From NCBI GenBank assembly GCA_033065855.1, contig JAVXUO010002710.1, positions 1-64,000 on the forward strand: DNA of 64,000 nt. Direction: 5' to 3'. Below the pieces are notes generated by a model, which made no database searches, was not told the origin of the DNA, and saw nothing but the letters and a program-made list of their open reading frames with translations. The position numbers and the translations under genes are program-made. Positions within the stretch are counted from its first letter, which is position 1. Each line of letters starts with the position of its first letter. Shown piece by piece: positions 1 to 64,000 of this stretch. This DNA comes from Escallonia rubra. Its lineage: Eukaryota > Streptophyta > Magnoliopsida > Escalloniales > Escalloniaceae.

Positions 1-646
1 GGAGAAGAAGTGGAAGATGAAAAGTGAAGTTGCGTAACACTTGATTTTTGTAGGAACAATCGCGAAAAGTAAAAAATTGCAAATGGATCATAATACATAC
101 GCAAAATTGAACATGGATCCTAATACATACGCTTGGGTGTCTTCAAAATCAGTGCATGCAAGATTGGTCTTCTAAGAATGGCATTTGGATCCTTCAATAT
201 TCCATGCAAAAGAGGCGAAGATGAGAAGTCAATTTGCCGAGGTGAAGATGAGAAGTAAATTTGCCTCATCTATTATGGAAGGAAGAGATTTTAATTGGAA
301 GAAGAAAAGGCACGAGGTAGAAAAAGAGGCAAAAAGGAAGCAAAGGAAGAGAGAGTGAATCAGAAAGAAGGAACAGAAGAAGAAAAGCCACGAATTGAAG
401 TCGTAGAAAAGGCGGCAAGAAAGTGGAGAGATCGACGGTGTGCGAGAGATGAAGAGAGGAAGATGTCCGAATCTGTTACAAAAGTAGTAGGATTCAAAGT
501 ATGGTAGTTAAAGTACGGTAGTTAAGATTTAAAAGTATGGTAGTTAAAGTAGGGTAGTTAAGATTTAAAGGATTCGTTCCAGATTCAATGTCACCTTAGA
601 GCTAACCTAACCATATGGCAAAGAATTCCAGTGAACAACTCGGCTT
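1..646. other. No gene recognised (A/G-rich intergenic DNA)
   Basis: The stretch is rich in GAAG/AAAG on the plus strand. A 70-codon Lys/Glu-rich frame (295-507) results from this purine bias and resembles no family. A short tandem motif of the form agtaTGGTAGTTAA recurs between about 495 and 565. Nothing else is supported. Confidence 0.5.
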
Positions 647-1416
647 CAGTGTTATTAAAGGCGCAGGCGCACCTAAGGCGCAAAAGGTCTCTGGAACCTA
701 GGCGCAGGCGTGCGCCTTTTCGAAGCGAGGCGCAATATTAAAATAAATAAAAATTAATACACTAAAACAATAAAATTGTGTAATTAAAAAAGAAGAACAT
801 GATAATTAACAAACTTCCAAACACTATACATAATTTCAAATTCCATCACATCATAATTTAACAAGTTTCCTACATATTTGCTAGTCTTGGTTCATCTAAA
901 GGCTAACTTGGTTATTTATGTGTGTTAATATTCCTTATTAGTCGTTGGCATTGAGAAGAGCATTGAGATGATTAACAATCACGAGTTAATGGGGTTTTTG
1001 GATTTTTGTAGTAGTCAATAAAATGAGTATATCCATGAAGAGATTGAGCATAGAAGTAAGGGACGGCGGCGGAGAAGGCTTGGCGACGACCGGATGACTC
1101 ACCGGAGCAAGGGACGGCGGTGGCTAGCTGACACCGAGATTTGAGAGCTGATTGACTGAGTCGTGAAAGCTATTTTTGATTTGGACCTTTTTAGAGTTAG
1201 GTTTAGTGTATTAGTGGAGTTGAGCTAAAACCAAAAAAAAAATCGGAAGAGAAATGGACAGTCCACATTTTGTGAGCCTAACCATGCGCCTCCCGCCCCG
1301 CTGTGCGCCTAGCGCCTAGGCTCACTAGGCGCGCGCCTAATCGAACGCGCTACGCCTAGGCCTAGGCGAGGCGCGAGGGGTGCGCCTAGCGCCTAGGCGT
1401 GCCTTTTATAACACTG
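647..1416. mobile_element. Non-autonomous hAT element with GGCGC-rich ends
   Basis: A 770-bp element begins CAGTGTTATTAAAGGCGCAG and ends in the near-inverse (…GTGCCTTTTATAACACTG). It is flanked by a perfect 8-bp target site duplication CTCGGCTT (639-646 and 1417-1424). TIRs starting CAGTG with an 8-bp TSD are diagnostic of hAT transposons. Subterminal regions are packed with GGCGC/GCCTAGGC motifs (655-735 and 1285-1400), the kind of repeated short motif hAT transposases bind. The interior has no coding frame, so it must depend on a transposase elsewhere. Confidence 0.9.
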
Positions 1417-1437
1417 CTCGGCTTTTATATGTTTATT

Positions 1438-1440
<3 letters not shown>

Positions 1441-1474
<34 letters not shown>
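1441..1474. repeat. (TA)n microsatellite
   Basis: About 17 uninterrupted TA units, just 3' of the hAT element. Confidence 0.95.
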
Positions 1475-1475
<1 letters not shown>

Positions 1476-1802
1476 TGATGATATAAAGAACGAAATGCAA
1501 GTTCCAATTGTCACGCTAATTAGGCAAAAATACTAGAATTATACATTACATCTCCATTATACATAAACAGTTACAAAATCAGTAACCCGCTCACAAATTT
1601 ATGAGGATTGAACAACAAAGAAAATGAAAGGAGGAAAAGACATCTAATTAAGATAAAGAATTTCCAATTATCCCAAAGACGATACTGATTTGGAAGACTG
1701 TTTAAATGGTGTTGTTTTTTTGGTACAAGAGACGTACCCATTATTGTCAAGGTCAAACATTTTGAGTGTCACTGAAAAGCTTGATTCCGGGATGCTTCGA
1801 AT

Positions 1803-2650
1803 GTGTTTGGAATCATGAAATTGATGGAATTTCATTTCAAATACTTTAATTTTATTATTTGGAACAACTAAAAAAGGAATTGGAATTGGATTTCATGGGA
1901 TTTGACTGGATTTATTTCTATAGTGTGAAATTCGATGAAAAATTGTCAGATTTCATGGAATTTGGATTTACTTGAACAAAAAGTAATTATTTTTCCATCT
2001 TACCCTTCTCTGCATCTTTCAAACAAAGAACCCACCACCATCGTCTTCACTGCTCCTACCACCACACCACATTTACTACCACCATCGGCATCACTACTGT
2101 TACCCCCACTGCCACCACCACCGCCGCCGCCACAGCCATTACCGCCACCACCATTGCCACCACCGCCACCACTATCGCCACCATTACTGCCACCAGCACC
2201 CCCGCCATCGCCGTGCCCCGCCGCTGCCGCCACCAATACCACCAGCACCGTTACCATTATCGCCACACCACTTTTACTACCACAACTGCCACCACTACTG
2301 TCACCACAACCATCACCATTGCCACAACCGCCGATTCCACCACGGCAACCGCCACACCACTTTTACTACCACCGGCTGTATCACTACTGCCACCACCACC
2401 ATTACTATCACCACCACCACTACTGCCAAAATTGTGGCACTAGCACACTTGAAATCACTTACCGTATTCATCAAGTCAAGGATATAATTGTCCAAAATTT
2501 TATTATCTTTCCATTTTCTTTGTTCTCCAAATACATAATAGGAATTATGTGGTTTGAATTCCCTTCCCTTCCAAACAAAAAAAGGTGAATTGAATTCTAA
2601 ATCCAATTCTGAATTTGAAATTCAAATCTTAAAAGAATTGATTCCAAACA
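1803..2650. mobile_element. TIR element with a CCA/CCG triplet-rich core
   Basis: A perfect 12-bp inverted repeat TGTTTGGAATCA lies at 1803-1814 and 2639-2650. Looser similarity continues inward (AATTTCATTTCAAA against AATTTCAAATTC). The core, about 2030-2440, is an imperfect CCA/CCG/CTG triplet tract that reads as Pro-rich, Thr-rich or Gly-rich in different frames; none of these looks like a selected protein. No clear TSD was found, so superfamily (PIF/Harbinger or hAT) and exact ends are uncertain. Confidence 0.5.
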
Positions 2651-3660
2651 AATAGACTCTTAGTAACGCAACAAAAAAGATGTACCCGTTACAACAAAAA
2701 CAATACTGAAGAGATTAAACTTCAGCTAACAATAACTTGGCGTATTCCGCTTGAACCTTTGGTCCCAAAGGGATTTTGTAGATAACATAAATAAAAGCTC
2801 ATGGTCAAGAAATTGCAAAGAATGTTCAGTAGATGAAGTAGCATGCACTCTGCAAATGATGTTAGTCCATCATTGTTAGTATCAAAAAGCATAAAGAACT
2901 TTGAAGGAGCACAACATAACCCTCATCAAGTCTGCTGGCGTCATAAATATCTCTCCAGTGGGGGATTTAAAGGAGGCAAAGTACTCGAACACCAGTAGGA
3001 CCAAAACAAAAAAAAGACCATTGCAAATTTACAAATCAAATAACATGACTAGAGAAATGCAGGTGTATTGCTATCTATCAAATTGACATCTTGAACTATG
3101 CTTCACGTTAAGCCCAAGAGTTAAAAAATTGTTCATTCAATATGTTCCCGACGGACGGTATCTTGTTGATTAGGAACCTCTTCAAACAGTATTATCCATA
3201 AGATCCCCAAAGAAAAAACGAAGATTTATATTGAAGTAAATATGGCCCATTAACTCTACAAGCTCCTACTCTTTTTTCTCTCTTACCGGTTTATATATTT
3301 GACACCCACAGAAACATCAAGGACGATAAAATATTTGGAAAAACAAAAAATATTCCAAGACAAGAGTGTGATGTGTGTGTGTTTGCGCTTGAGTCTCCGT
3401 GCAGGTAATGATATAGTTCAGTGGTGATGATACTCTCAAGAGCTCTTCTTCATATGACAAATTAGTTTTGTGCTGCATTAGTACTGCTTTTGGACTGAGG
3501 TTTGAACTGTAAAGCAAATTATCAGTGCCACTGAAAATCCAAGGCATATTGCATCAGCATGAAGGATTTGTTTATGCGTGCATTAAAGCTAGTTATGCAC
3601 AAACCAGAATCACTAGTGGCATACCTTTTCAGAGGACTTTGCGTTCTTATGCGTTTCTCA
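2651..3660. other. No gene recognised
   Basis: AT-rich DNA with scattered stops in all frames. Short frames at 2901-3086 and 3317-3547 have no recognisable domain. Confidence 0.4.
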
Positions 3661-3663
3661 TAA

Positions 3664-4240
3664 TTTTTTTTTTGGTTTAGAAGAAAAATATTATACATAA
3701 TAAACCGTCCCGGTCATACAAAAGGTTGTAACATATATAACAGACATTGAACATAAAAAGTTAGGAGCTAGACATTGTCCATTATACATTCATATATCGA
3801 AAAGTATATAATCCATTGTCTCATGTCATAGAGATTTCCGATCTAGCCTTGCAAGCAAAAGTGGCAAGTCCGACAGCTTCTTGAAGTAGTCGTTTGCTCC
3901 CTAATATTACCCGACAGTGATGAAAATAGGTACTGATTTTGCAAATATTATAAAAAATAGGGGCATCAATGGCACTAATCGCCTCCGTTCCCGATATCTG
4001 GGCAATTAAACGATCAGAATTAGTATATAAGACAATATGGGCCAGATGATTTTGTTTTGCCCATTTCAAAGTATTTAAAACAGCAAGAGCTTGTGAAGTA
4101 AAAGGGTCTTGAGAGTAATATGTGCATGCAAAGGAACCCCATTTGTGTCCTAACGGCTTTGAAATGCAGATCTTTGCCTGTGGTGTTGAAAATGAGATCC
4201 TGTTAACACGAAACATATTTGTCAACCATGACACGAGCAC
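3664..4240 (-). pseudogene. LINE relic: RVT_3-type RNase H domain
   Basis: On the minus strand an open frame of 139 codons contains SQALAVLNTLKWAKQN, then LYTNSDRLIAQ, and ends with an A..LA..A helix. This is the pattern of the RNase H-like (RVT_3) domain at the C-terminus of many plant non-LTR retrotransposons. The catalytic D normally found as ESDS is TNSD here. A run of T at 3664-3673 (poly-A on the minus strand), about 150 bp past the stop, fits a LINE 3' end. The 5' part with reverse transcriptase is missing. A stand-alone RNase H-like gene is an alternative but less likely. Confidence 0.6.
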
Positions 4241-4484
4241 ATATTATCATGAAAATTGTACGAGGCTATAGGTTTGTAAAATGATGATTGGAACGCGTTT
4301 CTCATACTTGAAGAATACCTTTCTCCTATTATCGTCTGAGATAGAATACAAGACTGGTAAGTCTAAACTTCTGCCTGATCTGAATAGAACGCATCGTTTC
4401 TTGATAGGCATTTAAATGAAGTTAAACATGTAAAATGCACCAACAAAAATAAGCTTCAGTCATTCTCATCATCGGTATTGGTCC

Positions 4485-5146
4485 TGTTGGAACAAATGCA
4501 CGCAAAAATTCAAAAATAACAAACAATAATACCCAAATTAGTATAATAAAAGAACCGAGGCTTAGAGGCGGGTAAACGTTTCTTGAAGATAGTTGAAGCC
4601 TCTTCCACGTGCAAACGGAAGACTCACTTGGCAGCTCTATCTTCGGGATTCAACCAAGCCCAGATTCACTGTTCATCCAAGAGAGTTGCACTTCTCTACA
4701 ATGGATCGTGTAGCCACCTCCGATCGATCAAGCATAACTTTGAAACAAGTTTTTAGTTCAAGTATTTTCTTTTCTCTCAAGTGAAGATGGTATCTCTTCT
4801 CTTGTCTCATATTCAACTTCCAACCGTTTACCCCTTTATATAGTGGTAGAAGAATGTATGTTCTTTGAACCTTATCAAGTTCTTTGAACCATACTAATTC
4901 AAGATTCATCATTGAATCTTAAAAAATACAATGAACTAAAAGATATGTTAATCTTATCTAAGGAGTATACATGAACCCAAGTTCATGAATCTTCACATTC
5001 ATTTACAAAAATAATGTTCAAAGAATAAAACCATTTGAAAACTAGTAATTCTTAAGTTCATGTATAAATCTTGAAAAACTAAAGTTCAATGAACTTTATT
5101 TTATTTTTCATATATAAATAGCCAAATTTGAAACACATTTCCAACA
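4485..5146 (-). repeat. Copia 3' LTR (left)
   Basis: A 662-bp terminal repeat matching 11346-12007, with a few percent scattered differences by eye. On the minus strand it is the 3' LTR. The short purine stretch GTGAGGGTTT just inside it (5147-5156) is the likely polypurine tract. Confidence 0.93.
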
Positions 5147-5794
5147 AACCCTCACTTGTTTCAAATTTTAAAAGATATACTTGATCGGCACAGTCATGTA
5201 CATCAGCAAATGGTACCTTTTGGGTTTGAACCATTGCCTAGTGAAGTATTCCTTGATTCATCTAGGAACTTAATGGACAAAGCCTTGAATTAAGAACCAT
5301 GTTATCAAATTAGAAATAAATCACATACACTTATGTTTCGGAGATGAAGTACTAAAGCCCGACACATTATGGCCATGTGTCTTGATCCCAACACTCTGAG
5401 TGCTCTAAGGATTATAAAGCCTTAATAATCCTATAAGAAGCGGCCACACTTCCACACCCAGATCGGTGAACCCATCAAGGGTGACCTTGTACACCCAACA
5501 CAAAGTTTATGGATTCATTAAGAGAACTAAGTCTCAACCTCCATTTAAACAAGGTCATTCGGTGAATCTATCAAGAGCTATCCTGCTAGCCCCAACCAAA
5601 ACCCACTGGTCTATAGATTCATTAAGAGATATAATCTCAACCTCTATCTCATGCAGGAACATGCACATACATCATAGGGAGGGCAGAATGAAAATTCATT
5701 TCATTGTGTGCATCACTAGTTGTCACATTACTCGTTTTTCCCATTCAAAACCCAGGATAAAAATCAACTAGGTTGGGTATTCATAATGTACAAC
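5147..5794. other. Copia 3' non-coding segment
   Basis: Lies between the RNase H stop and the 3' LTR. It carries a roughly 110-bp imperfect internal repetition: two blocks with 'GATTCATTAAGAGA' and a following 'TCTCAACCTC', near 5511-5542 and 5615-5645. No coding frame is supported. Confidence 0.5.
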
Positions 5795-8559
5795 TTAAAA
5801 ATCGATAGGCTTTAAACCCATCCCCCTCGATGTCTCAGACACTAAGTCTCTTCCCAAGCCTTTTGACAAAGGATCCGCCAAATTCAAACTTGATTTCACA
5901 TATTGAATGGATATGATTCCATCAACCTGGATCTTCCGCACATGATTGTGCTTTAGACGAACTTGTCTAGATTTGCCATTATAGCACTCACTACTTGCCC
6001 GAAGCAAAGCCGCCTTATTATCACAATATATTGTCAAAGGCGGGACTGGTTTACTCCATATAGAAATATCAACCGAAAATACTTCTCAGCCAACCAGCTT
6101 CCTCTCCAACAGAGGATAAAGCAATAAATTCTGATTCCATGGTGGAGTGTGTAATACATGTCTGCCTCTTCTATTTCCAAGAAATCGCAGCTCCACCCAA
6201 CGGAAATATCCATGTAGTCACAGATATAGAATCATCTTTATCAGAATTCCAAGTGGCATCACTATAGCCCTCAATAACATTAACAGCTGGGAAGCTACCA
6301 TAATGCAGACCATAGCTTATAGTACTCTTCAGGTACCTCAGAACTCGTATTAGAGCATTCCAGTGTTCTTTTCCTGGATTACTTGTATACTTACTCAGAG
6401 TGCCAACAACATAAGCTATATATGGCCTCGTACAACACATGGCATACATCAGACTGCCAATAACATGGGAATATTCAAGCTGATTAATAGCTTGCCCATT
6501 ATTACGTACCAACTTGACACTCGGGTCAATAGGAGTAGTAGCAGGATCATCATCAATATGATTGAACCTTTTAAGGATCTTCTCAATATAACTTGACTGT
6601 GTAAGAACAATCCCGTGCTGAGATCTTATTATCTTGATTCCAATAATCACATCAGCCTCTCCAAAATCCTTCGTACTGAAATTTGAAGCAAGAAAGTTCT
6701 TAGCTTCATTAATCATGTGGATGTCGGTACCAAAGATGAGCATGTCATCAACATATAGGCATATTAGAACACCAAAACCAGCTCTGAATTTGTTGAATAT
6801 GCATATATCTCCTCCATTGGCAACATAGCCATTAGCAAGCATTATGCTTCTAAACTTCTCATGTTATTGCTTAGGAGCCTGTTTCAAGCCATAAAGAGAT
6901 TTCAATAGCTTGTAAACTTTATGCTCTTGTCCAGGACAGATAAATCCTTCTGGCTGTTCCATATATACTTCTTCCTCTAGATCATCATTAAGGAATGTTG
7001 TTTTAACATCCATCTGGTGAATGACCAGATTATGAATAGCAGCCACGGCAATAAGAAGTCTGATGGAGGTGATACGTGCAACCGGAGCAAAGGTATCGAA
7101 ATAGTCAAATTATTTCCTTTACTTGAACCATTTAGCGACCAATCTAGCCTTATACTTGTCCAACGTGCCATCGGGGTTGATCTTTCTCTTCAAGATCCAT
7201 TTGTAACCAATAGGCTTATAACTAGCTGGAGGATCAACTAAGATCCAAGTGTTGTTGGACATAATTGAGTGCATTTCCTCATCAATAGCTTCACGCCAGA
7301 AAGGTTCATCATTGGAAGACATAGCCTCTGTATATGTATCAGGGTATTTATCCACCATTAGAGTACAAAAATCAGGTCCAAAGGATTTCGGTGTAGCAAC
7401 CCTTGAACTTCTTCTAGGTTCGACTCTTTCTGGTTGATCTAAGGCCTTCCGCTTCAAACTAGTTGAGGAGTCACTTTCAACTCTTTTATCTTTCTTTGGA
7501 AATATATTCTCAAAGAAATTTGAGTGGACCGATTCGATTATAGTATGAGGATAAGGTGTCTCCAAATTTAAGAACTTATAAGCTTTACTGGTAGTTGAAT
7601 AACCAATAAAGATGCAGTCCACTCCTCTGTATCCAACCTTTGGAGTATCTTTATTAGGAAGTCGAACATGTGCCAAACAACCCCATACTCTGAAATAGGA
7701 TATGTTTGGTTTTCTGCCATTCCAAACTTCATAAGGTGTCAAATTGTTCTGCTTCTGAGAAATCCTATTCAAAGTGTGACAAGCAGACAACAAAGCTTCC
7801 ACCCATAAATTTTCTGTTAGTCCGGAACTAGTTAGCATACAATTGATCATCTCAATCAAAGTTATATTCTTTCTTTCTGCAACACCATTTTGTTTCGGTG
7901 TATATGAAGCAGTTAACTGTCTAACAATGTCATTCCTTTCACAGAAATTATGAAACTCAGATTTCATGTATTCACCTCCTATGTCTGAGCGCACGATCTT
8001 AATCGTCGAGTTTAGCTTATTTTCAACTTTTGCTTTATATGCCTTAAAATTTTCAAAAGTTTCATCCTTAGATCTCAAAGGGTACACATAGTCATATCTA
8101 TAATGGTCATCAATAAAGGTAATAAAGTAACGTTTACCACATCACCAAATGAAGTCCATTTCACAAATATCCGTGTGAACTAATCCAAGATGGCTAGAAG
8201 TCCTTTCAATTGATTTGAAGGGTTTCTTAGTGATCTTGCACTTACTACAAATCACACATTGATCATCATGTGTTTTATCACATTTTCTTATAAACCTTTC
8301 ATTTACCATGCGACCAATAGAATTATAGTTCACGTGACCCAACCTTTGATGCCATAATTCAAAAAACTCAGCAATATAGGCAAAAATAACTTTACTTTCA
8401 TCACTGAGCTTAACACATGCCATTTATAGCATATCCTTTGCCGACAAAAATACCATTCTTTGACAAGATGAATTTGTCAGCTTCAAAAACCATCTTGAAA
8501 CCATGCTTGGACAGAAGAGCTCCAGAGACAAGATTTTTACGAATATCGGGAACATGAAG
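5795..8559 (-). pseudogene. Copia pol remnant (integrase, RT, RNase H)
   Basis: Read on the minus strand. The GAG-pre-integrase segment (8142-8423, ELWHQRLGHVN then a Cys pair) runs into the integrase core (7119-8087, with KIVRSDIGGEY and the …NGVAERKN motif), then the reverse transcriptase start (WILKRKINPDGT). After a frameshift near 7130 the RT continues (MDVKTTFLNDDLEEEVYMEQ), meets a stop near 6864, and resumes with the catalytic YVDDM (about 6740-6755). RNase H follows (MTIYCDNKAAL, 5795-6037), itself separated by a frameshift around 6040-6170. The several lesions preclude a functional polyprotein. Confidence 0.92.
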
Positions 8560-10813
8560 TGTGAGACCCCGATATTAATTAGCTACTAATCATTTTATTA
8601 AGTTTAAACATATTTAAAATTGGTCGAGATAATGTAATCGTGTTATAATATTTGTATACATAAAATAAATATCAAAATTAAGTTGTGGGCCCAAAATATA
8701 ATTATGTAAAACTTTGGGGATTAAAAAGTAACTATGCAAAACTTTGGGGTCAATTTTAAAATACCCTAAGTTAGCTATAAGGGTCACATGAAGGGGTGTG
8801 GGATTAATAGCATTTTGGTGTGCCACCTATGTTTGGTGGTGAGTAATCAAAGGAAAGAATAAAAAAATGAAAAGAGAAGTTAAGTGGATAACTTAGAAAC
8901 AAAAAGAAGGTGGAGGTGCAAGACCAAGTTTCGGTCAAAATAAAACAAATAGAAGAAAGAAGAAGGAGAAGAGAGAAATAAGGAGAAAGGAGAGAAAGGG
9001 AGGAAGAGAAGAAAAAAAAGGAAGAACAAAGGAGAGAGATTTGATTCAACTATCTTCAATTGGCTTGACCTAAAAATTCTTTAAGGTAGGTTATCTTGTT
9101 CTTTTAGGTTTTAAAGCATGTTAGAGAAGTATTATGAGTAGTGAAATACTTATAAACTTGCTTGTAATGGTCTTAAGAGAGAGATATGTTCAAAACCTGC
9201 AAAACAGTCATGAAAATGAAATAACTTTGGTGCCTCGAAATGTATGGTTTTAGTTGAGATATGGGTTTGGTTACTTTATATGTTGCACTACTACATGTGT
9301 AAAGTATACACACCAAATTTCAGATTATTTCAAGTACTATTTCTATGGTTTAAAATTCGTGGCTTGGAACCTATCTTGTGAAACTGTTGTTGGGCAGATT
9401 CTGAAGTTTGTCTTTGGAAGGGCATAATATGACCCTAAAATAATATTTTCATGTCAAGTAAAATACTGGGATGTATATCTTTAAGTCTAGTTTTCATAAG
9501 TATAGAGTATGACTGTAGAGGCCTTGTAATTAAATTGTTATGATTTTCGGAGTACAGGCTACTGCTGCTGCCATTTGAAATACTCGGAAAATTAGGTAAC
9601 CTAAACTAGTAGTTCCTTGGTGTTGGGCTTAATAGTGAATAACTAGGCAAATTTCAGGTCTTAAATGGACACTCAAATGTCTACATAATAATGTAAGTAT
9701 ACATAGGATTAGGGTACTTAAGGAAGAACCTCAAATCGTTGCTTGCTTGATTACCGAATTAGTTTGTGCATTAGAGATTATGTTACATGTTTGGCATGTA
9801 TTGTTGATAATACGGTAAATATGACTCGACAGGGGATTAAACCTCTTTTGAGGTACTTGATGACATTCATGTTGACGTATGTACATGATTATGCATTTCA
9901 CGTGAAGGAGGAGGAAAAAAGTGAGTTGAGGGTGTTATTTGCCGGGGTTGGAAGTTATCCGGCCAGGGCTCTCGTTCTCGTTCATGTTTTGATAGTACGC
10001 ACTAGCTATGCATACTACTTCTCGAAAGGAATTATTGGTGTGCCTGTGATGACGTTGGACTTCTTCTATCGAACCCGCTACATCAGTTGGTTGCGATACG
10101 AAAAGTCTCTCGCACTCAGGGAAGGTTGGCTCGTGCATGAGAGGCATATTTGCATATTGATATTCTCGTACTTAGCTTATATTTGTCTTGAACTTTTTTG
10201 TATTGTTTGGTTTTTCTTGGCGAGATCAAGTTAATATTTAGGTCTTGCTTGTCATTCTCGTATATGTTCTACAAGATTTCAAATCTTGCTCGATATGCTA
10301 TTCTCGTTTCTTTTGAAGGCAAGTGTGAGCAGATGCTTACATGTGTTACTCGATATGTTAAAGTATTCTTAAGTACGTAGGTATCATTTGTTCAAGTGAC
10401 TTGCATGTTCATACTAACTATACATAATATGATCAAGTCATGTTTGGACTTAAAAGCACTGGATACCCTACTGAGCCATTAGGCTGACCCATTCCTGATA
10501 CTTTTTTTCTAGGTTCGGAGTTGGAGTATTTGCCAAGGAACGAAGAGGATTACCTCGGGGAGACTCAAGAGTATTACACTGGGTGAGCAACGTTTTAGTT
10601 GTTCTTCTTTTATTTTGGAGTGTAGTACTTGTATAGAAAAGAGGTGGTCTGTGATATAATGTTATGTTCAGTCTTTCCACTTATGGACGACTATAATGTT
10701 TAAGCATACTTCCGCTGTTTCTTTTGAGGTTTTGTAGTAAAGCTCTGTTTATCCTTGAGGTATATGTGTTAACCAGCCTGTTTAGTGTTACGCCCTTTCC
10801 GGGGGGTGTGACA
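8560..10813. mobile_element. Solo LTR of a Ty3/Gypsy-type element, nested in Copia pol
   Basis: A 2254-bp segment starts TGTGAGACCCCGATA and ends GGGGGGTGTGACA, with a perfect 5-bp TSD TGAAG (8555-8559 and 10814-10818). The interrupted Copia reading resumes exactly across the TSD (…LKDVLHV). Such long LTRs with TGTGA..CCCC/…GGGTGTGACA ends are typical of plant chromoviruses (Tekay/Del type), but no internal region remains to prove the lineage. It contains a 163-codon frame (9743-10234) with no recognisable domain, probably chance. A solo LTR implies LTR-LTR recombination after insertion. Confidence 0.9.
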
Positions 10814-11324
10814 TGAAGCACATCTTTCAAGGTAATAACTTTTTCAGAAGTAAGCTGAAGTTCAACCATACCTTTTCCAATCACCTTAGCAGATGAGGAG
10901 TTACCCATATACCTTACCATGCCATCCCCCACTAGTTCATAGTGTTTGAAGAGATTCTTGTCTCCATCAATATGACGAGAAGCACCAGTGTCAACCCACC
11001 ATTCAGTTTCATTCCCACCATGAAACTTTCCGTCACAACTGCAACAAGATCATAAAAAGAATATGTCTTTCTGTCAAGAATGTGATTCCTACAAAAGTAG
11101 TCATCGCCATTCCACTTTTCAATCTGATCATTGATTGTTTTCACTTGATCAGACGATGACTCTTCAATTGGAATTGTTGGACATGGTTGAGTTAGCACAT
11201 AAGCTAACTTAAGTTGATGAAGGAAAAACTCCATCTTGGTTTGCCATCTCTGAAAGTTCTTTCCATAAAAAAGCTCAAAATTTAGGTTATAAGTCTTGGG
11301 AACTCCATTCGATGAAGTAGCCAT
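10814..11324 (-). pseudogene. Copia gag remnant with internal deletion, and protease junction
   Basis: The frame starts MATSSNGVPKTYNLNFELF… at 11324, the usual start of a Tnt1-like gag. It reads to EKWNGDDYFCRNHIL and is then abruptly joined to a sequence normally found far downstream (DLVAVVTESFMVGGNETEWW…DTGA). About 200 residues of gag, including the CCHC knuckle, are therefore missing. Downstream, GNSSSAKVIGKGMVELQL, the segment after the protease, is readable (10814-10932) and runs into the solo-LTR insertion. A frame change occurs between the two parts. Non-functional. Confidence 0.88.
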
Positions 11325-11345
11325 GAGAGAAAACTATCTTCAATT

Positions 11346-12007
11346 TGTTGGAACAAATGCACGTAAAAATTCAAAAATAATAAACAATAATACCCGAATT
11401 AGTATAATAAAAGAACTAAGGCTTAGAGGCGCGTAAACGTTTCTTGAAGATAGTTGAAGCCTCTCCCACGTGCAAACGAAAGACTCACTTGGCAGCTCTA
11501 TCTTCGGGATTCAACCAAGCCCAGATTCACTGTTCATCCAAGAGAGTTGCACTTCTCTACAATGGATCGTGTATCCACCTCCGATTGATCAAGCATAAGT
11601 TTGAAACAAGTTTTTAGTACAAGTATTTTTTTCCTCTCAAGTGAAGATGGTATCTCTTCTCTTGTCTCATATTCAACTTCCAACCCTTTACCCCTTTATA
11701 TAGTGGTAGGATAATGTATGTTCTTTGAACCTTATCAAGTTCTTTGAACCATACTAATTCAAGATTCATCATTGAATCTTAAAAAATACAATGAACTAAA
11801 AGATATGTTAATCTTATCTAAGGAGTATATATGAACCTAAGTTCATGAATCTTCACATTCATTTACAAAAATAATGTTCAAAGAATAAAATCATTTGAAA
11901 ACTTAATAATTCTTAAGTTCATGTATATATCTTGAAAAACTAAAGTTCAATGAACTTTATTTTATTTTTCATATATAAATAACTAAATTTGAAACACATT
12001 TCCAACA
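11346..12007 (-). repeat. Copia 5' LTR (right)
   Basis: Direct copy of 4485-5146 and the 5' LTR on the minus strand. Comparison by eye shows roughly 25 substitutions over 662 bp. The insertion is therefore old enough to have diverged but is still easily alignable. Confidence 0.93.
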
Positions 12008-13325
12008 GGTCTTGTTAAGCCTTGCCCTGGCTTATGCCTTCAAGGTTAACCGAGACCTTCAAACTAACATTATTGATTTCTCATCTTGGTGGAGCACGCT
12101 TTGCAGTTGGAACCAAATCAATTTAGACAGAAGTCCATCGTTTGTCACTTTAGCTATTCAACTTCTCACAATAGCACTCTATTCTTATAACCAGATACTA
12201 TGTGAATGGCGGACTTCATATCCATTTGCACTTTGAAATGGGGTTGATCATGTTGAAGGTTCAAACAACAAATTTATACAGCAATCAATAGAGAAATTCA
12301 TGTTAGGCTTAAACTTCACTCAAAATGACAACTTTCTATCATGTTTTGCCTGAGCATAACATAGCCTTGCCTCAATTAAACTCATTTGAATCAATACATC
12401 CATCAACCAATTATTGGGAAACAAATCACGCTTCACACATAGTGTTTTCGAGCCTAAAGAGATACGATATCCAGTCCTTGGGCTTTTCAATTTTTGTTTT
12501 TCCTACTTTATCATAATTCTGGGCCTGATTGTTGGAATCACCAGCGCTTAACTGGCAATTTTAAGTGTCACAACACTTCACATTTTTTACTTTTTGATAT
12601 GACAGTCTAGCTAGCATAACGCAACTCCTACTACTATCTAATAACTCGATCATCTTCTTTACTAGCAAACTTATCAGGTTCCTACTAAACGACATCCAAA
12701 ACAAGATTTAGGACTATAACATATCGAACCAAGAAACCTGGAAAGGTTTGCACCTACAATCTTCTTTTTGAACTTCGGGATAAGGAGAGATCAAACATGA
12801 AAACAAAACAATTTTCACCCAATAGCTATTTTTGCACCCACTTTGCACAAAAAAAAATTTAGCTTGTAATGACGAAAAGGTACTTAGACCAAAAAAAGGG
12901 CGGTCTCATACCCTTGGTACGACCATCTAGGACCGTTGGTTGAAGGGAGCTGCTGTGACAGGTGAGACAGAAGCAGGGCAGAGAATAATCTAACAACATA
13001 TCCAACTGTCCAAGATAGTCGGGACCATATAATATTTGTGTGTGTGTTTTATAATCATGTACATGTATACGATAACAATGAGGCATGGCAAAGGTGGCAT
13101 CAACCTCCGAATAGGAACCTCTATCTCTTCAATGGCTCTGTATTTCCGTCGAGTGAATCTGCATAAGCTACTAACGAACTTGCATCACGCTAAGAAGAAG
13201 ACCAATAACATAGCCCTCCTAGGCTCAACCGGTAAAGAAAACGCCAGAATAGAGCGATTTCAGGAGCGTTTCTCTGGCCAAGTCGCTCCTCATACTACCT
13301 TCATACACAGCCCTTCGACCCACTA
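12008..13325. other. No gene recognised
   Basis: Host sequence continuing from 4484 across the Copia insertion. A 112-codon frame on the plus strand (13036-13374, containing MRHGKGGINLR and LGSTGKENARIERFQERFSG) resembles no family I know. It has no supporting splice or neighbour context, so I do not call it as a gene. Confidence 0.4.
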
Positions 13326-13332
13326 TTTGATA

Positions 13333-13700
13333 TCTGTTGGGAGTATTTTAACAAAAAATCTCTTTTCTTTATAAGATTGATTTTGAGAAAACATTGAAGT
13401 TTTGAGTTAAACCACAAAGTGCTTTAGTCTCACATTGCTTGAAAATGGCAAGTGAAAAATTTCTTACATACTTAAAATTTTGGAAAGTTCTTGTTCCACA
13501 TTGACTATGGTAAAGAACCTCAAGGAGTATATAAAGTGACACTTTTTGACCTTTTTGTAAGATGTGCTTGAGTCTAAGACTCGCACGCGCATGGGAGGAA
13601 AGACAAGTACATGATTATAAAACACACAATAATTGAAGAGCTTGAGTTGTGTGTGGACAAGTACATGATTATAAAACACTAGCGCATGGGAAGAAGGACA
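13333..13700. other. Possible LTR fragment
   Basis: The stretch begins TGTTGGGAGTATTTT and contains CTCACATTGC and TTCCACATTGACTA. It also has a TATA-like 'GGAGTATATAAAGTG' and a repeated 'GGACAAGTACATGATTATAAAA' (three near-copies, 13600-13720). The composition and the TG start suggest a degraded LTR, but no second LTR, CA end or TSD was found. Confidence 0.3.
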
Positions 13701-13725
13701 AGTACATGATTATAAAATCTGACCA

Positions 13726-14426
13726 GTAACATACATGCATGACACCCATCGTTTTGATTTTTTTCTTCTTCTTTTTTTTTTACCCTTTTTTTGGCGTGTT
13801 AGGTGTATCTTCACTAAACTGGTGCCATCGAAAAAATGAAACAGCTAAAGCATGGTCTCGAAAATCTTAGGCAAAGCCACTAAGGAAGTTATCAAAGTGC
13901 TCAACTAGCAATGGAAAATTTCCAGGCTGAAAAGCCCAGAGAAGACATTGATGCCTTCCCCGTGTATTCATTGCATACATAGGCAGCAAAGTCTTTTGAA
14001 GGTTCTGTATCTTAATGGTTCCAATGTAAAAAACATAAATGGTTTACAAATTCCCATGAACAGAAGTATGAATTGCCAGCAGAAGCAGAGAGTCCAATTG
14101 ACCTGCATAATTCTCATTTTGGTTCGGCGATTACTGTTATCCTAGCAAGCATTCCATTAAAAGTTACTCACGTGAACAAATTGTCCCGAGTTTGAAAGAG
14201 GCAGGTTCTTTAATATGTGCTTATGTTCTTTTCACTCGTCCACAAAGTGGTGGAAGGGCCTGGATATACTAACATTTGCCACACATGGTAGAAAGTTGCT
14301 CAACCAACCCAGACTTCAATTTGACTTGTATTTAGGTACTCTTTACTAGTTTTTTAAGTCATCTTTACCGATGGTAGTTATGCCCGATTATACAAGACTC
14401 AAGCCAACTTGGGTTACAGACTACTT
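13726..14426. repeat. Repeat unit A (copy of 16655-17370)
   Basis: This 0.7-kb segment aligns with 16655-17370 from 'CCAGTAACATACATGCATG' to 'TTACAGACTACTT' with scattered substitutions and small indels. It lies immediately before the block shared with 38.1 kb. The left locus therefore carries a local direct duplication on top of the larger one. Confidence 0.85.
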
Positions 14427-17105
14427 CCAAGATCTATAGGCAGATTGAACTGCGAGCTTTGCAATCAAAGGTAAGTTTATGTAGTGGATGGCATAGAATA
14501 TGTATAAAGCTTGTTAAGTACTAGAGCTATTAGGGAACGAGCCGAACGGTGCATATCAAGCTTAATTGCTTAACACTCCTCTCATGTGCAATGCCCCAAT
14601 TGCACGAGGGAAGACACATCAACGAGATGTAAATCAAGGTGTACCATTACCAAGCTAACAAACATAAAAAGAAACCACAATTACATGCAGGTGAGCAAAT
14701 TGTGAAACTAGACCCTGGGTACCATGTTAAGTTACTAATTGATCTAAAGGCTATGCTATTAGAATTTGGACGAATTTTTTTTTTTTATGATTAACAACCT
14801 CAATAACTTGAACCGAGAAATTGGAATCTACAAGCAGGTACGAAAAAGCAGCATGTGGAAATGTGGTGCTTGTTGAGAAAACCAGACATAAGTTGTCAAT
14901 CTAGCTGAACACATTGTCAACTGCATGTAATATGGTAAACTTGCACCAGTTACCCTTAATGAACGTCGATACGTCAAGTAGTGCCGAGAGTTGGGGTATT
15001 GTTTTGCCACTTGTATACTCTTATCATCTCGGTTGACACCTCTAATTTGGATGTCCTGCAAGATATTTAGCAGATACTATTAAGTTCATGAAAAGAATAT
15101 AATATTCAAACATATTCATGATTCTTAGGAAAAGGAAAACGATACATGATTTGGTAAGACAACGGAAGCATACATGTTGATCTGTGTCAAAATCAAGTTC
15201 CAACAGTCCTTGACCATCCTCCCAAAGATTATATATGATTACAAGTGTTCCATGATTTTTCATCCGATTAAACTAAAAAGAGGAATTAGAAAAACAAGTC
15301 AATAACCACTAGTCAGCATTTGAAAACGAACCAGAGAAGGGCTATGCAACATTAGATGAGAACTAAAGTGGAAGAGGTAAACAGATAGTTCAGGTCGTGA
15401 CAATCCAGACCACAGGTATACATCACAGATAATAACATGTAGAGTGAACCCAACAGAGGAAGTAAAGCATTTTGACGTTAAGCCACCTGCTCATACCCCA
15501 TTCAAAGCACCATAAGGAAGTCCTATTACAAGCTTCAGGTAGCAGGCATTAACCTGAGATAAAGTTTCCCACAAAATAGTTCTAGTTTGACCAAGGGATA
15601 AAGTTCCTACATACTAGTTCCAGTTTGAGCAAGAGAGAACGACGGGCTTTCTGGTTTAGAACAACTGAAAGGTATAACGAAGAACCCAACAACAATACCA
15701 GGTGAATCGTGGAAGAGTTTCTACGATATGAAGTATAACATTGATACGTGACATGACTGAAGGATTCCTTTTTCTGCTTCAAAATGGCCTACGTAGATTC
15801 AGGAGTGGGGTAATTGTTGCATGTAATCCTATTGCTACCAAAAGAAGCAATTACATATCGAGATTCAGGGTCAAAAAAGGCTGTAAGTAGAAGAACTTAT
15901 ATGTCCCCATTTTTCCAACCAAAAGTAGACGAAATAACAATGGAACAGAGTGGTCGAAGTGCTGAAAATCTTTATGCCCTCCAACTTCTATACTCTTTGA
16001 GCACAGTGAGCCATCTCTTTTACAATGTTGTCTTTTACAGTCACACTCTAGGATACTCGACTGATAACAGCTTTGGGCAAAATAACGAAAATGATTAGCA
16101 GCCTACTCTTTTAACTTCCTTTTCACCTCTAGTCAGCCAAGAACATGTATTTATACTTTATGCAAGGAGATTTCATAATTACAAATTTGGCCAGAGATCA
16201 ACGATCTTAAATCTCTTCAAATAAAGATGGTCTTAATCCCACTAGGGATAAAACCTTCTACCGAATCAAGGAAATTGCAATCTTAGCACAACTAGCACCG
16301 GATTACCTCAAATTTTCCCTCTGAAAACTCCATAGAAGAAATCAAGTCCACTTCTTTGGGACCAACTTGGTCATCAGGGCATAGGTAATTCAAGGAATTG
16401 GGTAGAGAAGCTAAGCTCCCAGTCGAGTCGTTAAAGAATTGGATGACATGACTAAACCGAGAAATGACAGAAATATTAGGGCTAACATCATTACCATGGG
16501 AACCACAATATCTTCCTTCCCTGTGCTACTCAAAAACGTGTAGGACAACAACCCAATACTTTGTGTCGACCAAAAGGAAAACAGCAAAAAGTTGAATTAG
16601 CAACAATAAGTGCCATCATAACCCTGAAGAATATGCAAGAACACAAAATCTAACCAGTAACATATATGCATGGCACCCACAGTTTTCATTTTCTTCTTCT
16701 TTTTTTTTTTCCTTTGTGTGTGTGTGTGTTAGGTGTATCTTCATTACATTGGTGCCATCAAAAAAAAAAAAAGAAACAGCTAAAGCATGGTCTCGAAAAT
16801 CTTAGGCAAAGCTTAATCGGCCACTAAGGAGGTTATCAAAGTGCTCAACTAGTAATGGCAAATTTCCAGGGTGAAAATCCCAGAGAAGTCATTGATGCCT
16901 TCCCCGTGTATTCACTGCATACATAGGTAGCAATGTCTTTTGAAGGTTCTGTCTCTTAATGGTTCCAATGCAGAAAACATAAATGGTTTACAAATTCCAA
17001 TGAACAAAAGTGTGAATTGCCAGCAGAAGCAAAGAGTCCAATTAACCTGCATAATTCTCATTTTGGTTCGGCGATCAATGTTATCCTAGCAAGCATTCCA
17101 TCAAA
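14427..17105. repeat. Large duplicated block (partner at 38113-41015)
   Basis: From 'TTCCAAGATCTATAGGCAGA' onwards the sequence aligns with 38113 onward almost base for base, to about 16030 here and about 39715 there. It realigns at 16206 / 40382 ('CTTAAATCTCTTCAAATAAA') and continues to about 17105 / 41015. Between the aligned parts the two copies carry different sequence. The right copy has an extra MORC exon there and the left does not. Both copies are in the same orientation. Confidence 0.88.
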
Positions 17106-17370
17106 AGTTATTCACGTGAACAAATTGTCCGAGTTTGAAAGAGGCAGGTTCTTTAACAAGTGCTGATGTTCTTTTCACTTTTCCACAAAGTGGTGGAAGG
17201 GCACTGGATATACTAACATTTGCCATACATGGTAGAAAGTTGCTCAACCAACCCAAACTTTAATGAGTTGTATTTAGATACTCTTTACTAGTTTTTTAAA
17301 TCATCTTTACCGATGGTAATTATGCCGGAGTATACAAGAGTCAAGCCCACTTGGGTTACAGACTACTTGT
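16655..17370. repeat. Repeat unit B (source-like copy of 13726-14426; partial third copy at 40590-41015)
   Basis: Shares 'TTAGGTGTATCTTCATT…CTGGTGCC' and 'TTCCCCGTGTATTCACTGCA' with unit A and with 40590-41015. The 'AATCGGCCACTAAGG' variant is common to this copy and the 40.6-kb copy but absent from unit A. This makes B the ancestral position and A the later duplicate. Confidence 0.8.
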
Positions 17371-18108
17371 TGGACAGGGCTGCTTGCTGGACCTTGGCAA
17401 GGCTAACAGCTAGTGGAAGTGTGGGGCTTGAATTCTGCCCCCCCCCTCCAAGGAAGAGAGGAATACCACAAAACCTACTCACTAGCGTGTGGGGAGAAGG
17501 GATGACAGATGCAACCACTTCTTTGTTCTCATGCTAGGTGGTTTAATGAGAATTTGGGTGTATTAGCAGATCGCAAATCCCGAACCTTCATTGCCATAAC
17601 CTTTGTTAAAGTCAAGTACCCGCTGAAATTTAGGAACGTACAACTCTGCAAAGTCAAGGGAGGCCTTATGGTCTAACAATGGGCCATCATTCTGCACCAA
17701 TAGCAAGTGGAAAGTTTGGATATGCGCTAATCAAACCCAAGTTTTCTCCTCTAAGACCTTCTTTTCAAATAAATAAGAGAAGCTCAGTTCCAGATGGTGG
17801 CATATAGTCCCCTTACTCAAAATGTTCCACTCGGGTCAGTTACACATATGTTAGTCATAATGATGTCTACATTAATCTCAAATACAATGACCATGTGGCT
17901 AACTTCATGCATTTAAAGGGTTGCTGACTGTACTAACACCATCTGTATGCCATCGAAGATGAAGTTGTCTTCAAGAAAGTGTATCGCTTATGAACTTAAA
18001 TGCAAAACTTAGAAATTTATGTTTTACACAGAAGCAAAGAAGAATGAACTATCATAGTTACAAAGCGTAAGAGATGCAGAAAGGACTAGAAGCAAAGAAA
18101 CGGCCAAC
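17371..18108. other. Unassigned sequence between MORC exons
   Basis: Lies inside the left MORC locus where introns and middle exons would be expected. A minus-strand frame around 17560-17690 reads DGPLLDHKASLDFAELYVP… without a recognisable domain. No further MORC exon could be identified. A poly-C run lies at about 17438-17447. Confidence 0.35.
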
Positions 18109-19526
18109 CTGTTTCCATCTTTACCAGAACATCGTGAGAAAACAATGCCGTCAGCTCCAAGCCTCATTGTACTTGTCTTAAAACCATTTTCATCAGGCAA
18201 AAAAGAGCACAGTAGTAAGGACTACTTTGTACTGAAAAGACACGTATTTACTTCAAATGGAAAGTAGAGCTGAGTGCTATAATCAAATTTGTAGATTTGG
18301 CTTTTACATTGTCCAATAGTGTCTGCAACTTTGCTTCTTAAGGAATAACCAAGAGACATGCATTGTCGCATTTTGTCCGGATCCATTCCCCCGCCATTAT
18401 CTAAAGCAGAAACCAATAAAAGGATAAAGTCAATGTACAGAATTACAAACAGACGGATGATACCAAGCAATATAAAACACTTCGAGGGGAAAAGGGTAAA
18501 CGAAAAGTCAAATCATACAACTTAATGGTTCGAAACAAACCAAAACATTTTCTAGTAAACATAGTAATAGGATAGAACATCTATTGCATACAATATATAA
18601 GAGGTAATTAAAAAACCAGAAAAATAAGAATACCAAAATAAGTAATTCCTCTAGCAAAAATGGGCACGAAAAGAAAAAAGAGCAAAAAATTATATTTGTA
18701 GAATTTATATCTCCTTATACAAATCCTAGCATGCTTCTACGTTTTACAAATCAAAGTAGCAGTAAGCCTCAGATCAAGATATGCTAGGCTGCAATCATTT
18801 CCTTCTTTCCAAACCAAAAGCTAGGCTATATCTTAATTTAAATCCAAAAACCAGGGGAAATAGAGTCTCCTGAGGGAACCGACTACCACTTGACGTATTG
18901 TTCCCAATAAGCAAGTAAATCAGAACAAAAGACCTGAATACCTTCAATCAGTAACATTTTGTTTCCATCTTTCTTGTTTTTGATCATATTAATGTTCACA
19001 AAAGTAGCACCATTGCAGACCTGATAGCAGCAAAAAAAATTAAGAAAAGAGAACATATTAGTGCAAAGAGATGGCATGTTTTCAATGCATTATCGCGAAA
19101 CATAAAGACAGAATGTACCTCATCCAATGAATTGTCCAAAAGCTCTGCAAAAGCTGCAGCAAAGTAATTTTACACACAGATCAAGTAGGGTACAAGCAAT
19201 AAAGTGTAATCCTTAAACTCAAAGACAAATTAAGGTTTGTAGATAGTTTGAGGAATTTTACCGCCAAGAACCCACTTATGACTGGTTGCATTTGAATGTA
19301 GGAACGTAGGATATCCATGCCCCCTGCACAGATGAAGGTATAAGATACTAGCAAAATAAGTCATGTTGTTAATTACATCAGTAATTATAGCTTTTACTCC
19401 ACTTTTCTGTGCATTAGATCCAGGCCAAAGTGGATGCCTATAAGTTTAACAAGTTAGCCACCTAATGATATAACAAGCTGCAATATGTAGTTCAGTTTAG
19501 CATATATCTGCACTCGGGAACCATAC

Positions 19527-19717
19527 CAAGTTGCCTCAGGATATCAGATAAAGTTGCCTACATGATAAGAAATCAGAAAAAATTAGTGCATAACAATTTA
19601 GACATCACCACTTTAAATTTGCAATTGCTGAACAGGTGCTACTTACAGTGTTGAAATCTACTTCCTTCAGAATATTCACAACTACTGCATTCATCTCTTC
19701 CTTGGTAGTTTCTGCCT
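19527..19717 (-). pseudogene. DEK_C-like two-exon fragment
   Basis: Minus strand. The exon at 19647-19717 encodes AETTKEEMNAVVVNILKEVD followed by FNT and has a GTAAGT donor. The exon at 19527-19557 follows a TAG acceptor, continues in phase with ATLSDILRQLG, and ends at a GTATGG donor. The pattern 'ILKEVDFNTATxxDILxQL' is the start of the DEK C-terminal DNA-binding domain of plant DEK chromatin proteins. Only this piece is visible; the rest of the domain and the SAP region are absent. It lies about 200 bp 5' of the first MORC exon on the same strand, so a chimeric transcript cannot be excluded. Confidence 0.45.
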
Positions 19718-19739
19718 TAGCTTATGTAAACTTAACTGC

Positions 19740-21027
19740 ATGCATTACTTTGTACTTTTTGGATAAGAGAGTCAAGATCACAACAGTAAACCTTATTTTT
19801 ACTCAATAATTTATTTTTCAGTACATTAATATGTTTATATCCTGAAAATCACAAGGGGTGCAAATCCACCTCTTCAAAGGGTGATCTCGCCTTTGCCCTT
19901 AAATACTTGTACGCATTTTATTTTGTCGCTAAAAAGTATAATTACGACATACCTTTTGTAACAAGACATATAGGTCAGTTAGTCGAAGATTGCGCGCATA
20001 TTTGTTGAAAATCAACCCTAAGAGGTTGCTCAAACAGGTCTTAAGTTTGATTCTCATTTGGGCTGTACAACAAAAAAATATTTTTTAAATCGCCAAGGCT
20101 GTGGAAAATGGCATGGTTTACGATAAACCTTTTCTTTTTCCCATTATGCGCAAGGATGACATGCTTTAGCAAGAGAAGCAAGTCTCCAGGCTTCAAGCTT
20201 ATCATCCGATGCAAGGTCAAAACTTCTTCGTATGGCCAATTGCAAAACAAGAAAAGTGAAGAACTGGAACTTGGTTCAAACAATGTACACTAAATAACAC
20301 TGGAAGTGGGCTTGGATTAGAGATGTTAATGCTATGGCTTTACCATTCCAACTTTATCAAATTCAAATCCAAGGCCAGATTCTAGGCTGAATTCCGCAGT
20401 CCAACACTTGGCAATCAATATGCAAAACATTATTTTGTCACCAGGCCTCCTTATAGTCCATTATTGCATTTTGGACAATGCTACACATCACGGAGGCGTC
20501 GAAGAAAAAGTCCAGAAATTCCTTCAGTGATAATAAATTAGGGGAGGCTGGTGACAGTTTTTTTTATCAGGAATCAACTAGTCATGAAAAGGGTTTCTGG
20601 TTCAGAAGAAGCAGATCAATTGTTGGCAATGCGTGGAATTATTTCTTCGGAATATGTTTACAAAAAATCGGTGATGAACATTTGGCAAGAATACCTTGAA
20701 GTAAACAAATAAACCTACTATGTTCAATTCCAGATAGCGAGTGAATTGAGTTATTATCACTATTCCAACAGACTTTTCAGCAGATGATAAGAACACAAGT
20801 AACACAAGAAAGAACAGGAAACATGGTAATTGTACAAAGGGTTTAGTCGGCAATCGTATACTGGACTAGCATAATGGACCAGCATAATGGAACACATGCA
20901 AGATGATTATTTCATACATTCTCTCAATTGAAGGAAAGCCTACAGATTGACGTGCAAATTGCCTACAAAAAGAACCACACAGAGAACGACTAAATTACAA
21001 ATAGTCAAGAGTCTCAGATACCGGCAT
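19740..21027. other. Intergenic DNA and likely GSA 3' region
   Basis: No domain-bearing frame was found. Short frames at 20041-20293 and 20478-20699 look like chance. The GSA stop codon is at 21028-21030, so the GSA 3'UTR lies in the right part of this stretch. Confidence 0.4.
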
Positions 21028-24000
21028 TTAAATTTGTTTGAAAACCTTCTCAGCAGCAGCTATCGTCCGTTGAATATCCTCAGAAGTATGCGCCAAGCTA
21101 GTAAATCCAGCCTCAAACTGTGAAGGAGCAAAATAAACACCTTCCTCCAGCATTCCTCTGAAGAACCTTGCAAACTTAGCCGTGTCACTCTTCTTTGCAT
21201 CCTCAAAGTTGAAAACTGGCCCTTCTGTGAAGAAAAAGCCAAACATACCGCTTACGTAACCCCCACAAACTGCATGCCCAGCCTTCTTTCCAGCATTCAA
21301 AATGCCCTGAACAAGTTCACTTGTAATTTTATCTAAGTAGTCATACTGGCCCGGCTCCTTCAACCGCTTAAGAGTGTGAATGCCGGCAGTCATTGCCAAT
21401 GGGTTCCCACTAAGGGTTCCAGCCTGGTACATTGGTCCTGCTGGTGCCACCATCTCCATAATCTCCCTCCTTCCTCCATATGCACCAACTGGCAGGCCCC
21501 CTCCAATGATCTTTCCGAGTGTTGTTAAATCCGGGGTTATCCCAAAATATTCCTGTGCTCCACCATAAGACAAACGGAACCCAGTCATCACTTCATCAAA
21601 GATAAGAAGAGCACCATTTTCTTTGGTAATCCTGCGGAGGGCATTCAGGAAGTCAGGTTTTGGAGTAATGAAGCCAGAGTTTCCTACAACAGGCTCAAGG
21701 ATTACGGCAGCAATTTCTCCCTTGTTTGTCTCAAATAGTAATTCCACATCAGCAATGTCGTTGTACGGCGATGACAGTGTGGGAGCAGTAGCTGCCTTAG
21801 GAACACCAGGGGAGTCCGGGAGGCCTAGAGTAGCAACACCACTACCAGCCTTAACAAGGAATGGGTCTGCATGGCCGTGGTAGCAACCCTCAAACTTAAT
21901 AATTTTTTCACGGCCAGTGAAGGCACGAGCAAGGCGAAGTACACCCATGCAAGCTTCTGTGCCCGAGTTGACAAACCTGACCATCTCTATACTTGGAACA
22001 GCCGAGATGACCATCTCAGCCAGCACGTTCTCCAAAAGACATGGAGCACCAAAGCTGGTTCCCTTCTTCATTGTTTCTGCCAAGGCTGCGAGTACCTGCT
22101 CGTAAACGTCAGTCTAGAATGCTTTCGTACTTGAAAAGATAACAGAGTGCATAATTTAAGGTCATCTCAGCTATCAGCAGTGGGGGAAGCCAAAAATGAT
22201 TACACCTCCACCACTGGTGTAGTAATCTGCTAGGCAAAATTCGATCGCTACATTTCTCAATTTCAATTGAATCTACTTTTGTTGTTCTCTTCCCTCCGCC
22301 TCCCTGAGTGATGCTAACTTGGACAGCCCTTTGCTGAGAAGAGGTATTTCCTATAAAGCTATTGAAAGAGTTTAAACCTTTTCCTTCACTTAAACCAAAT
22401 AGATCAATCACTAGTAAACATTGTATTGAAGAACACTTGCTTTTTGTGTAAGAAAGGTCAAATCATCGTTAAGAAGCATCGATGGGGGCAAAGTAAAACA
22501 GATAAGTATTCCTGAATAAGATAAAAAGTAAAACAACTAGCAGAACCGTATAATCAAAACAGTTAGCCTCCCATAATATGTGTGCATTCGAGCATTCAAA
22601 ACTTGGTTGTGGCTTGCAGCATACTATTAATAACAATACTCAGTTCAAACGAAAGTTGAATAAGTTATGAACCTCGTCATCAGCATGACCAATAATTGCT
22701 GGCCCCCAGGAACCAACATAATCTATGTACTCATTGCCATCAATGTCCCACATGTGAGATCCCTTGACAGAATCAATTAAAATAGGTTGTCCTCCAACTG
22801 ATTTGAAAGCACGCACTGGAGAATTTACACCACCAGGCATCAATTCCTACCAAAAGAGTTGCACAAATCAATAAACAAATTAGACTCAAACACAGAGAGG
22901 AGCAAAGATAGTGAGTGAAACCATATACAATTTCATGGATAAACCTAAAGTTAGAAAAGTCGCCGCAATCATATTGGAAGTCATAGATGGGTGAAGGTCG
23001 CAACTAGCAAGGTATATAATCGTCATAAAACATGGTTTTAAGGTTGCAACTCTCCCATGATGCGTTAAATTCATATCGTATTGCTTGTACTAATTGATTC
23101 GACTGAACAATAAGTTAATAGCACTACTATGACCTATAATACTCAATTCCAATATGTTGACTGAGGAGCAGTTTACTTCTCCCCAGTGCAATACAAAAAT
23201 CTTACTGAAGCATAATGCAACTTCCATAATCTTGTCTGAAATTAAGTCTCTTCAATTGGCTAAATAGGCCCTGTCCAGTCGCAAATACTCTTCGGTGTTT
23301 TAAGCATTACTAATCAAGATAACCATGAGTAGTAGCCGACTATATAGTCTGCAAGGACCAGGATCCTCTAGTTTCCTAACGTAAATTGATGGGTCAAGTT
23401 CGCCACTGAAAAGGGTAAGTGACGCTAAAAAGCCAAAAACTCAAAAAAGGCTTAGCCCTTTAGCAACAAATGCACCTTTTTAGCGACACTTGATACATTC
23501 AGGGAATTCACTGCGTCAATTTCCCTTGGGAGTGCACAGATCATAAACCAACTTTACCAAGTTGAAAGTAACAAATAAACTGCAAGAAAATGCAAACCCA
23601 TGAGCTCAATTGAACATAAAATGTCATGGATCCTCCATCCAGAAACTCATTCAAATTCAAAATCAAAAGAAGAACAGAAGCTCGGACAGATGGAGGAAGA
23701 AGCTGCAACAGAGACTTCGCTAGGGAAGTGGAACACACGCAGAACAGTCTTCAGGACCAGGGAGCGCGCGAGGTAGCTGAGCAGCAATAACTGCACTGGC
23801 GCATGCAGCTACGCTAAACCCCAAGAGGATTTGGCTGAAGAGGCACCATTACTGCTGATGCACTAACAAAGCAAGAGACCATTAAGAAGCACATTAAGAC
23901 TAAATTAGTTAAAGTTGTTACACTTAACTAATTTAGCAGTTAATATTTTCCTTAATTTTCTTTTTCCATTTTTCTCGTCATTTTCATTTTTGACAACATC

Positions 24001-24527
24001 AAGGTTGTCATGCTCCGGTTGTAACCACCTATATAGGTGAGAGAAACAGAAGGAACAGGTACGCAAAAATCACAATCAAGAATCCTGAGAGTTTTCTCTC
24101 TCCTTTCTGCTTCATTCTTCTCTCTGTTTCTCCTTCTTTCTCCGTTCCAATTTTGTTGAGTCCCTTTTGTGGTGCTTGAATGAAATTGCTTGTGAATTCA
24201 TGAGTAAGATTAGCTGAGTCTTACATAAAATCCTCTCTAACTCCTCATATAAGCTACATCAATCCTAACTCAAACTAATGACGGACGAATCTTGCATATG
24301 CCAATTCGATTTACACACATACAGAGATGGGCAATGAGTACCTTGGCAGCGTTGAAAGCTTCTTCGGACTTCTTGAGAGTAAAAATCGCCTTCTTCTCGT
24401 CGACAGTGACCGTCATCTTAACAGCACACCGGCTGCTACAACCAGAAGAAGATCGCGACGGCGACGAAGTTGTGAAATTGGGTCTGTGAATCAACTTCGA
24501 CGGCCACGAAAGCCCCACCCCTGCCAT
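21028..24527 (-). CDS. GSA: Glutamate-1-semialdehyde 2,1-aminomutase, chloroplastic
   Basis: PLP enzyme converting glutamate-1-semialdehyde to 5-aminolevulinate, the committed precursor of chlorophyll and haem, in the plastid stroma. Three coding exons on the minus strand: 24342-24527 (62 codons), 22673-22846 (58) and 21028-22095 (355 plus stop), joined by GT-AG introns in phase, giving 475 aa. This matches the usual plant length of about 470-480. The first ~40 residues are Ser/Arg-rich with few acidic residues, as in a chloroplast transit peptide. Recognisable family blocks are [62 protein letters not shown], and the PLP-lysine block [18 protein letters not shown] (Lys near residue 315). No stop or frameshift was seen. 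It is the only clearly functional cellular gene in the window. Confidence 0.97.
22847..24341 (-). other. GSA intron 1
   Basis: A 1.5-kb intron with a GTACTC donor (after 24342) and a GTAG acceptor (before 22846). It is long compared with the ~0.58-kb second intron (22096-22672). Part of it may be mobile DNA: see the LTR-like segment at 23856-24261. Confidence 0.85.
23856..24261 (+). other. Possible solo-LTR-like segment in GSA intron 1
   Basis: The segment starts TGATG and ends CATCA. It holds a TATA-like CACCTATATAGG followed by a CT-rich leader, in an order that resembles a Copia LTR U3-R-U5. It also has a 15-bp inverted repeat CTAAATTAGTTAAAG / TAACTAATTTAG (about 23900-23938). No TSD could be matched, so the call is tentative. 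Confidence 0.3.
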
Positions 24528-24800
24528 TGCTTCTATGTCTCTCGCTGTTCTTCTTCTTCTTCTTCCGTGCTTTGTTTCTTCTTCTTCTTCTTCCGTGTGC
24601 TTCGTTGGGCTTTAGCTTTTGCTATCTAAAAGCTCTCTCGCGGCAGTGCGTTGAAGATAAGAGACATCCCATTGTTTAAACCAGATTGGGTGAGAATTCC
24701 TTGGTAAGGTCAATTTTGGAGTAGCCACTCAGTCCGTGCCACGTCATAATTTTGTGGCATTTTAATTAAAAAAATATATATATATAGACTATTGACATCG
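24528..24800 (-). promoter_or_regulatory. GSA promoter and 5'UTR with a TGACGTGGC box
   Basis: Upstream of the GSA start codon. On the minus strand the core TGACGTGGC (24738-24746) is a C/G-box hybrid of the type bound by plant bZIP factors such as HY5, common in light-regulated photosynthesis genes. A TATATATA stretch lies at 24774-24785. The 5'UTR contains GAA/AAG triplet runs (CTT on the plus strand, about 24550-24595). The function is inferred from motif and position only. Confidence 0.45.
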
Positions 24801-25662
24801 GTTATAATTATCGAGTAAGAGCGAAAACAAAGACTTATTTAATGAATATTTAAAAATAAAAATGTAAGAGTGCAAAGTGAAAAACGGAATCAAGAGCAAG
24901 AATTGAGAGCGAAAACGTTAGCCATTTTAGAGAATTTGGTGACTTAAAGTTTAACGTCATGTTTGTTATTTCAGACGCAATAAAAAGTTGAGGGCGTTAC
25001 AGGAAAAGTGATTACGGGTTTATTGTAACAAATCCAATTAGTTTACAAGCAACTAAAAATGTCTTTACACACATTGGATACTATTGATATCTAACTATCT
25101 CTCATATACCTATTTCAATATGGTTGTAAAAAGTACTAAAGTCTCTCTTGATTTTTTCGGATAATGGCTTAGCCATTTTCATTATCTATAAATTTATTTT
25201 GTAACAAAAAAAAAAGTACTATTTCATAAAAAATGATAAAATTACTCCCACTACATAATACAGTTCGCATCCAATGGCACCAAATCTGTTTATTGCCAAC
25301 TTTTTCTATCTTCACTATATCTTCATTCTTGTCTCGCAGAAATACTCGTTTGGTTGAAAACTTCCAAACACATTATACGCTAAACGAGGGCTCACAAAAA
25401 TGCATGTTGTGGTTGAAAAATATGTGTAAATATATTTTCAGACAAACCAATTATAATAAGGCCTAGGGGTTCGGGAAAAGGATCCCCTCAACATTGGATA
25501 GTTGTTCAAGTCTGAATAGGAGAGCACTCCTAGTGAAGTAGATTTTCGTTGCCAGATAACCAGCGTCTATTAATATCATCGAAAATAGTTTTAAAATACT
25601 TGAGGTTTTGTCGAAAACGTGAGAAGACATCGAAAACCAACAAAATTTATTTGGTTACAAGC
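24801..25662. other. No gene recognised
   Basis: AT-rich intergenic DNA. The 77-codon frame at 25233-25466 has no domain. Confidence 0.4.
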
Positions 25663-25673
25663 GTACAACATAG

Positions 25674-26022
25674 AGTTTTTGCCCTGTCCTTAATAATCCA
25701 TTTTTAATACTTAATTACTTTTTTTACCTCATTTTGAACTTTATTTACCTATCTACCCCACTTTTGGAAATTGTGGTTCCAAACAAAGATTTCAAGGAAA
25801 GAAAACGTGGTTTGAAACCACGTTTTTAAAAGAAATCTTGGTTCCTAACAGAGATTTCATACGTTGGCACATTAAAAGCGTGATTTGGAACCACGTTTTC
25901 TTCCCTTAAAATCTATGTTTGGAATCACGATTTTCAAAAGTGAGTTAGATAGGTAAATAATGTTCAAAATGGGGTAAAGAAGTAATAAAGTATTAAAAAT
26001 GGATTATTAAGGGGAAAAACTT
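25674..26022. mobile_element. Foldback MITE (long palindromic ends, 11-bp TSD)
   Basis: The whole 349-bp element is close to one long inverted repeat. The left arm 'CCTTAATAATCCATTTTTAA' is inverted at the right end (…TTAAAAATGGATTATTAAGG). Inner arms contain repeated 'AAACCACGTTTT' / 'GGAACCACGTTTTC' motifs. It is flanked by direct repeats GTACAACATAG at 25663-25673 and 26023-26033. Long TIRs with a TSD of 9-11 bp suggest a Mutator-derived MITE. The transcript would form a hairpin and could be a small-RNA source. Confidence 0.85.
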
Positions 26023-27901
26023 GTACAACATAGAAGGAATAGACAACCTTTTTCTAATTCCGCATAAGCAGATAAGAGCCTTTCAATAGCGTAGCGGATC
26101 TGGTAAAATGATTCTTCTTAGTGCAATGTCCATATATTCAGATTCTCTTCTCTAGTTATGGACCACCCTCAGCTCTGCCTTCGTCTCAGTCTCGGAGATC
26201 GCTCGTCTCACATAAATTCATATAAATAGTGGAGTTTAGAGTGAACTTAGGCCCGTTTGACAAGCTCTTTTTTTATCCAATTTTTAAATTTCTCAAAAGC
26301 CCAAAAAACTGGAATATTTGGTTGTACTAAAGTTTTTAAAAAAGGCCCAACTCTTTTGAAAGAAGGCCCGTTTTCAAAAAGAGCTATTAGCTCTTTTGGA
26401 AACCCATTTTCACGCTGTGTCCGGATGGCTGGATTAATGAGGTCTGGCCTTCGAGCCTTCCTAGCAACAGAAAATATCATTTTTCTCCAATAGATTAAAA
26501 GTTAAAACCCACCTACAGAATCTTCATCTCTCACCGACTCCACAGCCACCGCCTCCGTCGCAAAACACCGGCCACTGCTCACCGGGCACCGCCTCCGTCC
26601 CTTCTTTCTCCGACGTAGCCACGAATTGCAAAGGTATGGTGGTTCCCCTTTTCCTCGGTGAATGCATTCTTAAATTAACATGTGTTTTGAATATGGGGAA
26701 GGGAGATAGTAATGTAATTAAGCTCAGCCCTCTGGATAGGAGCAATTTTTCAGTGAATCGACGGGGGAGTAGATCGAAAAGATAATCGCGCTGCAGTCCA
26801 TTGATGGACAAAAATCGTTCTAGTAGCATTCTTGACATTTCCTTGATGTCGTTGGCGAGCTGTACATGTGCAATCAAGTAATAATAGCTTGTTTGTTCTT
26901 AGTCAAGTTAGATTTCCGCAACTAGCCCATGGCTCCTTTTTTGCCACTGTCCCTAATAGGATGATATAACCTTGGCGACTGTGTTAAGGATGAGGAAGCT
27001 GGAGGAGGATAGGAAAGAAGCATCTTAAAGTGTCAAAGACAATATGAAGCTAAGAAAGCGAACCATATATGTAGGATCAAGTGATTGAAAGCAGTACTGT
27101 CTGTAGCATGCAGGTTGAATTGAAAAATCCTAATCAAATCCCTGGCATCGTTTGACCAACAGCTTAGCCTGACATTAACATTTGCTACCATTCTGGCTAT
27201 CTGCTACTTGGATGAATTTCTCTATCGCCACCTTGTTTGCTTTTTGGTTCAGCTCAATACAATGCGACAGGTCAATGTGGGGGTGTGTGTACTTCAGAAC
27301 GTTCAAGAACGAGTAGGTATTTGGTAGCGTAGTTGATGCTTGTGTGGTGGCAGAAGATTGTAGTTTACCTGTACAATGTTTGTTGTTATTAAGAAAACGA
27401 CTTTATAGTCTAGAACCAGTACTGCAGGGTTGAGAACTGAATTCAAACATGTCTTGCATAGTTTTTTGCCTGCCATTGCTAGGTGATATGGGTATGGAGC
27501 TGAATTAGGCCTTTACATTTATGCTAGTAGATAATAGTTTGGTAAATGAGCTCAACTGTCACAAACAGGGGTGCTATTGGGGTGTGAACACACAGTGGAG
27601 TAAAATGGAGGGAAAATCAGAGAAGAAAGGGAGAAGAAAAGGCTAATTAAGAAATTTGAGCTTCCTCAAATCTTGTTTTGCTTTATAGGCAATTGTTTTT
27701 TATTATGAGCTATCGTTTATTCGTAGGAATTTGATTAGTATATGAAACTGTTTGATTGGTATATGAAATTGTTTGGTATATGAAACTGGGTATATGATTG
27801 GTATATGAGTGGATTGCTGGATTTTCTCTTTAATTTTCATTATATTCAATTGAAAAACCAATTGTAGTCTGTTATGGATTTCTTAAAGCGACCTTTTCAA
27901 G

Positions 27902-28932
27902 ATGAGCGACTGTCCTAAAGATGATGATGTTGTGGAAGTTAGTAGAAAAGAGGTTTCAAAGCCGTGGCCTGCGAAGAGTGCTTCGCTCTACATTGATCTG
28001 TTGGATGAGCAAGTTAAGAAAAATCCGAGGATAAATAACACCTTTACGCAACCTGCGTGGGATTCAATGAGAACTCAATTGACTGCAGCAACTGGTTACC
28101 CTTATATTCAAGATCAACTGAAGAATAAGTACCATCAATTGGGAACTGATTATAATTTGTACACAAAACTGCTTACGACAACCATTGGACTAGGAAGAGA
28201 TCCTACTACGGACAATATTGTTGCTGACGATGAGATGTGGGATAGGTTAATTAAGGTATATGTTTTAAGTTCCATTATATGCTCCACCATTCCTCATCAT
28301 CTTTTTTCTTTCTCCCAGTTCTTTAAAGTCCGTAGAACTCACTCTTATTTGTTTACTTTTTATATACATAGGAAAATGGATGGGCTAAGAAGTATCGGAA
28401 AAGAGGTTGTCCTAAGTATCCACAGCTACAAAATATTTTTGGGTCTACGGTGGCAAAGGGTTTGAAAACTCAATCTTCAGCAAATTTGCCTTCTGACAGT
28501 GATGATGATGATGAGGTGCACATTAAGAAGGAAGATGATGGACTCAAGGATAAGGACTTGCCTGTGGATCGTAAGAGGAGTAGATCTTCTACGAAGAGGA
28601 GTGGTAGGAAGGAGAGCTATAGTGCAACGTTGTCAAGCTTCTTAGGTGGTCTTGCTAAGAGTTCGAGAAAGAGGACTGAGCTTTTTGAGAAAAAGTTGAT
28701 GTCCAGTTCATCTTGCCTTGAGGGTAAAGGTTCCACAGATACCATAACTGAAAGTGATGAGTCCAAGAAGAAGGTTAAAGATGCTCTTGCGTGTTTAGGA
28801 TCTCTTGAGGGCATTGATGGGGAGCAGTATGCTAAAGGCTTTGAGAGACTGTGTAGCGATGCACTTTGGAGGTATATGTTTATGATTATTCCGGATATTA
28901 GGAAGGTTGACGTGGTCCGTAATTTGAAGTGA
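27902..28932 (+). CDS. PIF/Harbinger ORF1, Myb/SANT-like DNA-binding protein
   Basis: Accessory protein that partners the Harbinger transposase in DNA binding and nuclear import. Two coding exons, 27902-28255 and 28372-28932, joined through GTATAT…CATAG in phase, give about 304 aa. The N-terminal trihelix/SANT-like domain (residues ~20-140) shows W at PAWDSMRTQL, the block DQLKNKYHQLGTDYNLYTKL, and then, across the intron, NGWAKKYRKRGCPKYPQL. An acidic patch (DSDDDD) and a basic stretch (DRKRSRSSTKRSGRK, a likely nuclear signal) follow. No internal stop was seen, so it may be intact. It lies 218 bp upstream of the transposase gene. Confidence 0.88.
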
Positions 28933-29149
28933 TATTGTAAGATGTTTACGTATTTTTATTGGTGTGCTTGTTTGAAGTGACATTCATATATTTTCTAGTA
29001 ATGTTATCTTTTAGTTGATGTACTTGAACTAGTGGGGTTTCCCCTCACTTATGATTGTAATAAATTCACTCTTGATGTGTGTTAACGATAACTTGTTATG
29101 CCTATATTGTTATGTTGGAACATTAATTTTGCTTATGTTGTTAAACAGG

Positions 29150-30458
29150 ATGGACCCAAATATGGTTGGGATTTATGATGCTCATCAATTGCTTGATGAG
29201 TTAGATGAGTTTGAGGAAGATGAGTTGTTTGAGGTGGGAGAGGTTTTGGGCGCGATAGGATTTGCGGAATATAAAGATATGTACACGAACAAAAGGCCCG
29301 TGAGAGATTCAGCACTCAGAGGACATGATTATGTGTTAGAGTTAATTAATGGTCATGAAGGTAGATGCTATGATATGTTGAGGATGAGACCGCCAGTTTT
29401 CTTAGCATTATGTGAACTTTTGAGGGCTGAAACTGGTTTGCAAGATTCTAGACGGCTGACCGCCCTAGAACAATTAGCAATTTTCCTGTTTATACTCGCG
29501 CATAAGTCAAGCAACCGCTTCGCTGCGGAGCGGTTCCAACATTCAGGCAAGATCATATCGTATTACTTCAATCATGTTCTGAAGAAAGTGTGCAGGCTTG
29601 CACCGCAAATTATTTCGCCTCCAAATCAAAGTGAAGTTGCACTAGAAATTGAAAATAATCCCAAGTATTGGCCTTATTTTAAAGTAAACTTTTTTCCTAC
29701 GAATATTTGTATGCCAAATGCTTTGATATCTGTAGATGATATAGATTTGCTTATGTGTTAGAAATGTATTGGAGCAATTGACGGTACTCGTATTGATGCA
29801 TGCATACCGGCGGTCGAGAAAATTCCTTACCGTGGAAAGATGATTGACACAATGCATATTATCTTGTGCGTGTGTTCTTTTGACATGTGCTTCACCTTTG
29901 TTATGGCTGGTTGGGAAGGAAGTGCACATGATGCCAGAGTGATTTTTGAGACAATTACTAACCCCGTTAATAAGTTTCCAATGCCGGTAGGAGGTACACA
30001 TTTGCATGCATTGGTATGAGTTTGATCTTATATTAACTCAATTGACAAATAGTCATACTTACAAGTTTTACTTAACATTCCAGATCGTTATTATGTTGTT
30101 GATTCGGGCTATACAAACGTGACAGGGTTCTTGGCACCTTATAGAGGAGAACGATACCATTTACCAGATTTTGAAAGACTCGGACCACCAGGTATCACGG
30201 AATTGTACAACTACAGGCATTCGTCACTACGTAATGTTATCGAAAGGTCCTTTGGAGTTCTCAAGAGTTTCTTTTCCAATTTTGAGTAAGATGCCACCTT
30301 TTCCTGTTAAACCCAGAAAATACATACCAATTGCATGTTGCGTTATCCACAACTTTATTAGAAGACAAGATCGAGGTGATCCGGATTTTCTGGATTTTGC
30401 AAGGGAAGATATGATTTCTGAAGGCGCTCAGATCGGCGGGTCACAAGATCAAAACTAG
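29150..30458 (+). pseudogene. PIF/Harbinger transposase (DDE_Tnp_4) with one frameshift
   Basis: The ATG at 29150 follows an AAACAG acceptor-like site. Exons: 29150-29683, 29762-29993 and 30084-30458, with clean GTAAAC…GTTAG and GTACAC…TCCAG introns in phase. Key blocks: AAERFQHSGKIISYYFNHVL (helix-turn-helix region), KKCIGAIDGTR (first D), GWEGSAHDARVI (second D), and [11 protein letters not shown] (catalytic E). A one-base shift lies between about 30262 and 30275. Reading passes from SFGVLK into [12 protein letters not shown] only by changing frame, and the unshifted frame stops at 30287. The protein then continues with KYIPIACCVIHNFIRR, the normal C-terminal block. Without correction the product ends soon after the catalytic E, so it is probably inactive unless the base is a sequencing error. 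Confidence 0.88.
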
Positions 30459-30939
30459 ATGTATCTAAGTAACCCTCAACAGCAAAAGAGAATGGGGAAA
30501 GTTAGAGACCGCATTGCTTTAAGAATTTGGAACGGCAGACATTGATTTATTGTTGAGATTCGGTTAATACCACTTGAATCAAGGACTAGGGATGTAAAAC
30601 ATTGTAATATATTTGTTTAATTATGTGTAAGACAGTGTAATGTATTTGTTTAATTATTTGTAAGACATTGTAATACAATTGGAGAAATATGTTTAATTAT
30701 TTCTATGTTTTTGTAATATATTTGTTTAATTATGTGAAAATGTATATTAAAAAAAAATTTAAACCCAAAGAGTTGTCCTCTCAAACGCTTGCTATTTTCT
30801 GTTTTTTGAAAAAATAAACTCTGTCAAACGTACACCAGTTTTTTAAACTAATGAAAAAAAAAAAACTAAAACTCTTTCCAGTCTTCTTTAAAAAAAAACT
30901 GAAATTGAAAGTGTTACCAAATAGAGCCTTGACCAGCAA

Positions 30940-31060
30940 GTTCATCTCACATAAATAGTGTTGTTTAGAGTGAACTTAACCAGTAAAATGCGCTCACATT
31001 AACAGTCTAATTTAGAGTGAACTTAACCAGCAAAATGCATAATTAGCTGCCAGTTAGCTG
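30940..31060. repeat. Short tandem repeat at the Harbinger insertion site
   Basis: A unit of about 50 bp containing TTTAGAGTGAACTTAACCAG occurs at 30964 and 31008. A third, interrupted copy is split by the Harbinger element (26235-26249 plus 30931). Confidence 0.75.
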
Positions 31061-33335
31061 CAGAGGGGCACCATAGTTAAATGCAAATGGAAGGGCAAAT
31101 TGTACTAAAGTTGAATCATAAAGATGACGATCGATCTCTCCTTATAAACTAATTATTGGTAATAGTCTTTCGAATCGGTTTATGTGAGTAAATAGAATGT
31201 GACATTACGGCTAAAACCATATGCTCATTGAGCATAATATTACTCGGACCTAATTCACTCATTTTATTTAACCCAATTGTAAATAAGGTGTGAAAATTCC
31301 ACCGACAAATGACATCGGACTCAACGATACTTAAGCACATATATACCGCAGAAGTGCATCATTCTCGTACAAAATTTGGCCACCGTCAGAACCAGCACAA
31401 ATATTAGAACGTCATACTTCTGCTACCTCTTCTATACATAATTACACCATACATAATTACACCGAGGAATCAGTTGTGGAAAGAACCAGGTGACATTAAA
31501 ACCATAGGAAAGAATGATGCTCTACTACATTGACCATATCTAACAGCTCATATCTTAGAACTCATGACAACTATACCAACTTCTTCCTAACCACATAACT
31601 TACAATCTACAGCAAGCTCCACTCTATGTTTACTCTCTACACTACTTTTGACGATCCGGTTTGCAGGCAGGAGACTTCATCTTCTCCGGTAGCCTCACCT
31701 TCTCAACCAAGCCTTGGATGGTATTTGTGGCATCCTACGGAGATGGGGAAAAAGATGTTTAAGCTAAGTCAGATTCTACAAAGTAACAACTGCTAGTACG
31801 AAAGGCAGTTAAGAAAGGCTTGATGAGAAATACCTTCCACTTTTTCCTCAAATTCTCCTCCTCTACATCCCGAATTGAAGCTCTTTTTCAGCCTTCAACT
31901 TCTTTCTTAGATTCTCCTCCTCAACCTGTCGACCTGCCCTCTCCTCTGAGAATATATCAATTAAAGTTTCTTGCTCCTTGTTCAGTCCCTCAATCTTTTA
32001 TGCTGCAACTTGGAGCTGCACAAAAAGCATGCAAAGAGTTGAAGCAAATACATAACAAGCTGCCACTGTTACTAGCTAAACTCAACATATTTTTCCTTCG
32101 AAGAGTACCATAAGTCAGAGATCGCCATACGAATTTCAGAAAACTATGACCTGACATCTAATTACCTCAAGGTCGACATGGACTTGCATATTAAGATGCT
32201 GGCTTTTTTTTTATACATTTATTTCATTATTTACCTAAATAATTATCTTTTTTTCTTTTTGGTGGGGGAGGGGGTTCAAGGGGTGGTGAGTAGGGAAGGG
32301 GAAGGATGAATTATGCAGAAATTCAGTAGATCATAATCACGATTGATTGACTTGAGGCTTGACAAAGAAAACCTGTTGCTATAAGATGCTGATATTCGCT
32401 ATACTTATTCCACACGTAAGGCCATAGGAATTACTAATTATGTTCATGGCAAGTGGTGACAGTTTATACTCTGAATATAGATTTGTATCATCATGTAGAC
32501 TACTTTCTGATTATTACACAACCAATTTCTTGTATTAGAGGCAAGCGTCTGGCAACACTTACCCATGCTTCAAGTGACTTGCATCTCTCTCTTTCGCTCT
32601 GCAGATCATGCAGCAAATCACCTAAAATATCCTCCTCTTTCTTCTTTAATCTGCAATCAGAATAAAATATTCTATTTAAGAGGTAATTAAAAAGCACGCA
32701 AGCACACAAAACTCAAGTTTGAAGGGGGAAGTGACCACCTTTCCTTTAACTCGCAATTCTCTTTTCTTAACCGGTCCAAAGCATAAAAACCACCATTTAA
32801 AGGGGAGGATTGATTTTCAACAACACCATTTCCCTACCAATTAATCAAATGCCATCAATAACAATGCCACAGAAATAACAGTTGTTATTCAAAATGCTGA
32901 ACTCGTTTATGTCCCTTTGATACTTAAACACACAAGACAGAATACACCCCAGTAATACATCTAGAAGAGAGCTACAACTAATCTATCTTACAATCTGCTA
33001 TTTCATTGCACCGAAAAATGTAATGCTTAAAAGTATAAAAGCAATAAATCTGCTTTCTATTATATATCATGGAGTACATCACATTACGACACACATTTAG
33101 ACATATATAATGAGCACTTCTAAATTCGTACGTAATAGTACGTACTAGATCCATAAGCACATCGATCACGGAAAACACATCTACACAAAAGCATGGAATA
33201 GACTGACATGATATGCATTTGCACTCATATATTTTTGAGAAAACGACGCTACATTACTGATTTGCACCTACAATTATGACCGGATAAGCCTTGTACATAA
33301 AAATGTGCAAGGAGACATCCCCCAGTACATGTGGG

Positions 33336-33338
<3 letters not shown>

Positions 33339-33387
<49 letters not shown>
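33339..33387. repeat. (TA)n microsatellite
   Basis: About 24 TA units within an intron of the right MORC copy. Short open frames here are repeat artefacts. Confidence 0.95.
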
Positions 33388-33389
<2 letters not shown>

Positions 33390-33875
33390 ACATAACAAGA
33401 TATACCCGTGAAGAGTGGGTTAAAGGGGAAAGGTTCATAACAAGATGTATCCTCAAAAAACAGTTCCAAATGGGCAAGCAAATTTTTGGTTGTGAAGACT
33501 AAGATGCTCATGAAGAAGGAAAATTTACGCTTTTCTAATCTATCAAGGTAATCCTTTTCCTAGTCTAAGTAGGATGTGCTCTCCATTGGAGTGATATTAA
33601 CAACCATAACGCATTTTTCCATGCTGGTAATTCCTTGTTTTGCAAATTCAACCTTTAGCTCTGTTCTTATAAAATTTCAAAAGACGAAGAAGAACAATAT
33701 GCAAGACGGCTACATTCAAGGTATTAAAAAAACTTCTTTCGTCCTAAACCAGTACAATATTAGATGAAAGATCGAAAAAAGAACAAGAAATATGACCTTG
33801 GATTTTAAAGTTGTGGTGATTTGAGCAGTTGTTCCACCTGAGGAGATCTTCGACAGCTTCCTTACTTTCGAACTC

Positions 33876-35175
33876 TTTTTTTTTTTGGTCAAATGTCCTT
33901 TTATTCCATTAAGTGCAAACATTACAATCTCAACATTATATACACATGAATCTGTCTCTATCTCTGTACATTTTCCTCTATCTATTACAGGTTCTTACTG
34001 TAGCTTCTCTATCTAGTATTCCTTCATCAATCCGCCATAGATTACAAAGAGCTGTGTTCCTTATTGTGGTTGGAACATTTCTCCATGTCATCACTCTTTA
34101 TTTCATCAATTGCTTGATAACCTGCATACACCTCTGCACATTTGAACACTTTCTTTCAAAGATTCTTGAATTCCTTTCTTGATAGGGGCGGACCACCCCC
34201 ATGACGGGGGGGGGGGGGGCACGGCACCCCTCAAGATTTGTGAAATTTTCTTATAGCTTTTGGAAAGCTTACACACACATAGACCAACCACAATAAAGTT
34301 AACAAACAAACAAACAAACAAACAGATTGTCTTCTAGAATAAAATTAACAAACAAACAGATTGTCTTCTAGAAAAACCATACACGAGTTTAAAATATGTA
34401 AAATTTTATAAAAATACCACTAAATTATAATATTAATTTATTAGAATTTTATTTTGTTGTATTTTTTACTCTTTGTGTCACCGACTGCCATAATCTTTGT
34501 CTTTGCCATTTTCTTGTTTTATCTTCATTCTTCCCAATCCCAAATTCTAAATCTCCATATTATAAAAAAAAAATGAATAGATTAAGGTTAGTTCTTCTTT
34601 TTTTAGTTTAAATTCTTATAATTAATTTGTTAACTTATACATGACTAATGGACTGATACAATTGATAATAATATTAGTAATATATCTACGTAGTAAGAAT
34701 GAAGCGTCTTTCATGCAAAATTAGTAATTTATTGTTGACTAATCTTAGTAAGTTAAATAAATCACTATGCATAGTGAAAATATATTATTAGTAGTCAAAT
34801 TGAGTAATCTATTTTGTATTTAACGTATTAAATTGTGACGCTACTTATATTGTGCTTTTGATTATTCATGTTTTATGTGAACTTGAAACATCTTAAATCT
34901 TTTATGTTAGCCATCAATCTTTTTTATGATTTTTTGGCACCCCTGATTAGACTTTCTGGATCCGCCACTGTTTCTTGACATACTCCATAGACTACTACAG
35001 CCACCATTAGCTTGCCTAATTTAGCTCTGAAGCTCTTTCCTTTGAGCACTGCTACAACATCCTTCCATGTTTGAGACCATGTTACCAGAGTAAGCTGTGT
35101 TTGCATATTCTCATATGCAAGAAAGGTATCTTTCCTATAAATTCTTGGAAGATAATGCCTTATGAGAATGTCCAC
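33876..35175 (-). pseudogene. LINE 3' end, split by a hAT element
   Basis: On the minus strand LAYENMQTQLTLVTWSQTW then KGKSFRAKLGKLMVAVVVYG (35175-34979) matches the end of the zf-RVT region of plant LINE ORF2 (…KGKSF…RLAFAA.VYxIWQERN). After the hAT insertion (34183-34970) the reading continues as NSRIFERKCSNVQ…, the normal next block. A run of T at 33876-33886 is the poly-A tail, preceded by a TTGACC-type end. The 5' limit is unclear, perhaps about 35.4 kb. It sits in a MORC intron. Confidence 0.65.
34183..34970. mobile_element. Non-autonomous hAT element (788 bp)
   Basis: Flanked by a perfect 8-bp TSD TTTCTTGA (34175-34182 and 34971-34978). The right end, read inversely, is CAGTGGCGGATCCAGAAAG; the left end has drifted to TAGGGGCGGACCA. 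A 14-bp poly-G run lies near the left end (34206-34219). There is no coding capacity. Same family as 35976-36897. Confidence 0.88.
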
Positions 35176-35975
35176 TTGCTTCTCTCAGATATGGCAGTTG
35201 GCAAGTCATTGCCACTGAGATTCTGTGTAGAAGGTGATGATGGCTCTGAATAACTTAATGCTTTCTCAGAATTTGAAGAGGCCTTCCTTCCGCTCTCACC
35301 CTTATTGTACACATGTCCTTTCCCATGAGTCATGTCCAGTGAGTTGGGATGTCCATCTAATTCATTTCCCAACTTCTGATTTTTATGAGACGAATACTTA
35401 TCTGCACCTTACAACTCAAGGTGGCACTCTTCCTTTTAGGTCGAGAAGGGGAGTGAAGATGGTAATCAGGATAAGTGTATGCAAAATTAGAATGTATCAA
35501 ACAAAAGTGACGGATAAACTCCTATTCCACAATTTCATACAATTAGTAGGCAGAATCCACTTCTACATACATGCTTGAGAATGGAGATCAGGAAGAGTAA
35601 AATACAGTGCATGCCCCTAAACAAAACGTAGTTTTAAATGTTCTAAAGAATTAAAGCGTGGGAAGATCGGGCACAGAAAGAAGAGCAATATGCATACCAG
35701 TTTGTCTTCTGCATCTGAATTAATCTAGACTCAACTCTCGAAAGAACTATAGTACGCTCAAACCCTTGTTTATCATGTGCTGGTTCAACAAAATTGGCTT
35801 CCAACACACCTCAAGGGAAAAAATAAAAAATAATAAAAACAAACTTCAAGAGTGAACCTCAATCAGCTTACTAAAAAAGTCCCACACACTTCAAGAAAGA
35901 AACAGAAAACAACACCTATAACCCCACGACCGCTACTTCCCGCAGGATTCCAGAGTCGCCAAAAATGGCTGACAA

Positions 35976-36897
35976 CAGTGGCGGAGCCAGAAACTGTGTA
36001 CGAGGTGGGCACCTAATTGACAAAGGAAAAAAATTTATAAGCCTAACTTTTGTGACAGTGTATTGAACTTAATAAACAGACAACTCAAACGAGCGTAGGT
36101 CGAACAGACATGAGTGAAACACCCACAATTTTATAAAGGTAACCCAAAATTTGTGTGTCAATTTAATTCTAGATTACACACTACTGCATTTTATCGATCA
36201 AAATAGACTTCCTAATTTTTGTATCCTACCTTTTGTTGAACGCATAATCCATTTGCAAGTACGAAAGCATAAAGAAATCAAGGGACAATCTTATATTCCA
36301 TAATAATTTATTAAAATTTACTATACACAAGAGTCAACACGTAACAACATAGTTATATAAAGAGAATAAAGATTAAGACAATTACAGAGATAAAAATTGA
36401 CGTTGCGTCAATAAAATATAGTATAAAGACCGTTTATATAGGACGTTTATTTGAGTGTCATTCTTTTAATGCGTCTTTTATTTTGATTCTCTAATTTAAA
36501 CGTAATTTGTTAAAGTGTTGTATGTTTCTAGGCGTTTTAGCAAACGTATTTTAAGGGCATTTTTTCGATAAAATGTTTATCTTTTGTGTTCATTTATCAT
36601 ACCATCATATATTATTACTAATATAAAACACATGGAGCTCTTTCAAGAAAATCATGACCATGAATTTAATCAATGGTTGAAATTCAAGCATTTAAGTCCA
36701 TAAACCCACCTTCGAACCCTTCTACAAACAGCCCCTCATCTGGACATCACCAGCCGCACCTCTCTCTCTTCCTCCCCCTCATCTGGACTTCACCATCTAC
36801 AAGACTACAACCAGCCCCCTCATCATCTACAAGCAGTTGTGAAGGAGGCAGCAGGTGGGCACGTGCCCCCCTGTGCCCCCTGCTGCCTCCGCTACTG
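35976..36897. mobile_element. Non-autonomous hAT element (922 bp) at a MORC splice acceptor
   Basis: The left end is CAGTGGCGGAGCCAG and the right end inverse is CAGTAGCGGAGGCAG. An 8-bp TSD GCTGACAA lies at 35968-35975 and 36898-36905. On the minus strand the TSD contains the acceptor (TTGTCAG) and first base of the exon at 35916-35968, so the acceptor is duplicated on both sides. No transposase. The right part is C-rich. Confidence 0.92.
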
Positions 36898-38112
36898 GCT
36901 GACAACACAAGAAATTTTTGGTTAAGAACAATCTCAAGTTGAACTGAACAATAAGAGAACGATATGATCAAGTAAAGAAAGAGTAGCATTTTATTTGGTG
37001 AAGTAGTAAGAGAAGAAAATCTCTTTCTTTCATAAGATAATAAGCAGAAGCATCTAAACTTTCACAAGGATAACAAAGCCAAATGTCTACATAACAGAGA
37101 GGCAAGTTTTAGTTCAAAGGGAACTGTAAAACACAATTATTATAAAGGTAATTGTAAGATGACAATGGAATGAGTTTCCACTATAATCTGGAAGCAAATC
37201 GGTTACTAATTTCAAACATAAGTTGTAGCAGATGGCCTAAATGGTAATAAGTGAACAGTACCACGGCCTGGTGTTATGTTCCCCAAGCATATTTACCCGT
37301 AATAGAGAAGTGGCGTGTCACACTAACGAAGATTAGTGCCAGGATATACTAGTGCTAAACTAAAAAAAAGTGCAATGTATTCACAATTGAGGCAAAAAAC
37401 CTAACCTTAATAAGCCGATTCTTATGATGAACATTGAACTCTTGGACATTAATATGAAATCCCCTCCGCAGCACCATTTGGGCGGTAGGTAACCTGCTGT
37501 GTCATCATCATGTCGTTCACTATGTTGTGGTGCTCAACATCTTTCCCATGAAGAATGATCGGAAGCCAGGAGCGATTCTGAGATATAAAATTGATGCGTA
37601 ACTCTGCAGAAAATTGTCGGCAAGACAAAATTTAGTAAATTAGAATTATCGTTGGAAAATACAAACAATGATGATAATAACCCAATGGAAAAGGACCCCA
37701 AATTCATGCTTCATCGTTTCAAGGCTATATCCTATCATAGTAGAAAGCAGATTTGTTGCTTTAATACTTTACAGCAGTACATTCTTAGGTGCAACCAAAA
37801 AGTAGATTGTAAAATAGATGTGAGTTCTAGCTCTTTGAGTCTTTGTTAACATTTGATTGTGTCATCAGACTTATGCTTCATAGCTTCTGCAGAAACCATG
37901 TATCCTACCATTGGTTGGATAAAGATTTTCAAACTGCAAGCAATTACAATCGACAATACCTAACCCAACTATCCCAAATAACTAAACAATTCCTAGAATC
38001 CACATTCAGATTATTTAGATAAACTTTGAAACAGATCATATTACTAACAGTCTCTTACTCACAATCACAATTGCATCTTCAAATCAGAAAAACAAAAACT
38101 GAATACAGAATA

Positions 38113-41015
38113 TTTCCAAGATCTATAGGCAGATAGAACTGCAAGCTTTGCAATCAAAGGTAAGTTTATGTAGTGGATGGCGTATGATAGGTATAAAGCT
38201 TGTTAAGTACTAGAGCTATTAGGGAACGGCCCCAGTGCATATCAAGCTTAAGTGCTTAACACTTATCTCTCGTGCAAGGCCCCAATTACACGAGGGAAGA
38301 CACATCAACGAGGTGTAAATCAAGGTGTACCATTACCAGGCTAACAAACAATAAAAGAAACCACAATTGCATGAAGGTGAGCAAATTGTGAAACTAGACC
38401 CTGGATACCATGTTGAGTTACTAATTGATCTAGTGGCTACGCTATTAGAATTTGGACAAAAAATTTGTTTCATGATTAACAACCTCAGTAACTTGAACCG
38501 GGAAATAGGAATCTACAAGCAAGTACGGAAAATGAGCATGTGGAAATGTGGTGCTTGTTGAGAAAACCAGACATAAGTAGTCAATCTAGCTAAACACATT
38601 GTCAACTGCATGTAACATGGTAAACTTGCACCAGTTACCTTTAATGAACGTCGATACGTCAAGTAGTGCCAAGAGTTGGGGTCTTGTTTTGCCATTTGTA
38701 TATTCTTATCATCTCGGTTGACACCTCTAAATTTCGGATGTCCTGCAAGATATTTAGCAGGTACTATTAAGTTCATGAAAAGAATATAATATTCAAACAT
38801 ATTCATGATTCTTAGGAAAACAGAAATGATACATGATTTGGTAAGACAACGGAAGCATACATGTTGATCTGTGTCAAAATCAAGTTCCAACAGTCCTTGA
38901 CCATCCTCCCAAATATTATATATGATTATTAGTGTTCCATGATCTTTCATCCGATTAAACTGAAAAGAGGAATTAGAAAAACAAGTCAATAACCACTAGT
39001 CAGCATTTGAAAATGAACCAGAGAAGGGCTATGCAATATTAGAATGAGAACAAAAGTGGAAGAGGTAAACGGATAGTTCAGGTTGTGCCAATCCAGACCA
39101 CAGGTATACACCACAGATAATAATAACATGTAGAGTGAACCCAACAGAGGAAGTAAAGCATTTTGACGTTAAGCCACCTGCTCATACCCCATTCAAAGCA
39201 CCATAAGGAAGTCCTATTACAAGCTTCAGGTAGCAGGCATTAACCTGAGATAAAGTTTCCCACAAAATAGTTCCAGTTTGACCAAGAGATAAAGTTCCAA
39301 CGTACTAGTTCCAGTTTGATCAAGAGAGAACGACGGGCTTTCTAGTTTAGAACAACTGAAAGGTATAACAAAGAACCCAACAATAATACCAGGTGAATCG
39401 TGGAAGAGTTTCTACGATATGAAGTATAACATTGATACTTGACATGACTGAAGGATTCCTTTTTCTGCTTCAAAATGGCCTACGTAGATTCAGGAGTGGG
39501 GTAATTGTTGCATGTAATCATATTGCTACCAAAAGAAGCAATTACATATCGAGATTCAGGGTCAAAAAAGGCTGTAAGTGGAAGAACTTATATGTCCCCA
39601 TTTTTCCAGCCAAAAGTAGACGAAATAACAAAGAAACACAGTGGTCGAAGTGCTCAAAATCTGTATGCCCTCCAAGTTTTATACTCTTCGGCCACAGTGA
39701 GCCATCTCATATCAGCTGTCTGATCTAATTTAAAAATCTTGGGATGTCTAGCATTACACATCTGCATATATTCTCAAGGTGCTTATAGGAGAAGCTCTCC
39801 AATTCCACTGCATCAAACCAGAATATTCTTCCTAACACCAGGACTTCCAGAATTTGTAAAGAAATATTAGCTGTCGTAGAAGATCCTCCTCACTTGAAAA
39901 CGGAGACCACTGCACCATTGTGTCCACATTTCTATCCCAGTCACCAGCAGATGATCGTGTTATCTTCTTCCAATCTTGGGCACTTCTTTCGTAGTCAAGC
40001 TATAAATTTGAATAAACAGTACCATAATCAGTATACGAGCATAAGTTGCAATTGGCATGCTTCCAAAAATGCATTTTCAGCTAAACTCAACCGGCTATGG
40101 TCTCGGCCATTGTAGTGTTAACTTAAAGTCAAAAAGTAAAATCGATGGTGCTCTTAATTAAGCCACAAATCAAGGTACCCTCATAGCTTATCCCAAACAT
40201 ACAAGATAGTCGTTGCAATGTATACACCAGATAAAACTTTGAACAAAAACATTTCTTTCTTTAGAAGAACTCAACTCTATGTACCGAGGTCTATGAGCAG
40301 AACAAGGCAATAAATGACAAAACGGACGACCAAAAAGCTCCCTGCATGTTAAACAACTGTTGCAAGAAGAAGCAAGATGGTCTTAAATCTCTTCAAATAA
40401 AGATGGTCTTAATCCCACTAGGGATAAAACCATCTACTGAATCAAGGTTATTAAATTAAATTGCAATCTTAACGAGACTAGCACCGGATTATCTCAAATT
40501 TTCCCTCTGAAAACTCCCTAGAAGAAATCAAGTCCACTTCTTAGGGATCAACTTAGTCATCAGGGAATAGGTAATTCAAGGAATTGTCTTTGACGTTTTT
40601 TTTTTGTGCGTGTATGCGCGCGCGCGTGTGTTAGGTGTATCTTCATTAAACTGGTGCCGTCGAAAAAAATGAAACAGCTAAAGCATGGTCTCGAAAATCA
40701 TAGGCAAAGCTAAATCGGCCACTAAGGAAGTTATCAAAGTCCTCAACTAGTAGTGGAAAATTTCGAGGCTGAGAAGCCCAGAGAAGTCATTGATGCCTTC
40801 CCCGTGTATTCACTGCATACATAGGCAGCAAAGTCTTTTGAAGGTTCTGTCTCTTAATGGTTCCAATGAAAAAAAACATAAATGGTTTACAAATTCCAAT
40901 GAACAGAAGTGTGAAGTGCCAGCAGAAGCAGAGAGTCCAATCCAATTGACCTGCATAATTGTCATTTTGGTTTGGCGATTACTGTTATCCTAGCAAGCAT
41001 TCCATCAAAAGTTAT
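38113..41015. repeat. Large duplicated block (partner at 14427-17105)
   Basis: Direct-orientation partner of the left block, including the two MORC exons at 38.64-38.96 kb and the tail shared with repeat unit B. The segment 39.72-40.38 kb is specific to this copy and includes the MORC exon at 39871-39999. A GCGCGCGCG alternation at 40616-40626 replaces the GTGTGTGT of the 16.7-kb copy. Confidence 0.88.
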
Positions 41016-41294
41016 TGTCATTTTGGTTCGGCGATTATATGTCGTTTGTCTATGATAAAATTCTATATGATAAAAAAAAAAAAGGAGGAAACTTGTGACA
41101 AAATATTCAATTCAGCTTAATGTTCAAGAATACCATAGGTATGTATCCTAGAAAAATAAGTTTCTGGCTAGTTGTTTTTCTTAACTTTGATGGAAAAGAT
41201 GGACTATTTAAAGTTAGTACACTTAACAAGTCTTTACAGGAACTTGTGATTAAAAGTCAAAAACACCCTTAATGTTAATAGATTCTAAAACTGA

Positions 41295-42406
41295 GGCTCT
41301 ATTTGACAATGCTTTAAGTTTTCAATTTTTTTTTTAAGAAAAGTGGAAAGAGTTTTGGTTTTTTTTTTCACCAGTTTAAAAAACTGGTGGACGTTTGAGA
41401 GAGTATATGTTTTCAAAAAACAGAAAAGGTCAAGCGTTTGACATGACAGCTCTTTGGTTTTTTTTTTTTAATATACATTTTCACATAATTAAACACATAT
41501 ATTACAATGTCTTACAAATAATTAAACATAATTCTCCAAATATATTACAATGTCTTACAAATAATTAAACAGATAATTAAACATGTCTTACACATAATTA
41601 AATCTTGCAAACCAAAAATGCGTATACATAAATCTTGTTCCAGTGGGTAAGCACTTCTCTTCTGCTCATCTTTATCATTGCTGGCTTGAAAGGAGACGGA
41701 GACGAATGAGGTGACGGAGACGGAGCACTTCTCTTCTGCTTATTGAATTGACTTACGGAGACGGAGGAGGTGTCGCAGTGGGAGGCTGCGGTGGCAGATC
41801 GGCAGAGGCCGCCACTTTCGGAAGGTACCGATTCTCAGGACTTGGGCGGGAGGTAGGGGTCGTTGACCTTCAGGCCGTCGTAAAGGGACGAAGCGAAGTT
41901 GGTATCGACCACCATCTCAGGCAATTAACGGATAAATGTGCAGAGGAGTAATTGATGGCTTGATTAGTGGAGATGGTGATTGATTGTGTTCATCTTGGAC
42001 CGAAGAGTGACCGGTGGAGGCGGTGATCGCTGGCCGGTGGAGGCGGTGATCGCTGGCCGGTGGAGGCGATGGGCTGTGGAGTCAGTCGGTGGCCGATCGA
42101 GCAAGGTGATGAAAGAGGTGAAGAAACCCTAATTTATGTGGGTTCTATACCCAGCAAAATAAAAATGCGTCTGATGTTGCTAGTGAGGCTCGAAGCCTCA
42201 ATCTCATTAATCCAGCCCTCAACCCCCGTGTGAAAAAACTAGAGAAAAGAGCTCCGAGCTCTGTTTAGAAATGGGCCTTAGTTTTTAAACTCTTGGCCCT
42301 TTTCAAAAAGAGAAACCCAACCAAACACCCCAACTTTCATGGACTTTTGGAAAATTTTAAAACTGGGCAAAAAAAGAGCAAAAAAAAAGGGTTGTCAAAC
42401 GTAGCC
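41295..42406 (-). mobile_element. Deleted PIF/Harbinger derivative
   Basis: An 1112-bp element in inverse orientation to the one at 26.25 kb. Its left 0.35 kb aligns with the inverse of 30590-30928 (GGCTCTATTTG…AATTATGTGAAAATGTATATT). Its right end aligns with the inverse of the Harbinger 5' end (GGCTACGTTTGACAAC…). Flanked by TGA on both sides (41292-41294 and 42407-42409). Both ORFs are lost. The middle has GA/GGTGG-rich sequence with a tandem 'GGCCGGTGGAGGCGGTGATC' (42010-42060). Confidence 0.85.
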
Positions 42407-42409
42407 TGA

Positions 42410-44254
42410 GAAAGGGTAGTTTAAAGAAAGAGATTTAATGTATTGAAAGTACCCCAAAAAAAAAACTTAGTTTTTATAAACAAAGAAAATAAATTAGGTA
42501 ATTTAACGAAAAATTCTTAACATTGTACTCAAAGTCAAAGACACCCGTAAAACAAATCTCAAACTAAAATAGGGTATTTAAAAAGAAAGACATTAGCTAT
42601 TCAACCATGCTTTTATATCTAATATAGACAGTTTGGGTGCACGTGTACGACAATGCGTGGGAATAAAAGAAAGATAAGGAAATTTTTTTCCATGTTTCGC
42701 AGTGAACGTAGATGTTCCTTTCTTGCCAATCCTTCCCGCAAACTTCATACATGGTTGCCATGGATTTTCATTGAAATGCATTTCAAACTAACATGAGCCC
42801 AACTGACATTTTTGCTTCTGGAAAGCCAAACAGAGTACCCTAACCACATGTAACTTTGGGAAAACAAGAAAGATTAGCAGTTGATTAGTTAAACATTTTC
42901 ATCTAATCCATTTGCTCCTATTTTCTCTTATCAAGCATTTGCATTTTCTCTTGACAATTCCTTTTACTTTTATCCCACTGCTTTTTTATTTCGTATTATC
43001 TCCAGAAATCAGAGCACACTATAAGCTTCTCTCAGGTGGAGATCGAGCAGTCTGTTACTGGCTTCCTCTAAAAAAAATATGTGAATGTATAGTGGGTTTT
43101 ATCTTCTACAACAGTAGTTCATCATGCAAATTTTGATATACTTTAGCATGTAGCTTGACCATAATCCGCAATATCATCTATTTTCATGCCTTGTTCCATA
43201 CCCTCACTTTTTCCGTTAAAAAATGCATTAGCGACAAAATATAAATTTCTTAACAACGAATGAGAGTGCGAAAAAGCATAACATGTCGAAATCAGCATTC
43301 CCATCATACTATGAATAGTATTGCGACACTATCCATCAGTACATAATTCCTCGAGCAATATATGCAACACAACAAAAAAAAATGAAAACAATGTGCACTA
43401 TTCATTTAGCTCAATACAATGGCCAAATGGCTTCTGCCTGAACTAAAATTGTCTAGAACTGATTGTTTTTCCTGTTTGCAAATTACTTCTGAGGCTATGC
43501 ATGAGTTACAGAATTAATGACATTTAAATTCACAATACTATGACATTTAAAATTCACAATCAGCGATTCCTGACAAGAAGAAGAAACTAAGCAAACAATT
43601 GTGAAGAACTCATATGTTAAGAGTAAGCTCAGACCTAAGGTAAGAGAAATTTTAAAAGTATATTGTTGCTTTAGACCTACATGAGCAAAAAACAATTCAA
43701 TATTTGTCACGATTGCAAATTAATAGTGAAAGGACATAGAAGTCATGTGTATAAGAAAATGATTTACATCTATATGATGAGTTACGTTCTTGGTATCTTT
43801 GCGTTGCTCCACTTCTAATTATAAATCAAAGAAGTACTTTTACCAGAAGTCAAAAACAGATAAAAAAACAAGTACAATTAGTTGAAGGGATCCAATAAAA
43901 AATTAGTCAAAAGGTCTTGCTAAAAAGTGCCTTTTATAAAAACAAATTGATGCACATACGAGTGCACCTCTCTCATTAGCAATAGCCTATGGTCACTATA
44001 GATGTTTGCTGACATATAATTAGTAAGTTAACAACGTTTTGCTTAAATTTGTTGCTGAAGGTGCGATAAACCTTATTTAACAGCGATTGCTACTGTACTA
44101 ACAAGTTGTACCATCTTTCTACAGGAGGTTGGGTTGCTAGCAAAATTTATCTGTACCATATATCTTAAGCATATGCGTAAACATTTCACGTGTACCAAAA
44201 AGCTACCCACCTCATATAACTAGAATTTGAATTGCACTCAAAAGCTATATTTTT
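42410..44254. other. No gene recognised
   Basis: AT-rich DNA without domain-bearing frames. Frames at 42593-42781, 42912-43136 and 43495-43710 look like chance. Confidence 0.4.
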
Positions 44255-44257
44255 TTA

Positions 44258-45744
44258 AAGGGATAATATGAGTAAACCTCTTGAAGTTAGGGAGTAATTA
44301 CAGTTAACTGCATCAACTTTCACAATGTTATATGTCAGCCAAAATCATAAAGATTCATAAACACATATACCCTTATTTCATACTTTGAGCTTATGTCAAT
44401 ATACGGTATTTTCGAAATGATAATACTATCCTTAAATATGTATGTATGTATATAGAATTACGTAGATACACATTTCTTTCTTTTATCTCATTCTCACCCT
44501 TTCTCTGCAATTTGTATTTGTGCAGCCACACTCCACAGCAAACCAACGTGGCACCACCCACCGTACAACCACCATATTCTCCACAACCAACTACCATGGC
44601 ATCACCTACCACCACCAACCACCAGTACGGAAATGCCTATCAGCCGAGCCCTAGACCAAATCAAGCACCTCCTCTCCCACCTCTACCCACTGCATCAAGT
44701 CATTCGCTGTCCATATCCAAAACCATCCTAACAACACAACTGTCAAGTCCCACATCGACAATACATGAGGTTTGTGATTGGTTCTTATATCTGGTGGGCT
44801 TCTTCTATTCTTGAGCATGCTTTTGGGTTGGACACCAGGTTCAACATGGTATCAGAGCTAGGCCCCTGCCGTCCCATTCGATCCAACGGGACCACCTCTT
44901 ATTTAAGAGAAACACCTCTTATTCCCACGCTTCTCATGAGGGCGGGTGTCAAGTCCCACATCGACAATACATGAGGTTTGAGATTGGTTCTTATATCTGG
45001 TGGGCTTCTCCTACTCTTGAGCATGCTTTTGGGTTGGACACCAGGTTCAACAACAACCATAATTACACACATGCACAGATATGCACGCATAGACTCAATC
45101 ACTCACAAACACGGACCAGACAACATAGTGATGTTACGTGTGTGCAGTGTGTATGTTTGTGCCTGTGTCTGGGTGCATAATCTCACGACCATCCCACCCA
45201 AATCTCCTTCGTTCATCTTAACCTTGTTTGCGGCAGCAGTCCAAGCTCCTCTTGTTAAAGTTCCAATGCGGAAGCCTAACAGGATATTAGCGAGAAGATT
45301 GGGCTCCTGCAGAAGATGTTGCCGTGGGACAATAGGATAAACACGATGACGATGCTGGAGTATGTCAGACCTTGAGGTGCGATTTGGGGTGCATTGGTGA
45401 ATTTGATGGCGGTGCCGGAGGCGGTGGTGCTAGAGTGATGGTGGCCTTTAGGTGGGTGTGGTGGCCGGTATAGTAGTGGACGATGGAAATTGGTCAGCGT
45501 GGCGTTCGTCGTCTGGTTTTATGCCGACTTGCACGGGGGTTGTTTTTATTAAAAGGATATAGAGAAAGGAAAAAGTTGCAAAGGGAAACTCAAAGCAAAC
45601 AAAGAGTTGAACAAGTCATCTTGTAAACTCATTACTTTAATACAGTCCGGTCAAAAGGATGTATTTGATATTTTTTATAGTCGACTGACACGCGTGTAAT
45701 TACCCCTAACTTCAAATGATTTGTTAATATTATCCCTTTCCCAC
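44258..45744. mobile_element. TIR element hosting a TRIM
   Basis: The left end AAAGGGATAATATGAG and the following 'CTTGAAGTTAGGGAGTAATT' are matched by the inverse of the right end (AAAGGGATAATATTAAC … TTTGAAGTTAGGGGTAATT). The TIR is about 50 bp and imperfect. The core is CCACC/GGTGG-rich on either side of the TRIM. TSD unresolved; superfamily not assigned. Confidence 0.6.
44741..45052 (+). mobile_element. TRIM (miniature LTR retrotransposon), complete
   Basis: Two 106-bp LTRs (44741-44846 and 44947-45052), both starting TGTCAAGTCCCACATC and ending GTTCAACA, differ at only about three positions. A 100-bp internal region begins directly with the tRNA-Met primer site TGGTATCAGAGC (44847-44858). 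It ends with the purine stretch TGAGGGCGGG (44937-44946). A 5-bp TSD ACAAC flanks it (44736-44740 and 45053-45057). It has no coding sequence, as expected for a TRIM. Confidence 0.95.
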
Positions 45745-45756
45745 AATATATATATA

Positions 45757-46918
45757 GGGGAAAGAGAATATAAGGCTAGCCTCACACAAGTTGCGTGAGG
45801 CTAGCGATCAAAATTACGTAGTTTTGGTTAAATTTCTTTAAAAAAAAAAATTCTGTGTCTTCTCCACTTTCTTTCTCTCTCCCTTGCTAACTAGCCCACC
45901 CCCATTGCCCAGCACTCTCGCTGCCGCCGCCGGTAGGACCACCGCCATTTTGAACCGCTTCACCCGCCATCACTGCTATACAACCACAAAGAACCACCGT
46001 GATCATTTGAACAATGATCCACCGTATCACAACCGTGACCTCTCAAATTCCGACCCACCACCACCGTGACCCATTGAACCCCAACCAACCACCACTACAG
46101 TATTAGCCTGCCACCACTACACTATCGGCCTACCATCTTTCTTCTCCAATTTAAGGTGCTTCTTCACCGCACGAACCCACCTCCACAGTTAACGACCACC
46201 GGGATTACAGAGACCCACCACCCTCATCGTTGCACAGACACACACAATGCGTCCCCCCACCCCCAATACACACACACTTACTTACCAAATTTATGTGTGT
46301 TTCTTTGAAATTTTATCAATTAAAGTTTACTTTTGAGTTCCACTTTGATGGAGCAATCAAGTTCTCCAATGATTTCAAAATTGATACTGGTGGGCTGAGG
46401 TGCTGCAGATTGTGGCGATCGATTGTGGTGGGTAGTTGGTTCACGGTGGTGGTAGGTGGGGCAATTGGTTGTGGTGGTGGGTGGCTGGGTGAGCGCGGGG
46501 TTGTGGCCGTGATATGGTCGTGGTGGGGTTGTAGCCATGATGATGTGGTGGCGGCAGGACAATTGTCATGCTGTGGTGCTGGTGCGGCTATGGACTTGAT
46601 GTGGTGGTGGCATGGTTGTGGTTATATGCGGCGGTGGCTGGACCGTCGCCCTGCTGTGGTGGTTGTGTGTGGTGTCGGCGGTGGAAATGGAGGGTAGTCG
46701 AGGATGGAAGCTAGTTGGCGACAGAGGCATGCATGGTAGGTGTGATGGTGGCGGTGGCTCGCTGGGGCCAGCCTTTGACGGAGAGAAGGGAAGAGAGAAA
46801 AATAAGCAGAAGGGAGGAAGAAAAAAATTAATTATGTTTGTTTGATCCAAAACTACGTAGTTTTGACCGCTAGCCTCACGCAACTTGCCGTGAGACTAGC
46901 CTTATATTCGTTTTCCCC
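45757..46918. mobile_element. TIR element with a GGT/CCA-rich core, in a TA repeat
   Basis: The left end GGGGAAAGAGAATATAAGG continues for about 70 bp (AGCCTCAC…TTGCGTGAGGCTAGC…ACTACGTAGTTTTGG-like). The inverse of the right end matches it (GGGGAAAACGAATATAAGG…). Both ends abut TATATATA, so the TSD cannot be separated from the repeat. Each TIR itself contains a small palindrome (GCTAGCCTCAC…GTGAGGCTAGC). The core has CCACC tracts at 45.9-46.2 kb and GGTGG tracts at 46.4-46.8 kb. These two arms are partly complementary. No transposase. Confidence 0.8.
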
Positions 46919-46920
46919 GC

Positions 46921-47129
<209 letters not shown>

Positions 47130-47367
47130 GGGAGCTGATCCCTTGACCGCTTAGGCAAAATAGGATATCTTGCCAGCGCGATCTGGCCGTCCATCCCGAA
47201 GGAATGGACGGTCCAGATCACTTTTTTTTGCGGCGCTGTCAGTCGTCCGCTACACAGTCTCGCGGACGGATCTTTTTACCATCTTGCCCTCGCTCACCCG
47301 TCCGCTACACAGTCTAGCGGACGACTGACATTGGGCCAACAAAAAGTGGTCCGCTACACTGTCTAGC
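47130..47367 (+). repeat. MULE left TIR
   Basis: Aligns inversely to 56203-56442. Contains palindromic motif copies starting at about 47246, 47302 and 47351. Confidence 0.92.
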
Positions 47368-47469
47368 GGACGACTGTTTCCGTCAAACCGCCCACTTCCC
47401 CCTGACAGTTGTCACATCAGTCGATGCACGTCTGTTACTTTGTCGTTATCCCAGCGTCCGCAACACAGT

Positions 47470-47882
47470 GTAGCGGACGTTGGCAAGCATTCGAATCCTT
47501 CTAAACTTCTATTCATTCCTTCTTCTCACAATCAAACTATTCCTTCTTCTCACAATCAAACTATTCCTTCTTCTCACGATCAAACCAGCGGCGTTGGCAA
47601 GTAGATCGGCGCAATTTCTTTGCAAGAAATCCTTTAATCGTCTCATCAATCACGTAAGTTCACAAACTAATCCTTACTTTGTTCATAATCTAGAGTTCAT
47701 CTTGCGGCGTTGGCAAGTAGATAGGCACTATGCTAGCGTTTGTCAATGTATATACATATATATTATATATGTGTATTGCGTATTATCTGATCACATGCTA
47801 GCGCTGAATATGCTAGCGTTGTATGTTTGTGAATGTTTACGCTTCCAACCTTGCCCTCTTTCCATTATTTCAGTTGCAAAAA
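47470..47882 (+). promoter_or_regulatory. 5' leader of the PMD-Ulp1 gene
   Basis: Contains a 25-bp direct repeat (ATTCCTTCTTCTCACAATCA, three copies, 47510-47583) and a duplicated 'GCGTTGGCAAGTAGAT' (47592 and 47707). A likely 5'UTR intron starts at GTAAGT (about 47656) and ends at TTTCAG (about 47873), ten bases before the ATG. The promoter would lie in or next to the TIR. Confidence 0.5.
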
Positions 47883-50800
47883 ATGGATTTCAACCCTGGA
47901 CCAGAAGATTCGTCCGTATTATACGACCAAGCATCCCATATCAGTACGCTCATATGGGATGGTGGAGTAAGATACTTATTTTATCGTTTATATCGTTTAT
48001 TTTGCTTACGTATTTCAGTTGCGAACGTTGTATAGTGTTTATTTTGCTTAAATAATATTTATTAATTCGTAGGAAAGAGCACTTGTCAACACGGTAGAAG
48101 TAAGCGATAATTTCAACGCCTGGAAATTGAACAGAACCCAGAAAAGATTAATGCGTGGGATTGGGTTTGGGATTTTCACGCATGGGCAGATCTTTCAACA
48201 ACTTGACCGGCACTTAATAGGTGCCCTTGTTGAAAGGTGGAGAAGTGAAACGAATACGTTTCACTTCCCTCTCGGAGAGATGACAATTACCCTAGAAGAT
48301 GTAGGGTTCATCTTAGGGTTACCGGTGACGGGGCGGCCGGTAATAGCTCATCCGTCCGAAGCAACGAATAAGAGGACCGCTAGGGACTTCTTTACTTCGG
48401 TACCACAGGATGGATTTAGCAGTGGTGGTATCAAGTTGAAGTGGTTGGTAGATACCTACGGGGTTTTGCCGGAAAACTATACGGGCCATGACCTTGTGCT
48501 GTACACACAAGCCTTCCTCTTGTGGGTGATGGGGGCAATATTATTCCCAACGACGTCGAAGAACACGGTCAACGTCAAATATTTACCGTTTTTGCGTAAC
48601 CTGGCTGAGGTTGGGGATTATGCCTGGGGTGCAGCAACTCTTGCATACCTGTACCGAGCATTGCACAAGGCAACGAGGCCCGACTCCAAAGCGATATGTG
48701 CATGTCTCTCGCTATTGCAGGTATATCATACAATTCTTCATTACGTGCTCTTTGTTGTTTTTTTTTTTGTTGAATGGACAATAAATGTTGACGATACTTT
48801 TTTCAATGTCTTTGCTCTCAGGTGTGGTCTTATGAACACCTTGCTACCGGCGCACCCAGGCGTAGGGACGGAACAGATAATGTGTGGCCTCGGTTGTGCG
48901 CCTGGGAGTACAGCCGGAAGGAAACCCACTACGAGAGGAGAGACGATCCCCATCACAACATTTCATACTATCGGGGGGAGCTCGACTCGTTATCTCCTGG
49001 CCAGATGCGATGGGCACCGTACAAACGTTTGGCGCGACGGGTGGGAGAGTCGTTCGTCTTCACGCTCTCCGGGTTGCAACGCACACCCCTGATCCACTTC
49101 GAGGTCGCAGAGTGGCAGCTGCCGGATCGCGCTATGCGCCATTTTGACTGCCTGCAGGGGTTGCCAGCCGGCGCGCCAGATATGAGGCTTAACAGGAACC
49201 CACCGGGTGTCGGACTGTTTGGCAGGCCGAATGCGCACGAGTTGTGCGCGTGTGAAATTGAGGTCTGGAATTCTTGGCAAGACACGCTGGCGGCCATTGT
49301 GTCGGAGCCTGACCCCGTCATCAGTATCGAACAGTACAACGAGTGGTACTACCGCATCACCCGGAGGAGAGTAGCTCCAGTAAGGTTTGAACGCGGGGAG
49401 AAGTACCACCCTAGGGGTCAGATCGATGAGCACATGGCATACAATCTGGTAAGTTGCCCAACCAGTGCTTCTAATTGAACTTGATCATTCTAAGTGTGTA
49501 CGAAGTTACTTATTTATTATCTCTCTGGATGTAGGTTAATGCCTCGTTCGCCTTCTTCCAGAAGTTGAGCGAGCGGAAGGATTTGGTGGATGCCATGGGC
49601 GAGGAGCTTCGCCAACAGGCTGAAGCGTTGGCGGTTGGCTGCGGGAATTTTTTGCGGCAAGCATCGGGACAGCCAAACCCGGGAATGGGTTATCCGGGGT
49701 GGCAGCGGCCGTTTGTTCCCGAGGGATGCACCGATCCATCGGGACAGACTTCGGGAGTGAGCCAGGGATATGGTTTTCCCTCTGTACCGGAGATCTGTGG
49801 TGATTGGGGACCGCCAAGCACCATGGGCCAAGCGCCGTGGGAAGATTACAGTGCGCCCTCCTTCTCTTTACTATTGGATTCGGAACCCCAACCCCTCTCT
49901 CAGAGTCAAGTCACGCAAGACTGGGGTTTCGGAAACATCAGTCTGCCCATTGTCCCGTGGGCAGGACCATCTATTGCCAAAGGCGGGCAATACCCCCCCG
50001 TTGACCCCCCTGAAGGAGGGCAATATCGCCCCGTCGACCCCCTCGAAGGAGTGCAATATCCCCCCGTCGACCCCCCCGAAGGAGTGCAATACCCCCCGGT
50101 CGACCCCCGAGGGCAATATCGCAAAGGGCATCCGTTGAAGCCCCTAAAGCCGCAGAAATGCCAGATAATCAGAGAGCGTTATTTTAGCGGCGTCCCGCAT
50201 GACCAAGCGTTGTATAGTGTGGATCATCCGGAGGGCATGGATTACAGTTGCTCGTGGGGAGAACTGGCCTCGCTGGCTCCGGGGAGTTGGTTAGACACCG
50301 GTGTCGTCTCCACCTACGTGGAGATTCTGAAGGAAAGGTGTCGGCAGCAGCCGATCTATCCGCTCGTTTTTCTGTTCGATGCCTTTTTTCATCAGATGCT
50401 AGTGTCTGAATGGCATGAGTGGGTCGAAAATAGGGGGAAGAAAAAGTTGGTCCAGTGGAGACCGTCCTTTAACCTACGAGCGTATCTTAATAGGGATAGT
50501 CCGGTGAGCGCAAGTGTTGCCGATGTGTTTCTAATCCCACTTTTAGGGCACAGCCACTGGTACTTGGTTTGCTACTCCCCAACAACTAAAGTCGTATCGG
50601 TGATCGACAGTCTCCACGACGATACTCATCAGATGCCTGTGCTGCACATGTACAAAGCCCAATTGGACGCGTTGGTAATATTACGATCGCTGTATAATTC
50701 TCTGATTCTATCTTGCCATAAATTTTAACTCGTGTCTTACGCCATTTTCTGTTTCTCGCAGAATATTTTTTGTGCAATGGTCAATCGTGTCCGTGATGTC

Positions 50801-51073
50801 CCCGTACCGGCGCGGCCAAATCTCAATAGGCGATTGAAGAAGAGGAGGCCCAAGCAACGTAACACTTCGGACTGCGGCGTCTTCCTTTGCATGTACATGG
50901 ATTTCATTTGTCGCTCTGAGAGCCTCAAGGCGGCCGTCTGGAGCCAAGCAGAAGTTGAAGGCTATAGATATAGAATGGCTTGGCAAATTATGAAAGGCCG
51001 GCCTAGAGCGGTTAGGTTTATAGAAAATCCGGCTAATGACGAGAATCCGGCCCAACATGCGGACCCCAGTTGA
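47883..51073 (+). CDS. Plant mobile domain–Ulp1/C48 protease fusion protein
   Basis: Five coding exons: 47883-47966, 48073-48720, 48822-49448, 49535-50674 and 50762-51073. All introns are GT-AG and all junctions are in frame, giving 936 aa with no stop. Residues ~45-440 form a plant mobile domain (aminotransferase-like PMD, as in MAIN/MAIL1), with LVERWRSETNTFHFPLGEMT followed by ITLEDVGFILGLPVTGRPV. A Gly/Pro/Gln-rich linker holds about four copies of a ~13-residue repeat (GQYPPVDPPEG). The C-terminus (~655-910) is a Ulp1-type cysteine protease: GHSHWYLV (His ~794), VIDSL (Asp ~811), and QRNTSDCGVF (Gln ~865, Cys ~871). All catalytic residues are present. It would cleave SUMO or a related modifier, possibly to stabilise element proteins or oppose silencing (inference). 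Convergent with the B3 and transposase genes. Confidence 0.9.
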
Positions 51074-51288
51074 AATTGTATCATAACAGTATTTTTTACA
51101 TAAACCGTACGCCATTGGTGTGATTTGATTTGTGTTGATTTGTGTTGTCGTTGGTGTGCTTTGTNTTGTGTTGATTTCTGTTGTCGAATACTGATTTTTC
51201 TGATGAACGTTGTTGGTTTTTTGGCCTCATTGGGAATGATTGAAATGTGGAAAACGAAATGGTGCAAAAATTTTGGAAGTTTCTCTGC

Positions 51289-52220
51289 TGCGCCGTCCGC
51301 TACATTGTATCGCGGATGTAAAATGAAGACCAAATTTTTCTAAGTATTGATACCAAAAGTTTAAACACCAAATTTTTCTAAGTGTTGATACCAAAAGTTT
51401 CTGCTGCGCCGTCCGCTACATTGTATCGCGGACGTAAAATGAACACCAAAAGTTTCTGCTGCGCCGTCCGCTACATTATATCGCGGACGTAAAATGAACA
51501 CCAAATTTTTCTAAGTGTTGATACCAAAAGTTCTGCTGCGCCGTCCGCTACATTGTATCGCGGACGTAAAATGAACACCAAATTTTTCTAAGTGTTGATA
51601 CCAAAAGTTCTGCTGCGCCGTCCGCTACATTGTATGGCGGACGTAAAATGAAGACCAAATTTTTCTAAGTGTTGATACCAAAAGTTTCTGCTGCCCCGTC
51701 CGCTACATTGTATCGCGGACGTAAAATGAAGACCAAATTTTTCTAAGTGTTGATACCAAAAGTTTCTGCTGCGCCGTCCGCTACATTGTATCGCGGACGT
51801 AAAATGAACACCAAAAGTTTCTGCTGCGCCGTCCGCTACATTGTATCGCGGACGTAAAATGAACACCAAATTTTTCTAAGTGTTGATACCAAAAGTTCTG
51901 CTGCGCCGTCCGCTACATTGTATCGCGGACGTAAAATGAACACCAAATTTTTCTAAGTGTTGATACCAAAAGTTCTGCTGCGCCGTCCGCTACATTGTAT
52001 GGCGGACGTAAAATGAAGACCAAATTTTTCTAAGTGTTGATACCAAAAGTTTCTGCTGCGCCGTCCGCTACATTGTATGGCGGACGTAAAATGAAGACCA
52101 AATTTTTCTAAGTGTTGATACCAAAAGTTTCTGCTGCCCCGTCCGCTACATTGTATCGCGGACGTAAAATGAAGACCAAATTTTTCTGCTGCGCCGTCCG
52201 CTACAATATATCGAGGCTAT
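51289..52220. repeat. Tandem array of about 13 palindrome-bearing units
   Basis: Units of about 77 bp, with shorter ~57-bp variants. Each holds the palindrome GTCCGCTACATTGTATCGCG followed by GAC, then GTAAAATGAA(C/G)ACC and usually AAATTTTTCTAAGTGTTGAT. Palindromes start near 51294, 51409, 51466, 51541, 51619, 51696, 51773, 51827, 51904, 51980, 52057, 52137 and 52194. The array fills the gap between the stop codons of PMD-Ulp1 (51073) and B3 (52298). Neighbouring units share variants (TGTATGGCGG in three units), showing local homogenisation. Confidence 0.93.
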
Positions 52221-52297
52221 TTCAAACGACACAATTAAGCGAGGAAAAATTTCGAAACACAATCAACAAGAACTCAAATTATTTTATTAATCATAAA

Positions 52298-52761
52298 TTA
52301 GGGTTCACATTGGGGGAAAGAAATTTTTTCACAAGTGCTCCGATCAAAGATTACAACTTCAAAATCCCACCACCCAAGGTGTTCAAACACTACAAAGTCC
52401 CCGAGTTCGAGGCCATGCTGGCGCACGAAGACGTTCCAACCCTCTGCGAATTGCTTTTTTTGGGGTCGGCCGGGCTTCAGCTTGATTTCAACCTGCCATG
52501 CCCCCTTGCGGCTATATAATCTTGCACTGTCATGAATTGTTGTAAATTGATTGGTGAAGGCTTCCGGTATGTCCTAACAAACACAATACACAAAAAATAG
52601 GTTAGTTTTTAACCAAAAGATTTAACACACGAAAATACAGAGATAGAGGGATGGCATACAAGTTCATTCTCAAACCCCGGCATCATGACTTTGAAAAAGT
52701 GTTTGCCTGCCAGGTGCAAGTTGCCAATAAAATCGTAGGTGGTCTCCGATCCAGAAGCCAT
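52298..52761 (-). CDS. B3 DNA-binding domain protein encoded within the MULE
   Basis: Two exons on the minus strand, 52660-52761 (34 codons) and 52298-52573 (91 codons plus TAA), joined through GTATGC…GTTAG in phase 0. They give a 125-aa protein that is essentially one B3 domain. Family pattern: HFFKVMMPGFENEL (strand 1), DIPEAFTNQF, AWQVEIKLKPG, FAEGWNVFVRQHGLELGDFV (the W..F...H.L..GD.VVF signature), then FEVVIFDRSTCEKISFP. B3 domains are plant-specific transcription-factor DNA-binding modules; this one is closest in style to REM-type B3 proteins (inference). AATAAAAT follows the stop. No other domain is present. It shares orientation with the transposase gene, and the region between them carries five palindromic motifs. 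Confidence 0.88.
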
Positions 52762-52920
52762 CGAGGTCGGCGTTGAGGGGGGGACGGTTTATCGCCGGAG
52801 TTGTGGATCACCTGTGGGTCGCCGGAGATGGAGTAGTGGCCTGGGCTAGATGTTCCAGACAGAGAGACTGTTATCAGATTGGACTGATAACAGCCGATTG
52901 CCCGATATGATTAATATATA

Positions 52921-53165
52921 TCATATAGACTTATCCGCTACATTGTATAGCGGACATAAAAGAAGACCAAAAGTTATGACGTCCGCTATATTATATAGTG
53001 GACATTAAAGAAGACCAAAAGTTTGCCTGCTCTAACGTCCGCTACATTGTATAGCGGACGTACAAAGACCAAAAGTTTTACTTCGATGCCACCCCTCCGC
53101 TAGACAATATAGCGGACGTAAAAGACCAAAGTCAATGATGTCGGCTACATTGTATAGCGGACGGG
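52921..53165. repeat. Cluster of five TCCGCTA…TAGCGGA palindromes
   Basis: Imperfect palindromes near 52928, 52981, 53037, 53095 and 53140, between the B3 start codon and the transposase 3' end. Same core as the TIR and array copies, with GTATAGCGGAC as the right half, but in a different spacer context. They occupy the likely B3 promoter. Confidence 0.85.
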
Positions 53166-53312
53166 GATTACCAAATAAAAAAAAAACTCATAATAAAGAC
53201 TTTAGATTTTATTCGATGGCCTCTCATAGGTCCATTTTAAAAAAATTCCAGTACCCGGTCGAAAAATTATCCCTCGAATATTATTACAAATGTCATAAAG
53301 TTGTACAAAAAA

Positions 53313-55655
53313 TTAAAGGTCCACTGCAGCTTGTTCGTCCTCATCTTCGGCGTCACCTTCTTCCCCGTCTTGCAAACCCCTTGAACTTATCCCCAGTGCC
53401 TTGTAATGGTTCCGCTTGTCGTGGTCGGTCATTTTGTTGCACAATGCACACCTTCGCAGCTTTTTAGGTTGAGTTGCCGTTTCAATAGAGCTTTTCATCC
53501 GCGTAGATCTCTTGCGGCCTTTCGTTTGCGATATAATTGGATCCAACAAACGGATATCATTGTCGTCTTCCTCCTCCGGCTCGTCATCTTCTGATACCCC
53601 CGTCGTAGGCTCGGTGTCAATCGCATTGGTGACTGAAGCTGCTTCCAACTGGTCGACGATGGGCTCTTGTTGCTGAGCTACCTCGAGGAGATGTTTATAA
53701 CCGACCATTGTAGCAGCACCTTTTACGGACAAACGGGTGAACATCGTCACCAGATGATTATACCGCAACGTCTCTGATTCTTCAAAGTCAGTATACGGGT
53801 GCTCCGGAAAGGAAATGGTACCGTGCAACCTGTTTGCACCTTTTGTCCACCGTGGCAAGACGTATTTATCGGGGATTGTCCTGATATTCTTCTGGGTGAA
53901 AAACCGCAGAACGTGTCTACACAGGATGCCATGGAACTCAAACTTCTTGCAAACACATGTCACCGAGTCCGTCAATGTGTCGTGGCTCACCGTATACATT
54001 CTGCGCAGCTTCTCAGGGACTAGGTCATTCACGAGCGAATAAACCTTGTACTCACGCGTAGACATTTCTGCCACCTTGTTTATACTGTATCGTCCGGATT
54101 TTCGCAGCTCTACTTGGTATAGCAAGAAGATCTCCTTCGTATAGACTTTGGCACCGTTCATCTCCAGCGGGGTCTCGAGCAACGTTCTCCTTTGTTTGTA
54201 CGTTGTTGCAAAGTCGGCAGCCCTTTCTTTTACGAACAACGAAGCTACCGCTTTTTGTGCGGATGCAACGAAAGTCTTCAAATTGGTAGCTGTACCCACA
54301 TAACTATCGAACGTGGCATTCATGGATTCACTCCTGCCCGTCGTTTTCATGCCCGCTGAAAAATACCTCCTCGTGTAAACGCCAATCCATTGCTCTTTGC
54401 GCTCGTACAAGTGCTGGAGCCACTCGTTGTCTTGCAATGAGTAATCCCGAACAAGCTTTTCCCACCTCTCCTCGAATTCCTCAATCGTTAACGACTTGAG
54501 GACGCACTTGTCAAAATCCTGTTTAAAGTCTTGATACTTTGCGTACACGTGATGCAGCCGTTCCGGGTATTTGTTGCTTATGTGCCAGGTGCACAAGTTG
54601 TGCCGAGTGTCTGGGAAGACGGTCGCAATAGCCTTCTTCATTGCCAAATCTTGATCGGTGATGATCACTTTGGGTGCTTTGAAGTTCATTGCTTCCAGCC
54701 ACGTCCTAAACAACCATTCAAAAGAACTCTCGGTCTCGTCCCTTAACAAGGCGAACCCGAACAGGATGGAGTGATAATGATGATTGACCCCCGTGAAAGG
54801 GGCGAACGGCATCGAGTACTTGTTGGTACGGTATGTGGTGTCGAACGTCACGACATCCCCAAAATGCTTATAAGCAAGCCTCGAACGACCGTCGACCCAA
54901 AAAATTGTGCTAACTCGATGCTCGTCGTCAAGTTTATAATCGAAGGTCAACTGCGGGTCCTCCATCTGCATCCGTTTCAATAGGCTCATTGTGGCTTGAG
55001 CATCATTGAGGTCATACGCGGCTCGTCTATGGGTTCGGACCGCGTTACGAACGTCTGTCGTGTTAAAGGTCAAATTTTGAATTCCCCCAGCCTGTTCAGC
55101 AAGAACATTAATCATGTCGGTAGGTCCTAGTCGCGCATTGCTCATTGTCTGAATCAGGCTCCTTGCGACCTTACCCATCTTCTTGTGTTGATGCATCTCA
55201 CTCACCTTAGAAGGGGTTACTAACGGGTGATTGTGTGCCAGTTCCAGGCTGGTAATAAGCCAATGGTCTTGTTTGGGTTTGTAGCTTACGAACATCTTGA
55301 CCTGGCAATTTGTGCACTCAAAGCAGTCCCGTCTTCTACGCGGATATCCTATTTCGTCCTCACTGTCATCATTGCCTACACATGTCTCATTTTGCACTGG
55401 GTTTCTGCTCCTATGGCACTCGTATAAGCGAGAGCATATCTTTCTCGTTATGGTGCTCGTTCTTGAAGTCTTTATTCTAATGCCAAAACCAACCCTCAAT
55501 GAATACGCTCGAAAACATGCTTCAGCTTCTTCCAACGTAGCAAATGTTCGTCCTAGATACGGATCACTAGCATCTACGGGGACGTTGGAGCTCGACACGA
55601 AATCAGACATTGTGAAACAAGAGCTGTGTAGAAATAGACTACGCTTAACAATCAA
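53313..55655 (-). CDS. FAR1/MuDR-type transposase
   Basis: A single open frame of 780 codons. The second Met (55610, MSDFVSSSNVPVD) is the more typical start. Residues ~35-145 form a FAR1 WRKY-GCM1-type zinc finger (C74, C80 … CFECTNCQVK … AHNHP). The central MULE DDE nuclease has D272 (VVTFDTTYRTNKY), D334 (VIITDQDLAMKKA), C355/H358 (CTWHI) and E443 (GRSESMNATFD). The SWIM finger is C567-x-C569…C579-x-H581 (CVCKKFEFHGILCRHVL). The C-terminus is acidic, with a basic KGRKRSTRMK stretch and a Cys cluster. All catalytic and metal ligands expected for the FAR1 clade of Mutator transposases are present and no stop interrupts it. A domesticated FHY3/FAR1 factor is excluded by its position between matching TIRs. 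Confidence 0.95.
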   Translation of the reverse strand: MIVKRSLFLHSSCFTMSDFVSSSNVPVDASDPYLGRTFATLEEAEACFRAYSLRVGFGIRIKTSRTSTITRKICSRLYECHRSRNPVQNETCVGNDDSEDEIGYPRRRRDCFECTNCQVKMFVSYKPKQDHWLITSLELAHNHPLVTPSKVSEMHQHKKMGKVARSLIQTMSNARLGPTDMINVLAEQAGGIQNLTFNTTDVRNAVRTHRRAAYDLNDAQATMSLLKRMQMEDPQLTFDYKLDDEHRVSTIFWVDGRSRLAYKHFGDVVTFDTTYRTNKYSMPFAPFTGVNHHYHSILFGFALLRDETESSFEWLFRTWLEAMNFKAPKVIITDQDLAMKKAIATVFPDTRHNLCTWHISNKYPERLHHVYAKYQDFKQDFDKCVLKSLTIEEFEERWEKLVRDYSLQDNEWLQHLYERKEQWIGVYTRRYFSAGMKTTGRSESMNATFDSYVGTATNLKTFVASAQKAVASLFVKERAADFATTYKQRRTLLETPLEMNGAKVYTKEIFLLYQVELRKSGRYSINKVAEMSTREYKVYSLVNDLVPEKLRRMYTVSHDTLTDSVTCVCKKFEFHGILCRHVLRFFTQKNIRTIPDKYVLPRWTKGANRLHGTISFPEHPYTDFEESETLRYNHLVTMFTRLSVKGAATMVGYKHLLEVAQQQEPIVDQLEAASVTNAIDTEPTTGVSEDDEPEEEDDNDIRLLDPIISQTKGRKRSTRMKSSIETATQPKKLRRCALCNKMTDHDKRNHYKALGISSRGLQDGEEGDAEDEDEQAAVDL

Positions 55656-56202
55656 ATGGCATTTCTAACTGAAAATATTACCTAAAAATTAGGATGGCAA
55701 ACATACGGTATGCATAATCTCAAAAGTGTCTCCAAATTAACAATTACTAATTTATTGAACATAACAAATTTAAATTAGTAAGATAAATAGACGAATTCAT
55801 CATGCCAAAAAATCGAATTAAACTATAATGAATTAAATATAAAGTTAACAAATTATACCTTTTTGATGAACATCATGTCTAGAACATCACAAAAAATCTA
55901 GAGTATAAAATCACAAATTGATGAATACAGTGACAAATTTCTAGAACATCAAGAAAGCTTGAAGCAAACTTACCTTGCTTGAGCGAAGCTTGAAGCAAGT
56001 GTTACTCGAAGCTTGAAGGCAGCTGAAAATGGAAGCGAGTCTGAAGGAGAAGAAAATTGTGCGGAAAGAATTGAGTAGAAGAAAATTGTGCTGAAAGAAA
56101 GGGGATGGGCAATACTGTCCGCTATACTGTGTAGCGGACAGAATTGCCGACATCAAGTCACACTTGTGTCAGACAAGTCACAATTGTGTCAGAATGACAG
56201 TC

Positions 56203-56442
56203 GTCCGCTGGACAGTGTAGCGGACTACTTTTTGTCGCAGGTTGTTTTCGTCCGCTAGACTGTGTAGCGGACGTGTGAGCAAGGGCAAGATGGTAAAAAG
56301 ATCCGTCCGCGAGACTGTGTAGCGGACGACTGACAGCGCCGCAAAAAAAAGTGATCTGGACCGTCCATCCCTTCGGGATGGACGGCCAGATCGCGCTGGC
56401 AAGATATCCTATTTTGCCTACGCGGTCAAGGGATCAGCTCCC
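56203..56442 (-). repeat. MULE right TIR
   Basis: Inverse of 47130-47367. Palindromic motif copies start at about 56203, 56249 and 56306, plus one subterminal copy at about 56117. Confidence 0.92.
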
Positions 56443-56522
56443 TATATGTATATATGTATACATATATATGTATGTATATATATATGTATATACATACATA
56501 TATATGTACATATACATATATA
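56443..56522. repeat. TA / TATG / TACA microsatellite
   Basis: TATGTATATATG-type repeat continuing the tract seen left of the MULE. It forms the junction with the endogenous virus. Confidence 0.9.
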
Positions 56523-56640
56523 CAAATTAGACACCCAAATTACATCATTGCTTTAAAGTTATTGTTGTTATGTCTTCTAGAAAGACTTATTACTTAAGAA
56601 AAAGCAAAGCTAGAAGGCCCTTTCTAGTCTGGATTTATAA
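56523..56640 (+). other. Viral mosaic junction
   Basis: Three short pieces lie side by side. 56526-56543 matches 62230-62247 (TTAGACACCCAAATTACA). 56545-56578 matches 62857-62890, which is the antisense of the coat-protein gene. 56578-56626 is the inverse of 62994-63038, i.e. coat-protein sense. A strand switch therefore occurs at about 56578. Confidence 0.85.
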
Positions 56641-58812
56641 TGTCTAGTTTACAGTATATCTGATTTAATCATAGGAAATAATAAACATTTAATTCAGCAA
56701 ATTCAACAAGACTTTAAATTAGAAAAATTTTGCACAAAGGCAAGATTCAATAACCTTATAACTACTAGAGTACAAATCAGACATTATAATAAGTTATTAG
56801 AAACAAATGCCATAATAGATACAGGATGCACTATTACTGTTATAGATCCAAGCCTAGCAGACCTATCTCACATCAAGACATTCGAAGAACCCTTAATTGG
56901 TATAAGATTTACAGGCAATCCTATTAAATATTCTGAATATATTACAAATGCAGTTATTACTTTTCTTACACCATGCAATACACAAAGTAAACCGTACTCT
57001 CTTAAACAAGCCTTTTGTGCGCCTGTCGCACACTCAGTAGGAAAAATTATTTTAGGAATAAATTTCTTAATAAATGACAATAATACTTTAACTATTACTA
57101 AAGACTTTATTCAAATAGCACAAAATGTGACACATACACCTATTAACATAGACACTCCATCAGAGTACGCTCAGAAGCGTGGTGGGGAATATGTTAATAT
57201 AAAAGGCAAAAACAAAATATGTGAAGACTGTAGTAACGGAAAGACAAATTGTTGTCTAACCAATACAGATATAGGATATGAATGTTTAAAAATAGAAGAA
57301 ATAATAGAAGAAAATGACATAGAAAATAATATAGATCTAGACGTTTACAACCTAGATAGAATTAGCTATAATTTAATAAATTACTTTACAAATAAATATG
57401 ATATTCTCAAAGCAATAGACAGACTCCCTTTTATAAGAGAAGATCCTATTAAAAGATGGGATTTAAATCAGATATACTGTAAACTAGACATTATAAATCC
57501 AGACTATATTGTTAAAACTGCAAATATAGAAGCAAGTAGTTTAGATACAGATGATTTCAAAATGCACATAAAAGACTTAACAGAATTAAAAGTAATAAGA
57601 CCAAGCAATAGCCCTCATAGATCTGCAGCTTTCATAGTTAGAAACCACGCAGAAATACTTAGAGGCAAAAGTCGAATGGTAATAAATTATAAAAGACTAA
57701 ATGATAATATAAGAGATGATAGTTATAACATTCCTAATAAAACCTTTCTTTTAAGTAAAATACAAGGCAAAAAGATATTTAGCAAATTTGACTGTAAATC
57801 AGGCTTTTATCAAATTAAAATGTGGCTAGAAGACATTAAATGGACAGCTTTTACTACACCAGAAGGCTTATATGAATGGTTAGTCATGCCCTTTGGTCTT
57901 AAGACAGCCCCTAGTATCTTCCAACGCAAAATGGACGATATTTTTAGACCTTATAATGACTTTATTTTAGTATACATAGACGATATTTTAGTCTGTAGTA
58001 AAAATGAACATGAGCATCTGTCTCATTTAGATTTAGTTTTTAAACTTTTTAACAAACACGGTTTAATACTTAGCAAGAAAATTGTAGAATTATTCAAAAC
58101 AAATATAAAATTCTTAGGGATGGAAATAGGAAATGGCAAAATAAAATTACAAGAACATATAGCTAAAAAGATCTTAGACTTTCCAGACAAATTAGAAGGT
58201 TTAAAACAAATTCAGGCATTTTTAGGATTAATTAATCAAGCCATAATGTATTTTAAAGACCTAAGTAAATTAATAGGCCCGCTATATAACAAAACTAGAA
58301 AAAATGGACAAAGACATTTTAACACAGAAGATATTAGATTAGTTAAAACTATAAAAGAGAGAGTCAAACATTTACCTGATCTATATTTACCTTTAGACAC
58401 AGATTATTTAATAGTTCAGACAGATGGATGCAAAGACGGATGGGGAGCAGTTTTATACTGCAAACCAAACAAATATAGTAATAAGAAAGAAGAAAGAATT
58501 TGTAGATATTCTAGTGGCAAATACAAAGAAAGTAATCAATATTTGACAAGTTTAGACTACGAATTACTAGCTATAGTGTACGCACTAGAACATTTCAAGG
58601 CACTTTTAATTTCTAAATATGAGTTTTGTATTAGAACGGACTGTGAGGCCATAGTAAGATACAACAAGAATAAAGATGCTAGATACACAAATAGATGGTT
58701 AAAATTTATGACTTCCTTAAGCAATTATAGGATAGATAAAATAGAATGGCAACACATTAAAGGAGTTGATAACTCCATTGCCGATCTATTATCTAGAAAA
58801 ATTTTATCTTGA
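56641..58812 (+). CDS. Caulimovirid polymerase (protease–RT–RNase H), start lost
   Basis: The frame is open for 723 codons from just after a TAA (56638-56640) to the stop at 58812. No in-frame ATG was found before the protease, so the natural start seems to have been lost at the mosaic junction. Domains in order: aspartic protease (AIIDTGCTIT, about residue 60), a Cys-containing linker, reverse transcriptase (FDCKSGFYQIKM, then VYIDDILVCS with the YxDD active site), and RNase H (QTDGCKDGWGAVLY, DYELLAIVYALEH, IRTDCEAIVRY). No stop or frameshift was seen inside. It would process and reverse-transcribe viral RNA. In context it is a fixed genomic copy without evidence of expression. Confidence 0.88.
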   Translation, partial: CLVYSISDLIIGNNKHLIQQIQQDFKLEKFCTKARFNNLITTRVQIRHYNKLLETNAIIDTGCTITVIDPSLADLSHIKTFEEPLIGIRFTGNPIKYSEYITNAVITFLTPCNTQSKPYSLKQAFCAPVAHSVGKIILGINFLINDNNTLTITKDFIQIAQNVTHTPINIDTPSEYAQKRGGEYVNIKGKNKICEDCSNGKTNCCLTNTDIGYECLKIEEIIEENDIENNIDLDVYNLDRISYNLINYFTNKYDILKAIDRLPFIREDPIKRWDLNQIYCKLDIINPDYIVKTANIEASSLDTDDFKMHIKDLTELKVIRPSNSPHRSAAFIVRNHAEILRGKSRMVINYKRLNDNIRDDSYNIPNKTFLLSKIQGKKIFSKFDCKSGFYQIKMWLEDIKWTAFTTPEGLYEWLVMPFGLKTAPSIFQRKMDDIFRPYNDFILVYIDDILVCSKNEHEHLSHLDLVFKLFNKHGLILSKKIVELFKTNIKFLGMEIGNGKIKLQEHIAKKILDFPDKLEGLKQIQAFLGLINQAIMYFKDLSKLIGPLYNKTRKNGQRHFNTEDIRLVKTIKERVKHLPDLYLPLDTDYLIVQTDGCKDGWGAVLYCKPNKYSNKKEERICRYSSGKYKESNQYLTSLDYELLAIVYALEHFKALLISKYEFCIRTDCEAIVRYNKNKDARYTNRWLKFMTSLSNYRIDKIEWQHIKGVDNSIADLLSRKILS

Positions 58813-58887
58813 GATAACTCCATACAATTAGACAGACATCTATTTCATACAATTTAGAATCAGACAAATTTCTTGTTTTATTAACAG

Positions 58888-60161
58888 ATGGCATCTTCAG
58901 CATCAGCATCTTCCTCTTCTCAGACCAGGCAAACCCTGTTTTTCCAACTCAGTTCGTCAGTTATATTGACAACTTTGGTAGAAATAGGATTAATTTTAAT
59001 GGCAATAACTTAGAAGTCTTACAGGCAGGCTCCAGGTTTCAGGTCAAAGACCATAAAATTGGTCATTTCCCTGTAGACCAAAGAACACTCTTAGATAACT
59101 TATGGCAATCTTATGTTAAAAAAGACAACGAATGGTTTGTCAATACAGTTAACGCTGTGGCAAATTATTTTCATAAATTAAGAGACACTAAAAAATATAA
59201 TTTTTATTGTGTTTTTAAAGGCACTATTCCGGGTATATATAAAAGTTATCCTGAGGCTATGGTTGGCGGAGTAGGAAATGTAAAAGATCCTTGGTACAAA
59301 GGAACCATAACATTTCAAGAAGCCACCACTTTAATGCAGACCCATTATGGCCCCAACTATTATATTAGTCCAGACTGTCAAGACAGATCTATTTCTGACA
59401 CCTTAGCAGACTGTGAAAATTGCAATACTTTAATTAGACACCATAATATTTTAAAATCCAGAATAGACCATTTACTTTTAGAAAAATCACATTTTGATGT
59501 ACAAGTAGCACATCTCAAATCCCAGATACAAGTAGCAGAACTAGAGGCAAATGACTGGAAACAGAGGTATACCACTCTCCTTTCCACCAGGCAACAGACA
59601 TCAAAACCCAATGTTTCGGGTAATAAAGGAACATCTAGTCTGGATTCACAGGCATCCAGTAAAGACAAATCAAGTCCTGTTACAGTTGGTAATTTACTTA
59701 AAATTACTGAAATTCCTTTGGGTTCAGGAGAAAGAATCCCTAGTCCAGCTTCACAGGCTGCTGGTAAAGACTCCTCAAGTCCTGATAGAGTTGGTGTTTT
59801 ACTCAAAAACACTGAAAATCCTTTAAATATGGGAGAATATATTTCTAGTCCAGTTCCACAGGTGACTGGTAAAGACTTATCAAACCCTGAGACCCCTGTC
59901 CATTTGGGAAAAATGGAGTTACGCAAACTTAAAAGCAAAAAGGCAAAAAGACAAGCCCTGGCCATACAAAGTCAGGTTGCCAAAGTACTTGCAGAACTTG
60001 TTAATCAGACACTAGCATCCAAGACAGAAGCGTCCACCAGCAATTTTGATGATTCAATCTTTCAAGACGCTCAAAGACAGAGCCCAAGCCTTACAGCTAA
60101 TTCCGGTGACTCATCTGAAGATCAGACAGAAGAATCTAGTGAACGACCTTTAAAAAAGTAA
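58888..60161 (+). pseudogene. Viroplasmin/translational transactivator gene, frameshifted
   Basis: The ATG at 58888 opens a Ser/Ala-rich start, but that frame ends within about 45 codons. The main frame (readable from about 58920 to 60161) is offset, so an indel lies at about 58905-58930 in a TCT-rich stretch. The viroplasmin fold (RNase H1-like, as in caulimovirus inclusion-body proteins) is recognisable in FYCVFKGTIPGIYKSYPEA followed by WYKGTITFQEA. A coiled-coil-like segment and three ~45-residue repeats (LLKxTExPL-(8)-SPxxQxxGKD) come next, then a Lys-rich C-terminus. It normally builds the viral factory and allows reinitiation on polycistronic RNA. Confidence 0.8.
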
Positions 60162-60439
60162 ATACACAATCTTCAGGAGCATTATTACTTCAGACAAAAA
60201 TGAATAGAAGACTCAAGACTTATCAAGACTCGGAAAGCAGACAAGACCCCTCTAAAATTGAATTATTAAGCCAAGAGACAAAGCATCTTTCTTTTGGTAA
60301 AGGCAACAGAAGACATTGTCAGAAAAAGCATCTTGGTTGAAAAAGAAGACATTATCAGAGAAGGCATCTTCCTATAAGACATCGTCGGCAGAAGAACAGC
60401 AGAGGATGAAGACAAGAAACAAAGCATCTTAGCCTTTAG

Positions 60440-61398
60440 GCCTACTATTTGCTTTATAGACTTTAAGACTTCCTTTTAAAATTATTGTTATGTAGTCTAA
60501 AGTTATTTTGTCCTTTGTACAAATGTAATGCATTAGTCCTGTAGATGTCCTGTAGAATAGCTTTATTCTGCCTATATAAACTCAGGCAGAGTTCATTTGT
60601 AAACATGCGAAGTAATCCTTTGAAGAGTAATACAATATTCTCTTTGAAACTTCTCTGCTTCATGCAATCTCACTTCTCTCTGTAAATCATCCAATTCCTC
60701 AATTCAAGTACGCAGCAATCTTTATTTCAAGTAAGTTCATTTTCTAAACTTGTTTAATATTCTGGGGTGAAAACGCTCAATGACGAAACACATTCTATGA
60801 ATTGAAAAGGAACGTTTCTAAGTCTAATATGACTAAAAACATCCTAATAATGTTTTGATTCAAAATCATATGGCATTTACTTGGGAAAGAGAGACTCTTT
60901 TAAAACAATTTTGTTTTGAAAAATAATTATGCTTACCCCAGGTCTACCTAGATCTAAATCAATTATGCTTCTAAACGAATTTCCAGAGTCCTCTTTATGG
61001 GTTGAAACAATAGTGGGAGCGAGTCGTTCAGGGTTATTGCCGAGTGATGGCGTTGAAAGCCCGCAGACTAACGCATGCCCTGAGTTTCTTACTTTGAAAG
61101 AAGACTTTGTCGGTTCAACCTAGCATCCTGAGATTTATTCTAGACTAGACCTACCAGGCATCCTGAAGTTTTGAAAAATAAAATCTTCTTCAAAGACTCT
61201 CTCTCTCTCTAAGTTTTTGCCCTATTTTTTGAATCTTTTCAGTATTCCGCTGTGTTTTTTATCTATATTACGCTTCGTCCTTAATGGATCACGGTCCAAC
61301 CGGGGACTCTTTCTCTTTTGAATGTTTAATCTACGGATACCAGACGTCGCTATGCCTTTGGCAGGTCCGCAAGGATTGACGATTTTAAAGTAAAAATA
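60440..61398 (+). promoter_or_regulatory. Viral intergenic region: TATA promoter and leader
   Basis: TATATAAA at 60573-60580 lies downstream of the transactivator gene, the position of the pregenomic RNA promoter in caulimovirids. A leader of about 0.8 kb with several short uORFs follows. The conserved TGGTATCAGAGC primer site expected in this region is not visible, suggesting deletion or drift. Confidence 0.55.
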
Positions 61399-61764
61399 AT
61401 GACTAAAGGATATGAAGATTTTCAACAAGGCAAAAATCTTTTAATATGCACTACTTTTATAGGAAAGTTAACACAAAATAGTCAAGTAGGATATAAATTA
61501 ACCATAGATGATACTGCAAAATTTATCATAAATAGAGGAATTAGACTCTTACCACCATATAAAGTAGATTCATTAGAAAATGCAGGACAAGAATGGCAAG
61601 TAGATAAACTACTAGAAACAAGCTCTAATAATAGTATTATACCCACAGACAACTTTTATTATAGAAATGCTTCAGGAAGAATGTCAGTTAGATTTACAAA
61701 TTATGTTGAAGCAAATACTCACCTAGGAGATCATGACATTCAAGAAGAGGAAGAAAATGTATAG
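61399..61764 (+). CDS. Small viral ORF, unknown function
   Basis: A 121-aa frame just after the leader, overlapping the next ORF by about 30 bp as is common in caulimovirids. I recognise no domain. Position suggests an early accessory protein; a movement-protein core is not evident. It contains repeated Gly-Lys-Leu and an acidic end (DIQEEEENV). Confidence 0.5.
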   Translation: MTKGYEDFQQGKNLLICTTFIGKLTQNSQVGYKLTIDDTAKFIINRGIRLLPPYKVDSLENAGQEWQVDKLLETSSNNSIIPTDNFYYRNASGRMSVRFTNYVEANTHLGDHDIQEEEENV

Positions 61765-62320
61765 TTACAAAGACTTTGACATCCTAAACAATTTAGACAT
61801 AAAAATCTTAAATCAATCTATAGGAACTACATTCGTAGGAAAAGGTTTAAATTTAGAACAATTACAACACTTTATAAATATTACAGAAGAAGAAGACAGA
61901 TTAGATATTTTTAATCAACCAGAATATACATTACAAACTAATCAAGACAACTCTATTATTGATTGTTTAAAAGACATAGACATCAACTTAGATAAAAGCC
62001 CTTCAATTGAATCTCCCGGTCTAGATAAACTTAGCCCTGAAATAAATCATAAAATAGAATTAGAACAGAAAATCAACCAAGCGATAAATGAAATAGAGTT
62101 AATTAGAAAAGAACAAACAACTCTAGAAAATGATAATAATATACTAGTAGAAGAAATGGATAACATATTAGATTCTTTAGAACCTGAATTAGACCTAAAT
62201 ATAGACTTAGAACAGTTAGAAACAAGTTCATTAGACACCCAAATTACAACAAACAATGTTAAATTCAACCTAATGAATGAAGTACCTTATTTCCTTATGG
62301 AAGAAGGTGAAAATTCAGGT
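61733..62320 (+). pseudogene. Small viral ORF with coiled coil, truncated at an inversion junction
   Basis: The frame opens at 61733 (likely Met at 61757). It has a long acidic heptad region (IELEQKINQAINEIELIRKE and onward, about 62050-62230) predicted to form a coiled coil. This resembles in style the small virion-associated or helper proteins of caulimoviruses, but homology is not claimed. Around 62315-62325 it runs into inverted coat-protein DNA, so its last residues are not native. Confidence 0.5.
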
Positions 62321-63958
62321 ACAACTATCTTCTTGTCTTTGTTTTAGGGTTTCTTCTATTTGAATAACCTTTTGTTCTAAGAATTCTAGTCTTCTATTAA
62401 CATTTTTATCGTAGTAAGTGTCTTTATTTGTTTTTAGTTCTAAGGGTTTTATAATATCTATGTTATATTTCTGTTTAATGCATTTTACACATGCTTCTAC
62501 ATAACATACTTCACACTTACATCTGACTTTAATAGCTGGATACCAATTGCATATATAACATGGAGTTGTATCTATACCTTTTTCTATATGCCATTGATGT
62601 ATACAGGTTTCTTCTAGGGCTAATTGTCCTGCTAAGGGTTTAAACATAAAGTTGTATATTTCTGTATCTCTTAAAGAATTTATAAAGGTATCTAGTTTGT
62701 CTGTAGTTTCTATTGGAAAATTTTCTTCTTCTTCATCACTACTTATAGAGAGGTTGTCTTCTATGTATTCATCTATAGATTTAATACTATATATACTTTC
62801 TGTATCACTAAGAGTTTCATCTACTTCTAACAGATCTTCATTTGTATTGTTGACTATCATTGCTTTAAAGTTATTGTTGTTATGTCTTCTAGGGCAATTA
62901 GAGCTTAAATGGTCTGGTTCTCCACACGAGTAACAAGTAATTTTATTTTTGTATATTCTCCTAGTGTCATATTTCCTAACGTGTTTAGGGTTTAGAAAGG
63001 GCCTTCTAGCTTTGCTTTTTCTTAAGTAATAAGTCTTTCTAGGTTGTTTATATCTTTTGTGAGGTTTCTTATTATACTTAGGTCTAGATTCTTCTTGACC
63101 AAAGTGATGTGGTGTGTATATTTCTTTACAGAAACTGGTTTCATTCTTTAACTGTCTAGCTATCTGTATATTAGTGCATTTAGAAACTAATATTTCTATA
63201 ACATGTTCAAAAACATTGCCTAAAGAAGGTGTCAATGTAGTGCTAGGATAGAGTTTTTTAATGGTTTCATATATTTCTCTTCCTAAAGCGCCTGGTAACT
63301 TATTTAGAAACTTATCTATTACAGCTGGTTTATAAATATTGCCACTCTGTGAAGCAAAGTAATAGTATTCTTGCATGAAGGGTTTTATATTATGCCAACT
63401 ATATAGATGTACTTGTTCTAATTTTCTAGCTGCTTCAGTTTGTATTAATGTATCTCCTGTATTAGGATTTCTACCTGTTAAAATTAATTGTATAGTGTTA
63501 ACAAAATTATAAGGATTGGGTCCTAAGTCTGCCATTTGTTTTAAATCATCAGGATAAGTCTTTTGCCATTCTTCAAAATTAGCCTTAGCTATAGGGCCTA
63601 AAAATTGTATCATATATCTTATCATTTCTTCGCCTGTTTCTAAATTATCAGATTGTTTGGTTATAAAGTTTGCTACAACTGCATCTTTCCATACTTGTAT
63701 ATAATTGTTTCTTTGTTGAGGGTCTACTGCTGTTATGTTTAAAATAAAAGGATCTGCTGCCTTTTGGATTTTAAAATTTTGTTCTAAAGGATGTCTTTTA
63801 CCTCTAGGTTTATAATTAGGTCTATCTGATCTATTATGTTCTATGTTTGCGCTATTTCTTGGTATGTTACCATAAGGATAACGTGGTCTTACATGAGGTT
63901 GTGTGGTATAAAATATGCCTCCATCATCGTTTCTATTATTATACAGCTTTAGAAACAA
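62315..63958 (-). CDS. Caulimovirid coat protein (inverted relative to pol)
   Basis: A minus-strand frame of about 547 codons without stops; the first codon is TTG, so the true start is probably lost. A basic N-terminal region is followed by the capsid core (FVNTIQLILTGRNPNTGD; AARKLEQVHLYSWHNIKPFM) and an Arg/Lys-rich stretch (HKRYKQPRKTYYLRKSKARR). A CCHC zinc knuckle follows (CYSCGEPDHLSSNC), then an acidic patch. The C-terminal Cys-rich segment (CYICNW…CKCEVC…CVKC) could form an extra zinc site. Packages viral DNA. The inversion separates it from pol. Confidence 0.82.
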   Translation of the reverse strand: MFLKLYNNRNDDGGIFYTTQPHVRPRYPYGNIPRNSANIEHNRSDRPNYKPRGKRHPLEQNFKIQKAADPFILNITAVDPQQRNNYIQVWKDAVVANFITKQSDNLETGEEMIRYMIQFLGPIAKANFEEWQKTYPDDLKQMADLGPNPYNFVNTIQLILTGRNPNTGDTLIQTEAARKLEQVHLYSWHNIKPFMQEYYYFASQSGNIYKPAVIDKFLNKLPGALGREIYETIKKLYPSTTLTPSLGNVFEHVIEILVSKCTNIQIARQLKNETSFCKEIYTPHHFGQEESRPKYNKKPHKRYKQPRKTYYLRKSKARRPFLNPKHVRKYDTRRIYKNKITCYSCGEPDHLSSNCPRRHNNNNFKAMIVNNTNEDLLEVDETLSDTESIYSIKSIDEYIEDNLSISSDEEEENFPIETTDKLDTFINSLRDTEIYNFMFKPLAGQLALEETCIHQWHIEKGIDTTPCYICNWYPAIKVRCKCEVCYVEACVKCIKQKYNIDIIKPLELKTNKDTYYDKNVNRRLEFLEQKVIQIEETLKQRQEDSCT

Positions 63959-64000
63959 TAGATGTCACAAATGAAAGAATAAAACATTATATAGACACAG
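63940..64000 (+). other. Possible start of another viral fragment at the window edge
   Basis: The plus-strand frame from about 63951 (ALETIDVTNERIKHYIDT) is open to the edge and reads like a coding segment. The coat-protein frame on the other strand has no proper start here. A further inversion junction near 63945 is likely; the source gene cannot be named from 18 codons. Confidence 0.35.

Follow-up and report, generated by a model that had tools for sequence, protein, structure and literature searches.

The locus at 47130-56442 of the 64-kb window (the whole stretch of DNA that was analyzed) raises the question whether a transposon that carries three open genes is a cooperating module or the product of random gene capture. 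This interval is one complete MULE with TIRs of about 200 bp (Table 1). The left TIR starts with GGGAGCTGATCCCTTGACCG at 47130, and the reverse complement of this sequence ends at 56442; the two TIRs show 2 mismatches in the first 150 bp and 9 in the first 200. Both a MULE transposase domain and TIRs are present, and the first-pass annotation of one element with near-identical TIRs and three open genes describes the window copy well. Its term "composite" has to be abandoned, as the same three genes recur across most long TIR-paired copies, which rules out a chance assembly. Because the element sits in a TA-rich repeat that would mask any duplication, a target-site duplication of the 8-11 bp typical of MULEs is not distinguishable at this copy (best candidate, 9 of 10 positions matching). 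Both flanks were read in 37 of 38 TIR-paired copies, and all 37 were TA-rich. For copy C1110 the left flank only was read, and two TIR-paired copies have a common 6-bp TATATA between them.

Table 1. Features of the element, in window coordinates; gene models were built from splice signals and homology.
Feature	Position	Strand	Remarks
Left TIR, ~200 bp	47130..47329	+	inside TA-rich microsatellite
Four palindromic sites (starts 47245, 47300, 47349, 47456)	47245..47478	.	subterminal, upstream of PMD-Ulp1
PMD-Ulp1 fusion gene, 936 aa, five exons	47883..51073	+	
PMD-Ulp1 exons	47883-47966, 48073-48720, 48822-49448, 49535-50674, 50762-51073	+	GT-AG introns
Central array, 12 palindromic sites	51295..52163	.	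between 3' ends of PMD-Ulp1 and B3; spacing mostly 77/78/55 bp
B3 protein gene, 125 aa	52298..52761	-	exons 52761-52660 and 52573-52298
Five palindromic sites	52933..53162	.	upstream of B3 start codon, 3' of transposase gene
FAR1/MULE/SWIM transposase, 765 aa, single exon	53313..55610	-	
Four palindromic sites (starts 56117, 56203, 56250, 56305)	56117..56327	.	subterminal, upstream of transposase
Right TIR, ~200 bp	56243..56442	-	

The three proteins proved to be of the types initially proposed. The DDE transposase with FAR1 and SWIM fingers was matched in Pfam for all its domains (MULE PF10551, 3.7e-33; FAR1, 2.8e-11; SWIM, 5.3e-5). Its FAR1 domain (PF03101) covers residues 33-131 and is thus N-terminal, as in the Jittery or FAR1-type group. 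The nearest proteins in similarity search were two at 46-47%, then Daucus FAR1-RELATED SEQUENCE 5-like proteins at 41%. The five-exon model of the second gene yields a protein of 936 aa with PMD (2.7e-73) and Peptidase_C48 (2e-13) domains, in which the regions of a predicted His-Asp-Cys triad align with SENP2 (1tgz, E 3.4e-11). The best match of the PMD is to Escallonia rubra (96%), and exon 4 contains Pro-rich 33-bp repeats forming a variable tandem-peptide region. The single-domain B3 protein is intact and matches PF02362 at 1.5e-10 (41.3 bits, for a Pfam cut-off of 30.1). The closest solved B3 structures, both weak matches, were VRN1 (E 0.01) and At1g16640 (E 0.04), which we take to be of the REM-type class; VRN1 has little preference for particular sequences when it binds DNA. 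The best database match of the B3 protein is a predicted protein of Escallonia herrerae, which has kept the same second exon (about 90% identity to copies in the genome), although part of exon 1 is missing from its model. This protein was also considered as a bridge to a further host subfamily and set aside, its best genome match being just 90%.

The element belongs to a large and young family. In the host genome (566 Mb), its terminal 20-mer has about 1,000 matches, and 30-mers at ≤2 mismatches gave 1,059 sites for the transposase, 519 for B3 and 253 for Ulp1 (reversed controls, 0). The median pairwise transposase difference is 0.22% (25 copies), and the window element would represent the autonomous form of a MULE family that has amplified recently and sits in TA microsatellites. 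Among 25 TIR-paired copies of at least 7 kb, B3 is intact in 24 and the transposase in 24; all five PMD-Ulp1 exons are found in 20 and an intact PMD-Ulp1 frame in 12, and 11 copies have all three genes intact. Co-occurrence of the three ORFs in related copies is therefore strong at this length; it is weaker at the 100 listed exact transposase sites, where B3 was found at the expected place beside 52 (its detection being incomplete) and none was nearby in 48. Similarly, the annotation of PMD-Ulp1 as intact stands for the window copy and not for the family, as the frame is broken in 8 of the 20 long copies that have every exon. The full B3 coding sequence could be recovered from 26 copies; it was intact in all of them and gave an identical protein in 22. 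Of the three more diverged B3 copies (L051-L053), two have a frameshift near the 3' end. The B3 intron of the second subfamily is not open in frame, as it ends with an in-frame TAG.

These counts bear on the possibility that B3 and PMD-Ulp1 are captured passengers which hitchhike in a young burst, the palindromic sites spreading merely as parts of the element. Gene capture by MULEs is documented (PMC13317346), and the frequently broken PMD-Ulp1 frames and the transposase sites devoid of a nearby B3 point in the same direction. So does the pN/pS of 0.73-0.87 in the young subfamily, which indicates nearly neutral drift for all three genes, transposase included. Against it stand the integrity of B3 in the recovered copies, the second exon retained in E. 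herrerae, and a palindrome that is conserved relative to its flanks and placed upstream of all three genes. We regard such a passenger origin as quite improbable. The dN/dS comparison proposed at the outset was run, and gave pN/pS values of 0.34 for the transposase and 0.62-0.69 for PMD-Ulp1, these between-subfamily figures coming from one copy, L049. For B3 it does not separate a working part from a passenger, the ratio being uninformative (mean of 2.1 nonsynonymous and 0.5 synonymous changes), and purifying selection on B3 was not retained from the comparison with L049, which holds too few changes. The initial view of a cooperating module rather than random capture thus gains from the genes travelling together in long copies, from the palindrome upstream of each, and from subterminal palindromes whose fixed positions are identical in the two subfamilies compared; the ratio for B3 and the near-neutral drift of the young subfamily lend it nothing.

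The palindrome is a 23-bp dyad, GTCCGCTAN7TAGCGGAC, which also occurs near both ends and in the variable central array (7-24 sites among copies of at least 7 kb). At ≤3 mismatches, 25 sites lie inside the element; the core TCCGC-N11-GCGGA at ≤1 mismatch occurs 26 times in the element and 0 times elsewhere in the window. Genome-wide, 11,428 perfect dyads were counted (reversed control, 0), and the shared palindromic sites are far more numerous and more ordered than first noted. The core reaches up to 1.9 bits per position, and the flanks past the adjoining base at most 0.36 bits (22 flank-dereplicated sites). The two-fold symmetry fits a dimeric binder. A cruciform as the cause of the palindrome is disfavored, since positions 9/15 and 7/17 frequently lack complementarity and the base identity at the others is fixed. 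Spacer inversions between copies leave some room for a cruciform.

Another explanation is that the dyads are subterminal transposase sites, read for example by the FAR1 domain, to which B3 and PMD-Ulp1 are unrelated. In each of the six gene-less 1.4-kb relatives that were read, 6-8 sites are retained, without exception close to the ends, and the related nonautonomous copy L050 has sites near both ends. A comparison of the window copy with L049 at the 8 subterminal sites gave 0 differences at 112 fixed positions and 12 at 72 variable ones, with 47 at the 1,376 other bases of the two subterminal regions; as the fixed and variable positions were defined on the same family, there is some circularity in this test. 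In the region upstream of B3, the fixed positions were no better conserved than the remainder (5/56 and 30/377 changed), and over all three regions fixed and outside positions did not differ significantly (p 0.55). However, the central array and the five sites upstream of B3 have no obvious use in end recognition, and the sites of nonautonomous copies are equally compatible with anti-silencing, because nonautonomous copies that are silent would also require it. We therefore consider a role limited to transposase binding to be unlikely.

If the dyad is read by a protein encoded in the element, as we infer, B3 and PMD-Ulp1 are candidates beside the transposase. We know of no B3 site resembling the half-site TCCGCNANAY, which, like the low sequence preference of VRN1, counts against B3 as the reader; nor do we know of a case of direct DNA binding by a PMD, which counts against PMD-Ulp1. 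PMD-Ulp1 might nevertheless read the palindromes itself and remove silencing in the manner of VANC, B3 being an accessory comparable to VANB. VANC proteins bind short, tandem-repeated noncoding motifs of their own element that turn over fast, and have variable tandem-peptide regions (PMC5735166); some contain Ulp1 (PMC13317346), and "PMD and/or DUF" is listed for half of the VANDAL-group members (PMC6446971). An anti-silencing use of MULE-captured PMDs has also been speculated upon (PMC5418596). The Pro-rich repeat of the present protein varies too, and one PMD exon weakly matches the VANC domain DUF1985. But this match (E 0.027) is below the cut-off and not significant, neither DUF1985 nor DUF287 being found in the whole protein at E ≤ 0.1, and the two-fold symmetric dyad is unlike the 9-base motif YAGTATTAY of VANC21 (PMC5735166). 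This attribution of both functions to PMD-Ulp1 appears somewhat improbable.

We tentatively favor, at less than even confidence, an autonomous MULE with its own regulatory kit, in which the transposase moves the element, PMD-Ulp1 relieves silencing and B3 reads the dyad. The transposase, given its domain content, would mobilize the element. PMD-Ulp1 would be a chromatin effector stripping SUMO or otherwise relieving silencing at the DNA of the family, a role that may be likened to that of the VANC and KIU proteins of VANDAL MULEs. B3 would be the most likely reader of the dyad, binding as a dimer at the sites upstream of the genes, at those of the central array and at those close to either end; through this binding, all three genes would stay active and the ends of the element would be marked. 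The gene-less relatives would profit as well, as those read keep their end sites. The more specific proposal of a two-part anti-silencing switch, in which a transposon-borne B3 (sequence reader) and a PMD-SUMO-protease (eraser) act via the 23-bp dyad, separately from VANC and in a different MULE clade, is rather doubtful.

The turnover of the noncoding DNA is part of this argument. Relative to L049, the divergence is 2.8-8.3% in noncoding DNA other than introns and 0.6-1.3% in most coding exons. As for VANC targets, for which fast turnover of repeat number and noncoding sequence has been reported (PMC10398659, PMC5735166), a short motif lies in rapidly changing tandem repeats of the noncoding DNA. 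Divergence is not limited to the dyad-bearing parts, site-free noncoding DNA also differing from L049 (6.9% 3' of PMD-Ulp1, 2.8% upstream of the transposase). The favored reading of a regulatory kit is weakened by this wider divergence, and by PMD having been listed before in elements of the VANDAL group.

The three-gene set had been put forward as not previously described. What would be new is the way the genes are combined, together with the B3 factor and the dyad; the principle of sequence-specific anti-silencing via tandem motifs in noncoding DNA is already published. Among the best matches of longer lists in the open-licence literature, we found no published MULE with B3 plus PMD or Ulp1. 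The family could be studied in living plants, being young and having all three genes intact in nearly half of its long copies, and its thousands of genomic dyads constitute a natural set of candidate binding sites.

To our knowledge, VANDAL is the sole lineage in which a transposon-encoded, sequence-specific escape from plant silencing has been worked out in detail. In other MULEs, parts of the present system are found separately. Ulp1 in MULEs and PMD in transposons are each in print, as first stated (PMC5418596, PMC13317346, PMC6446971). Jittery-group MULEs share with our element the TIRs and a FAR1/MULE/SWIM transposase with N-terminal FAR1, but their plant members are listed with one ORF, compared with three genes here (PMC6446971); a text search of that paper for "ulp1" and "b3 domain" found neither term. 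MuTAnT and AutoMuTAnT (Medicago), the SaTar MULEs (guayule, rice) and rice Micron likewise lie in (TA)n microsatellites. These (TA)n MULEs have many short nonautonomous relatives, and AutoMuTAnT has a Jittery-like transposase; it is, however, 4,873 bp long with a single ORF, and "mobile domain" is absent from the text of both papers on (TA)n-inserting MULEs. The MUDR, MUDRAVI2 and MULE-Monocots groups carry a PMD gene, which frequently runs antisense to the transposase (PMC5418596, PMC6446971), but belong to other transposase groups, and the MULE PMDs of PMC5418596 are transposase fusions. The REM-type B3 proteins VRN1 and At1g16640 are weakly similar in the B3 domain and are encoded by host genes, unlike the single short transposon-borne B3 described here.

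The closest parallel is provided by the VANDAL MULEs of Arabidopsis (VANA/VANB/VANC, KIU). They too have three genes, one of them for a transposase; the second protein carries Ulp1 in some of them, a short motif recurs in rapidly evolving noncoding DNA of the element, and PMD and/or DUF are listed for half of the group members (PMC6446971). Ulp1-bearing VANCs (KIU) are said to recognize noncoding motifs (PMC13317346). In contrast, our element has a FAR1-type transposase, a B3 protein and a 23-bp dyad in place of a 9-base motif, and its effector has a PMD without significant DUF1985 or DUF287; anti-silencing is attributed to it by analogy. The three-gene set with its dyads looks like a system of self-activation akin to that of VANDAL/VANC, housed in a TA-inserting MULE of the FAR1 type and extended by B3. 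If this is true, the VANDAL logic of an Ulp1-type effector and a repeated, fast-evolving noncoding target, recurring in a FAR1-type MULE, would suggest a repeated origin of such systems, and the PMD inside the effector would bear on the role of this domain, which many MULEs carry (PMC6446971).

The window element belongs to a real and abundant family of three-gene Mutator-like elements (MULEs) with an ordered dyad site. The first-pass annotation had described a three-gene MULE with near-identical terminal inverted repeats (TIRs), and this description was confirmed by end-to-end comparison of the TIRs, which showed 2 mismatches in the first 150 bases and 9 in the first 200, and by domains and gene models for all three genes, the models being based on splice signals and homology. 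The spliced PMD-Ulp1 protein matched the profiles of PMD (2.7e-73) and Peptidase_C48 (2e-13), and the alignment of its protease part with human SENP2 covered the His, Asp and Cys regions. The solved structures matched by the B3 sequence were VRN1 and At1g16640, both weakly.

Features of the window element and of the neighbouring sequence
Feature	Position	Strand	Description
Whole element	47130-56442		both ends one 20-mer, reverse complemented at the other end; TA-rich microsatellite surrounds
PMD-Ulp1 gene			five exons, GT-AG introns; 936 aa
B3 gene			two exons; 125 aa; B3 domain 41.3 bits
Transposase	53313-55610	minus	765 aa; FAR1, MULE and SWIM domains
Dyad sites, upstream of PMD-Ulp1, near left end			4 sites
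Dyad sites, central array			12 sites
Dyad sites, upstream of B3			5 sites
Dyad sites, upstream of transposase, near right end			4 sites
Adjacent sequence	57127-63958		looks like endogenous pararetrovirus-type sequence
561-aa ORF	57127-58812		reverse transcriptase and RNase H
ORF	62315-63958	opposite to the 561-aa ORF	CCHC-like knuckle
Copia-type fragments	6171-8087	minus	7119-8087 has matches to the retroviral SH3-like and RVT_2 domains and a weak one to rve; 6171-6842 resembles the remainder of the polymerase by eye

Three relatives of the PMD protein were listed at E 1e-20: two Escallonia rubra proteins (96% over 54% of the query and 79% over 65%) and an Iris protein matching at 31% across 44% of the query. 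For B3, the one listed match was a predicted protein of Escallonia herrerae (two candidates scored), whose best match in the genome of the window was 90%. From these matches, the host would probably be a species of Escallonia different from E. herrerae.

In the 566 Mb plant genome containing the window, the terminal 20-mer gave 520 forward and 509 reverse matches when at most 2 mismatches were allowed, against none for its reversed control. From the first 100 matches listed, 38 TIR-paired elements including the window copy were drawn, and all were read. Every flank read was TA-rich (both sides of 37 copies and the left side of copy C1110), a location already known for the MULEs MuTAnT (PMC4486113) and SaTars (PMC5907723). 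Two near-equal copies in opposite orientation (L011 and L012, G000:C85:53732-67874) are separated only by TATATA; both have most of PMD deleted, and the same contig holds further copies. Nested within each TIR (window 47187-47211 and 56361-56385) is another inverted repeat, near-perfect, CCGTCCATCCC...GGATGGACGG, with counterparts in L049, a copy of a second subfamily, and in L050, a related nonautonomous copy.

Thirteen of the 38 elements were shorter than 7 kb, six of them (1.36-1.49 kb) without any of the three genes. Among the 25 copies of at least 7 kb, scored with an exon-end match of at least 85%, B3 and the transposase were each intact in 24, and all five PMD-Ulp1 exons were present in 20, 12 of which kept an intact frame; all three genes were intact together in 11. 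With copy L018 and L049 added, 13 of 22 PMD-Ulp1 frames were intact, six were broken within exon 4, in its Pro-rich repeat, a further one was broken in the tail and two had a stop in the head. As the exon 4 repeat is rich in long C runs, its frame breaks may be sequencing or assembly errors.

Genome-wide 30-mer matches (up to 2 mismatches; reversed controls, 0) numbered 1,059 for the transposase, 519 for B3 and 253 for Ulp1, the last being the least complete count because the Ulp1 part diverges faster. Among the exact matches listed for the first contigs, which give undercounts, the transposase was at the expected place and strand for 46 of 54 B3 sites, whereas B3, scored by exact 30-mer or by place from a separate B3 search, stood beside 52 of 100 transposase sites; 32 Ulp1 sites had B3 in 22 cases, transposase in 24 and both in 19. 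Thus most B3 genes adjoin a transposase, whereas many transposase copies lost or never had B3. The co-occurrence of the three genes recurs in long copies but does not extend to every transposase.

Between subfamilies (window copy versus L049), the transposase differed by 0.61% in substitutions, B3 exon 2 by 0.72%, and exon 2, exon 3 and the last exon of PMD-Ulp1 by 0.77%, 1.28% and 2.9%; introns differed at 5/380 bases in PMD-Ulp1 (four introns) and 0/86 in B3. In gapped alignments, divergence in the noncoding parts with dyads was 3.7% at the left, 8.2% at the right and 8.3% upstream of B3; in those lacking sites it was 6.9% on the 3' side of PMD-Ulp1 and 2.8% immediately ahead of the transposase. 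Divergence within the subfamily (window versus L013) was 0.2-2.3% for the same noncoding parts and 0.09% for the transposase. These figures indicate that noncoding DNA outside introns turns over faster than the genes, with or without sites. Between subfamilies, the transposase had a pN/pS of 0.34, the PMD head 0.62 and the Ulp1 tail 0.69 (excluding L014 there, which carries a frameshift); values within the subfamily were 0.73-0.87. The between-subfamily value for B3, 1.17, comes from a mean of 2.1 N and 0.5 S changes and allows no verdict; two of three diverged B3 copies had a frameshift near the end.

The window element holds 25 sites with up to 3 mismatches to GTCCGCTAN7TAGCGGAC, and the genome as a whole contains 11,428 perfect dyads, against none for the reversed control. 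The six gene-less 1.4-kb copies each kept 6-8 sites, every one near the ends. L050, whose terminus is recognisably similar to that of the family, has sites with a different spacer; an apparent captured host gene fragment lies between its dyad-bearing ends, and the terminus of a second element directly follows a common TA repeat. A comparison of 22 sites whose flanks are dissimilar (one lies in the coding sequence of the transposase and is probably a chance match) showed strong conservation of the core, weak conservation of the adjoining bases and none in the remaining flanks, giving the consensus G TCCGC TA n AYWRT n TA GCGGA C. The variable positions are non-complementary in many sites, which speaks for recognition by a protein over hairpin pairing. 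In a subterminal palindrome at each end (window 47300 and 56250), the 7-base spacer is reverse-complemented relative to L049 (CACAGTC against GACTGTG), as though through inversion of the loop.

In the left and right regions, changes versus L049 affected 0/112 fixed dyad positions, 12/72 variable positions of those sites and 47/1,376 remaining positions. Upstream of B3 the figures were 5/56, 4/36 and 30/377, with no contrast between fixed positions and the rest. When the three regions were pooled, fixed positions did not differ significantly from the outside (p 0.55); variable and fixed positions differed significantly (p 0.0007). All of these comparisons are partly circular, because the fixed set was derived from the same family.

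Beyond these observations of gene content, dyad placement, copy numbers and TA-repeat location, a mechanism can be proposed: the transposase would move the element, PMD-Ulp1 would remove SUMO, an element-encoded protein would bind the dyad, and silencing would be relieved at the element. A cooperating module of the three genes and the dyad, as the annotation had suggested, is a plausible hypothesis. As reader of the dyad we favor B3, since the site is two-fold symmetric and the sole recognised domain of B3 is DNA-binding; PMD-Ulp1 and the transposase are both serious candidates for this role.

Among the papers listed in searches of open-licence literature, none described a MULE combining B3, PMD and Ulp1. 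PMD genes are known in MULEs, frequently in antisense (PMC6446971; PMC5418596). Plant Jittery-group MULEs share the FAR1 transposase, but have one ORF each in the table of PMC6446971, versus three genes here. The proposed mechanism resembles that reported for the VANDAL group, half of whose members carry PMD and/or DUF according to that table. Its VANC proteins bind short motifs in fast-diverging noncoding tandem repeats and strip silent marks (PMC10398659; PMC5735166), and some VANCs carry Ulp1 (PMC13317346). By analogy, the window family may follow the same logic. VANC has DUF1985 where the window element has PMD, and the latter adds a B3 factor and has a 23-bp dyad as its motif.
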